47,752 bases of DNA from Acidobacteriaceae bacterium (GTDB taxonomy: Bacteria > Acidobacteriota > Terriglobia > Terriglobales > Acidobacteriaceae). Made by a program: the position numbers and the translations under genes. The stretch is from positions 1 through 47,752 of the forward strand of contig JASHQE010000110.1 in NCBI GenBank assembly GCA_030037705.1, given 5' to 3'. The notes below the pieces were generated by a model. It made no database searches. It saw nothing but the letters and a program-made list of their open reading frames with translations, and had not been told where the DNA came from. Below, one piece after another: positions 1 through 47,752 of this stretch; positions within the stretch are counted from its first letter, which is position 1, and each line of letters opens with the position of its first letter.

Positions 1-2007
1 GCGGTCGCGAGCTTCGTCGCCGGCCAGAGTCTTCTGCGTCGCGTCATTCTCATTGAGCTTGCCATTGAGATCGGCAAGCGCGGTCTCCGCATCGATGAGC
101 GGGCGCAGCTTTTCTTCGAGCTCGGGCGTGTACTTGCTCACCGTGACCAGGAAATCGGTCTGGTCCTGGTCGGGGTCGATTTGCACCTTCTCGAACAGCT
201 TGGCGCGCTCGGCCACGCGCAGGTCGGTTGATTGATGCGGCGCGACGGCAACGCGAAAGCGATAGGCCGTCGCCGTGGTCTCGTCAGGCTTCGCATCGGA
301 TTCGAGCTGCGCGTTGGGTTGGCGCGTATGCTCCAGGATCACAGTGCGCGTTTCATCGGCGGCGTTTGTTACCGTGTACGTATTTTCGGTGAGTTGATCC
401 GTTGTCTCTACGAGGATGCCTTTGTGGATGGCAACGTGATGCAGCCTGTGCCTGTCACCGGTCTTTTCAGGATGCACTTTCACCGCCTGGTCAACAGCGT
501 AGGAGAGCAGTCGCTTTTCGCCGGGATGGATCGGATCGAGCAGGCCCTCGCCGGCGAACTCGCCGTTCTCAAAGATGGAAAAGCTCCCCGCGTCGAGGGT
601 GAGCTTCGATTTGTTCTCGAGCCAGACCGCGCGCAGCGGTGTCGCGTTTTTGTCGCTCCACAGCGTAACGTGCTCGGCGGGCAGGCTCTCCTGCAGGATG
701 GGCACCATGGCTGATTCATTCTTGTGGATCGTGACCGGCTGCGTGATCGCGTACTCGAAATAATCGTCGAAGGCATTCGTGGAAACATCGCCTGCCTGGA
801 GGGCATCTGTGGCGCGATAGACGCCGTGGCCGACAGCATACAGGCCACCGCCAGTATTGCCTCCTATGCCTGAACCTAAACCGCCCGCTGAGCCGTTTCC
901 AAAGATGCTTCCCATCACCTGCCCGTTCATTGGGGGTGCTTTTACAGTCATTGACTGCGAAACTGCATAAGGCGCCTTCAGTTGCCCGTCTGTAAATTTC
1001 TCCTCCGCGGACATATCCGCCGCCTCATGCGTCTCCGGCATCGTCTGCTGGGCAACGGCAACCGGCACCTCGGGCCGGTTGGTGTAAATTGGCTGCGAGA
1101 GCGGCTGGATGAAGCTCTGCGGCGCGCCAGCTACCAGTGAAAGTTGCACATTGTCCCAGTCCGCGCCCACCGTGTTATCCACAACGGCCCACCCCTGCAC
1201 GATCGCGTTCCCGTTTGCCTCTTGTGGGAAGACCATGCGGTAGGTCGATTTCCACACCGGCACGGCGCTGATGTAGCTTACGTCGATCTGCCGCTCGCCC
1301 TGTCCTATCGCTTCGAGCGTGAGATGGCGCTCCTGCTGGTTCTGCTCGGAAGAGAGGATGGCAAGGTAATCGGAGAACTGTTTTTCCAGCGCCGGATCGA
1401 GCATTCGCACCGAGAGTGCGTCCGTCAGTTCCGCCGTGCGCAGCGCTCCAGCATCTGTTTCCACGATCAGAAAGTAGTGGTCCTCTGAGGTAGAGCCATT
1501 CTTGTCCGTCTCCTTACGGAATTCGATATTGACGAGCCGGCCGGTGAAGCTCGCGCCCGCTCCCGTTACTTCCACGCGTTGGCCGCGGAGGGCCTGGTAA
1601 ACAGCGGTGGTCGGCGGAAAGTCTTTCAGCCCGAGCGCCAGCGTCTGCAACTGCTGGTCGATCGGCATGGTGGAGTTGTAATCGACATCGGCAATGCGGC
1701 CGCCGCCCTGGTCGAGCACGGTGAGCGACTGCAGCACATCGTTCAGTTGCGAAGAGGTAAAGTCGATGGCCACGCGCTGGTTTCCGGTGACCGTGCCCGC
1801 GTGTTCAAAGTAGCCGACGCCGTTTTTGTAAAGCACTACCTTGCGCACGGGAAGGTCCTTGACGGAAGCGGAAACCGTCGCGGGTGCGGCCGTGCGCGCG
1901 GAGAACGCAGATGGGGCAGAGGGCGCCGTGCCGGACTGCGGCGTGAGAATTTGCGGAAGAGAGAGGAGTGCGACGGCAACGAGCAAAGCTGGCGATACAA
2001 AGCGCAT
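1..2007 (-). CDS. DUF4139 domain-containing secreted protein (3' end cut by window edge)
   Basis: The minus-strand frame is open from an ATG at 2007 to the window edge, giving 669 residues with no stop, so the C-terminus lies outside. Residues 1-20 form a signal peptide (MRFVSPALLVAVALLSLPQI), so the product is exported. A region at about residues 45-75 (VRKVVLYKNGVGYFEHAGTV) and later stretches such as YRMVFPQEANGNAIVQGWAV and VDNTVGADWDNVQLSLVAGA are typical of DUF4139 proteins. That family's function is unknown. A Gly-rich segment lies near residues 365-390. A purine-rich GGGGGAA lies just before the ATG. Several long plus-strand frames cross this region, but they have no family resemblance and I treat them as shadows. 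Confidence 0.85.
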   Translation of the reverse strand, partial: MRFVSPALLVAVALLSLPQILTPQSGTAPSAPSAFSARTAAPATVSASVKDLPVRKVVLYKNGVGYFEHAGTVTGNQRVAIDFTSSQLNDVLQSLTVLDQGGGRIADVDYNSTMPIDQQLQTLALGLKDFPPTTAVYQALRGQRVEVTGAGASFTGRLVNIEFRKETDKNGSTSEDHYFLIVETDAGALRTAELTDALSVRMLDPALEKQFSDYLAILSSEQNQQERHLTLEAIGQGERQIDVSYISAVPVWKSTYRMVFPQEANGNAIVQGWAVVDNTVGADWDNVQLSLVAGAPQSFIQPLSQPIYTNRPEVPVAVAQQTMPETHEAADMSAEEKFTDGQLKAPYAVSQSMTVKAPPMNGQVMGSIFGNGSAGGLGSGIGGNTGGGLYAVGHGVYRATDALQAGDVSTNAFDDYFEYAITQPVTIHKNESAMVPILQESLPAEHVTLWSDKNATPLRAVWLENKSKLTLDAGSFSIFENGEFAGEGLLDPIHPGEKRLLSYAVDQAVKVHPEKTGDRHRLHHVAIHKGILVETTDQLTENTYTVTNAADETRTVILEHTRQPNAQLESDAKPDETTATAYRFRVAVAPHQSTDLRVAERAKLFEKVQIDPDQDQTDFLVTVSKYTPELEEKLRPLIDAETALADLNGKLNENDATQKTLAGDEARDR

Positions 2008-2214
2008 AAATTCCCCCAGAGGGCTGCAGGAGAGTGGTCCCTCGTCATGAAACGGCGCTGGGAAACGGCAACTGCGATTCTTCCAGGAAGAGCTCTATTC
2101 CCTTGGACCGCGCAAGACGCAAAAAGGTTCCCAACAGCAACGCCACGATCCTTCTGATCTGCGATCACTCCGATCGATCCATGATGGCAAAGAGGCAAAA
2201 CAAGCCGGGTGGCG

Positions 2215-2697
2215 TCAGGCCGCAGCCATGCGCTTTAGCTGTCCCAGATGATTCAGGTCATGGCCGGCCATGGTTTCTACGATAGTCTGGAAGGTCATCG
2301 TGCCTCGTTCAGGATGATGGGCGGGGCGTGCCGCGGCTGCCGGCAAAGCGGCTTCGAGCAGCCGCAGGTTCCATCCGCGCAGTGCTGCAAAGACCTCCAG
2401 CGCGTGACCGGCGCTTACGCCGCGATAGGTCGCGGCCCATTTGTCCTGATCGAAGGGCTGGATGGTCGGCCCATCCTCAGCCAGCGTCTGCCGCAGACGG
2501 AAGCCGAAGGCCAGCTCGCAGTCGGCGAGATGGCAGAGGATCTCCGCCGCGCTCCATTTGCCCGGCGCAGGCGGGGTCGTGAGATTTTCATCGCCGATGG
2601 CCGCCATCGCCTCGGCCAGCGCCTCCGGCGTCGAAGCCAGGATTGCCTCTACCGGCCGTCCGTCGAGAAAACCTTCATAAGGATTCGCTTTGCTCAT
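2215..2697 (-). CDS. DinB-fold family protein
   Basis: This 160-residue protein has the length and pattern of the DinB/YfiT four-helix-bundle family. PGKWSAAEILCHLADCE near residues 45-61 carries the first conserved histidine, and the C-terminal GHDLNHLGQLKRM carries the other two. In the family these three histidines bind a divalent metal. Many members are thiol transferases or stress proteins, but the substrate cannot be read from sequence. The ATG at 2697 is preceded by AGGA at a spacing of about 8. The gene is flanked upstream by an inverted-repeat pair (2721-2827) and then by the esterase gene on the same strand. I infer a cytoplasmic metal-dependent enzyme of unknown specificity. Confidence 0.88.
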   Translation of the reverse strand: MSKANPYEGFLDGRPVEAILASTPEALAEAMAAIGDENLTTPPAPGKWSAAEILCHLADCELAFGFRLRQTLAEDGPTIQPFDQDKWAATYRGVSAGHALEVFAALRGWNLRLLEAALPAAAARPAHHPERGTMTFQTIVETMAGHDLNHLGQLKRMAAA

Positions 2698-2720
2698 TGC
2701 GTTGTCCTTTCCTGTGTTTC

Positions 2721-2827
2721 AGTGAATAGTGGACAGTGAACAGGGAACAGTGGACAGGGAACAGTTGCTGGATAAACAAACCGCAGGCAGCGGATCACGA
2801 ACCACTGCCCACTGTTCCCCTGTCCAC
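2721..2827. repeat. Inverted repeat with tandem 'gtggacag/gaacag' units
   Basis: The left arm (about 2726-2764) contains tandem variants of GTGGACAG and GGGAACAG. The right arm (about 2802-2828) reads CCACTGCCCACTGTTCCCC followed by TGTCCACTT, which is the reverse complement of such units. The two arms can form a long hairpin with a loop of about 37 nt. The right arm touches the esterase stop codon, so the structure lies between the esterase and DinB-fold genes on the minus strand. It could act as a terminator or mRNA-stabilising structure, or be a copy of an interspersed intergenic repeat. Confidence 0.6.
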
Positions 2828-3538
2828 TTACAGATATTCCACCACCATCCTCTGCCACGTGGGCCAATCGTGCGCGTTGAAGGAGTCCCAGATGTAAAGC
2901 TGATGCGGAATACCTTTTGCTTCGAGAATGCGGTCGAGGTTCTGGTTCTGGCCCAGGCACTGGTCGTCCCAGCCGGTTGTCAGAACATAGCCGTTCCGCC
3001 GATAGCGGTCCAGATACCAGGGATCGCTGAGATTCGGAAGATAGTGAGTGGGCAGATTGAAGTAGCAATCCTGATCGTAGTAGCCGTCAAGGAAATTGGA
3101 TAAATCGAACGCGCCCGACATTGATAACATGCCGGTGAAAAGATCGGGATGGCGCAGTGCGATATTCGCCGCGTGGTATCCGCCGAAGCTGCAACCCAGC
3201 GCGACCAGGCGCGGATCGCTGTTCTTTTGCCGGACGAGCGGCACGACCTCACTGAGCAGGTAATCCTCGTATTGCATGTGGCGCGCGATGCGCCATCTTG
3301 GAGGAACCGTCCGGTTATACCAGCTCTCCATGTTGACGGAATCAACACAGTAAAGTTGAACATGGCCTTCGTCGATGCGGCCCGCGAGCGCGCCGATCAT
3401 CCCACGGTCCTCAAATTCGAAGAACCGCCCTCCTGAAGTGGGAAATACCACCACCGGCAATCCCACATGGCCAAAAACCAGGAGTTCCATCTCCCGATCC
3501 AGTCGGCTCGAATGCCATTTGTGATATTCGCGGTTCAT
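2828..3538 (-). CDS. Esterase family alpha/beta-hydrolase (enterochelin-esterase-like)
   Basis: The 236-residue product is an alpha/beta-hydrolase of the 'putative esterase' type. The nucleophile elbow GCSFGG is at residues 115-120 (Ser117). A likely acid is Asp181 or Asp182 in TTGWDDQ, and a likely catalytic His223 lies in NAHDW near the C-terminus. An oxyanion-type VVFPTSGGRFFEFE segment lies near residues 30-43. No signal peptide is evident. I chose the ATG at 3538 because the family similarity begins there (MNREYHKWHSSRLDREMELL) and a GGAG lies 11 nt upstream. The same frame is open to 3733, but the extra 65 residues look non-coding. The substrate is unknown. Confidence 0.88.
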   Translation of the reverse strand: MNREYHKWHSSRLDREMELLVFGHVGLPVVVFPTSGGRFFEFEDRGMIGALAGRIDEGHVQLYCVDSVNMESWYNRTVPPRWRIARHMQYEDYLLSEVVPLVRQKNSDPRLVALGCSFGGYHAANIALRHPDLFTGMLSMSGAFDLSNFLDGYYDQDCYFNLPTHYLPNLSDPWYLDRYRRNGYVLTTGWDDQCLGQNQNLDRILEAKGIPHQLYIWDSFNAHDWPTWQRMVVEYL

Positions 3539-3912
3539 CCAATTGTTCGCTCCGTGCGGATTCTTGATACTGTAACAGGCCCGTGCCGCAGTTTTCTGAA
3601 GCTCCGCGCCGCGAGGAACTCCATCTGGCATCGAGTTTTGATCCACAATCGCAGCGGCCCTCGCCACTCCATCCCTGTCTGCATTCAGAGATCGCACGCC
3701 GTCAGGACAAGCCGCCCGCCACAGACGACCCATTGCCCTGATTTGCTTCCACTGCCCACTTTCGGCGATACTTAGATGTTATGTCTTATGCGGCCCGGCC
3801 TGTCTGCCAGGGTCTGCTAGCTAGACGTGCCTGAAGGGGCGGCATCTTGCTAGTCCTGATAAAGACTCCAACCGATCTGAAGCTTTTGGAAAGGAACTTC
3901 TATCCCGTGGTT

Positions 3913-4185
3913 ATGATTCGCCTGGCGCGCGTTGGCGCCCGTAAGCAGCCGTACTATCGCATCGTAGTGATCGAGAAGGACCGCGCCCGCAATGGCCGTT
4001 CAATCGAGGTCGTCGGCACGTATAATCCCCGCACCAGCCCGGCCACCGTTGACCTGAAGCACGAGCGGTTAGCGTACTGGCGCGGCGTGGGCGCCCAACT
4101 GACCCCTACGGTCGAAAAGCTGGTAGCCAAGCATCCCGCGCCGGTTCCGGCGAATGGCGAAACTGCAACTTCGGCTGCCGCCTGA
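3913..4185 (+). CDS. rpsP: 30S ribosomal protein S16
   Basis: MIRLARVGARKQPYYRIVV is the diagnostic N-terminus of ribosomal protein S16, a small-subunit assembly protein that binds 16S rRNA. VVGTYNPRTSPATVDL is also conserved. The protein is about 90 residues, the usual size, with a variable Ala/Pro-rich tail. The ATG at 3913 fits the family. A GTG six bases earlier (3907) is better spaced from AAGGA at 3891-3895 and may be the real initiator, adding Met-Val. It is the first gene of a plus-strand translation cluster continuing with the KH protein, rimM and trmD. Confidence 0.97.
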   Translation: MIRLARVGARKQPYYRIVVIEKDRARNGRSIEVVGTYNPRTSPATVDLKHERLAYWRGVGAQLTPTVEKLVAKHPAPVPANGETATSAAA

Positions 4186-4336
4186 TCTCCCCCCTCCAAT
4201 TCCGGCTCCTGTCCCATGCCCGGCTATCGGATTATGGCCGGTGTGCAGAGAGTTGCTGACGGCAGGGCACATGTGCTGATACTATTCGCGCACAGTGCCA
4301 ATCCGTTTGGCAACGCAGCTGGTCAGAGGCAAGAAC

Positions 4337-4606
4337 ATGACCCAGGTCGATATGGTTCAAGTCGAGGAACTGGTCCGCGAGATTGCGCGGGCTTTGGTAG
4401 ATGAGCCGGCAGCCGTCGAAGTCCAGTCCGTGGACCGGGACGACAATACGGTCCTCAAGCTCCGCGTGGCGCCCCAGGACGTAGGTAAAGTCATCGGCAA
4501 GCAGGGGCGGACGGCCCGTTCTGTGCGCACCATTCTCGGCGCCGTCAGCATGAAGCTGCACCATCGCTACACCCTCGATATCCTCGAAGAGGATGACGAA
4601 GAGTAG
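4337..4606 (+). CDS. khpA: KH-domain RNA-binding protein (KhpA/YlqC type)
   Basis: This 89-residue protein has a single type-II KH domain with the GxxG loop in GKVIGKQG at residues 50-57, followed by RTARSVRTIL. The acidic tail ends EEDDEE. Family members bind RNA and in Firmicutes act with KhpB in cell-elongation control. A gene of this kind regularly sits between rpsP and rimM. The ATG at 4337 has GAGG about 8 nt upstream. The frame is open further upstream to 4295, but that lacks a ribosome-binding site. The gene symbol is by family analogy. Confidence 0.93.
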   Translation: MTQVDMVQVEELVREIARALVDEPAAVEVQSVDRDDNTVLKLRVAPQDVGKVIGKQGRTARSVRTILGAVSMKLHHRYTLDILEEDDEE

Positions 4607-4648
4607 GCATGGCGGCGTTTCCAGCCTTCTACGGAGTCCGGGGTTGCG

Positions 4649-5230
4649 ATGGCCGCAGATGAACAATCGGACGCCTGGGTCTGGCTGGCGCGGATTCGCC
4701 GTCCGCAGGGACGTAAAGGCGAAGTCTTCGCCGACATTCTGACCGATTTCCCCGAAAAATTCGCCGAGCGCCGGCGTCTCTGGCTGGTGGCTGGAGAGGT
4801 TCCGGCCAAGGTGTCGTGCCCCGCTCCACGCGAGATGAAGCTCATCGCGCACTGGCGGCATAAAAGCGGCGTTGTGCTGCACTTTGCGGGCATCGATTCC
4901 ATCTCCGCCGCAGAAACGCTTGCCGGTCTTGTCGTTGCAGTTCCCCGCGGGGAGCGCGCCCCGCTCGCGGACGACGAAGCCTATATTGGCGATCTCATCG
5001 GCTGCGTGCTGGTGGATGTGGCCGGCCCTGAACCGGTTGTCGTGGGCGAAATCGAAGATGTGGATCAGACCGCAGGTCCGGTCGCGCTGCTCATCGTCCG
5101 CGGTGCGCATGGAGAAGTCCTTATCCCCTTCGCGAAGAGCTACCTGCGCAAGACCGATCTTGATGAAAATCGCATTGAAATGGTGCTGCCGGAAGGACTG
5201 ACAGACCTGAACGCCCCAGAGAAACCCTGA
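4649..5230 (+). CDS. rimM: Ribosome maturation factor RimM
   Basis: This 193-residue protein has the two-domain RimM layout. The N-terminal part reads WVWLARIRRPQGRKGEVFAD (residues 10-29, the conserved G-x-x-G-E/V turn). The C-terminal PRC-barrel part includes YIGDLIGCVLVD, VGEIEDV and the hallmark EVLIPFAKSYLRKTDLDENRIEMVLPEGL segment. RimM binds S19 and aids maturation of the 30S head. It starts 42 nt after the KH gene. In most bacteria trmD follows directly; here a lipoprotein gene lies between. Confidence 0.95.
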   Translation: MAADEQSDAWVWLARIRRPQGRKGEVFADILTDFPEKFAERRRLWLVAGEVPAKVSCPAPREMKLIAHWRHKSGVVLHFAGIDSISAAETLAGLVVAVPRGERAPLADDEAYIGDLIGCVLVDVAGPEPVVVGEIEDVDQTAGPVALLIVRGAHGEVLIPFAKSYLRKTDLDENRIEMVLPEGLTDLNAPEKP

Positions 5231-5382
5231 ACTGCGAGCGATGGGAGGGAAGTGCGCGTCTAGCGTCATAGGCTTTTCGGCGCCATCGACAGCGCGGCCG
5301 AGTCCTATCTTTTACTGGTGCCTCTTCTCCGGAAGATCATCCCACAATGAGACCCACATCAGAGCGAGGAACAGAAAAGCGA

Positions 5383-6642
5383 ATGAGAGACAAATCGGTT
5401 TCCGCAGGAATGATCCTGATCCCCGCGTTGTTAGCAGGGGTGGTTGTGTTCTCTGGTTGTGGGGACTTCTGGCAGGCTCCAGGGTCGACCGGGAGTAGCG
5501 GAGGGACGGCCACCACCACCACACTGACGGCTTCGACCACCACGCCGACCGAAGGCGCGAGTGTAACTCTGACCGCCACGGTTTCGCCGTCGGCTGCGAC
5601 CGGGACCGTTACCTTCTATAACGACTCGACCTCGATCGGCACCGGAACCCTGAGCGACGGGACGGCAACTCTTTCCACAACGTTCACGACCGCAGGAGCG
5701 CAATCGCTCACGGCCACCTACGGCGGGTCGAGCACCTACGCCTCCAGCACCTCGAGCACAGTAGCGGTGACCGTGAGCGCGGCGAGCTCGTCGGTGCGTA
5801 AACAACTGGCTGCGGCAGACAGCATCCATACGACCGCATACGGGTCTTCGCCCGTCCATGCAATCCGCGCCTTGAGCGCTGCGGACGGAAGCTACACCGC
5901 GGAAAACGCCGAAGCTGTGGTGGTGGAGGGTGGCGGCTCGGTCACGCTGAACGGCACAGAACTGAGCAGCTCAGACGGTGCGGGCCGCGGCATCCTGTTG
6001 TCCAACAGTTCGCCCGATGCGGCGACGCAAGACTTCGCACGCTTCACCATGACTGGCGGCTCGATTACCTACAACTGCGCCGCCGGCGCATCGAACACGA
6101 TGTGCTCAAGCGGCGGACAAAACGATCCAGCGGCCGTTTTCTCGGTACCCAATGCGAAAGCGGGAATATCACTCACGGATGTGGCCGTCACCAACAATAC
6201 CGCAACCAGCGACAACCGTGAAGGTACTTTGCTGACGGCGGGCAAGCCGGACGCAAGCGGCACTGTAACCTTCCTGGCTAGAGGCGCCGCGCTTACCGGC
6301 AACGTGATGGTCGGGGCCACCAGCACGGTTCTGCTATCGCTTTCGCAAGATGACACGGGAACAGGTTCATCGCTCACCGGTGCAATCAACAGCGAGGATG
6401 CGGGAAAGGCCGTGAGCTTGACGCTGGATAAGGGCAGCGCCTGGTCCGTAACCGGAACCTCTTACCTGACCACGCTGAATGGACTCGACCTGAGCGGCAC
6501 GACTGTGAACAACATTGATGGCGGCGGCCATTGTGTCTATTACTCAGGCTCGATCAATGGATCCAACCGCACCGTCACTTACGCGCTGAGCGGCGGCGGA
6601 TTTCTCGCGCCTGCTGGAACGACCGGCCTTGCTTGTGACTGA
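5383..6642 (+). CDS. Ig-like-domain lipoprotein inserted in the rimM-trmD cluster
   Basis: Starting at the ATG at 5383, the product has an N-terminal lipoprotein signal: a basic MRDKS, a hydrophobic core and the lipobox VVFSGC, with the cysteine near residue 26. A Thr-rich linker follows. One bacterial Ig-like repeat of the Big_3 type (SPSAATGTVTFYNDSTSIG to SLTATYGGSSTYASSTSS) spans roughly residues 45-125. The rest, about 290 residues, is Gly/Ser/Thr-rich and looks like a right-handed beta-helix adhesin (SVTLNGTELSS, GSSLTGAINSEDAGKAVSLT). It is predicted to be a surface-exposed lipoprotein of unknown role. The in-frame ATG at 5347 with GGAAGA 10 nt upstream is an alternative start and would only lengthen the n-region. 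It lies co-directionally between rimM (gap about 150 nt) and trmD (gap 65 nt). Confidence 0.85.
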   Translation: MRDKSVSAGMILIPALLAGVVVFSGCGDFWQAPGSTGSSGGTATTTTLTASTTTPTEGASVTLTATVSPSAATGTVTFYNDSTSIGTGTLSDGTATLSTTFTTAGAQSLTATYGGSSTYASSTSSTVAVTVSAASSSVRKQLAAADSIHTTAYGSSPVHAIRALSAADGSYTAENAEAVVVEGGGSVTLNGTELSSSDGAGRGILLSNSSPDAATQDFARFTMTGGSITYNCAAGASNTMCSSGGQNDPAAVFSVPNAKAGISLTDVAVTNNTATSDNREGTLLTAGKPDASGTVTFLARGAALTGNVMVGATSTVLLSLSQDDTGTGSSLTGAINSEDAGKAVSLTLDKGSAWSVTGTSYLTTLNGLDLSGTTVNNIDGGGHCVYYSGSINGSNRTVTYALSGGGFLAPAGTTGLACD

Positions 6643-6707
6643 GAAGCGCAAGCGCCTACAGCATCGCAAGAACGTCATTGCAGCGCCAACGCTTATCATC
6701 TATCGGT

Positions 6708-7532
6708 ATGCGTTTCGACATCGTCACCATCTTCCCCGGGTTCTTCGCCGGCATCTTCGAGCACGGCATTCTGCGCCGGGCGCGGGCGGAAGGTCTGGTA
6801 ACGATCGAGATGCACGATCTGCGCGCCTTCACCCATGACCGTCATCGCACCGTTGACGACCGGCCCTTTGGCGGCGGTGAAGGGATGGTGCTCAAGGCCG
6901 AGCCGTTGGCCGGCGCGCTGGACTCGCTCGGCATCGCACCCAAAACAAAACGGGAAGGCCGTGCGGTCGCGTCGGCGTCGCGGGTGATCTTACTTTCCGC
7001 GCAAGGGTGTTCCTTCAGTCAGTCCATAGCCCGCGAGCTTGCCGGCCTCGAACGAGTAATCCTCCTCTGCGGCCGTTATGAGGGCGTCGACGAGCGTATC
7101 AATGAGCTCTATTGCGACATGGAGCTTTCGATCGGAGACTACGTTCTGAGTGGCGGAGAGCTGGCCGCGGCGGTTGTGATGGATGCGGTCATGCGGCTGG
7201 TTCCTGGCGTGCTCGGCAATGAGGCGTCGGGTGAATTTGAGAGCTTCGGCGCCCTGGACGCGGAGATTTCGGCCGGTCAAGAAGGGGTCCCGCGCTCGCA
7301 GCATGGCGCCGGCGGACTGCTCGATTATCCGCACTACACCCGGCCGGCGGAGTTTGCCGGTTTGCGCGTTCCGGATACGCTGCTCAACGGAGATCATCTT
7401 CAGATTCGCCGTTGGCGGCGAGAACAGCAGCTTCGCAAGACCCTCCGGAATCGCCCCGATCTGCTGGAAAAGGCTATTCTCAGCGCGGAGGATCGCGGGC
7501 TGCTCGACGCGATACGGCGGGAAGATCTGTAG
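6708..7532 (+). CDS. trmD: tRNA (guanine-N1)-methyltransferase TrmD
   Basis: TrmD methylates N1 of G37 next to the anticodon using S-adenosylmethionine. The start is MRFDIVTIFPGFFAGIFEHG. Diagnostic motifs are DDRPFGGGEGMVLKAEP, LLCGRYEGVDERINE and SIGDYVLSGGELAA, which form the trefoil-knot SAM pocket. Then come LLDYPHYTRPAEF and the C-terminal helical domain. The length of 274 residues is slightly long. The ATG at 6708 matches the family N-terminus; an upstream TTG in frame (6678) is unlikely. It converges on the downstream minus-strand regulator with only 18 bases between stops. No rplS gene follows, unlike in many bacteria. Confidence 0.97.
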   Translation: MRFDIVTIFPGFFAGIFEHGILRRARAEGLVTIEMHDLRAFTHDRHRTVDDRPFGGGEGMVLKAEPLAGALDSLGIAPKTKREGRAVASASRVILLSAQGCSFSQSIARELAGLERVILLCGRYEGVDERINELYCDMELSIGDYVLSGGELAAAVVMDAVMRLVPGVLGNEASGEFESFGALDAEISAGQEGVPRSQHGAGGLLDYPHYTRPAEFAGLRVPDTLLNGDHLQIRRWRREQQLRKTLRNRPDLLEKAILSAEDRGLLDAIRREDL

Positions 7533-7550
7533 ATCGCCGAAAGGACGGTC

Positions 7551-9326
7551 TCATCCCTGTGGGGGATTGCGTTCTGCCTCCGCTTCCATCCCGGAAAGAA
7601 TCTTCAGCATCGATTGGAATTCCGGTCTTTCGCGCACGGGCTTCAACCGCGGGTCGGCGAGCATCTGAAAAAACCAGGGACAGCGCTTGTCGCCGGCGGC
7701 CTGAAGCTCGGCGATGGCCATATCGGGCTCTCCCAAAATAATGTACGCGGCAGGCGCAAACGCATTTATTGTGTAACGCTCGCGGCCCAGCCACTGCAGC
7801 CGTTCCAGGATATTTCGTGCTTCGTCTGCACGGCCAGCAATGGCCAGGGCATAAGCGTGGACGGCCGCGGCCGGATCGAAGTACGGCAGGCGTTGCGTCA
7901 ACCCCTGCGCAAGCTCGATCGCCCGGCCCGCTTCGCCGTGGAACGCCAGAATAATAGCCCCATAGAGCTGTGCGCCTTCGTGGTGCGGAAAGCGATCCAG
8001 CGCTGCGCGCACCAGCCCGATGCTGGTGGACGCGTCGCCAGCAAGATGATGCGCCCAGGCGAGACGCGCCTGCAGCCATGCCGACCAGGGGTCTATCTCG
8101 ATGGCTGCCTGTAACTCGTTGATTGCCTCGTCGAAACGATGCCGGCTCAATGCGAATAACGAGCGTGCGCGTGTGATCCAGGGGTCGTGCGGCAGGTGCG
8201 CCGACTGTGCGAACGATCGCAGCGCAGCAGGCAAATCCCGGTCAAAATGGAAGTGGATCCAGCCGAGCGCAGGCTGCACCGCGCTTGCGCCGGATGCGAG
8301 ATCCGGAGCTGAATCCGCTGCTTTGCGCACCAGGTCCGCGGCGACGGCAGGCGACATAAACCCGTAGAACGCCTGGGTAACGCCTAAATGGGCAAGATCG
8401 ACGCGAGCTGCAACCAGTGCCGGGTCCAGTTCCACTGCCCGCAACAGGTGCTGCAGAGCATCCTGCATCCGATGCCGTTCCAGGCTCTGCCACTCATGAC
8501 GGGCGCGTAGGAAGATTTCGTACGCTTCGCGCCGCCATGGGGGCAATTCATGTTCTTCGGAGTGCTTTGCCGAAGCCGGTATGGAGAAGGCAGTTTCCTT
8601 GATCCGGAATACAGCGAGACGGAATAGTTCCGTTTCCAGGCCGGCCAACCGCGTCCGTTCTACCAACCGGTCCTCTACCCAGACCTCGGAGCCATCCGCC
8701 ACCCGAATCATCTGCGCGCGCAGGCGGTAGTGGGACGAGACCAGGTGCAAACTCCCGGTGAGGACAAAGTCGGCTCCCAGTGTGGCGCCGATTTGTTGCG
8801 GAGCAAGCCCCCGCGCGGCCAGCGCAAACACGGAGTCCCGGGCAAGAACCAGAGCTGGCGCAGGCTGCACCGCGCCGAGCCGGGTTGCGGTTTCTTCGGC
8901 AATGGCCGAGCCGAGATATTCCGGAACGCCATAGCCGGTAGCAAAAGGCGGGATGGCGAGCCTTGGGAGCGGTAGGGTGGCAGGAGGGCCGCCGAGCGGC
9001 CGCGCCTCAGCAGAAAAGCGATAGCCCCGTTTATAAACGTTCTCGATGCACTCTTCCGGCTCGAGTATCTTGCGCAGCGAGGCCAGGCATTTGGACACGC
9101 TGTCGGCAGCTACAGATTCGTCGCCCCACAGCGCCTGTTTCAGCTCCAGCGTTGTAACAACCTGCCCCTGGCGCGCGAGCAACAACCGCAGCGCCGTGAG
9201 CTCTTTTGCTGGCAGGGGCACCGGCGTGCTGCCCCGCAAAAACGCCCCGTCTGTCTCCAGACGAAACCCACTAAATTGATAACCCTTTTCCGCAATACCG
9301 GCCGATGCCGGACTAACCCTGTCCAT
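7551..9326 (-). CDS. Winged-helix (OmpR/ToxR-type) regulator with TolB-like and TPR regions
   Basis: This 591-residue protein starts with a DNA-binding winged helix at about residues 15-105 (LLLARQGQVVTTLELKQALW, AADSVSKCLASLRKIL, IENVYKRGYRF), of the Trans_reg_C family. The middle part (GYGVPEYLGSAIAEETATRL, GADFVLTGSLHLVSSHYRLR, DGSEVWVEDRLVERTRLAGL) resembles the TolB-N/adenylate-cyclase-associated segment found in CadC-like proteins. The C-terminal half is a series of helical TPR-like repeats (about residues 260-590). No phospho-acceptor receiver domain and no obvious membrane helix are visible, so it is probably a soluble one-component regulator. The ATG at 9326 is preferred to a TTG three codons upstream. 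The targets are unknown. Confidence 0.85.
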   Translation of the reverse strand: MDRVSPASAGIAEKGYQFSGFRLETDGAFLRGSTPVPLPAKELTALRLLLARQGQVVTTLELKQALWGDESVAADSVSKCLASLRKILEPEECIENVYKRGYRFSAEARPLGGPPATLPLPRLAIPPFATGYGVPEYLGSAIAEETATRLGAVQPAPALVLARDSVFALAARGLAPQQIGATLGADFVLTGSLHLVSSHYRLRAQMIRVADGSEVWVEDRLVERTRLAGLETELFRLAVFRIKETAFSIPASAKHSEEHELPPWRREAYEIFLRARHEWQSLERHRMQDALQHLLRAVELDPALVAARVDLAHLGVTQAFYGFMSPAVAADLVRKAADSAPDLASGASAVQPALGWIHFHFDRDLPAALRSFAQSAHLPHDPWITRARSLFALSRHRFDEAINELQAAIEIDPWSAWLQARLAWAHHLAGDASTSIGLVRAALDRFPHHEGAQLYGAIILAFHGEAGRAIELAQGLTQRLPYFDPAAAVHAYALAIAGRADEARNILERLQWLGRERYTINAFAPAAYIILGEPDMAIAELQAAGDKRCPWFFQMLADPRLKPVRERPEFQSMLKILSGMEAEAERNPPQG

Positions 9327-9954
9327 CCATGCCAACGCATTTCCGCGAGCTCTGCACGTGTGTGCCTAGAGATCTCCTGTGCGGACGGCAGAGAGAGATT
9401 CTCGTGCACATGCCAAGCGCGAGCGCGCATCACAAACATCCGGGGAAAGTGAAACGTACCGCCAACTACTTGTCTGAGCTTCTCACGCGCCGCGGAAAGC
9501 CGAAGTTTGCCCGGCTTGCACTCGCACTTCCTGCCGTTTCCGACAAGTTGCGTCAACCCAGGGCCAGGTCATTTACTTGCAGCATTTCCTAAGGGCGCTG
9601 TGGATCTCAGTAATTTTGAATATAGAGTTGATTATCTACACAGGAGGGTTGTAGGACTGCCGGACAGTACGATTTTTATTATCGCAAAGTAATCTGTATA
9701 GGTTACTTTTTTATACAAAAGTAAACAGGGCCATCTTAATATTGCCGATACGTTTTAACACTTGGTTCGCTAGCTTAACGGTGTTTCACCTGAAGGCGCG
9801 CGAACAGGGTTCAGCCTTGGCCCGTCCGCGCGCGCAGTGGTCATAACTCGAATTAAGAACAGTGTGGGGCGATTCATGCATTCAAGCGCCGTTCGCCGCG
9901 GCAAACGGCACCCTGGTGCTTTTTAAAATGGCCCTCCTGAATTCCTAACTCGTT
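9327..9954. other. Non-coding interval between DUF481 and regulator genes
   Basis: I find no convincing gene in these 628 bases. Open frames on both strands have no recognisable motif. The part from about 9600 to 9780 is clearly AT-rich (for example around 9670-9745) and is a reasonable place for the promoter of the minus-strand regulator. The right end holds the hairpins at 9888-9924. Confidence 0.5.
9888..9924. terminator. Two adjacent hairpins, one followed by T5
   Basis: GCCGTTCGCC/GGCAAACGGC (9888-9909) can form a stem of about ten pairs with one wobble. It is directly followed by GCACC-CT-GGTGC (9908-9919) and TTTTT on the plus strand. The structures lie about 30-65 nt beyond the stop of the DUF481 gene, which is on the minus strand. 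The T-run suits termination of plus-strand transcripts, while the first stem may end or stabilise the minus-strand mRNA. The two stems share two bases, so they would compete. Confidence 0.35.
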
Positions 9955-11211
9955 CTAGTACTTCGACTTGATCGCATAGGTCAACCCCATGGTGAACTGG
10001 AAAGAGTTCCGCTTGACCGGCGCCTGTGAGGAGCTCAACACCACGGCGGGAGGGTCGTTCAGATAGCTGTCGAGCGTGCCCACGGAAAAGCTCAGGTTTT
10101 TGTAGGCGGGAAAAGCGAACGTATTGGACTCGTTGGCTGAATAAGCGGAAGCGGTGTTATACGCCGGAATATAGGCCAGCGTCTGGAGATAGCTGACGAG
10201 CTTCAAATGAAGCGCATAGCTCGCCGAAAAAGTCGATCCTATCAGGTTCTGGTTGGTACTGCCTGATCCTGCAATGAACTGCTGTTTCTCATACTGGATG
10301 GTTCCCTTCAGATCCAGTTCCTGCGGGTGCTTTGTTTTTTTCAACGCTGTCCATCCGATGCCACCACCATAGATCTGTTGCAGCGAAAGATCCTGGCCGA
10401 AGTTGTGGTCGAAGGCCGTCTGTGCCAGAGCGAAAAGCCTGGTCGAAAAATACTCATCGCGTTCGGCATCGAAATGGGAGATCGCCGATTTGGTGATGAT
10501 CGGACCGATCGTCTGCGCAGGAACTGTGGGAGTGGCCGGCACCGTATAAGCGGGCTGGGTGATCTTGCCATAGGAGCCGCTGAAGTCTGCCGAAGTGCGA
10601 TTGCGCGGCGTCAGCCACGGCACTGTAGGCACCGCCCGCACCAAGCCCACTCCTCCGGAGACGGTGTACTGGTTCGTTGAGGCGCTCACCAGGGTTGCGC
10701 CGGCGGTCGCCGCGCCGTTCCATCCGGTAAAGAACCCCGGTTCGTGGTTGATCTGCTTTTCCAGCGTGGCTGCGTTGATGATGTACTGCGCGTTTTTCAA
10801 GGGGATGGGCGCCGGGGCCGGACCGCTTACCGGCTGAACGGTCACGGCCTCGCTGTTGACTTCGATGGTTCCCAACGGGATCTCCGCCTGGCCACGTTTT
10901 TGGCTGGGCTTCACACGGTTGTCGAGCACAGCAAACCGCTCGGCTGCGTGGAGTTCCTTGATCTTGTCCAATGGCACCGAGATGTCCCCCAGCGGGTCTG
11001 TATGAAATGTGACCTTACCGGAGATCTCATTCACAAACTTGCCGTGCAGCGTGTCGCCGTTGCTGAGCACCAGAACATCCGGGGCCGGAGCGGGAGCTGC
11101 CGATTTGGCCTGCGCGGTCGCAGCCATGCTGCTTCCGAAGACCATCAGCCGCAGCAGATGGCGAACAACGCGCGAGAAAGAAAGGATCGGAGTGCGAATG
11201 GGTTTGGTCAT
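9955..11211 (-). CDS. DUF481-family outer-membrane protein
   Basis: The 418-residue product has an N-terminal signal region ending near AATAQAKSA. A small N-terminal domain follows (VLVLSNGDTLHGKFVNEISG, GKVTFHTDPLGDISVPLDKI), typical of proteins that precede a DUF481 barrel. The C-terminal portion from about residue 160 contains alternating beta-strand pattern sequences (TSADFSGSYGKITQ, DEYFSTRLFALAQTAFDHNF, QIYGGGIGWTALK, LDLKGTIQYEKQQF) and ends FTMGLTYAIKSKY. DUF481 proteins form small outer-membrane beta-barrels and function mostly unknown. It is a single gene, followed by the hairpins at 9888-9924. Confidence 0.83.
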   Translation of the reverse strand: MTKPIRTPILSFSRVVRHLLRLMVFGSSMAATAQAKSAAPAPAPDVLVLSNGDTLHGKFVNEISGKVTFHTDPLGDISVPLDKIKELHAAERFAVLDNRVKPSQKRGQAEIPLGTIEVNSEAVTVQPVSGPAPAPIPLKNAQYIINAATLEKQINHEPGFFTGWNGAATAGATLVSASTNQYTVSGGVGLVRAVPTVPWLTPRNRTSADFSGSYGKITQPAYTVPATPTVPAQTIGPIITKSAISHFDAERDEYFSTRLFALAQTAFDHNFGQDLSLQQIYGGGIGWTALKKTKHPQELDLKGTIQYEKQQFIAGSGSTNQNLIGSTFSASYALHLKLVSYLQTLAYIPAYNTASAYSANESNTFAFPAYKNLSFSVGTLDSYLNDPPAVVLSSSQAPVKRNSFQFTMGLTYAIKSKY

Positions 11212-11558
11212 AGCAAAAAAGTTTTCTCCATGGATTCGGCAATCCGGGCAGGGATGTGATCGCTTCCAACCGCCTGTATGGCCGCTTATGTATGAGGTTG
11301 GTTGTAGGCGAACGCCTTACCCGCCCGCCATGAAACGGCTGATCTTGAACCTTTCGATGCGTGCAGGGCCGGAGAGCGTTGGCGTGCTGAACCGCTTGAG
11401 CCTGCCTGTCTCTCGCAAATGCAGCCAGGGAAACATCGTGCCTGCGATATTTCTGCGGCAACAAGCGTAATCACACAAACGCGGATGCATCACAACCGGC
11501 CTCATCCATACCTGGAAAGCTAGCGTGGTGTCTCTGAAGTTCAGAGCATAATTACTGC

Positions 11559-11573
11559 TGTCATCCTGAGCGA
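11559..11573 (+). repeat. Interspersed repeat core TGTCATCCTGAGCGA (copy 1)
   Basis: The 15-mer TGTCATCCTGAGCGA occurs here and, inverted and exact, at 23899-23913. Here it is followed by a GC-rich palindrome and GTCGAAGGAGCTGCGG. From general experience, similar 'TCATCCTGAGCGAAGCGAAGGA' strings are common in intergenic regions of several environmental bacteria, including acidobacteria. I regard it as a non-coding dispersed repeat. Confidence 0.6.
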
Positions 11574-11839
11574 CGTTCGCCGTGGTCCGCCGCGGCGGAG
11601 AGTCGAAGGAGCTGCGGTTCGGGACGTTGATCTATGCAGCGAGCTTCAGGGACAGGATACTAGCTCCCCACATGTGATGGTAAACGCTGAGGCCGCCATC
11701 ATGAACCTGCTATTCAACTTAGCTAATGCCGAACGGCGGCTTTGAGCCTGTTACTCTTTTCATGGGGTCTGTCTGCGACCCGAGTTACTTCCTAAAGTTT
11801 GCCAGCAGCCGGCGAGATCGGGTTTTTCCGGGCCGCGTG

Positions 11840-11863
11840 TTGACTTAGACTTGTTTGTAACAA
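11840..11863 (+). promoter_or_regulatory. Candidate promoter with TTGTT-TGT-AACAA dyad before the XRE-cupin gene
   Basis: TTGACT at 11840-11845 could be a -35 element, with a weak -10 (ACTGAT) 17 bases later. The perfect dyad TTGTT-TGT-AACAA at 11851-11863 lies in the spacer, 27 bases before the start codon. Such a site is well placed for autorepression by the HTH protein encoded directly downstream. The link is inferred from position only. Confidence 0.35.
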
Positions 11864-11889
11864 CTGATTCACAACTTAGGGAGTTTACG

Positions 11890-12480
11890 ATGTCCAAGGC
11901 GGTTTCGTACGCACAATGGTCTTTGGAACCCTATTGCATCGGCTTGAAGCTACGCTCGCTGCGTACGCAGAAGCGTTTAACCCTTTCCCGGCTGGCCGCC
12001 GAAACCGGGCTCTCTACGGCGTTGCTTTCGAAGCTGGAGACCGATCGCATGATTCCCACGCTGCCCACGCTGGCAACCATCTGCCGCGTTTACGGCGTGG
12101 GATTGAGCCACTTCTTTGCCGAGCCGGCGCGCCACACGCTCTCCATTACGCGCAAGGCCCATTTTCAGGCGAGCGCGCGTGGGCACGAATCCGTGAAGGT
12201 GACGCCGCTGAATGAGGGACAGAGCGCGCATCTGCGGGCGCAGATGATCGAGTTTTCTCCGGGCGCCTCGTCCGTCGCGATGAACGTTCCGCGCGAGGCT
12301 AACGGCCTGCTCTATGTGCTTGAGGGCAAGCTGCGCCTGGATGCCGGGGGGTTGCACGAGGTGCTTGAAGCGGGCGACTGCGTTTGCATGGAGAGTGAGA
12401 TGCCCCTGGCTTGGAGCGCGGCCGACAAGCGCCGCTGCCGGGTACTGGCGGTCCTGCCTGAACTGTCGTCGCATTCCTGA
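11890..12480 (+). CDS. XRE-family transcriptional regulator with C-terminal cupin domain
   Basis: The 196-residue protein has an N-terminal helix-turn-helix (about residues 15-75: LRSLRTQKRLTLSRLAAETG, LSTALLSKLETDRMIPTLPT, LATICRVYGVGLSHFF). A linker leads to a C-terminal cupin barrel (GLLYVLEGKLRLDAGGLHEV, LEAGDCVCMESEMPLAWSA). Proteins of this layout bind a small ligand in the cupin and regulate neighbouring transport or catabolic genes. The ATG at 11890 has AGGGAG about 6 nt upstream. The MFS sugar transporter gene starts 183 bases downstream on the same strand and is the likeliest target, besides its own promoter. Confidence 0.92.
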   Translation: MSKAVSYAQWSLEPYCIGLKLRSLRTQKRLTLSRLAAETGLSTALLSKLETDRMIPTLPTLATICRVYGVGLSHFFAEPARHTLSITRKAHFQASARGHESVKVTPLNEGQSAHLRAQMIEFSPGASSVAMNVPREANGLLYVLEGKLRLDAGGLHEVLEAGDCVCMESEMPLAWSAADKRRCRVLAVLPELSSHS

Positions 12481-12663
12481 AACCGGTCTCTCTGGATCCA
12501 TCTTCGGTTTGCCGCTTCCAGACCTAATCTGTAGGATGGTTAACGGCGTTTTCGGAAATCCAATGCCCCTCCAGACCGGCGAGCGGCCGTTCCTCGACCG
12601 AAGCGTGTTTCTTCGGCCCGCGGACTCCGGAAGCCGGTTGAGAAATTCACGAGAAACCAGATC

Positions 12664-13998
12664 ATGCGACCGAACTTTCCTTTGATGAGAGCGACCCTCA
12701 CCGGCGCGTTAGGCGGTTTGCTCTTCGGCTTCGATACTGTCGTAATCTCCGGCGCGATTGATGCGCTCGTCCGGCTTTACAACCTGAGCCCGCAGAACAA
12801 GGGCTTCACCGTAGCCATTGGCCTGGTGGGCACCGTAATCGGCGCGCTCGGCGCGGGGCAGGTGGGTCAGAAGCTGGGCAGCCGCGAGACCCTGCGCATT
12901 ACAGCCATTCTCTACGTAGTCTCCGCATTCGGCTGCGCCCTGGCATGGAACTGGGACGCGTTCATGATCTTCCGTTTCATCGGCGGGCTGGGCATCGGCG
13001 CTTCCTCCGTACTCGGCCCTGTCTATATTGCGGAGCTGGCGCCTGCCAAGTGGCGCGGGCGTCTCGTCGCTGCCTTCCAGCTCAACGTCGTGTTCGGCGT
13101 GATGGCCGCTTACATGTCGAACTACTTCATCCGCACGCTGCAACTGGGCGCGGCCGAGTGGCGCTGGCAAGTGGGCGTGGCCGCGGTGCCGGCGATCATC
13201 TTTCTGATTTTGCTGTTCGGCATTCCCCGCAGCCCGCGCTGGTCTGCTTCCAGGAACAGAATCGACGAGGCCCTCGCGGTTCTTAAGTTGATGGGCGATC
13301 CCGACCCACAGGCCGAACTTGAAGATATCCGTGCCGCGCTTGCGCAGGAGCACGCGACCGCCCATGAGCCCGTCTTTCGCTGGAAATATCGCTACCCGCT
13401 CTTTCTGGCCATTACCATCGGCGCATTCAATCAGCTCGCCGGCATCAACGCGATCCTTTACTATCTGCCCGATATCTTTGCCTCGGCCGGCTTCAGCCAG
13501 TTATCGAGTGATGCGCAGGCTATCGCCATTGGCGCAACCAACTTTTTCTTTACCATCGTTGGCATGGCGTTCATCGACAAGGCCGGCCGCAAGACTCTGT
13601 TGCTGATCGGCGCTGCCGGATGCGCCAGCTGCCTTGCCGGCGTGGCGTGGGTCTTTGCGACGCAATCGCATCCTGGCGCGCTGCTCTGGCTCCTGGTCAC
13701 GTATATTGCCTTTTTCTCCGTCTCGCAGGGTGCGGTCATCTGGGTCTATATCGGCGAAGTCTTCCCCACGTCGGTCCGGTCAAAAGGCCAAGGCGTGGGC
13801 AGCGCCAGCCACTGGTTCATGAACGCCATCATCGCGCAGATGTTTCCGGTGGTGGTGCACGACATGAGCACCGCCACGCCGTTTGTCTTCTTCGCCATCA
13901 TGACTGCTGTGCAGTTTCTCGTGGTGCTGTTCGTCTATCCCGAAACAAAGGGGCAGACGCTCGAAGCACTGCAGAGAAAGCTGCTCGGTTCGGCATAA
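12664..13998 (+). CDS. Sugar porter family MFS transporter
   Basis: This 444-residue inner-membrane protein has 12 predicted membrane segments and the signature elements of the sugar-porter branch of MFS. GALGGLLFGFDTVVISGA is in helix 1 and FRFIGGLGIGASSVLGPVYI is around helix 4. ELAPAKWRGRLVAAFQLN, the GIPRSPRW loop (PESPR type), FNQLAGINAILYYLPDIF in helix 7, DKAGRKTLLL between helices 8 and 9, and the C-terminal VYPETKGQTLE complete the set. The family transports hexoses or pentoses by proton symport; specificity cannot be told. The ribosome-binding site is weak; an ATG seven codons downstream (12685) is an alternative. The gene is probably regulated by the cupin/XRE protein just upstream. 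It converges on the next gene. Confidence 0.93.
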   Translation: MRPNFPLMRATLTGALGGLLFGFDTVVISGAIDALVRLYNLSPQNKGFTVAIGLVGTVIGALGAGQVGQKLGSRETLRITAILYVVSAFGCALAWNWDAFMIFRFIGGLGIGASSVLGPVYIAELAPAKWRGRLVAAFQLNVVFGVMAAYMSNYFIRTLQLGAAEWRWQVGVAAVPAIIFLILLFGIPRSPRWSASRNRIDEALAVLKLMGDPDPQAELEDIRAALAQEHATAHEPVFRWKYRYPLFLAITIGAFNQLAGINAILYYLPDIFASAGFSQLSSDAQAIAIGATNFFFTIVGMAFIDKAGRKTLLLIGAAGCASCLAGVAWVFATQSHPGALLWLLVTYIAFFSVSQGAVIWVYIGEVFPTSVRSKGQGVGSASHWFMNAIIAQMFPVVVHDMSTATPFVFFAIMTAVQFLVVLFVYPETKGQTLEALQRKLLGSA

Positions 13999-14050
13999 TG
14001 GCGCGGATGGTCTTTGTACGGTGGGCCGAAACGTAGCGAAGTTATCGATG

Positions 14051-15112
14051 TTATCGATCGCTCGCCTGTTTCAGAATCGGCCCCAGAGAGCCCGGATTGT
14101 CACCCTCGGTAGGGTCGACGCGGAAGTCCCACACGGTCGGACTGATGTCGTTCGGCGAGAGAATCTCAACCAGCGCGTATTCCCCGCCAATAACCAGTTT
14201 CTCCTTGGTTTGCACTCGCAGCCAGTGCTTGCCGGGCAGGGCTGCGACGTCCACGGGAATCACATCTTCCTGCTGCGTCACGGTTCCGTTCGCGCTCATG
14301 TGGATTGCACCAAGAATGCGCACGGCCTGACGCTGGTCCAGACGGACGATCACGAATCCCGATTGCGCAGAATGCGCGCCATGTTTGCCGTTTTGCGCTT
14401 CACGGGCCGTGCTCGTATCCACCGTAATCGGATGGGACAGAACCGGCTCTTTCTGATCTGCAACTCCGAGGGAGACATAAAAAGCCGGATCGTTCACGTG
14501 CAGATGAATTTTGGCGTGCCGGCCGGGCAACTCGAGATCCGCCTTCTGTCCAGCCAGAGGATTTAACGCTGCCAGTCCGTGATGCGCCTTTGCGTCGACA
14601 TCCACATCCTTGGGTGTGAGGTCCACCAGTTCGGGCGTACCCTGAAAGGTGTCGAGCACAAAAACTCCCTCCTCATCAGGCAGCTCCAGGCCCTTGGCAA
14701 CTTCCGGCATGCGTGCTCTCTCTTCATTGCGCTCGTCGGCTTCTTCTTTATCGATATCCTCGGCCTCTTTCATGGCCGGCGAAGGCTGTTCGGCGCTGGC
14801 GGTATGGTCCCGCTCCCATTTGCGCGTGGCGTCCCAGTCCACCAGGTCCGCTGGAATCTCCTCCCACTCGCCGCGCTCCTGTGAGAAGTAGCGCACCCGG
14901 TCACCGACCACCTGGTACTCGCGCACGATTTGATAGGAACCGTCTTTGAGGATCAAGCGATGATTCTTGCCCATTCCCGGCAGATCGGGTTTGAGAACGG
15001 GCGGCGTCGAGCTTTGCGGCGCGTTTTGGCTCGTCTGCGCTCCGGCAGCAGGGAGCAGCGCAACGGCCAGACAGGTCGGCAGAAGAAGCCACAGATGAAA
15101 GGAACGCGCCAT
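14051..15112 (-). CDS. Secreted protein of unknown function
   Basis: This 353-residue product has a clear signal peptide (SFHLWLLLPTCLAVALLPAA, cleavage likely after AGA near residue 25). A short domain follows at about residues 50-95 (HRLILKDGSYQIVREYQVVG, DRVRYFSQERGEWEEIPADL, VDWDATRKWE), a motif set I recognise as recurrent in acidobacterial secreted proteins without a known function. Next is an acidic, Glu-rich stretch (EAEDIDKEEADERNEERA). The C-terminal part is beta-rich. It converges with the MFS transporter gene; stops are about 50 nt apart. I assign no activity. Confidence 0.75.
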   Translation of the reverse strand: MARSFHLWLLLPTCLAVALLPAAGAQTSQNAPQSSTPPVLKPDLPGMGKNHRLILKDGSYQIVREYQVVGDRVRYFSQERGEWEEIPADLVDWDATRKWERDHTASAEQPSPAMKEAEDIDKEEADERNEERARMPEVAKGLELPDEEGVFVLDTFQGTPELVDLTPKDVDVDAKAHHGLAALNPLAGQKADLELPGRHAKIHLHVNDPAFYVSLGVADQKEPVLSHPITVDTSTAREAQNGKHGAHSAQSGFVIVRLDQRQAVRILGAIHMSANGTVTQQEDVIPVDVAALPGKHWLRVQTKEKLVIGGEYALVEILSPNDISPTVWDFRVDPTEGDNPGSLGPILKQASDR

Positions 15113-15369
15113 GGCAACCTAGTTTAGACGAACCGGAATTGCTTGTGTTGGTGGCAATAAACCATGAGGATTGGGAACTCTGAGCTAATGCGAGTGCGCA
15201 CCTGAGAGCAAGCCGTTCCGTTGCGAAGAAAAAGCGCGGCACCGTTTCGGTAGGTCGCCAATCGCAGAATATCGCAGAATAACGAGACGCCCGCCGAGGA
15301 GAAATGAAACCTTCCCCGGGTGCGGACGTCCAAGAGACGTGTATGATGGCTAGCTAGGGGTAGCTTGTT

Positions 15370-15684
15370 TTGACCGGCGGCAAGCCACATTCCGGCGGAA
15401 AACGCCGCGCTGCGCCTTTCTCGTGGGCGGCCGGTGCGGTAGTGTGCGTAGTTCTGGTGGCGCTGCTTGCCGTCGTACAGGTGCCGCATCTACATGCCAC
15501 TCAGTCGGATGCGGATCATTGCCCCCTCTGCATTGTCATGCATTCGACGGTGCCTGTCACCGTCGCCGCCGTCGCAGTGGTTCTGGTGCAGGTGGGAACG
15601 CCTGCGCCGCAGACAGAGCCGAATGCGGTTGTCCCCAGGCGGCAATCCAGGCTTTCCATTCGTCCCCCTCCATTCGGCTGCTAG
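15370..15684 (+). CDS. Small membrane protein with HCPLC motif (DUF2946-like)
   Basis: From a TTG at 15370, the 104-residue product has a basic N-terminus and a membrane segment at about residues 20-41 (AAGAVVCVVLVALLAVVQVP). A His/Cys motif follows at once (HLHATQSDADHCPLCIVMHS), then a second hydrophobic stretch at about residues 61-76. Its size, the Cys-x-x-Cys context and its place before a TonB-dependent receptor recall DUF2946-type proteins, which often neighbour metal-linked outer-membrane receptors. The Cys and His residues could bind a metal such as copper; this is inference. A GGGG run lies about 10 nt before the TTG. No ATG would preserve the membrane segment. Confidence 0.6.
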   Translation: MTGGKPHSGGKRRAAPFSWAAGAVVCVVLVALLAVVQVPHLHATQSDADHCPLCIVMHSTVPVTVAAVAVVLVQVGTPAPQTEPNAVVPRRQSRLSIRPPPFGC

Positions 15685-15876
15685 GCATCCTTCCGATTTT
15701 TCCCGTTCAGCGTTGATTTCGACCATGCCTCGCCAAAGTTAGGCCGGCGGGTTCTTGGCGCATCTCGACAGGCTGATTTGAAAGCGGTTGGGTGCCTCCG
15801 ATGCGCAGAAGCTGCCGTGCGATTCGAAGCGCGGTAACTGTTCCGCCTCTTCAGCCGATTTTCAGGAGACTCAATC

Positions 15877-18690
15877 ATGCCGTTCCCACGTGGCGTAATG
15901 CTACGCGTATTCATCCTCCTCAACCTTGCGTTTGCGGCACTTTCGGTGCAGGCTGCACAAGGCGGTAACGCCGGAACCGTGCACGGCACGGTCAGCGATC
16001 CGAGCGGCGCAGTCGTTCCCAGCGCCAGCGTACGCCTGACTAACCGGGTCAGCGGGTACACGAGCACCGCAACCACGGATGCCACCGGCCAGTTCCAGAT
16101 CGCAAATGTGCCCTTCAATCCATATCGCATCTCGGTTTCGGCTGCTGGATTTGCTCCATTGAGCCAGGAGTTTGAAATCCGCTCGTCCATCGGAACCGAC
16201 TTGAAACTCGTCCTGCAAGTCGCGGGCGCCAGCCAGACGGTCACCGTCGAGTCCGAGGGGCCGCAGGTGGAGGACACCTCGACGTACCACACCGATGTGG
16301 ACCGCGACATGTTCACGAAGGTCCCGCTCGAAAGCCAGTCCTCCGGACTAAGCGCGCTGGTGACGCAGACCGTTCCTGGCGTCTCAGCCGATTCGAACGG
16401 TCTGTTCCACGGTCTGGGCGATCACGCATCGAACTCGTTCTCGGTCGACGGTCAATCGATCACCGATCAGCAGAGCAAGGTCTTCTCGAATCAGATTCCG
16501 TCTAATTCCATTCAATCGATCGAAGTGATCAGTGGTGCGCCGCCGGCCGAGTACGGCGACAAAACGAGCCTGGTGATCGTTGCCACGACGCGCAGCGGAC
16601 AGGGTGCAACTAAGCCGACAGGCAGCATCAGCAGCTCGTATGGATCGTTCGGTTCAACGACCGGAGGGTACGATCTTTCCTACGGCAGCAAGAACTGGGG
16701 CAACTTCGTGGAAGCCGACGGCCTCAATACCGGGCGCTTTCTCGACGCACCGGAGTTTGCTGTCTTTCACGACAAGGGAAATGAAGAGAACGTCTTCGAC
16801 CGTGTGGACTACAGCTTCACGCAAGCCGACTCGATCCATCTTGACCTGAACTACAGCCGTTCCTGGTTCCAGACGCCCAATGCGTATCAGAACTTGAATG
16901 TACAGAACGTGGTGAGCGGGGGCACCAGCGCCAGTCCCGTCCTTGGAGATGTGGGTAATACCGACCAGAACTCCAAAATCAATACGTTCAACATCTCGCC
17001 TACCTATACACGGATTGTCAATAACTACTCGGTCTTCAATCTAGGGGCATTTGTGAGAAAGGATCTCTACGGATATTTCCCGAGCGGCGATCCTCTTGCC
17101 GATCTGGGGCCATCGAATCTCCAGACCTCTTCGATCTCACAGTACCGCACGTTGACGAACGCAGCGATTCACTCGGATTTTTCCTACGACCGGGGAATCA
17201 ATAACGTCAAAGTCGGCGTGCAGTACGGGCAGACTTTTCTCCGCGAGCACGACAACTTGGGCATTGTTTGGGATCTCTATAACTCGCCCTGCGTGGACGC
17301 AAACGGCAATCCGCTGCCTGGTTACTCGAATCCAGCAGACTGCACGTCAGCCAATGTGCTCCCCAATGGGAATTATCTTCCGGTTCTGGCGCCCTACGAT
17401 CTTACGCGCGGCGGAAGCAACTACGCGTATTTTGGCCACACCGACGTGAAAGAACTGGCCCTTTACGCCGAGGATGAGATCAAAACCGGTAATTGGGACT
17501 TCAATCTCGGTCTGCGCGAGGACGTCTACCACGGCCTAACAGACGCCAATCAGACCGAACCGCGCCTGGGGGTTGCGTACAACATCAAGCCTTCGGGCAC
17601 GGTGATGGGCGTCTCTTATGCGCGCACACTGGAGACGCCGTTCAACGAAAACCTGGTGTTATCGAGCCAGGGATGCGGAAATGACGTGCTGGCGCCGCTG
17701 CTCAACTGCGCCTCTGGAGTTTCTACCACGATGGCTCCCGGCTATCGGAACGAGTTCCACACCAGCCTGCAACAGGCCCTCGGCAAGAACGTGATCTTCA
17801 GCGGCGAGTACATCTGGAAGTACACGCACAACGCATTCGACTTCAGCGTGCTGGGCAATACGCCCATTACCTTCCCCATCGACTGGCACAACTCCAAGAT
17901 CCCCGGCTACGCGCTGCACATCGAAGTTCCCAACTTCCACAACTTCAGTGCATATTCCGTCATGTCGTCTGTGGCGGCGCGGTTCTTCCCGCCGCAGGTG
18001 GCCGGCGCAGGTGCAACCGGAGGTGTTGCTCAGGGCGTTACTTACTACCCTTTCCGCATCGATCATGATGAGCGATTTAATCAGAATGCGCACGTGCAAT
18101 ATACATATTCGAACGGCAAGTGGCTGAAGGGCCTGTGGGCCGGCTTCAACTGGCGCTACGATTCGGGTCTTGTTGCCGGCTCAACGCCCTGCTATAACCC
18201 CACCGATCCAAATACTGCCTGCCCTAATAGCTCCACCACGCTGACGAACGGCCAACCTGCCATCGCGATGGTCGACAACAACATTCCTCCTACAACCAAC
18301 CCGGTAACCGGAGCCGACGTATATCTTCCCTTGACGGCCGATGAAGAGTTTCAAGCGGGACTCGCGTGCAATGGAGTGAAGGCGACGCCCACCAATCCGT
18401 TGCCCAGCGTTTGCCCTGCATCACAACTTACTTCAAGCCTGATCAAGATCCCTGTACCGGGAACCGGCGACAACGATCACAACCCGCCGCGCATTGCTCC
18501 GCGCAATCTCTTCGACGTGTCGATTGGCAAGAACAACATCTTCCACACCGAGCATTTCAAGACCGATCTCGATCTGACTGCCATCAACGTTACCGACAAG
18601 TACGCGCTGTACAATTTCCTGTCGACGTTCAGCGGCACACATTACGTAACCCCGCGGGTGATGACGGCGAAGGTCACGGTGAACTTCTAA
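15877..18690 (+). CDS. TonB-dependent receptor, Oar-like, with carboxypeptidase-regulatory domain
   Basis: The 937-residue outer-membrane protein has a signal peptide (residues 1-27). A carboxypeptidase-regulatory-like beta-sandwich follows at about residues 32-115 (GTVHGTVSDPSGAVVPSASV, TTDATGQFQIANVPFNPYRI). A plug domain with the TonB-receptor pattern (SFSVDGQSITDQQSKVFSNQ, IPSNSIQSIEVISGAPPAEY) is next, then a long beta-barrel ending in the aromatic TAKVTVNF. This layout is expanded in acidobacteria. It would import a large or scarce substrate across the outer membrane with energy from TonB. The ATG at 15877 has AGGAG 8 nt upstream. The small HCPLC gene lies 190 bp upstream on the same strand, and a strong palindrome (18711-18770) follows the stop. 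Confidence 0.92.
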   Translation: MPFPRGVMLRVFILLNLAFAALSVQAAQGGNAGTVHGTVSDPSGAVVPSASVRLTNRVSGYTSTATTDATGQFQIANVPFNPYRISVSAAGFAPLSQEFEIRSSIGTDLKLVLQVAGASQTVTVESEGPQVEDTSTYHTDVDRDMFTKVPLESQSSGLSALVTQTVPGVSADSNGLFHGLGDHASNSFSVDGQSITDQQSKVFSNQIPSNSIQSIEVISGAPPAEYGDKTSLVIVATTRSGQGATKPTGSISSSYGSFGSTTGGYDLSYGSKNWGNFVEADGLNTGRFLDAPEFAVFHDKGNEENVFDRVDYSFTQADSIHLDLNYSRSWFQTPNAYQNLNVQNVVSGGTSASPVLGDVGNTDQNSKINTFNISPTYTRIVNNYSVFNLGAFVRKDLYGYFPSGDPLADLGPSNLQTSSISQYRTLTNAAIHSDFSYDRGINNVKVGVQYGQTFLREHDNLGIVWDLYNSPCVDANGNPLPGYSNPADCTSANVLPNGNYLPVLAPYDLTRGGSNYAYFGHTDVKELALYAEDEIKTGNWDFNLGLREDVYHGLTDANQTEPRLGVAYNIKPSGTVMGVSYARTLETPFNENLVLSSQGCGNDVLAPLLNCASGVSTTMAPGYRNEFHTSLQQALGKNVIFSGEYIWKYTHNAFDFSVLGNTPITFPIDWHNSKIPGYALHIEVPNFHNFSAYSVMSSVAARFFPPQVAGAGATGGVAQGVTYYPFRIDHDERFNQNAHVQYTYSNGKWLKGLWAGFNWRYDSGLVAGSTPCYNPTDPNTACPNSSTTLTNGQPAIAMVDNNIPPTTNPVTGADVYLPLTADEEFQAGLACNGVKATPTNPLPSVCPASQLTSSLIKIPVPGTGDNDHNPPRIAPRNLFDVSIGKNNIFHTEHFKTDLDLTAINVTDKYALYNFLSTFSGTHYVTPRVMTAKVTVNF

Positions 18691-18710
18691 CGTTAAAGGC
18701 AGCACAGAAA

Positions 18711-18770
18711 TAGTGCCCCATCCTTGCGGTCCGCTGCGGCGGATTTTTGCCGCAAGGGTGGGTTGCACTA
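18711..18770. repeat. 60-bp REP-like palindrome (possible bidirectional terminator)
   Basis: TAGTGC (18711-18716) pairs with GCACTA (18765-18770). CCCATCCTTGCGG (18717-18729) pairs with CCGCAAGGGTGGG (18750-18762) with a single wobble, and the loop holds an inner hairpin TCCGC-TGC-GGCGGA. Together this is a nearly perfect nested palindrome between the stops of the convergent TonB-receptor and macrodomain genes. It can serve as a transcription terminator for both strands, but the form also resembles dispersed REP-type elements. Confidence 0.75.
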
Positions 18771-18774
18771 CGAT

Positions 18775-19305
18775 TCATCGCACGGGTTCATCGCGCGTAG
18801 CGGTGAGCGTGCTTAGATAAGCTTCGTACACCTCGTCTCCAAAGCACGCGAAGATGATCTTCTCGATCGCCTCATGTGCGTCCAGCGCCGCTCGCGTTTC
18901 GCGTGTGGCGATCTTCACGGCTTGCGGAATCGGATATCCATACACGCCGCAACTGATCGCTGGAAAAGCCAGCGTGCGCAGTCCGCGCTCGCGCGCGATG
19001 GCGAAGCAGGAGCGGTAACAGCTCGCCAGCAGCTCCGGTTCGCTATGATGGCCGCCGCGCCATACCGGACCGACGGTATGAATCACGAACTTTGCCGGCA
19101 GCCGGTAGCCTTTCGTCAATTTCGCCTGTCCCGTAGGACAGCCGCCGAGGGTGCGGCATTCGGCTACGAGTTCCGGTCCGGCGGCGCGATGAATCGCTCC
19201 ATCGACCCCTCCACCGCCCAGGAGCGTCTCGTTCGCGGCATTCACAATCGCATCCATGGCAAGCGTCGTGATATCCGTCCGGACTACCAAAATCCTATCC
19301 GCCAT
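18775..19305 (-). CDS. Macrodomain protein, O-acetyl-ADP-ribose deacetylase type
   Basis: The 176-residue protein is a complete single macrodomain. The ADP-ribose-binding motifs are [21 protein letters not shown] at residues 18-38 (Asn22, Asn25 and the [10 protein letters not shown] loop), [17 protein letters not shown], and [11 protein letters not shown] at 115-125. These match the MacroD/YmdB subgroup, which hydrolyses O-acetyl-ADP-ribose or removes ADP-ribose from proteins. It is cytoplasmic. The ATG at 19305 has a weak AGGT upstream. It lies 65 nt downstream of the PIN-domain gene, in the same direction, so the genes may be cotranscribed. Confidence 0.92.
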
Positions 19306-19370
19306 GGATCGATTTACCTGAACCGCTGAGCAGGAAAAATTGTAGAGCCGGCGTGCAAGAGGATGGCTTA

Positions 19371-19832
19371 CTATGCGATCACGGCTTCCTTCGCCGGGTC
19401 GATGGTTTCCATACCCTCGACTGCAGCCGCCTCCAGCAGCTGGATAGACGATGAGACAAAGACAATGGGTGTGCCCTTAAACATGTCTCGCGCTGTGAGA
19501 GCCGCACCAAGCTGCAGAGCTTCTGGCCAGCGCAGAGCGGTGCGGTCGAGCAGTTGCCGCGCCGATTCGATCACGGCAGGATTCAGCGGCTGCTGGACTG
19601 TGCGCGCTGACTCCAGGCGCAAAGTCTCCAATGCCATGGCTGCGTCCGCGGATGCAATGTTTCCCGTCCGTTCCCGGCGGCGGATAGCTGCATAGACCTC
19701 GAGCGGAGTGGCTGCGGAGATCAACTTGCGATTATCCTCGACCAGTTCCAGCCGCCGGATCAGCGCATCCGTGCCGGGCTCTTGCACAAACAGCTTCACG
19801 AATGCCGTGGCATCGAGAAAGTAGAAGCTCAC
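19371..19832 (-). CDS. PIN-domain protein (VapC-like), atypical acidic residues
   Basis: This 153-residue protein has the VapC/PIN pattern: [16 protein letters not shown] (Asp7) at the N-terminus and [16 protein letters not shown] with a Glu near residue 45. A late [13 protein letters not shown] segment and [20 protein letters not shown] follow. VapC toxins are Mg-dependent RNases using four acidic residues. Here the third position (usually LDALHLA) is Glu and the fourth (usually FVTADxxLL) is Ser, so activity may be altered or lost. The gene starts with GTG at 19832, overlapping the upstream TGA as GTGA, so it is translationally coupled to the unknown 239-residue gene. Confidence 0.85.
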
Positions 19833-20548
19833 TCGTCCCCCCGTTCAACCTCGATCGCTTCGGCGGCAGCATCGCCTTGCACGGCTACGGGATGAAAGCG
19901 CTGTGCCTCTTCGGGAATGCCGGCCTCGGCCCGGTTCAGCCGGATGGTCGTGGTAGGATAGGCGGGCGTCTTGGGATTGGCGATCTTGCTGGTCATGACC
20001 ACGCCGCGTTGGATAGCTTCGGCCAGCACCGCCTGGCGCGTCTCCGGATGCTGATTCCACCGGAAAGCCTTGCGCGGCAAGAATGAATCGCGGAACCACT
20101 TGAGCGCGATGAAGGCGTGGCCGCCGCGCTCGGCTTCGGCCAGCGCCGCACATAGTTCCTTCACACGCGCGTCCATGTCGCCGGGCAGCCCCGCGTCAAG
20201 ATCCAGGTCTTCTTCCTCGGCAGTGTGGTTCAGCGAGACCCGCGGAGACCTGCCTGATCGTGCTGGCGGTTCGCCATCACCGATCCGCTCAAAATAGATG
20301 CGCACTTCATCATCTTCGGGTGACCAGGTATCAGCCGAAGCATTTCTCCGCTTGCTGCGCCCGTTTTCACTGCACAGCTCTACAATCGCCTGGTATCCCG
20401 GAGGCGCCAGAAAATGGAGGGCTCGCGCCAAACCAGGGTCAGATGAATATTGGAGTTCGTTTAATGCATCTTCAATAATCTCTTCTGCTGCAGGGATACT
20501 AAGATTACCGATTTCTACGCTGTTCTGTGCAGCCCTTGTCGACTTCAT
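19829..20548 (-). CDS. Unknown protein coupled to the PIN-domain gene (candidate antitoxin/partner)
   Basis: I do not recognise this family. From the ATG at 20548 (GGAGA 7-8 nt upstream) the product has 239 residues. The N-terminal third is acidic and helical (IPAAEEIIEDALNELQYSSD). The middle is charged and low-complexity (TAEEEDLDLDAGLPGDMDAR). The C-terminal part (residues about 140-215: HAFIALKWFRDSFLPRKAFR, HPETRQAVLAEAIQRGVVMT, SKIANPKTPAYPTTTIRLNR) looks like a small helix-rich domain with a winged-helix feel. The frame is open upstream to 20695, but no good start signal is there. Position upstream of, and overlapping, a PIN gene is that of an antitoxin, although the protein is far larger than usual antitoxins and lacks a known DNA-binding motif. 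Confidence 0.75.
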   Translation of the reverse strand: MKSTRAAQNSVEIGNLSIPAAEEIIEDALNELQYSSDPGLARALHFLAPPGYQAIVELCSENGRSKRRNASADTWSPEDDEVRIYFERIGDGEPPARSGRSPRVSLNHTAEEEDLDLDAGLPGDMDARVKELCAALAEAERGGHAFIALKWFRDSFLPRKAFRWNQHPETRQAVLAEAIQRGVVMTSKIANPKTPAYPTTTIRLNRAEAGIPEEAQRFHPVAVQGDAAAEAIEVERGDE

Positions 20549-21133
20549 TGCTTTCTCTCCGTTATTCTGATGCGCTACGCTGTCGGACTTGGCAACAGCC
20601 TTGTCCGGGCTGTTCGGGGGAAAACCACGCCGCGCGAAGGCATCCGCCTTTGCTCTAAGAAAAATTGTTTTGCTACTTCGGGGGACCCGGTACAAATTGC
20701 CTATCGGAACAGAACCGCTCCATTGAAAGCCTGATACGCCGCTCGCCAGAGGCTGAAATATACGCGGCCCGCTGGCACCTTAACCCGATTCCCGCGTTGC
20801 GCAAGCTCACCAGCGCTGGTTGCCACAACTGATTGGTTGATTCCGCAGACCCTTGCCTTGATCGGTCTAGCAAAAGGAGTCCGATGGCATTTTTCGAATC
20901 ATTGTAAGAAGGCCCATGGTATCCATAAGGCTTTTCACTGTCAAAAGCCATCTTTCTGTTTCTTCCATTCACCAGCGCGATTTCGGGAAAAAGCCTACTC
21001 GAATTGAAGCTATACGCTTCTCCAGTGTATTCGATATTACCCCCGCCAGCCTGTACCGACCAGCAGTTTTCAAGCAAAAAGTTGCCAGACCGGCAGTGCT
21101 TACTTCAGAGGAGCAAATTCGTACAATATAGGT
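20549..21133 (-). pseudogene. Possible decayed coding remnant upstream of the PIN pair
   Basis: There is no intact gene in these 585 bases. A minus-strand frame from 21077 to about 20800 reads like protein (NIEYTGEAYSFNSSRLFPEI, NRKMAFDSEKPYGYHGPSYN). A second minus-strand frame takes over near 20840-20730 (GNRVKVPAGRVYFSLWRAAY, QAFNGAVLFR) before a stop. This suggests one gene broken by a frameshift, but I cannot name a family and chance similarity is possible. The promoter of the PIN pair must also lie here. Confidence 0.25.
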
Positions 21134-23887
21134 ATGCGCCGTTGTCTGCAGTTTCTGTTGCCCTTGTTCTTGTGCTTTGCTTCAGCCGGACTGTGTGCCG
21201 ATGGACCGGCCTTCGACTTAGCCGGACCGAAGGTAGACGTGCATGTCAAACGCGGAAACGTCACCTTACCTATCTCCGAGATACCCAACCTGCTGACTGG
21301 CGACCGGCTGTGGATTCATCCCGATCTGCCCGAGAGCCAGTCCGCTCATTTTGTGCTGGTGGTTGCGTTTCTGCGCGGCTCTACGAATCCGCCGCCGCCG
21401 GAGTGGTTTACCCGCGTAGAGACCTGGAGCCGCGAAGCGCGCCAGGAAGGCGTCTTTGTCACCGTGCCGGACGGCGCTCAGCAGGCCTTGATCTTTCTCG
21501 CTCCGGAGACCGGTGGCGATTTCAATACTCTGCGCAACGCGGTCCGCAGCCGTCCCGGCGCCTTTGTCCGCGCCGCGCAAGACCTGCAGGCGGCGAGTTG
21601 GGAGCGGATGCGGCTAGAGGCTTACCTGTCGGACGTCAAAGTGACTTCCCAGACCGATCCCAAATCGCTGAAGGATCGTGCCGAACTGGCAGCCCGGAGC
21701 CTGGGCATCAAGATCAACCAGGACTGCTTCAACCGGCCCTTCGACCAGCAGGCTGCGTGCCTTGCACAAAACTCTGAGGGATTAGTTCTGGATGATGCAA
21801 ACGCCCAGTCGCTTGTCGACCAACTCACCAGCGGCTCCACGGCCGACCTGATGAATCAGCTCAGCTATTCAAGCATGGCAGGCGGAGGCGTTTATAGTCC
21901 CTACGTCGGCGCAGTTGTGGATACGGCCCGCATCCTGTCATCGCTTCACACTGCGCATTTCCAGTACATTCCGGCCCTTGCGCTGCCCACCGCCGACACG
22001 CTCAACCTCCGGTTGAATGTACCGCCATCGTTTCGCAACCCCAAATCAGTCGTGGTGGTTGCATTGCCTCCTCTTGGGCCGCCCAAGCCCGAACCGCTTT
22101 ATTCCGTCGATCCCTCCGGCAGCTTCTGCGCATATAAGCCTTCCCTCGTTTTGTCTGCCGAAGGTGCGCCGCTCGTCTTCGCGACTCAGCTTGCGCATGA
22201 TCTTACCCTCCGCATTGAGCCTGCCGGCGGACAGAAGGCTGCCCCGGTCGATCTACCTGTCAAGTCCGATCCGGGATTGGGCGGACTGGTCATCCAAGGC
22301 GCAATACCCCCGTTGCCTGCAGGCGATCTCACGGGGGTGGTCACTGGCAAGTGGGGCTTCGACGACTGGGAGGGTCCCAGTTTCCACCTGGTTGTAGCCG
22401 AACCCGGCAAATGGGTTCTTTCACCTGCGGATGAGTCCGCCCTTGTGGTTGGCCGCGACGACACGCTCCACTTTGAAGGCCAAAGCGCGCTCTGCGTTCA
22501 AAAAGTGGAGGAGCTGGCCGAAGGCGCCCATCCCGTGAATCTCACCTGGAAGTCTCCGAAGCCGGATGCGCTGGAGGTGTCGGTGCCGCTCAAAGACGCT
22601 GCGCCCGGTTCCGTGAATGTGGTGATCTACCAGTACGGGCTCAGGCAGCCGGACCAATTGAAGATGATTGCGTACGACGTGGCCGCATCGCTGAACGGTC
22701 TTACCCTTTCGGCAGGCGACGAGGAAGTCCTGCTCAAAGGCACACGGCTCGACCAGGTGGCGAAGGCCCGGATCGGCAATCTCAGCTTGACTCCAACCAG
22801 CCTTACGCGTGTGAACGATCTGGATCAATTGGTTATGAACGCCACAGGTTCTACCGCTGATCTGGTTCCCGGGAAGGACTATGTCGCGCGGGTTGAACTG
22901 AAGGATGGCCGCGTGCTGAAAGCACCGGTAACGGTGAACCCGCCGCGCCCGGAGATCGCTTTACTCAGCAAGGGTGTTCAGGACGCGACCGCCGGTGCAC
23001 CTCCGCCGGTGCAATTTGGCAGTCCTGACGACCTGCCCGTGAACGGCCGGTTGGTTTTCTTCCTCAAATCCAGCTCTCCGGTCAATTTTCCCCGAGACGA
23101 GAAAGTTGAAGTGGCAGCCTCCGACTCGAGCTTTCATACCATGCTGGATCTGGCCGATGGCAGCCTGATGCTCGAGGATGCGAAGACTGCTGTGGGTACC
23201 GTGGAGCCGCTCTCACGGTTTGGTTCTTCGGCCTTCGGGCCGATTCGCGTGCGCGCCATCTCGGCGGATGGTGCTGCGGGTGATTGGCTCTCGCTCGGGA
23301 CCCTGGTCCGGCTGCCTGTTTTCAAGGATTTACGTTGCCCGCACGCAGCTTCAAAGCCTTGCGTCCTCAGCGGGAATAACCTTTTCCTGGCTGATGCAAT
23401 TGCCTCTACGCCGGACTTCGGCAACCCGACTGAGGTGCCGCCTGAGTTCACCGGAACCCAACTTGTCGTCCCGCATCCGGCCGGCGGCGTTCTCTACCTC
23501 AAACTGCGCGACGACCCGGCGACGGTGCAGACGTTGACGATGCCGGTGATACCCGTCACTCTGCCAGCGGAAGCTGCCGCGATCAAGTCCCAGCCCGGCC
23601 CCACCCCGGTTCCTTCTTCACTCCAAAGCCCTACTCAACCCGCCACGGAGCCGGCGCCTTCCACTGCATCTCCGCCCGCCGATGCACCCAAACAGCAGCC
23701 GGCCTCGCCGTCTGTCCCGGCTCCATCCACGGTTCCGCAATCCCCTCACGCGGGTACTGCGTCCAGCCCATCTAACAGCCCGTCGACTAGCCCATCTAGC
23801 GGTGCGCCAGCAGACAAGAATCCACAGGCAGCCGCTCAGACGGCTGACACTCCGTCCACGCCGGATTCGGCCAAATCCAATCCGTAA
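21134..23887 (+). CDS. Large secreted protein of unknown function with Pro/Ser/Thr-rich tail
   Basis: The 917-residue product has a signal peptide (RRCLQFLLPLFLCFASAGLC, cleavage near residue 22). A domain at residues 30-150 (VKRGNVTLPISEIPNLLTGD, LWIHPDLPESQSAHFVLVVA) recurs, as I recall, in acidobacterial proteins of unknown role. A helical segment with two Cys (INQDCFNRPFDQQAACLAQN) follows, then a beta-rich middle built like successive Ig/TIG-type sandwiches (EEVLLKGTRLDQVAKARIGN). From about residue 820 the sequence is Pro/Ser/Thr/Ala-rich and disordered to the end. It is predicted periplasmic or cell-surface. The ATG at 21134 has only a weak upstream AGG. No function is assigned. Confidence 0.82.
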   Translation: MRRCLQFLLPLFLCFASAGLCADGPAFDLAGPKVDVHVKRGNVTLPISEIPNLLTGDRLWIHPDLPESQSAHFVLVVAFLRGSTNPPPPEWFTRVETWSREARQEGVFVTVPDGAQQALIFLAPETGGDFNTLRNAVRSRPGAFVRAAQDLQAASWERMRLEAYLSDVKVTSQTDPKSLKDRAELAARSLGIKINQDCFNRPFDQQAACLAQNSEGLVLDDANAQSLVDQLTSGSTADLMNQLSYSSMAGGGVYSPYVGAVVDTARILSSLHTAHFQYIPALALPTADTLNLRLNVPPSFRNPKSVVVVALPPLGPPKPEPLYSVDPSGSFCAYKPSLVLSAEGAPLVFATQLAHDLTLRIEPAGGQKAAPVDLPVKSDPGLGGLVIQGAIPPLPAGDLTGVVTGKWGFDDWEGPSFHLVVAEPGKWVLSPADESALVVGRDDTLHFEGQSALCVQKVEELAEGAHPVNLTWKSPKPDALEVSVPLKDAAPGSVNVVIYQYGLRQPDQLKMIAYDVAASLNGLTLSAGDEEVLLKGTRLDQVAKARIGNLSLTPTSLTRVNDLDQLVMNATGSTADLVPGKDYVARVELKDGRVLKAPVTVNPPRPEIALLSKGVQDATAGAPPPVQFGSPDDLPVNGRLVFFLKSSSPVNFPRDEKVEVAASDSSFHTMLDLADGSLMLEDAKTAVGTVEPLSRFGSSAFGPIRVRAISADGAAGDWLSLGTLVRLPVFKDLRCPHAASKPCVLSGNNLFLADAIASTPDFGNPTEVPPEFTGTQLVVPHPAGGVLYLKLRDDPATVQTLTMPVIPVTLPAEAAAIKSQPGPTPVPSSLQSPTQPATEPAPSTASPPADAPKQQPASPSVPAPSTVPQSPHAGTASSPSNSPSTSPSSGAPADKNPQAAAQTADTPSTPDSAKSNP

Positions 23888-23898
23888 GCTAGCGGACT

Positions 23899-23913
23899 TC
23901 GCTCAGGATGACA
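23899..23913 (-). repeat. Interspersed repeat core TGTCATCCTGAGCGA (copy 2, inverted)
   Basis: The plus strand reads TCGCTCAGGATGACA, the exact reverse complement of the 15-mer at 11559-11573. It lies in the 75-bp gap between the convergent 917-residue-protein and lipid-kinase genes, 12 bases after the former's stop. It is probably the surviving core of a dispersed intergenic repeat. Confidence 0.55.
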
Positions 23914-23962
23914 GATCTGGTTTGAACTGAAGGTCCTACGCGAAAGCAAGTCGGGCAACGTT

Positions 23963-24910
23963 TCACGGCTCGGCGCCCGGTGGGACGAGCAGCGTGAGCG
24001 CGTTGGGCACGGTTTCCATTTTGGCGGGGAGGTGACCGAGGACTTCGCCGTCGGCCTCGACATAGAGCGTCTCGCGCGAGCCGTTGCAGGGTCGGCAATC
24101 AACGGTGGCCGTTTCAACCAGCTCGATTTCGCGGGCAAAGGTCTGGCGGCCGGCGAGCACGGCGAGCAGAAAGCGGAGATACCGGTAACGGCTGCGCGTG
24201 CCGAAGGCGAGCAGGCGAAGCGTGCGGCTGCGCAGCGTGGCGCCTGGCGCGAGCTCACGTAGCGCGCCGCCGAAGGAGCGCACGCGCACCGCGAGTAGCT
24301 GCGAGACCTGCGCAACGCGGTCGGGACCGTGGCCGTTCGAGGAGAATGCTGCTTCGAAGAGCGGAAACGGGTCAGTGGCCCAGATGCGGAAGGCCTCGAT
24401 GAGGTAAAGCACGTAGCCGAATCGCCGTTTGAGCACAGGATCGAGCCGGGCCATGAGCAGTGCGTCGGCACCCACGCCCGCGGCCACCAGAAAGTAACGC
24501 GACTCCGGACCACGGCCATTTTCGAAGTGAATGCGCCCGACAGGAACCTGGACCCGCTCCGCGCCCAGCAGAATGCGGGCCGTCTTCGCAGGCGATGCGA
24601 TCAGGCCCAGATCGGAGGCCAGCGCATTCGCGGTGCCCAGCGGGATGACGCCCAGCGCAGCCTTCGTGCCCACCAGGCTCTGCAGCACTTCATGAACGGT
24701 GCCATCGCCGCCGCAGGCCAGGATAGCGTCATAACCTTCGCGCACGGCCTGCTGGGCGTGAATAGTAGCGCTCCCCGGCGTATCGGTAACGAAGGCTTCG
24801 GCTTCTACTCCCGCTTGGCGGAGCACATCCAGAACCTGCTCGACCGCTGCCTTTCGCCGCGCGGAGTATTGGCCTGAAGCCGGGTTGTAAATGAGCGCAA
24901 CACGGCGCAT
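23963..24910 (-). CDS. Diacylglycerol-kinase-family lipid kinase (YegS/DagK-like)
   Basis: The 315-residue protein has the lipid-kinase fold of the DAGK_cat family. NPASGQY is at residues 9-15, the nucleotide-binding ACGGDGTVHEVLQSL is at about 65-79, and GVIPLGTANALASDLG is at 87-102. The C-terminal beta-sandwich ends in EADGEVLGHLPAKMETVPNAL. Relatives phosphorylate diacylglycerol, phosphatidylglycerol or sphingoid bases at the membrane with ATP. I chose the ATG at 24910 because GAGGTGA lies 8 nt upstream and the family similarity begins with MRRVALIYNP. In-frame ATGs at 24934 and 24964 are alternatives. Confidence 0.92.
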   Translation of the reverse strand: MRRVALIYNPASGQYSARRKAAVEQVLDVLRQAGVEAEAFVTDTPGSATIHAQQAVREGYDAILACGGDGTVHEVLQSLVGTKAALGVIPLGTANALASDLGLIASPAKTARILLGAERVQVPVGRIHFENGRGPESRYFLVAAGVGADALLMARLDPVLKRRFGYVLYLIEAFRIWATDPFPLFEAAFSSNGHGPDRVAQVSQLLAVRVRSFGGALRELAPGATLRSRTLRLLAFGTRSRYRYLRFLLAVLAGRQTFAREIELVETATVDCRPCNGSRETLYVEADGEVLGHLPAKMETVPNALTLLVPPGAEP

Positions 24911-25878
24911 CGCGAGTGTCACCTCGGTCGGCATTCCCTGCCCTTTGGGCGTTCTTTCTATCATCGCAGGTCTCGCCGGACAAATCGAGCCCTGCCGGGC
25001 AGAAACCCACTGAAACATGGATGCAGCCGAGTGGCCGGACGGAGTGGTCGACATCCACTCTCATCGGCTTCCAGGCGGGACGAAAGACAGATGTTCTAGC
25101 GAAGGTGCCAAAGGGTTAAGATGCAGAGTCCTACGACAGCTTCAATCGTGATGGCCCAGCAGAATCCGCGCAGACATCCATATGCGGTGGGGATTTCCGA
25201 TCCCCGGTTGCGCGTTCTATGTCTCTCCGCATTCGCTCCCGCCGCAACTGTGGCGCAGCCGGACACATGCAGCGGAAGCGGGAACGGTTCCAACCGCGAA
25301 CTCTCCAAAATTTGAACTGACATAGCTGATCCCTATCTCCGTGAGGCTCACCGGCAAAGCGCGGAGTGCAGAGACCCCAGGGTCCACAACAAGATTTCAC
25401 GAGAGGCAGCGATCGCTCACAGCCTCAGTGTGCGGCTTGTGTTCTCAAAAGGAAGTGACAAAGATCACTCGACCAAGACAGGGCGCGTCCAACTCCCGAT
25501 ACCTCGGGAAAGAAGCATCTTGATCCCGTTTGCAAGCCGTGTCGGTCAGTCCGCCGGCCGCTCCAAGTGGGGAAGCGCTTGAACGAACGGGATTCATCTG
25601 AGCAGCTTTCCAGTTCATGTGGCATTTCCGGCACCGTGCCTTTCCTAAGGCACTGAAGCGTAGTAGACCCGCCATACAGCAACTGGAAATCTGCCGTAGT
25701 CCTCTATTATGCACGCTAAAGAATAGTTCGACCAGATGAATCTAAGTAGGAATGCCATACTTTACGGCTACTGTCCCGTGCACCATTCCCTTTTTGGGAT
25801 TTCCCAGGGTGCAGATGGAACTTCCGCGAGATGAAAAAGCGCTCCTTTTGAATGCCCGGGAAGCAGGCTTGAGCCGCT
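24911..25878. other. Gene-poor interval with no supported gene
   Basis: About 970 bases hold only short, motif-poor open frames on both strands. A perfect hairpin GGGGAT-TTCCG-ATCCCC lies at 25189-25205, without a T-run. One short minus-strand frame near 25630 contains CRKCH (CxxCH), but nothing around it supports a cytochrome, so I do not call it. The interval may include decayed DNA. Confidence 0.4.
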
Positions 25879-26730
25879 TCAGTCGTACCGCTCGAACACA
25901 ATCTGTCTCTTATGCCAGCCGTAGCCCGTCATCAGTTCACGTACGCCGGAGACCATAAAGTTGAGCCCGCAGATGTAGACATAGATATCGAAATTAAGCT
26001 CGGCAGGCGGGATCGACGGATCGACGAGTGGTGCGGGCAGCGGCAAACCCAGCCGAGCCGCGCGTTCCTCCACGATTTTGGCGATATGTACCTGCACGTG
26101 GCCGCGCAGGCCGGGCCAGGTATCCTGCGCGCGGCTCAGCGTGGGCAGATAGTGAAAGTTGGGCACGCGGCGTTCGAGCGCCTCGAACTCGTCTTTGTAA
26201 TAAATGTCGGTCTCGTAGCGCGTGCCGTAGACGAGCCAAACCTCTTTGCCGTTGCTGCGGTCGGGGCCGTTCTCCGGAAAAAGCCATTGCGTATAGGAAC
26301 GCATGGGAGCCACGCCTGTACCGGTAGCCACAAGAATCGAGTCGGTGACGGGCTCATGCAGCACAAAATGGCCATGCGGCCCGTGTACCTGCACCGCGCC
26401 GCCCTCTGGCAGGTCGGCCAGATGGTTCGAAAAAAAACCATTCTCTACGCGGTTTACGCATAGATCGAAACGGTTCGCGTGCGCAGCCGACGAAATCGAA
26501 TAGGCACGCGTCTGCTGCTTACCATTCTTATCGGTAGCGACTGCGGAGATGAACTGACCGGCTGTAAACGGAAAACTCTCCCGCCCTTCAAGGACAAAGT
26601 CGAAGTGATAGCACTGCGCTACTTCCGAGATGCAGATTTTACGCTCAAGACGCGCGGTATATAGCTCACGTGCCAAATGGTTTCTCGCTTTTGCGGAGAC
26701 TCCGGCCTGTTGGAGCGCGGGAAACCACAC
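25879..26730 (-). CDS. Ferredoxin-NADP reductase-like flavoprotein
   Basis: The 283-residue product has the FAD-binding and NAD(P)-binding domains of the FNR family. The flavin motif RAYSIS is at residues 75-80. VATGTGVAPMRSY at 134-146 and EVWLVYGTRYETDIYYKDEF make the NADP-binding lobe. The C-terminal part has IYVYICGL and ends KRQIVFERYD. Such enzymes move electrons between NADPH and a ferredoxin or flavodoxin. No 2Fe-2S domain is fused. The start is uncertain: a GTG at 26730 is used here, and a TTG at 26676 is also possible. It follows the CBS-domain gene by about 70 nt in the same direction and may share its transcript. Confidence 0.9.
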   Translation of the reverse strand: MWFPALQQAGVSAKARNHLARELYTARLERKICISEVAQCYHFDFVLEGRESFPFTAGQFISAVATDKNGKQQTRAYSISSAAHANRFDLCVNRVENGFFSNHLADLPEGGAVQVHGPHGHFVLHEPVTDSILVATGTGVAPMRSYTQWLFPENGPDRSNGKEVWLVYGTRYETDIYYKDEFEALERRVPNFHYLPTLSRAQDTWPGLRGHVQVHIAKIVEERAARLGLPLPAPLVDPSIPPAELNFDIYVYICGLNFMVSGVRELMTGYGWHKRQIVFERYD

Positions 26731-26799
26731 CCATTCGGCCTGCGCCGATTATATGTCGCTGAGGGACGGCGGTGTCACGTTGCGGAACGGACGGCACAG

Positions 26800-27252
26800 T
26801 TATCCGGGATATGCTCCGGTAATGTAGCCTTCGAGCGCCTGGATGGTGTGCTCCTGGCCGGAGATTACCCATTTCACCAGGTCGCCAATCGAGATCACGC
26901 CAACAACCTCGTCGCCTTCGAGCACCGGGAGATGGCGGAAGTGGTGTTCAGTCATCATGCTCATACATTCGTCCACCGTATGCTGGGGGCTGACGAAAAG
27001 CACCGGGCTGGTCATGATTTCGCTCACGCGGGTTTCTTTTGAGTGATGGCCTTTCAGCACGCCTTTGCGGGCGTAGTCGCGCTCAGAGAGAATGCCGACC
27101 AACCGGCGGTTGGCGCAGACGAGCAGCGCGCCGATATCGTATCTGGCCATTAATTCGAGCGCCTCGTAGACGGACTGTTCCGGCGCAATCGACAGTATGG
27201 TGGTGGCGCCCTTCTTTCTCAGGACCAATCCGATCGTGTCGGTAATCTTCAT
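26800..27252 (-). CDS. Tandem CBS-domain protein
   Basis: The 150-residue protein consists almost only of two CBS repeats. The first is at about residues 8-65 ([40 protein letters not shown]). The second is at about 75-130 ([48 protein letters not shown]). Such stand-alone pairs bind adenine nucleotides such as AMP, ATP or NAD(H) and act as sensor modules for partner proteins. The ATG at 27252 is chosen because GGGAGG lies 5-6 nt upstream; the open frame extends to 27300. The downstream flavoprotein gene is the nearest candidate partner. No membrane segment is present. Confidence 0.93.
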
Positions 27253-27810
27253 CGCAACCTCCCGGTGCGAGCCTGCCGCGCAAGAATGGGTACACTCCAC
27301 CCGCCGGCCGGTGCTTTCGCGGAACAGCAGTATAGCTCGATCTGCACTCGCCCGTCTTTCGCGTCTTGTGAGCTCATATCTTTGCTGAAAGGTCTGATGC
27401 CCGTTGCGAGATTCGCGGAGACACGGCAGCAGCGAGAAAAAATGGCTTAGTAGATGCTTCTCCGAGGGCCGGATGAAAGATACACAGCCCCTGCACCGTC
27501 TTCACGGCGAATGGCGAGCCGGAGGGATTTGTACCCCCAACCAAGGGATTATGAGTTCGATTCCAAAGTCCTAAGTCTATGATAATAAAGGAAATGAGAG
27601 CGTAAGCGAGCGAAAGCTTAAATAATTGAGCGACCGTAATTTAGGCCATTTAGGGTGAGATGGTCGAAGCTGACGAGTGTACCGCTACTGTACCGATTTC
27701 ACGTTCAAAATCCGTTTGCAGGTCCAGGCAGCTTGGGCGTTCGAAAGGTAGGTTATCAATGACAATGACAACATGCAGATTGTGCAAGTCGTCCGATTGG
27801 TCGCGGTTCG
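27253..27810. other. Intergenic interval at the backbone/accessory boundary
   Basis: These 558 bases contain no supported gene. The base composition falls to AT-rich beyond about 27560. The interval holds the tRNA-Met-like 3' fragment (27512-27555). The rest shows no integrase remnant or repeat that I can identify. Confidence 0.45.
27512..27555 (-). other. tRNA-Met(CAU)-like 3'-half fragment, possible attachment-site scar
   Basis: On the minus strand these 44 bases read as the 3' part of a tRNA. An anticodon-loop sequence CTCATAA (anticodon CAT) is followed by TCCCT. A T-arm-like GGGGG-TACAAAT-CCCTC and an acceptor-like CGGCTCGCCA end follow. The usual T54-T55 pair is TA here. The 5' stem (TCGAA) does not pair with TCCCT, and no D-arm or 5' acceptor strand is upstream, so the gene is not functional. 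Breakage exactly at the anticodon loop is typical of attachment sites left by integrases. The acceptor and discriminator spacing is not ideal. Confidence 0.35.
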
Positions 27811-29547
27811 TTAACGCGGATTCGGAAACCACGTGACCTGGAAAGCAGCAGTCGTGTCGCTTTGTGGACCTGTGAGGTAAATCGGAGCCTTCCAGCCCTC
27901 GTATTGCACCGTGCCGAGAATTTCGATAGTCTTCATCACGCGTTTGCGCACTTGCACTGAGTAATCGTTCTGCGTCGTGCCACCAGGGATGAAGACCTTG
28001 GCCGCTTTGGCATTCCGGTACATGAACTGAATGTCTTCCTGCGGCGATAAATGATAGGTCAGCCACGCCTGGCCGCCCTTGCCCTCGCGCCCTACCCAGT
28101 CGCCGACCAGGAACCCCTTGTTGGTTGGTCCTTGTCTCTGAACGGTCTCCCAATACAGGAACTGCCCATTGTTGATCGGAGAGCCGTCAGGATTGTTGTG
28201 ACTTGTGGGCTCGGTATTGGCACCTTCGATGCGCAGGTCAAGATGCTCCATGCCGGGGAAGCGTGCAAGGTAGAGTCCCGGATGCACGCCAGAGCGCCGC
28301 GGAGCACTGATCGGGCTCACGTCATCGTGCACTAGAGAATCTGTATAGAGCGTTACCCAGCGGCGGAGAAAGGGCAGCCGGTAGCTGAAATCAAAGGTTC
28401 CAAAGCGCGCACCAGGATCCTGCGGGGAATTCTTCTCTGCCGCCGAGACATTCTGAAAACTGAAGAAGCTCTTCAGGAAGGTGTGCAGCGTAATCGGCTC
28501 ATGTCCTTTGCCACCCCAGATCACCATGCGATCGAAGCCGAATTCTAGGTCGCGTGTAGGCTTAAAGCTGACCTTTTCGACATGCACCCAGGGATCGTTG
28601 GGATAGGTATGACCCTTCAGACTGCCGACAAAAAAGTCGTAACGAAAGGGACCGAGCAGTTTTGAAAGCAGAGGGATGCGGAAGGGTTCTACGCGATTGA
28701 TCTCGAAATCATAGATGTCTTCGGCGTTATTGCTCCATAGCATCGATGCGCCCTGGTCTGGGCCCATCCAGTGGTCACTCTTGCCGATTGACACTTCATG
28801 CCCGAGAAGGTGGTAGGAGAGATACGCCTCCATGATCCGTGTGTCATTGGCAGTCGCAATCGGTCCCTCAGGGATAGTGTCTTGCACCGGATTTTGAGCA
28901 AATGGGATGCTGTCGACGGTGTTGGAGAGGTAGGCCGCCAGGGCTGGGGAATAGCCGGCCGCAGAAGGGGCGTGCTGAAACTCACCGCGGAAGTATAGCG
29001 AGAATCTTCCTGCTTCGGCGCGTCCGCTGAAACCCGAATAGTTGTTGAAGCCGCCCTCGTAGGGACGGCCATAATCGTCAATAATGCTCTGGCCGAGATG
29101 GAAGCTGTCGCGCAGCGGCGTCCCAATGATGCCCCGCAGCACGGTGTACACGCTCTCGAGATCCGCATGCGGATGCAACGTTCCGTTGACGCGGTCCAGG
29201 TCCGGTTGCACTTCGTGCAGCACTGCGGCGTAGATGTCACGCGCCTCGTCGTTGCCGGTGTCAGTTTCGATCCGGTCGGCGTCTCGTTCGAGCATGTGCG
29301 CGATGCTCAATCGCGTCCACGGCCGCAAGCCAAGAAATGCCGTGTCCAGATAGCCTAGGGCATGAAGCCGGTCCAGAGCGGGGTAGATCCAGGAGTCCAT
29401 TGGTACGTAAGTGGAACCTGCTGCCGCAGTATCAACCCCGGTAAAGTCAACATTGGGAGGCGTCGGATGATTCGTGCTTTGTCCGTTGGCATTATGGAGT
29501 GATACAACTGTGACCGACAAAACAACGATAAGAAAATTAGCCTTCAT
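27811..29547 (-). CDS. Wzi-family capsule assembly outer-membrane protein
   Basis: The 578-residue product has a signal peptide (residues 1-22, ending NANGQS). The N-terminal PMDSWIYPALDRLHALGYLD (about residues 49-68) is typical of acidobacterial Wzi relatives. The body shows the Caps_assemb_Wzi pattern: LSYHLLGHEVSIGKSDHWMG, the GASMLWSNNAEDIYDF segment and FEFGFDRMVIWGGKGHEP-like strands, ending in the aromatic QVTWFPNPR. Wzi proteins are beta-barrels that bind capsular or exopolysaccharide at the outer surface. AGGAG lies 5 nt before the ATG at 29547. It is separated from the polysaccharide cluster by an insertion sequence. It probably serves the same glycan, though this is inferred from position. 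Confidence 0.87.
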   Translation of the reverse strand: MKANFLIVVLSVTVVSLHNANGQSTNHPTPPNVDFTGVDTAAAGSTYVPMDSWIYPALDRLHALGYLDTAFLGLRPWTRLSIAHMLERDADRIETDTGNDEARDIYAAVLHEVQPDLDRVNGTLHPHADLESVYTVLRGIIGTPLRDSFHLGQSIIDDYGRPYEGGFNNYSGFSGRAEAGRFSLYFRGEFQHAPSAAGYSPALAAYLSNTVDSIPFAQNPVQDTIPEGPIATANDTRIMEAYLSYHLLGHEVSIGKSDHWMGPDQGASMLWSNNAEDIYDFEINRVEPFRIPLLSKLLGPFRYDFFVGSLKGHTYPNDPWVHVEKVSFKPTRDLEFGFDRMVIWGGKGHEPITLHTFLKSFFSFQNVSAAEKNSPQDPGARFGTFDFSYRLPFLRRWVTLYTDSLVHDDVSPISAPRRSGVHPGLYLARFPGMEHLDLRIEGANTEPTSHNNPDGSPINNGQFLYWETVQRQGPTNKGFLVGDWVGREGKGGQAWLTYHLSPQEDIQFMYRNAKAAKVFIPGGTTQNDYSVQVRKRVMKTIEILGTVQYEGWKAPIYLTGPQSDTTAAFQVTWFPNPR

Positions 29548-29859
29548 TCACTCTCCTGAGACCGGAAAGATAAACCTCTAAATCTTTATTAGGCCGAATA
29601 ATGCTAAAGTTCGGAGGCGAATAATACGGAATACCCGCTTCATGCATTATAGGTGTTCGCATCCTGCCGTTTATTGAGCCACAATACGTTTCGACCCTTC
29701 CAGATTGGCCAGCTTGCACTCGTAATCTTCAGAAGATAGATCAGTGCAGTTCTTTTCATGAGTTGCACAATTGATAACGTAGGCTATTTTTCGCACATTT
29801 GATAGAGGACGGGGCTGGTTGGTACAAGCGGGAGGGGCGAGACCTCTGAGGCGAGGAAG
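29548..29859. other. Wzi upstream region and IS left end
   Basis: This stretch is AT-rich and has no gene. It must contain the promoter of the minus-strand Wzi gene (29548 to about 29780), although no clear -35/-10 pair stands out. Its right part is the left flank of the IS256-type element. Confidence 0.4.
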
Positions 29860-31120
29860 ATGGAGCCAACCAAGGAAGCGGGAACAGGACCGGGCAGTGG
29901 AGTGAAGCCAGTAGCCGGCCCTGTAGTGCAGATCGATGAAGGGCGGATCCAAGCCCATTTGGACGAGGTGGTGCGATCAACGGTGGAAGAGACACTGAAC
30001 GCGCTGCTTGACGCCGAAGCGGATCGATTGTGCGGGGCCAGGAAGTACGAGCGCAGCGAGGGACGCAAGGACACACGGGCCGGCAGCTATGACCGCCACC
30101 TGCAGACCAAGGCAGGGGAGGTGACGTTGACGGTGCCGAAGCTCCGCAGCCTACCCTTTGAGACGGCGATCATCGAGCGTTATCGCCGGCGTGAGTCGTC
30201 AGTGGAGGAAGCGCTGATCGAGATGTATTTGGCCGGAGTGAGCGTGCGGCGAGTCGAGGACATCACGCAGGCCTTGTGGGGGACGAAGGTCTCGGCCTCG
30301 ACGGTGAGCGACCTGAACCAGAAGACCTACGGGAAGATCGACGAGTGGCGGTTGCGGCCCTTGGTGGGCGACTTTCCGTATGTGTTTCTGGACGGATTGT
30401 GGTTGAAGCGCTCGTGGGGTGGCGAGGTAAAGAACGTCTCGGTGCTGGTGGCCATCGGTGTTGCGCAGACCGGCTACTGGGAGACCTTAGCGGTAAGCGA
30501 AGGCGCCAAGAAGGCAAGGCCAGCTGGACGCTGTTCATGCGCGAGCTGAAGGAACGTGGCCTGAAGGGCGTGCAGCTGTTCGTCAGCGACAAGTGTCTGG
30601 GTTTGGTGGAGAACCTGGCCGAGTTCTATCCCGAAGCGAAGTGGCAGTGCTGCGTTGCCCATTTTTATCGAAACGTCTGGACCGCGGTTCCCTCGGGCAA
30701 GGTGAAGGGTGTGGCGGCGATGCTAAAGGCCATCCATGCTCAGGAAGATGCACAAGCAGCCAGAGAGAAAGCCCACCAGGTGGCGGCAAAGCTACGCGAG
30801 TTGCGATTGGCTCGGGCAGCAGAGATTGTCGAAGCGAGCATCGACGAAACGCTGACCTACTATGCGATGCCCACGGAACACTGGCGCTGCCTGCGCACCA
30901 ATAACCCGCTGGAGAGGCTGATGCGAGAGATCCGACGACGAACGCGTGTCGTGGGCGCGTTTCCAGATGGAAAGAGCGCACTGATGCTGGTAGCGGCAAG
31001 ACTGCGGTATGTGGCAGCTACCAAGTGGGGGACCAAACGCTATCTGCAGATGAACAGGCTGGCTGAGGTCAGAGCCATTGCCTGAACGAACCAAGCAAAA
31101 AGGCTGTGCAAATATGGAAC
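29782..31120 (+). mobile_element. IS256-family insertion sequence (approximate ends)
   Basis: A mutator-type transposase reading frame (29860-31085) is flanked by imperfect terminal inverted repeats. The left end carries GGCTATTTTTCGCACATT near 29782-29799. The right end, read inward from about 31117, gives CCATATTTGCACAGCC. The core ATTT-GCACA is shared. An element of about 1.34 kb fits the family. No clear 8-9 bp target duplication could be found, so the limits may be off by several bases. It sits between the Wzi gene and gmd. Confidence 0.75.
29860..31085 (+). pseudogene. IS256-family (mutator) transposase, single frameshift
   Basis: The first frame (29860-30510, 217 codons) carries the N-terminal part typical of Transposase_mut: VEETLNALLDAEADRLCG, the ERYRRRESSVEEALIEMYLA stretch, SVRRVEDITQALWGTKVSAS and the first catalytic Asp in YVFLDGLWLK. 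The remainder is in the -1 frame from about 30510. It has KASWTLFMRELKERGLKG, the second Asp in LFVSDKCLGLVE, and a C-terminal NNPLERLMREIRRRTRVVGA containing the catalytic Glu. The joined length of about 408 residues is normal. One missing base at CCAAGAAGGC (30506-30515) explains the break. No slippery heptamer is present, so decay or a sequencing error is more likely than programmed frameshifting. Confidence 0.85.
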
Positions 31121-31457
31121 GCACAGAACGCGTCCCACATTCACACAGCCTCGACGGCGGCTACGGGATTAAGTCCAATGCCAAACCAACAACCGACCAA
31201 CCTTCCTGATCTTCAATGTTGTCAGAAAGTGCGAAAAAACTGGACACTACCAGACGCAGCATCTTTCCAGAGATTCAGGTTATCCCTCCAGAGGGCCTCA
31301 AATGCCAAATTACCCCAGTTTCCGATGCTACAGTTTTTGGGTTTTGCCTCAGAATGTCAGGGAATTGCGGCAAATCTGCCTCATTCAGGCGGGAGAAGAG
31401 CAACGGATGTCAAAGAGCCAAACAACAAGGAATCCCGGTACGTGATTTAATGTTCCG
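31086..31457. other. IS right end and intergenic DNA
   Basis: No supported gene lies between the transposase stop and the gmd stop. The first 35 bases are the IS right end. The open plus-strand frame of about 110 codons across the rest (31106-31450) has no recognisable motif. No clear terminator for gmd was found. Confidence 0.4.
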
Positions 31458-33379
<1,922 letters not shown>

Positions 33380-33569
33380 GTTGGATTAGCCTGAACCAAA
33401 GATCTGCAATTTGGATGACGCTGGTGTAATTTAATCCCCGACCAAGCGCCGAAGGTGCGGACAAATTGACGCCCCAATCAATCTGGTGAGCCGCGTGGCA
33501 CCCTACCCTGCAGAGAGATCGCTCCATGGGACAGGTAAAGCGCTATCGCGAAAACCCGAATCATAATCA

Positions 33570-34454
33570 TTATAACGGTTCGTTTCTATATTGTACGAGG
33601 TCTGCCAGCATTCCTTTGCGGGCCGCCCGCAAAATCTTTATGGAGAGCTTTGGATTGATAAAGAGGAGGCGGATGACGTAAAGAATAATGTAGAGTATTG
33701 TGAATTGACTGTACTCTCTAATCATCACTATTTTATTCACAACATCTTTTTCGATCCGCATCATGTCATGGTTCTTCAATTTTCGGCTGGAACGTGCACA
33801 ATCATGGATGATTACAAAATCCCGGCAGTATAATAGCGGGCCAATCTCGCGTGAAATCGACAGAGTGTAATAGGTATCATCGCTGTAGATGAAGAATTTC
33901 TTGGAAACAATTCCAACGGTCTGAATCGTTTCTCTTTTGAGCAGAAGGCCTACAAAGCTCGCAAAGTCCACAGGACAGTCGCCCGTGAACTCTCCGATGT
34001 GAAAGTCGCTTCCAAGATGCCGCAACGGGTTGTACGCAAGCGCATTGATTCCGGGTCGATTCATGTTGCAGGAAGAACCGTCGGGGTATGTAACGCGAAA
34101 GGCGTACGCTGGAGGAGCAGAGGAATCTTTTGAATGCAAGTATTTAAGCAAACTACAGTATGAAAATGCCGGCCATGCATCATCATCGAACATGAGAAGC
34201 CATTCGCAGCAGGTATTTTCAACAAAGTAGCGCATAACCCTGTTGAATCCACCGCTGCCACCCTCATTCTTTTCCGAAAAGATTGTGCGAATGCCCGCCT
34301 GCTCGCTCAAATATTCGCGCGTACCGTCGTTGGACTTGTTGTCAATTACCAGAATCTCGGCAAAGCCGAGTCTGCGGCATTCAGCCAGCGTCTTGACCAA
34401 CTTTTCCTTTCGGTTAAGTGTCACTATTCCTATCAGCACTTGCGCATCAGCCAT
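33570..34454 (-). CDS. GT2 glycosyltransferase, galactofuranosyltransferase-like
   Basis: This 294-residue GT-A enzyme begins VLIGIVTLNRKEKLVKTLAE. It has KNEGGSGGFNRVMRY at about residues 62-76 and the metal-binding FDDDAW at about 89-94 (a DDD motif). The pattern matches GT2 enzymes of the galactofuranosyltransferase type (GlfT-like). Its location 30 bases downstream of glf, in the same direction, supports UDP-galactofuranose as donor. A hydrophobic stretch near residue 245-262 (YIILYVIRLLF) may anchor it to the membrane. The ATG at 34454 has a GAGGAG about 13 nt upstream. The acceptor is unknown. Confidence 0.85.
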   Translation of the reverse strand: MADAQVLIGIVTLNRKEKLVKTLAECRRLGFAEILVIDNKSNDGTREYLSEQAGIRTIFSEKNEGGSGGFNRVMRYFVENTCCEWLLMFDDDAWPAFSYCSLLKYLHSKDSSAPPAYAFRVTYPDGSSCNMNRPGINALAYNPLRHLGSDFHIGEFTGDCPVDFASFVGLLLKRETIQTVGIVSKKFFIYSDDTYYTLSISREIGPLLYCRDFVIIHDCARSSRKLKNHDMMRIEKDVVNKIVMIREYSQFTILYIILYVIRLLFINPKLSIKILRAARKGMLADLVQYRNEPL

Positions 34455-34486
34455 GTTCGCAGGGGGGCTCCTCTCTATTGAACCAG

Positions 34487-35596
34487 TTAGGGTTGGTTCC
34501 GAATATACGTTGCGGCCAGATTCAATGCTTCCTCAATTGTAACGTGCATATCAAGATATCGATAGGTTCCGAGGCGGCCTGCAAATGTTGTCCTCTTATC
34601 CTGATGAGCTAATTTTGCATACCGGTCGAGAACCCGCATGTCATCTTGTAATCGAACCGGATAATAGGGTACGTCATCTTCTTCACACGCCTTGCTGTAC
34701 TCCCTGAAAACAATCGTACGATCATGAATCTCCCATGGAGCGAAATGCTTGTGCTCGCTGATGCGGGTCCATGGGACATTCTCGTCGCAGTAATTAATTA
34801 CAGCGTTTCCTTGAAAGTCTCCTTCATGGACTTCGGCAGCGAAGTCCAGCGTACGGTAGGTCAGCCTGCCCTCCGAATAGCCGAACCATTGATCTAAAGG
34901 GCCGGTATAGAAAGTGTGTTTATAGCCTTGGGTGTCCGGTCTCAGCAGCTTCGCTCCGACATGGACTGAGATGTTTTTGTGATCGAGCATTCGTTCGATA
35001 ACATAAGTGTATCCATTAAGTGGGATACCCTGGAATCTCGAATTGTAATAGTTATCGTTATAGTCGAACCTAACAGGCAGCCTCTTTAGGATACTCGCTG
35101 GCAATCTCGCCGGATCAACGCCCCACTGCTTGGCCGTATAGCCGCGGAAAAAGGCCTCGTAAAGTTCTCGACCGACGAAGCGCAATGCCTGCTCTTCAAA
35201 GGTACGCGGTTCGCGGATTGATTGATCGCTCAGTGACTCGAGAAATTTCCTTGCCTCCGCAGGAGATAGTACCTTGCCAAAAAACTGGTTGATTGTCAGC
35301 AGATTAATTGGCATGGAATAAACACGCCCGCCAGCGAGTGCCTTAACTCGATTAGTAAAAGGTACAAACTCATCGAATTCACGCACGTAATCCCAAACCC
35401 GCGCATTGTCCGTATGAAATATATGCGGCCCGTGCGTGTGAACCATGATCCCGGTATTCGGATCTCGTGCTGTGTGGCAGTTTCCGCCGATATAAGATCG
35501 CGCCTCGAAAACATCACACTGAAAACCGGCTTGAGCCAATTCACGCGCGATAACCGCGCCGGAGAAGCCCGCCCCGATTATACATATTTCACTCAC
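34487..35596 (-). CDS. glf: UDP-galactopyranose mutase
   Basis: The 369-residue flavoprotein has the normal length and the diagnostic motifs: CIIGAGFSGAVIARELA (FAD binding, residues 5-21), YIGGNCHTARD, HTHGPHIFHTDNARVWDY, and FFRGYTAKQWG. RTTFAGRLGTYRYLDMHVTI near the C-terminus matches the conserved flavin and substrate region. It interconverts UDP-galactopyranose and UDP-galactofuranose in the cytoplasm. The GTG start at 35596 is supported by GGAG 7 nt upstream. It precedes the GT2 galactofuranosyltransferase gene. Confidence 0.96.
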   Translation of the reverse strand: MSEICIIGAGFSGAVIARELAQAGFQCDVFEARSYIGGNCHTARDPNTGIMVHTHGPHIFHTDNARVWDYVREFDEFVPFTNRVKALAGGRVYSMPINLLTINQFFGKVLSPAEARKFLESLSDQSIREPRTFEEQALRFVGRELYEAFFRGYTAKQWGVDPARLPASILKRLPVRFDYNDNYYNSRFQGIPLNGYTYVIERMLDHKNISVHVGAKLLRPDTQGYKHTFYTGPLDQWFGYSEGRLTYRTLDFAAEVHEGDFQGNAVINYCDENVPWTRISEHKHFAPWEIHDRTIVFREYSKACEEDDVPYYPVRLQDDMRVLDRYAKLAHQDKRTTFAGRLGTYRYLDMHVTIEEALNLAATYIRNQP

Positions 35597-35714
35597 TGCA
35601 TAACTCCGCTATTGCGCGCCGAGTCACGCCCAGGCTTCGGATCCAAATGAGTTGCCGGGGCGGCCTCTGGAGATCTTCGATTCGTTCAGTTGTACGCTCA
35701 GACACGCGTTGCAG

Positions 35715-36821
35715 TCAATCCGCACATACCGATTCAGTGTCGCCATGACCGATGGCTTGCTCTGACAGCAACCGCTCAAGATCTTTCAGCTGTGACCGAT
35801 AATAAAATGTTTCGAGAAAGGTCTTCCTGCATTCTTCACCGTAAGTTCTGATGTGGGTACGAAAGTGTACCAGCGCATCGGAAATACCGATCAGATCATT
35901 GCCCGATGTGAATCTCCCGTTCCTTCCCTCCGTGATGAACTCCGGAAATGAACCGATTCGGCTTGCAAGGACAGGGGCGCCAAACATCAGGGCTTTTGGG
36001 AGTACCGCACTTTGTGTCGACCTGCGGTACACGTTCCACACGCAGAAGCTTTCGGCATAGCAGCGATTCATCTCTTCATTGCCCAGTGGTCGCCCGCATC
36101 GGAATTCGACTTTGTCCAGATTCTGACGGAGAATCGGATCCTTAAGGACACTTTCAGAAAGCTGATTGCGGGAAGCAATCAGAAACCGGACATCCATGTC
36201 TTGCTGCAGCGCATAGCGCATAAAGGCGAGGTAATGGTCAAAGCCATGAGCGCGGCACAGGCCGCCGATAAAGCTGAAATAGCGCTTCAGACCCTGCAGC
36301 TCCGCTAAATCTCCCGGTGCCTCATCATCGAGAATTAGAGGGAAGTAGACAGAATTCCGGTTGAACTTGGCATCCCCCTTCCGATATTCATTGAGACCAT
36401 AGCGAGACGCAAGGATCACAGTGTCGGCGAGTTTCAAGCTAGGTACTGTTACGTGGTGGGCCGCGATCGCCTTGCAGGTTGCCAGAAGGCCCTCACCCCA
36501 CACATAGCGAAGAGACAATTGCCACGGCTCATGGAACACGTAGAGGATCTTGGCGCCCTCGCACCTGAGTCTGATTGCCAACTTCTTATTCTCGACCGAT
36601 GGATTGAGAAAGACTGCATGTGTCCAAGAGGTAGGGAGCGGAATCTGATCAAGCGCAAAGACGGCCGCTGTCTCTTCTAATTCGCTGAAACGCCGATATG
36701 CCGGGTCCAACAGGAATGCGACCTCATGTCCAAGTACGCGAAGTGCTTTTGCGTAGGCCAGAAGGAACTGTATGAACGCGGGATTGGAACGCAGCGATAC
36801 AAGAGCAACCTTTGCCGTCAC
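35715..36821 (-). CDS. GT4-type glycosyltransferase
   Basis: This 368-residue GT-B glycosyltransferase has an N-terminal domain with LVSLRSNPAFIQFLLAYAKA. The C-terminal Rossmann domain contains FSFIGGLCRAHGFDHYLAFM, VWNVYRRSTQSAVLPKALMF and GAPVLASRIGSFPEFITEGR, the GT4 donor-binding signature ending in an E-x-x-x-E-like arrangement. The sugar is unknown. A GTG start at 36821 overlaps the stop of the upstream polymerase gene as GTGA, so translation is coupled. Confidence 0.85.
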   Translation of the reverse strand: MTAKVALVSLRSNPAFIQFLLAYAKALRVLGHEVAFLLDPAYRRFSELEETAAVFALDQIPLPTSWTHAVFLNPSVENKKLAIRLRCEGAKILYVFHEPWQLSLRYVWGEGLLATCKAIAAHHVTVPSLKLADTVILASRYGLNEYRKGDAKFNRNSVYFPLILDDEAPGDLAELQGLKRYFSFIGGLCRAHGFDHYLAFMRYALQQDMDVRFLIASRNQLSESVLKDPILRQNLDKVEFRCGRPLGNEEMNRCYAESFCVWNVYRRSTQSAVLPKALMFGAPVLASRIGSFPEFITEGRNGRFTSGNDLIGISDALVHFRTHIRTYGEECRKTFLETFYYRSQLKDLERLLSEQAIGHGDTESVCAD

Positions 36822-37978
36822 GACAATTCCCCTCGCGGTTCAGATGCGATGCCGGTAGAGCTCTCCGTAATGAGGAGGCGACGTAAGGTCCGCGTCAGGT
36901 TGAAAAGGTGGGGTAAGAAGAACAGCAGGAGTATGATTTGTGCAATCAAAAACGTGAATGTATCCTGAGACCGCGAGCGCGGAAAAAGCACGCACATCAA
37001 GCCAGCGAAAAGACGTGCCGAATACATCTGATACTTGACTAAGAGGCGGTCGACTACACGAAGCAGCGCTCCAAGGAGTCCTCCGGCGATTATGGCGGTC
37101 AGAAGGGAAGGCGTGTAATAGAAAATCTCGCCCAACCATGTAAAAACCGAAACCGCATCTACTGAGCTATCATTGGTTGAGCTTAGACACAGAGTCATTT
37201 CCATATTGAAGGAGAATATTGTCTTGTGGAATAGGAAGGCAGGGAGGAATTTTTTCAGAAATTCTAGAATATAGCTGTACCACGGGGCGGATCCACAATT
37301 CCCATTCAGCATTAGGCCCAAATTGATAAATGGCCACATGATGCCAGTGAGCAAGGCGTTCTGCCCCCCTGCGGAGTCGCCGCGGAACGCGGAAGCGGCA
37401 GCAAACGCCGCCAGTCCCAAACAGGCGCCGACAAGGACCCGTTTCCAATTGGAGGTACTCCCCAAAACAACGGCCATGACGGCCATCAGCATGAAGCCGC
37501 GGCCCGAACCTGTCTCATAAAAAAGGAACATTACGGCGATCGCCCAAAGGATCCACCTTCCGTACCGCGATGTTCTCCCCGTCGCATCAATCAATGCAAA
37601 TGGCAACAAAAGGAAGATATAGCCAAGCAGGTCTGCTATCCCTCCTCCTTTTGACATGCTCGCATTAATTCCTTCAATCTCCTGGGCCACTCCTGCGCCG
37701 TGAAGCAAAAACATGTTTGTACGCAAAAGCTGTCTACCAAAGAGCGCATCTCCTATGAGATACAGCGAAGCGAAGCCCGCCAGAACAGTACAGGTTGCCG
37801 TGGAAATCTGTCTGATTGGAGCAACCGGAGGAGGTCCGCTGCGGAGGCAAAACCACCACACGGGCAGGGAAGCCGCGATCGTGTAGAGTATCGCCCGCGG
37901 CCCAGCCACCACGGCGCCAGGAAGCCCCCACAGAAGAAGCCCCCCAATCATGAAATACCCCAGGGGTATTCGGCTCAT
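36818..37978 (-). CDS. Wzy-like polysaccharide polymerase (multi-pass membrane protein)
   Basis: The 386-residue protein has about ten hydrophobic segments and a large non-membrane loop in the C-terminal half (about residues 230-285, with GNCGSAPWYSYILEFLKKFL). Together with flanking glycosyltransferase genes, this layout fits an O-antigen or exopolysaccharide polymerase. Wzy proteins have little sequence conservation, so the assignment rests on topology and position. The segment FETGSGRGFMLMAVMA-like region recalls the charged residues of the family. It overlaps both neighbours by four bases (GTGA and ATGA), giving a tightly coupled block. Confidence 0.72.
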   Translation of the reverse strand: MSRIPLGYFMIGGLLLWGLPGAVVAGPRAILYTIAASLPVWWFCLRSGPPPVAPIRQISTATCTVLAGFASLYLIGDALFGRQLLRTNMFLLHGAGVAQEIEGINASMSKGGGIADLLGYIFLLLPFALIDATGRTSRYGRWILWAIAVMFLFYETGSGRGFMLMAVMAVVLGSTSNWKRVLVGACLGLAAFAAASAFRGDSAGGQNALLTGIMWPFINLGLMLNGNCGSAPWYSYILEFLKKFLPAFLFHKTIFSFNMEMTLCLSSTNDSSVDAVSVFTWLGEIFYYTPSLLTAIIAGGLLGALLRVVDRLLVKYQMYSARLFAGLMCVLFPRSRSQDTFTFLIAQIILLLFFLPHLFNLTRTLRRLLITESSTGIASEPRGELS

Positions 37979-39129
37979 AGAGTATGCAGCTTCCGCAGAG
38001 ATTGGGTGGACTGATCTACATACGTCTTCGCCGCTGAAGCATCAATACAAGGTGCGTTTCTGGTAGCATTTATTGCCAGTCTCGCGAGAGCCTGCGGCTC
38101 AACGGGCCAGTCTGTGTATGCGACCTGACCTGGAAATGCAGCAGACAAGGTTGAATCGGCTCCCCAGCGGGTAGTGATGAGACTACGCCCGGCAATGAGC
38201 GCCTCGACCGATTTGATTTTGACGCCCGTTGTAGGCCCAACAGGATTCACGACAGTGCTGATTTGTCGGTAGTATTCTGCAGTAGAACGAATACGACCTA
38301 GAATTCGAGCGCCTCCTTCTTCTAAAGCACGCAGCACCGACGAAGAGACTGTGTTGCAGATTCCGCCGGCGACCAAAAGCTCGACTCCGCCGTCGGCAAT
38401 GCCTGCGAGGAATTCAGAGTGTGCCAATGTGCGCAGGATCTCCTCGTTCGCATAGCTTGGTGCGCCCATGAAACCAATGCGTTGGGGTCGCTCTCCCGAC
38501 GCCAACTCCATCAAATCCAAATAATTAGGCGGAACGAATCTAAGTACAAAGGGGCGAATGCCATAGAGCTGTTCGAATTCTAGCGCATCGTCTTCGGAAA
38601 CCGCCACACAGCGGGTTCTGGAAAGGAAGATTGCTTTCTCTTCGGTAAAGGTCGTGCTAATCCAGCGGCGCGTTCCGATTCGTTTGTGCCGATCGGCCAT
38701 AATATCGCCTAAATCCGCGATGACCTTGCTCCCAGCGCGCTCCAAACGAAGGAGCCGATGTGGCCAAGAATAATAGCACACAATGAGGTCGTAACGGTCG
38801 ACCCAACTGCGCGGGAGAGGCGTTCGCAAAGGGAAATAGAAACGGTCGATCCATCGGAGTCTATTGCAGAGAACTACTCCTCCGCCATACCACAGTGTTG
38901 TGTTCAGCCGTGCGGCGAAAGGAAAGAACCCTTGAAGGACTCTGACCGGGAGTTTGGCCTCGACCAACCACTCGCGGGCGGTTGCCGGACTCGCCCCCAT
39001 CGATAGCAGATCGACCGATTCTCCGTAAATCGAGCAAAGAGTTGAAAGGAGCTGATGTTGCAGTTGGGTCATTCCGTTGTTGGCGCACATATCGAGCGGA
39101 GAAACATATAGAACGCGCGGTCGCTTCAC
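37975..39129 (-). CDS. GT4-type glycosyltransferase
   Basis: The 384-residue GT-B enzyme begins VLYVSPLDMCANNGMTQLQH, as in GT4 proteins. It has YDLIVCYYSWPHRLLRLE mid-N-terminally and RIGFMGAPSYANEEILRTLA at the domain boundary. TTGVKIKSVEALIAGRSLIT near residues 305-324 forms the donor-phosphate-binding part. The GTG start at 39129 is backed by GGAGG 8 nt upstream. It overlaps the Wzy-like gene by ATGA. It probably adds one residue of the repeat unit; the specificity is unknown. Confidence 0.87.
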   Translation of the reverse strand: MKRPRVLYVSPLDMCANNGMTQLQHQLLSTLCSIYGESVDLLSMGASPATAREWLVEAKLPVRVLQGFFPFAARLNTTLWYGGGVVLCNRLRWIDRFYFPLRTPLPRSWVDRYDLIVCYYSWPHRLLRLERAGSKVIADLGDIMADRHKRIGTRRWISTTFTEEKAIFLSRTRCVAVSEDDALEFEQLYGIRPFVLRFVPPNYLDLMELASGERPQRIGFMGAPSYANEEILRTLAHSEFLAGIADGGVELLVAGGICNTVSSSVLRALEEGGARILGRIRSTAEYYRQISTVVNPVGPTTGVKIKSVEALIAGRSLITTRWGADSTLSAAFPGQVAYTDWPVEPQALARLAINATRNAPCIDASAAKTYVDQSTQSLRKLHTL

Positions 39130-39217
39130 GAATCAGTCCTCCTATGAATAGAGCGCGGTACTTCGCGCCCGTCCGGGTTCGGAATAAAAGGACCATGGGA
39201 ACATATGTGATCATCCC

Positions 39218-39907
39218 CTATCGCTTCGCGAATCGCCTCATGATCTCCAAGCCGATAACACGAGGTATTGAACTGAGTCCGACATGGCGAATAGCGACCC
39301 AGTGGCGTTGGTTGTAGCCCTGTTCCCACCAACCGTCGCCGTATGGTGGGAACAGGGGCGCCTTTGTCCGTCGAAAAAAGGCGGTCGTTCTAACGACACG
39401 GTCAAGCGAGAACATCGTATCTTTTCGAAGTATATCCACCATGTTGGCAATGTTAGGAATTTGAATGTCGTCGACTACCAGCCATCCGCCAACCCGGATG
39501 TGCGGATAGAAAAAGTAGTACTCCAAATCTGGAAAGGGATAGCCATGGGGCCCGTCCAGCAGAACCAGATCAAATTCGCGGTCGAACTGATAGGTGGGCA
39601 AAGTCTGCTGGGTACTGCCCAGCACAAACTCGCACACGCCGGTTTTCAGTAGATCGCAACCTTTTACCAGGCAATAGGAATGCTTTTCCGGATTCTCATC
39701 AGGCGCGAGATCGCGTGTAAAGACGAGGTGCCGCTGCGAAGCGTGCGAGAGAGCAAGCGTACTCTTTCCACATCCTGTTTCGGCGGTATTCTTCGCGCCT
39801 TCGGCGCATTGGAAGATGTAGTCCACCACCGCTAAATTGAGAGAGCCGCTTTGGTGCCAGCTACCGTGGAGCGAACGAATGGACTCAAGAATACTTGGTT
39901 TGGACAC
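39218..39907 (-). CDS. SAM-dependent methyltransferase (Methyltransf_24-like)
   Basis: This 229-residue class-I methyltransferase has the glycine-rich AETGCGKSTLALSHA at residues 42-56. DLVLLDGPHGYPFPDLEYYF (about 113-132) and RVGGWLVVDDIQIPNIANMV (about 137-156) follow, the pattern of the methyltransferase_24 family. The G-x-G motif is GCGKS, with the usual first D/E-x-G as ETG. It likely methylates a sugar hydroxyl of the polymer, because it belongs to the cluster. The GTG start at 39907 has AGGAG 6 nt upstream. It heads the leftward run, next to the divergent promoter region. Confidence 0.82.
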   Translation of the reverse strand: MSKPSILESIRSLHGSWHQSGSLNLAVVDYIFQCAEGAKNTAETGCGKSTLALSHASQRHLVFTRDLAPDENPEKHSYCLVKGCDLLKTGVCEFVLGSTQQTLPTYQFDREFDLVLLDGPHGYPFPDLEYYFFYPHIRVGGWLVVDDIQIPNIANMVDILRKDTMFSLDRVVRTTAFFRRTKAPLFPPYGDGWWEQGYNQRHWVAIRHVGLSSIPRVIGLEIMRRFAKR

Positions 39908-39933
39908 GCGGTTCTCCTGACACGGGTCTTGTC

Positions 39934-39952
39934 ATCTCAGTTGAAGTGAGAT
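39934..39952. promoter_or_regulatory. Dyad ATCTCA-N7-TGAGAT in the divergent region
   Basis: ATCTCA (39934-39939) is the perfect reverse complement of TGAGAT (39947-39952), with a 7-base loop. It lies 26 bases upstream of the GTG of the methyltransferase gene and would fold in its 5' leader or serve as an operator. No regulator is known from the window. The sequence is AT-balanced and may be a chance dyad. Confidence 0.3.
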
Positions 39953-40034
39953 CGACGTATGTACAATGCGAATGGTGGGACGCAACACAGACAAAGCGTA
40001 GTAATAGAACCCATCGATTTTGTGTTCTCTCGTT

Positions 40035-40040
40035 TATAAT
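40035..40040 (+). promoter_or_regulatory. Perfect -10 box TATAAT upstream of the rightward GT4 gene
   Basis: TATAAT occurs at 40035-40040, 60 bases before the TTG start. A convincing -35 hexamer is not seen at the ideal distance. Transcription would begin near 40047, just before the terminator-like hairpin at 40060-40084. Confidence 0.35.
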
Positions 40041-40059
40041 ACGACATTGAAAGGTGCGT

Positions 40060-40084
40060 GCCCTACCTTCCTAGGTGGGCTTTT
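40060..40084 (+). terminator. Terminator-like hairpin in the leader of the GT4 gene
   Basis: GCCC-TA-CCT (40060-40068) can pair with AGG-T-GGGC (40073-40080) around the loop TCCT. TTTT follows at 40081-40084. The structure lies between the candidate TATAAT promoter and the TTG start at 40100, so it could work as an attenuator. Alternatively it is just an upstream terminator. Confidence 0.4.
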
Positions 40085-40099
40085 CGATGGTGCGGGTGA

Positions 40100-41242
40100 T
40101 TGCATTCCGTCATTTTCTACAGCGAATCTGAATTTTTTGGCGGGCATGACAAGATGGCTCTGGCAGCGCATCGGGCGATTCTCCGCCATCACCAGACAAT
40201 CGCCATTACTTGGCTAATCAATGATGAGAATCATAGACTTGCGTCAGCGCTTGACGAAGCTGGGTTGGCCTACATCGCTGTGGACCTTAAACCTTTCTCG
40301 CGGCTTGTCCGCAATCCCTTGGCCGTTCTCAGAAAAATCATTCGATGCACGCAAATTTTCAGGACACTAAAACCCGAACTTGTCGTCCTTTTGCAGGGAT
40401 GGATCATGGACGGTTTCGACGGAGTCCCTGCGGCGTATCTTGCCAGTGTTCCCTTTTGCAGTTACATCCCCCTTGCTCATAGCCCTACCGAACTGGCTTT
40501 GCATAAACTGCCGAAAGTTCGGGCTGCCATCCTTAGGGTTTTCTTCAAGTTCATTTCTCGCTATATCACGATCGACGAACAACAGGCGATACGCCTTCGT
40601 AATTGGCGGCGTAATGCTCAGGTTGTAGTGGTTGAGAACTTTATTCAGCGTCCGGCGACGACCGCGCAGTGCGCGCCTGGAGCCAGGCAGCATCTCGGGC
40701 TTCCTGCGCATTCTACTGTGCTGGGCGTCGTTGGTCGAATTAGCTTCTGGCAAAAGTCCCAGGACTGGCTGATCGAAGCGCTAGAGGACAGCACTATCCT
40801 CGAAGACAAATTGCTGGTCTTTATCGGCGACGGCCCAGATAGATCAAGGCTCAACGAGTTGATAGAGTCGTCGCCCTGGCGCGCCAAGATATTTCAAGCC
40901 GGATGGCGTGAAGATTCGACAGAAATCTATGGTGCCCTGGATTTGCTTCTCATTCCCTCAAGAGCAGAGGGGGTTCCCCTCGTGATGATAGAGGCGCTGG
41001 CGCGGGGAATTCCAGTCGTTGCGACCGACCGAGACGGTATGAAATCCTGGTTGCCTCCCGCATGGCGATTTCCATTCGGCGACTCAATCGCCATGCAGCA
41101 ATGCATCGCGCGGGCCCTCTGCGGGGATGGGTCCGAATATTGGGAAGAGATTAAGCGCCGCTTGGCGATGGCCATGGATGAGGACCGGTTTGGCAGACAA
41201 TTCAGTGAAGCTCTGACTGGATTCAGCGCTTCGCCTAAGTGA
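40100..41242 (+). CDS. GT4-type glycosyltransferase
   Basis: The 380-residue GT-B enzyme starts HSVIFYSESEFFGGHDKMAL, the expected GT4 N-terminal strand and loop. It has VLGVVGRISFWQKSQDWLIE at the domain junction and LLLIPSRAEGVPLVMIEALA (about residues 285-304), the E-x7-E signature of GT4 enzymes. The start codon is TTG at 40100, directly after an in-frame stop; no ATG or GTG would keep the N-terminal strand. The upstream GGGTGA is too close to be a good Shine-Dalgarno, so initiation may be weak or leader-dependent. It is followed on the same strand by an acetyltransferase gene. Confidence 0.88.
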   Translation: MHSVIFYSESEFFGGHDKMALAAHRAILRHHQTIAITWLINDENHRLASALDEAGLAYIAVDLKPFSRLVRNPLAVLRKIIRCTQIFRTLKPELVVLLQGWIMDGFDGVPAAYLASVPFCSYIPLAHSPTELALHKLPKVRAAILRVFFKFISRYITIDEQQAIRLRNWRRNAQVVVVENFIQRPATTAQCAPGARQHLGLPAHSTVLGVVGRISFWQKSQDWLIEALEDSTILEDKLLVFIGDGPDRSRLNELIESSPWRAKIFQAGWREDSTEIYGALDLLLIPSRAEGVPLVMIEALARGIPVVATDRDGMKSWLPPAWRFPFGDSIAMQQCIARALCGDGSEYWEEIKRRLAMAMDEDRFGRQFSEALTGFSASPK

Positions 41243-41300
41243 GTAACTTCAGTCCATTGCGCTTGTCATGATCATTCGGAACTCTAAGAGAAATTACTGA

Positions 41301-41876
41301 GTGAGTGGCCTTATGGAAATCTTGCCTTGGATCAAGAAGCGCATCGGACCGAGAGGGAGAAGGTTTATCCGCCTTCTGATTGAATTGTGGCTGTGGTCGG
41401 TATCCTTCGCGCCATCGCATCTGCTGCGCGTCATAGGATTGAGACTCTCGGGAGCCAAGATCGGCCGCAATGTCGCGATTGGCCGGGGCATCAGAGTTCT
41501 CCATCCATGGCGGCTCTCCATAGGATCAAATACCATCCTTGGCCTCAGGGTCTGTCTAGATGGAAGAGGGAGCTTAACCATTGGCAACAACTGTAACATT
41601 GCCGATGAAATTGCAATTTGGACCGCGGAACACGATATCCAGTCCCCTGATTTCGTGATGACTGAAGGGGCAGTAGTCGTCGGGGACCGGGCGTGGATCT
41701 GCCATCGCTCAATCCTCCTGCCCGGTATTACGATCGGAGAGGGATCTGTCGTAGCCTCAGGATCAGTCGTGACGAAAGATATTCCGGCTTTCTCCGTAGC
41801 AGCCGGGATTCCGGCTAGAGTCATTGGGAAGAGAAATGCCAACCTTAGATATAAACTCGGGAGAAATGTGCTGTGA
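41301..41876 (+). CDS. Left-handed beta-helix (hexapeptide) acetyltransferase
   Basis: The 191-residue protein is a hexapeptide-repeat acyltransferase. Short I/V-G-x-x repeats run through residues 48-110 (RNVAIGRGIRVLHPWRLSIG, SNTILGLRVCLDGRGSLTIG, NNCNIADEIAIWTAEHDI) and again at 130-180 (GDRAWICHRSILLPGITIGE, GSVVASGSVVTKDIPAFSVA). The likely catalytic His is in TAEHDI. The family includes WcaF/WbbJ-type enzymes that O-acetylate polysaccharide sugars with acetyl-CoA. A GTG start at 41301 is used; ATG at 41313 is an alternative. It lies 58 nt after the GT4 gene and likely shares its transcript. Confidence 0.9.
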   Translation: MSGLMEILPWIKKRIGPRGRRFIRLLIELWLWSVSFAPSHLLRVIGLRLSGAKIGRNVAIGRGIRVLHPWRLSIGSNTILGLRVCLDGRGSLTIGNNCNIADEIAIWTAEHDIQSPDFVMTEGAVVVGDRAWICHRSILLPGITIGEGSVVASGSVVTKDIPAFSVAAGIPARVIGKRNANLRYKLGRNVL

Positions 41877-41934
41877 AAGCTCTGGATTCATGACCCGCAG
41901 CCCCCGCACGCTTCTTGCCAACACTACAGCCTAT

Positions 41935-42699
41935 TCATTCCATACGTTTCCTTGCAAGCACAACGCAGTTACAATAATACTCGTATCTCTTAGGCAGAAT
42001 CGTATTGAGGCAGAGAGCAATCAATGTGCATGGAAAGATCACAAATAACTGCAGCGAATACCGCAGAGCTCGATTGTCGGGAATGAGATGCGTCAGATAT
42101 GAGATGAGCATTTGAAACACAGCACACAAATATGTCGTGGTCTTTCGAATGTCAACGATTTCATAGCCGCATTTCTCAAGAAGATGCGAAATTCCGAAAC
42201 TTGTATACCTAGCATAGTCGTAGGGAATCTCATGCTCATTCCACGCAAATGGAATGGAGACCAACAACTGCCCAGACTCCTTAGTAACCCGACGGATCTC
42301 CTTTATAATTTCAGGCAAATTAAACACATGCTCGAATACCTCAAAGGATACGACCGCGTCGAACTGACTGTCCTGGAAAGGTAGACTTTTACCATTGTAG
42401 AAAACATCAATTTTACTATCGCTGTGATTGTGTCCAGTACCCTCCAGATCAACCCCAATGTAAGCCGCGGCCCTAGGAAACAGTGACTCATATGGCTTCG
42501 AACCGCAGCCAAAGTCTAGGACGTCACCTGAGATATTCTGCCCCAGATCCCTTATGGCGAGAAATAGCCCGCGACGAATGATATAGGCGGGATTGACCAC
42601 CATGCTCAGCAATGTGGGTCGAAAGCTCTCGCAGCGCGCGCGGTTGCGTAATCGATCGATACCATGCCGTAATTCGTATCCTAATGAGCTAAGGGGCAA
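41935..42699 (-). CDS. Class-I SAM-dependent methyltransferase (Methyltransf_11 type)
   Basis: The 254-residue protein has VLDFGCGSKPYESLFP at residues 60-75 (SAM motif I), YIGVDLEGTGHN for motif II, and LPFQDSQFDAVVSFEVFEHV for motif IV. EIIKEIRRVTKESGQLLVSI follows. The C-terminal part has two hydrophobic stretches (about residues 195-235) that may give membrane association. The TTG start at 42699 is supported by GAGGAGG about 10 nt upstream. The reading frame overlaps the upstream TylF-like gene by 19 bases, so the two are coupled. It likely methylates the growing glycan. Confidence 0.87.
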   Translation of the reverse strand: MPLSSLGYELRHGIDRLRNRARCESFRPTLLSMVVNPAYIIRRGLFLAIRDLGQNISGDVLDFGCGSKPYESLFPRAAAYIGVDLEGTGHNHSDSKIDVFYNGKSLPFQDSQFDAVVSFEVFEHVFNLPEIIKEIRRVTKESGQLLVSIPFAWNEHEIPYDYARYTSFGISHLLEKCGYEIVDIRKTTTYLCAVFQMLISYLTHLIPDNRALRYSLQLFVIFPCTLIALCLNTILPKRYEYYCNCVVLARKRME

Positions 42700-43478
42700 G
42701 AAGGTGCAGCCTCCTCGAAGAATCTAAGCGTAACGTAGATGCGACCTGTGTTGTCTATCCTGGCGAGAAACGGCTTCATGTCCCTTGCCGTGAAGTATTC
42801 GTCAACTGCCTTTCGAGCACCAGCCCACGCTCCGTAGTCATCAATGATCAGAATGCCATTCCTGGCGAGCCTGGGAAAGAGGTGAATCATTTCGTGGCGG
42901 GTTGACTCGTACCAGTCAGTGTCGAGACGGAGAATCGAGATATGATCCGGGGCATTGTCCGGAATTGTATCTTCGACTTTTCCTTTGACAAAATGAAGAT
43001 GATTTGCCGGATAACCCATGCTTTGGAGATTCCGGCGCACGTCAGCGATGGGCGCGTAAGCCCAAATCTCCGAGCTTCTATCATTCTCGGCGAGCAGCTC
43101 TGTGGCCAATTCTCCAGTCATGGATTGGATGTCGTCGTCGCCAGGTTGCGACATTCCTTCGAATGTATCGAATAGAAAAAGGTCCGTGTCCTTCCGCCCC
43201 AGCTGAAGATAAGTCAGGGCAGCTGCCATGCTGCTGCCTCCTCTCCACACTCCGCATTCGACGAAGGATCCAGGAACGTTGTTTGCTACTACGTGCTCTA
43301 CCGCCATGCAAACGGCAGCCAATCGTTCCGGGGCAGTCATTGTATATGGACGCGAACTCTCAATTGTGTTGCGGATGCTTGGTGACATATCAACCAGGCG
43401 CGCTCGGCTATCAGCTGAGATCCGAGTGATCCTGAGACCAAGGAGCTTATTAACAATCATGTGAACATGCCTGAACAA
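42681..43478 (-). CDS. TylF/MycF-family O-methyltransferase
   Basis: The 265-residue product has all key parts of TylF/MycF sugar O-methyltransferases. These are SFVECGVWRGGSSMAAAL (about residues 71-88, SAM site) and LFLFDTFEGMSQPG (about 100-113). LRLDTDWYESTRHEM at 183-197 carries the metal ligands Asp186 and Asp188, and IIDDYGAWAGARKAVDEYF at 211-229 supplies further ligands. Relatives act on deoxysugars of macrolides and polysaccharides with SAM and Mg. The start is TTG at 43478 because AAGGAGG lies about 8 nt upstream; the next ATG is six codons later. It sits in the cluster beside rmd and gmd products, and D-rhamnose is a plausible methyl acceptor. Confidence 0.93.
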   Translation of the reverse strand: MFRHVHMIVNKLLGLRITRISADSRARLVDMSPSIRNTIESSRPYTMTAPERLAAVCMAVEHVVANNVPGSFVECGVWRGGSSMAAALTYLQLGRKDTDLFLFDTFEGMSQPGDDDIQSMTGELATELLAENDRSSEIWAYAPIADVRRNLQSMGYPANHLHFVKGKVEDTIPDNAPDHISILRLDTDWYESTRHEMIHLFPRLARNGILIIDDYGAWAGARKAVDEYFTARDMKPFLARIDNTGRIYVTLRFFEEAAPSCPLAH

Positions 43479-43594
43479 TATTACGTCCTCCTTGGAACTC
43501 TAAGCCGGCTGTATTCGATTCTGCGGTGTCAGATGCAGTGAGAACAACTCAAATCTCAGTGCAGAGATTCTGTCTGTATCATATCCGTACGATC

Positions 43595-44971
43595 CTATAA
43601 CAGCCCGGGAGCACGGTGCCATAAACGCCGGCATTGAGCGAAGATGTAGGTTCCTCCGGCTAGATAGAAAACTCCTCCGCACAGGAAATAGCCGATCGTC
43701 ACTCCAGTCGATCCCCATAACCTTCCGGTAAACCACGTGCTGACGCCAGTGAGGAGAGCAACAAGGATAGACAAAACCAGGAATGGTTCCCTTTTGTGCG
43801 CACGAAGATAGGCGGCTTCACTGGAGATAAGATGATTGAGGAAAACGGTAAACATCAGCAGGGAGAATACAGGAATTGGCAACATGCGGGTGGCCAGAGG
43901 CCGCCAATATCGCTCCACTACAACCAGACTGCCCAGGACTCCCACGTCTCCACCTAACAATAGCGTCCCCGATTGTGTCAACGCACGGAAGAAGGTGCGG
44001 TCGAGCGTAGTAAAGTCGCGGCGGGCAATCATCCCGCCGAAAGGCGCGGCCTTAGTATTGATCCATGCATATGCGACCGTGCCGAGTGCGGTCGCGATGG
44101 ACAGAGACATGCCCATGCGTCCTGCTTCTGCGGCTCCCCGATAAGCAAACAGGACGGGGCTGAAAAGCGGGAAAATGAAGTAACTGCAAAAGAAGCTGAT
44201 GGCGATGCGCCATTGAAAAGGCCAGATCTCAGCGCGCCATCGAACTGAACGTTTGCCAGTGCTGTGTCTTAGGAGTGGAATTAGAAGTTGCCGTTTCGAC
44301 ACCAAAAATACAAGACCCGCCACGGCCTGCCCGAAAATCACCGCCGCCGGAGCAAATAGCCCACGGTGCAGGGCAAACGCGATCCACGCCAACGTAGTGC
44401 CAGTGACGGCCTGAGCGAGGCGAAGACGCGCCACTTGAGCAACGAATCCACAACCTTCAAGGAAGGAGAAGATCGGATCCATCTGGAAGGTAAAAATCGC
44501 GGCAAGCACCACGCATATCCACGGCAGCCTCCATCCAACGGCGTGCGAAGGCTGCGTGTGCGTCGAAAAGAAATGGAAGCCCGCGATCAACAATGCAGCT
44601 GCCATAAGGAGCGCTGCTAATGAATACCATCTTACGGATTTTTGCAGGATCGATGCGAGACGGGAATGCGACACCTCATCGCCAGAAATCGCACCTCCTG
44701 GCAGAAATTGAAGTTGCGCGCCTTCATGAGCGGCAAGCTGGAGAATCACGTAAGAGAATCCAAGCTCAAAGACTGTCTGCAGAGATACGAGGCTAGCGAA
44801 GGTATAATAATAACCCTGCTCCTGTAAGTTAAGGAAGTGCGCAATGAGTAGAACTGTCAGCGCTCCGGAGAGGATACTCCAACTCCGGGCCAGAACCGTG
44901 AAACCAACCGCGCGGTCGATCCCGAGTAAGTTCTTGAGACGCTGCGGAGCGGCCGAAAGAATCGGGATCAA
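43595..44971 (-). CDS. Wzx-like polysaccharide flippase
   Basis: The 458-residue inner-membrane protein shows 12-14 hydrophobic segments from residue 22 on. It has the N-terminal pattern of the polysaccharide-biosynthesis (MVF/PST) family (LARSWSILSGALTVLLIAHF, LNLQEQGYYYTFASLVSLQT, VFELGFSYVILQLAAHE). It would flip lipid-linked repeat units to the periplasm. Its position near the Wzz-like gene supports the role. The start is TTG at 44971, with GAGG 8 nt upstream; no ATG or GTG lies before the first membrane segment. It is followed by the TylF-like methyltransferase after 116 bases. Confidence 0.83.
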   Translation of the reverse strand: MIPILSAAPQRLKNLLGIDRAVGFTVLARSWSILSGALTVLLIAHFLNLQEQGYYYTFASLVSLQTVFELGFSYVILQLAAHEGAQLQFLPGGAISGDEVSHSRLASILQKSVRWYSLAALLMAAALLIAGFHFFSTHTQPSHAVGWRLPWICVVLAAIFTFQMDPIFSFLEGCGFVAQVARLRLAQAVTGTTLAWIAFALHRGLFAPAAVIFGQAVAGLVFLVSKRQLLIPLLRHSTGKRSVRWRAEIWPFQWRIAISFFCSYFIFPLFSPVLFAYRGAAEAGRMGMSLSIATALGTVAYAWINTKAAPFGGMIARRDFTTLDRTFFRALTQSGTLLLGGDVGVLGSLVVVERYWRPLATRMLPIPVFSLLMFTVFLNHLISSEAAYLRAHKREPFLVLSILVALLTGVSTWFTGRLWGSTGVTIGYFLCGGVFYLAGGTYIFAQCRRLWHRAPGLL

Positions 44972-45039
44972 AGAGCCAGCCTCAGAATCAGCATGTTCCG
45001 CAGCTCACGTTGAAGGTCTCAAGTTCCATGATCATCACC

Positions 45040-46332
45040 CTAGTTAGTGTCATACCGAGCGGATCCATGACGTCTAAAGGAAAGCGCGGTGCCCAAGAGA
45101 CGGAGCTTTGCAGCAACATTAGAATCATCTTTGAAGCGTTGGAGACTGGCCAAAACCAGAGCAGCAAGGATTCCGACAACGACACCAGCAGCAGTAACTC
45201 CGAGGACGATGAGCCCCCGCCTTGGGAAAGAGCGCTTATCTGGAGGGGCTGCAGCATCGACAACCTGTATAAGCGCGCCCTCTTTCGCTTCATCGAGTTT
45301 GGCGACCTCAAATTGCCGGGCGAGAATTTCGAAAATGGTCTCGTAGTATTTCACGTCGCGCAATTTGCGGACGTATTTAAGGCTAGCGTTTGGAACTTGG
45401 CCCTTGGGAACTAGGATTCCGCCGTTTGACAGGTCTTGGGAGCCTCCGAGCTTAGCCAGCTGCGCACGCAGACTGTCGAGCTCCTGCTGGGCCTGGATCA
45501 GCTGTGCATTCTGACCGGTAGCGTAGGTCTGCATCGCCTGAATTTGGACCTCCTTCGCAGCGATTTGTGCGTTCAGCGCAGCAGCCGATTCAATCAATGC
45601 GCGCGCCTGGCTACTTACTTCGATCAATCCAGTCTCTTTTTCAGTCTCAACCAGGGCTTCTTCCGCGTTGGCCAGATTATCTTTGGCCTCTTCAAGTTGC
45701 TGCTTGAAAAATAACGCACGCTGCCCCGCCTCGGTAATGGCCAGATGCTGGGAGAGGTCGCGGAACTGGTTTACATAGCCGTCGGCGAGCTCGGCAGCGC
45801 GCCGCGGGTCGCCATCCTCAATCGAAATGTGAATCAGGCCATCTTTTCCGCTGCCGTCAACGATTGTGCGCTTCTCGAAGATCTTGCGCGCATCGGAGAG
45901 GTAATGCTGTCGATACTCGCGCATCAGGTCAAAATGCTGGACCATAGCATCTTCCACTGTACCGCTCTTCAGCATTGCAACAAACATCTCGTTAGGATTC
46001 TTGAGGCTGAGACCGCCAGTGGCGAGAGAGGCAATTCCGCCGAGGCTCCCAAGCTGGGAAGCAAGTGCAGATCCGATTGAAGAATTTTGCTGCGGAGGTA
46101 GAAGAGTTACCGTTGCGGTATATCGAACAGGCAAGAGAAGGGATACTACAATCCCAAGAATCGCGAACCCTAGAGTGAACGACAACACGATGCACTTGCG
46201 CTCCGCAAGAATGATAAGGAGATCAAGCAACGAAATTTCTTCATCCTTTGCGGTATCATGACTGACAGGCGGTGCTCCGGGAGGAGAACCCTTGTCCTCT
46301 TTCAGGTTGGAAGGTGCGAATTCAGTGGTCAT
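45040..46332 (-). CDS. Wzz/GumC-like chain-length determinant protein
   Basis: The 430-residue protein has the co-polymerase layout. A cytoplasmic N-terminus (EEISLLDLLIILAERKCIVL) leads into TM1 at about residues 47-67. A long periplasmic coiled-coil domain runs from about 120 to 350 (QLEEAKDNLANAEEALVETE, QQELDSLRAQLAKLG). The second membrane helix is at about residues 377-398 (RRGLIVLGVTAAGVVVGILA), with the family PPDKRSFPRRGLI motif just before. It controls polymer length with Wzy. No C-terminal tyrosine-kinase domain is fused. The ATG at 46332 is the first gene of the leftward group and has the promoter candidate at 46581-46609 upstream. Confidence 0.92.
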   Translation of the reverse strand: MTTEFAPSNLKEDKGSPPGAPPVSHDTAKDEEISLLDLLIILAERKCIVLSFTLGFAILGIVVSLLLPVRYTATVTLLPPQQNSSIGSALASQLGSLGGIASLATGGLSLKNPNEMFVAMLKSGTVEDAMVQHFDLMREYRQHYLSDARKIFEKRTIVDGSGKDGLIHISIEDGDPRRAAELADGYVNQFRDLSQHLAITEAGQRALFFKQQLEEAKDNLANAEEALVETEKETGLIEVSSQARALIESAAALNAQIAAKEVQIQAMQTYATGQNAQLIQAQQELDSLRAQLAKLGGSQDLSNGGILVPKGQVPNASLKYVRKLRDVKYYETIFEILARQFEVAKLDEAKEGALIQVVDAAAPPDKRSFPRRGLIVLGVTAAGVVVGILAALVLASLQRFKDDSNVAAKLRLLGTALSFRRHGSARYDTN

Positions 46333-46735
46333 CGGTTCCTGCCGGAGTCTCTTGCTGGGATTCCTATAGATGCTCTCATCTTACATTGCCCCAAAGCCGA
46401 AAAACCAGGCAGGGTGGAGGTAGGGATGTATTCCGTCTTTGCTGCTGAAGCGCAAGAACTCGGAAGATAGAGAAACGCGGCTCATGCGTCAAACCGTATC
46501 TTGGCGGTTGTACGGACCGGCGGATCAGGTGCCACGATCGCAAAATCCGGTAAGCACGTGACGCTAGGGAATCTCTACCGGAAATATACACTATTTTTCT
46601 GTACGGCAAAGGTCGAGTCATAAGCGCTAAGGCCATCAACTTTGATAGATTTCAGCGCACTTGTGGTGATCCTAAGCTGCAACAGAGGACCGATTTCTGA
46701 ATAAACTGCTTTGCTCAACCCGAAGCGCAGATCCG
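46333..46735. other. Intergenic region between fibre-like and Wzz-like genes
   Basis: These 403 bases hold no supported gene. A candidate minus-strand promoter for the Wzz-like gene lies at 46581-46609. I see no convincing terminator for the fibre-like gene, whose stop is at 46736. Confidence 0.4.
46581..46609 (-). promoter_or_regulatory. Candidate promoter for the wzz-led group (TTGCCG-N17-TATTTC)
   Basis: On the minus strand TTGCCG (plus 46604-46609) and TATTTC (plus 46581-46586) are 17 bases apart, close to a sigma-70 pattern. An overlapping TATATT gives a spacing of 15. The site is about 250 nt upstream of the Wzz-like ATG. It is in AT-rich DNA, where chance matches are common. Confidence 0.3.
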
Positions 46736-47752
46736 TCATTGCAAGGTTACGAGGACTTCGATCACCCCAACGCCAGAATCTAGCGAGCCAAGAGCCTTGC
46801 CAATCACTGCGCCCAACATCCGACTTCGGTCGGTGCCCTTCATGGCATAACCAAGCTTGGAAGATGACACAAGCAGATCACCCACGCGAATGGGTCCGTT
46901 TTCTGCGCTTACTTTGGTCGGTACACGCCCCACCATTGCCATCGGTACTTCGCTTTTGCTCGTTTTGGGATCAGTTGGATGCAGTCTGCCCACAAAGCCT
47001 GGTTGAGTCGAATAGACGCCGGCCACTAGGGCGGAATATGGCTGATCTGACTTGAGGAATCTTCCAGGCGCCTTGGGATCGATCACGAGAACATCACCGG
47101 GCGCATACTTCGCCCGTTCTCCCGTAACGTCGACCGACTCAGCATAATCCGCGCCGCCAGGTACAAACGCTGTTGTTTGCGTGGTTCCGTCCTGAAAGGT
47201 AATCACCCCGCCGCTGCCAGCAGTAAGCTTGATACCCCCGTCGACCTCTAACGTCGCGCTAGGACTATTTGTTCCAATTCCTACATAGCCGCCAAGGGGT
47301 TGCAAATAAAGAGATTTGAGCAGGTTTGAGCCGTCATCCTGAATTGATTGTATCCAGGAACCGTTATAGGCATAATTGCTCATCCAAAGCGATAGAGCCC
47401 CCCCGCCGTTTTCTCTGATTACCGGAATGCTTGAAATATTTGGAGGACTCGAATCATAAGCACCTCGAACATCCAAAGTTCCTTTCGGGCTCGTTGTACC
47501 GATGCCCACGTAGCCACCAAGAGGCTGCAGGTACAAGTTCTTGAAGTAGTTTGCGCCATCATATTGCTGGATCGATTGTATCCATGATCCGCTATAAGCA
47601 TAGTTACTCATCCACAGAGATAGTGCTCCGCCATTAGTTAGATTCATCTCAGGGACGGTATTGACGCTTGGAGCATTGCCGTCATAGGTGCCCTGCACAT
47701 CAAGCATTGCATTTGGACTTGCAGTTCCAATACCGACCCTTCCGTTGAATTG
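46736..47752 (-). CDS. Fibre-like surface protein with tandem VGIGT repeats (5' end beyond window)
   Basis: The frame is open from the right edge to a stop at 46736, giving 338 residues. The start lies outside. Residues 6-156 hold two units of about 76 residues, each beginning VGIGT-SP and containing GGALSLWMSNYAY-GSWIQSI and LYLQPLGGY. A third VGIGTNSPSATLEVDGGIKL opens the C-terminal part. That part (GGADYAESVDVTGERAKYAP, GDVLVIDPKAPGRFLKSDQP, VAGVYSTQPGFVG, PMAMVGRVPTKVSAENGPIR) resembles the C-terminal, possibly self-cleaving, domains of tail-fibre-type proteins (peptidase G2-like). I infer a trimeric fibre or adhesin exposed at the surface, but its function is unknown. Confidence 0.75.
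   Translation of the reverse strand, partial: QFNGRVGIGTASPNAMLDVQGTYDGNAPSVNTVPEMNLTNGGALSLWMSNYAYSGSWIQSIQQYDGANYFKNLYLQPLGGYVGIGTTSPKGTLDVRGAYDSSPPNISSIPVIRENGGGALSLWMSNYAYNGSWIQSIQDDGSNLLKSLYLQPLGGYVGIGTNSPSATLEVDGGIKLTAGSGGVITFQDGTTQTTAFVPGGADYAESVDVTGERAKYAPGDVLVIDPKAPGRFLKSDQPYSALVAGVYSTQPGFVGRLHPTDPKTSKSEVPMAMVGRVPTKVSAENGPIRVGDLLVSSSKLGYAMKGTDRSRMLGAVIGKALGSLDSGVGVIEVLVTLQ
47285..47737 (-). repeat. Two direct repeats of about 228 bp within the fibre-like gene
   Basis: The unit at 47510-47737 and the unit at 47285-47509 are related at both protein and DNA level; for example, the segment encoding LYLQPLGGYVGIGT is close to identical in both. The two copies could recombine and change the number of units, so length variation among strains is expected. 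More units may lie to the right of the window. Confidence 0.75.

Follow-up and report, generated by a model that had tools for sequence, protein, structure and literature searches.

Two genes on the reverse strand of the window, meaning here the whole analysed stretch of 47,752 nucleotides from a soil Acidobacteriaceae bacterium, encode a large 239-residue protein (the partner) and a VapC-like PIN-domain protein, and the pair is best explained as a derivative of a VapBC module. This explanation, which we hold to be reasonably probable as a whole, considers the pair to be a toxin–antitoxin system in the distant members of the family and the PIN protein to have become the subunit of a regulator in the clade of the window (Terracidiphilus and its kin). 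As for the window copy itself, the case is close to evenly balanced that the PIN protein is no longer an active toxin and that the pair has a different function, which could be that of a regulator complex binding DNA. The features of the pair are listed in Table 1.

Table 1. Features of the partner–PIN gene pair, with positions in the window and residue numbers of the encoded proteins.
Feature	Residues	Position	Strand	Description
Partner gene		19829..20548	(-)	239 aa, ATG start; likely new antitoxin-like family
PIN-domain gene (VapC-like)		19371..19832	(-)	153 aa, GTG start
GTGA start/stop overlap		19829..19832	(-)	4 bases common to the partner and PIN genes
Ribosome-binding-site-like GGAG		20557..20560	(-)	8 nt 5' of the partner ATG
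Partner N-terminal domain	14-90	20279..20509	(-)	Predicted helix-helix-strand-strand, block mean pLDDT 73-89
Partner predicted winged-helix domain	122-209	19922..20185	(-)	From the model; best VIA Z 8.4
Partner C-terminal tail	217-239	19832..19900	(-)	Drifted version of the putative PIN-binding tail
PIN acidic site 1	Asp7	19812..19814	(-)	In the clade, Glu in 73/81 and Asp in 8/81
PIN acidic site 2	Glu45	19698..19700	(-)	Glu in 104/104 PINs
PIN acidic site 3	Glu104	19521..19523	(-)	Asp in 21/23 distant relatives
PIN acidic site 4	Ser129	19446..19448	(-)	Asp in 22/23 distant relatives

Both in the window and in the homologous loci, the partner gene lies upstream of the PIN gene on the same strand and overlaps it, as antitoxin genes do in VapBC modules, and the antitoxin–toxin order and the four shared bases reported by the first-pass annotation are confirmed by the coordinates. 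The overlap geometry is identical in 77 of the 80 homologous loci from named genomes, indicating that it is more than chance, and the GTGA sequence would probably couple the translation of the PIN protein to that of the partner. Regarding the beginning of the partner, an alternative TTG codon would extend it to 288 aa; the ATG is preferred, since it is supported by the homologues. The GGAG element is also present in the consensus of the 45 upstream regions, out of 73, that were aligned, in which little else was seen of a conserved operator.

The proposal of a toxin–antitoxin role carried the reservation that it would be wrong if homologues of the 239-residue gene stood mostly without a PIN neighbour, and the opposite was observed. 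Of 26 other homologous loci, 24 have a PIN gene next to the partner, as have all 80 loci from named genomes (80 of 117 confirmed loci being kept, with one record named Rhodoferax, perhaps misbinned) and 17 of 30 loci from distant or odd genomes, a set which includes odd loci chosen on purpose and two that end too soon to tell the PIN state. Among the named relatives carrying the pair are Terracidiphilus gabretensis, Occallatibacter savannae and Acidicapsa dinghuensis. The partner occurs in 27 of 200 sampled genomes of the same taxonomic family (its own genome included), in 76 of 298 sampled from the order, with a patchy presence outside the genus, and in 7 of 297 sampled from the phylum. Inside the genus, among the genomes listed, 41 have a partner match (its own included) and at least one, G255, has none, while the PIN gene is present in 58 of 59 genomes and in all 32 of the most complete ones, G255 and G631 retaining it only as a fragment at a contig start. 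With such a distribution, the patchy and mobile spread known from VapBC is not seen within the genus. A single query, member L028, found no match of the partner on plasmids. A viral origin was also considered and discarded, as none of 20 pattern matches in viral contigs was a relative by tblastn; the sole match under 1e-3 in a Foldseek search of BFVD, with an rmsd of 17.4, was distrusted.

The window PIN protein matches PF01850 with an E-value of 1.3e-6, scoring 29.5 bits where the cut-off is 23.6, and a PF01850-type match was obtained in 24 of 24 members at E up to 0.01, as expected of the PIN-domain toxin of a VapBC pair. Its fold was taken from the homologue at locus L152, modelled as an artificial read-through chain of partner and PIN (mean pLDDT 88.6 and pTM 0.48, with tail blocks at pLDDT 60-76), where the PIN part resembles PAE0151 with a Z of 15.9 and VapC toxins with a Z near 14, consistent with a downstream protein of the VapC-like nuclease kind. 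The four conserved acidic residues of such toxins are not all present in the window, whose quartet is DEES, compared to mostly DEDD or EEDD outside the clade. As seen by the count over 104 PINs (81 in the clade and 23 outside it, L165 and L166 being left out), site 1 is acidic in all of them; in the clade, site 3 is Asp in 46 of the 81, with E, S, A and others elsewhere, and site 4 is Ser in 64 and Asp in only 6. The first-pass annotation had noticed an Asp-to-Glu and an Asp-to-Ser change at two acidic positions, and this reading of Glu104 and Ser129 is right, because aspartate occupies sites 3 and 4 in nearly all relatives outside the clade (Table 1). In the clade, 123 of 152 alignment columns are more conserved than site 3 and 102 of 152 more than site 4, the corresponding numbers outside the clade being 21 and 15 of 147.

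Judged by dN/dS, both genes are under purifying selection in the window's clade. The medians for the PIN gene are 0.194 (624 pairs, dS 0.1-1) and 0.148 (1880 pairs, dS 1-2) and those for the partner 0.156 (356 pairs, dS 0.1-1) and 0.126 (1868 pairs, dS 1-2), the pairs being non-independent of each other. The PIN sequence is kept but its acidic site is not, which suggests a use other than catalysis, and from its residues the window PIN has probably lost catalysis.

The alternative that the pair is a fully working toxin–antitoxin system in the window too, with the PIN protein cutting RNA via Asp7, Glu45 and Glu104 and the partner neutralising it, seems unlikely. Glutamate can sometimes stand in for aspartate. 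The invariance of site 2, the constantly acidic site 1, the still recognisable tail, the preserved overlap and the canonical look of the distant members would all suit a toxin that has remained active; however, the rarity of Asp at site 4 in the clade and the variability of site 3 are hard to reconcile with it. Four conserved acidic residues are described as required for PIN catalysis in PMC3384007, and substitutions of acidic residues abolished the toxicity of other PINs according to PMC6265470 and PMC10440598, the latter, the NetFlax paper, also dealing with antitoxin modularity. The near fixation of the gene in the genus speaks against this alternative as well, when compared to PIN genes overall, which are far more uneven, a genome carrying between 1 and 71 of them in a set of 13.

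The usual form of the motif at the C-terminal tail of the partner is G-x-P-L-S-x-x-I-x-x-x-R, and distant members end with sequences such as GEPLSATILRERR. A number of related PINs are preceded by antitoxins with the same kind of ending. The Calothrix plasmid PIN, the best plasmid match of a distant member's PIN (E 5e-12), follows an AF2212-like (PF01954) antitoxin of 97 residues with the C-terminus GGKPLSEIIIEERGLM, and the PIN of Thermus pTT27 follows an antitoxin of 96 residues with the C-terminus GLGLSKAVLADREGR, RHH-like by PF20605 with a score below its cut-off. Across the phylum, tails of this type also occur before related PINs on bodies that look Phd-like and TPR-like by eye. At locus L230, the motif terminates a 291-residue open frame resembling TPR repeats, also by eye.

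A strict version of the motif, written after seeing the tails, matches 25 of the 121 partners in the family, 11 of the 15 tails used for comparison (four being without it) and 2 of 5797 control C-termini. Relatives also carry other PINs, of which 18, out of 27 loci tried, were read by a pattern-based approach; none of the 27 candidate frames preceding them has the motif. The comparison tails comprise 13 loci besides Thermus and Calothrix: from 28 of 30 related-PIN loci tried, 11 gave no PIN start by pattern and 17 gave an upstream ORF, three of which are family loci (one being the window), and L222 repeats L221, leaving 13 for comparison. Concerning plasmids, five of eight records with a related PIN were examined and the upstream antitoxin was read in four, the motif being present in Thermus and Calothrix and absent from two Deinococcus antitoxins preceding related PINs; the Rubrobacter record has no annotated gene immediately in front of the PIN. 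In VapBC and FitAB complexes, as described in PMC3384007 and PMC6265470, a C-terminal arginine of the antitoxin occupies the acidic site of the toxin. These similarities suggest that proteins with quite different bodies share a single short tail for binding the PIN.

In the window's clade, the strict motif remains in only 7 of 82 partners. PINs lacking the fourth Asp have a partner without the motif in 72 of 75 cases and with it in 3, and PINs possessing it have a partner with the motif in 19 of 27 cases and without it in 8; the trait changes only four times on the tree (built without L023, L166, L167 and L168), so the association cannot count as independent evidence (median p of 1 in a sign test). 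Alignment A1 excludes L005, which equals L004, and L026, which has a stop inside the chosen start; for alignment A3, 60 rows were chosen, the short L145 being dropped, together with others for redundancy.

The partner was previously noted as unusually large and as no known antitoxin, which holds after the family searches. With E allowed up to 1, neither Pfam nor PADLOC has a match for it; its sole NCBIfam match is FapR, at 14.9 bits against a cut-off of 183; this identity was rejected, the score of the window protein being far under the cut-off and FapR being matched in 8 of 60 members with a best E of 0.0064. When 60 family members were scanned singly, no convincing match was obtained, the best E being 0.037 in Pfam and 0.0064 in NCBIfam, and the family profile found nothing among PDB sequences at E up to 10. 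None of these searches yielded a known family, and no account of this one was found in a literature search which reached few subscription papers.

Regarding its structure, the AlphaFold model of the partner (mean pLDDT 74.4, pTM 0.42) points to an alpha/beta domain at the N-terminus and to a winged helix, the two being separated by disordered residues 92-120 and followed by a tail helix of low confidence. The N-terminal part had no family match in the whole-protein searches. The best VIA matches are a RecQ-type winged helix and VanR, with rows mainly covering residues 115-214 and a Z of 8.4 that is middling by the tool's own note, and a Foldseek search of the model against the PDB gave nothing under 1e-3. 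Most of the invariant residues of the partner family are located in the winged-helix region, which would probably bind DNA, as is usual for a VapBC antitoxin. The partner likely represents a large kind of antitoxin that forms a new family and ends in a VapB-type tail.

The PIN gene and the tail are mostly lost together. When the tail is scored by profile extent, it occurs together with a PIN in 106 of 121 loci, both are missing in 10, the tail stands without a PIN in 3, and 2 loci end too early to tell. Two of the three tail-without-PIN loci come from one genome, G151, whose last residues look unlike a tail, and the other, L149, is a true exception, with a good tail and no PIN beside the partner. 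A partner with no PIN match was found at L158-L164 (g44), L143, L144, L145, L148, L149 and L155, although L148 stops within the partner gene and L161 132 nt beyond it, both being uninformative on the PIN; the g44 genomes G151 and G044 were entered twice, also as L019 and L020. On the partner tree (52 rows without L145, L148, L166, L167 and L168, several long branches, root not fixed), the presence of the PIN requires four changes, three of which coincide with tail loss. All seven tail-less g44 loci retain a divergent 917-residue gene, six of them being long enough to show the absence of the PIN, and the PIN was therefore lost in place there; in the distant PIN-less loci, that gene is not within the short flanks read. 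The reverse case is L204 (genome G109), where PIN and tail are kept behind a short upstream protein without the winged-helix body.

It could be supposed that the partner is a chromosomal regulator to which PIN and tail are an optional add-on, the pair not being a toxin–antitoxin system in origin. In agreement with this, the partner body persists in at least three lineages that lack both PIN and tail, g44 having it at the orthologous locus, which implies a PIN-independent role there. However, this origin is improbable: the tail matches those of unrelated PIN antitoxins, distant members have a VapC-type PIN whose acidic sites are intact, and most rows of the tree (41 of 52, the root not being fixed) possess the PIN.

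The 917-residue gene, divergently oriented from the pair and located at 21134-23887 in the window, accompanies it in 75 of the 80 named-genome loci; its product has a signal-like start, by eye, and no Pfam match. On the other side, a macrodomain gene at 18775-19305(-), matching PF01661 with E 1.1e-48, lies on the same strand 65 nt beyond the PIN stop, the distance given by the first-pass annotation. The further idea that it ties the pair to ADP-ribose or nucleotide metabolism is very improbable and already contradicted, since this neighbour is found only in the window, being absent from all 26 other loci with flanks of at most 1.5 kb and from all 80 loci with flanks of at most 5 kb. Elsewhere in the window, a Mutator-family (IS256-like) transposase at 29860-31085 is split over two overlapping frames covering PF00872 profile positions 11-201 and 204-369, and appears frameshifted. 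It is followed at 31458-46332 by a run of sugar-nucleotide and glycosyltransferase-like genes (both named by eye) and Wzz genes (by profile) with a GC content mostly of 0.48-0.55, compared to about 0.54-0.66 before, perhaps an acquired exopolysaccharide cluster.

Comparing the pair to known systems, it resembles VapBC (FitAB, Shigella VapBC and Mtb VapBC11) in having the antitoxin gene first, an overlapping PIN gene with a VapC-kind fold, and an antitoxin combining a DNA-binding-type domain, predicted here, with a C-terminal tail bearing an arginine. It differs in the 239-residue partner of no known family, with its predicted winged helix and extra N-terminal domain, and, in the window's clade, in the two decayed acidic sites and a near fixation in the genus instead of a patchy presence. 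The Thermus RHH-like, Calothrix AF2212-like, Phd-like and TPR-like antitoxins share the tail motif before a related PIN, but their body domains are different and the first two have 96 and 97 residues. The PIN partners listed in Makarova 2009 (PMC2701414) include COG2442/DUF433, some fused to a winged HTH; the predicted winged-helix antitoxin beside a PIN gene is similar, whereas the DUF433 profile of Pfam matches 0 of 60 partner members at E up to 1. Finally, the conserved macrodomain neighbour of macrodomain-linked systems is not shared by the pair.

Returning to the explanation of a VapBC-derived pair, the two ideas first proposed, a divergent toxin–antitoxin type and a PIN module recruited for another task, each find support: the former from the PIN adjacency and the tail motif common to other PIN antitoxins, and the latter in the window's clade, where two acidic sites are decayed and the pair is kept. 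Both genes would originate from a type II toxin–antitoxin module of the VapBC kind, whose antitoxin would be the upstream protein, in which a disordered linker joins an alpha/beta domain at the N-terminus to a winged helix probably binding DNA, with a tail at the C-terminus. By analogy with known complexes, the tail may hold the PIN protein and put an arginine into its active site where that site is intact. Most of the distant members have canonical acidic residues and a canonical tail, and their pair is probably a working toxin–antitoxin system. In the clade, found at one largely syntenic locus with a drifted tail, the PIN would be a non-nuclease subunit of a partner–PIN complex acting via the winged helix, for example by regulating its own or neighbouring promoters.

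More tentatively, and with somewhat less than even confidence, the module may have been domesticated across the genus, the PIN being a non-catalytic pseudo-nuclease and co-regulating subunit of a new family of winged-helix regulators and the tail a plain assembly tail, with sister lineages having dropped PIN and tail together and kept the regulator. The partner adds an antitoxin-like family for which the searched copies of Pfam, NCBIfam and the PDB sequences have no counterpart. As canonical-looking, decayed and PIN-less versions occur within one bacterial order, their steps can be directly compared, which makes the pair a test case for how toxin–antitoxin modules may turn into ordinary genes.
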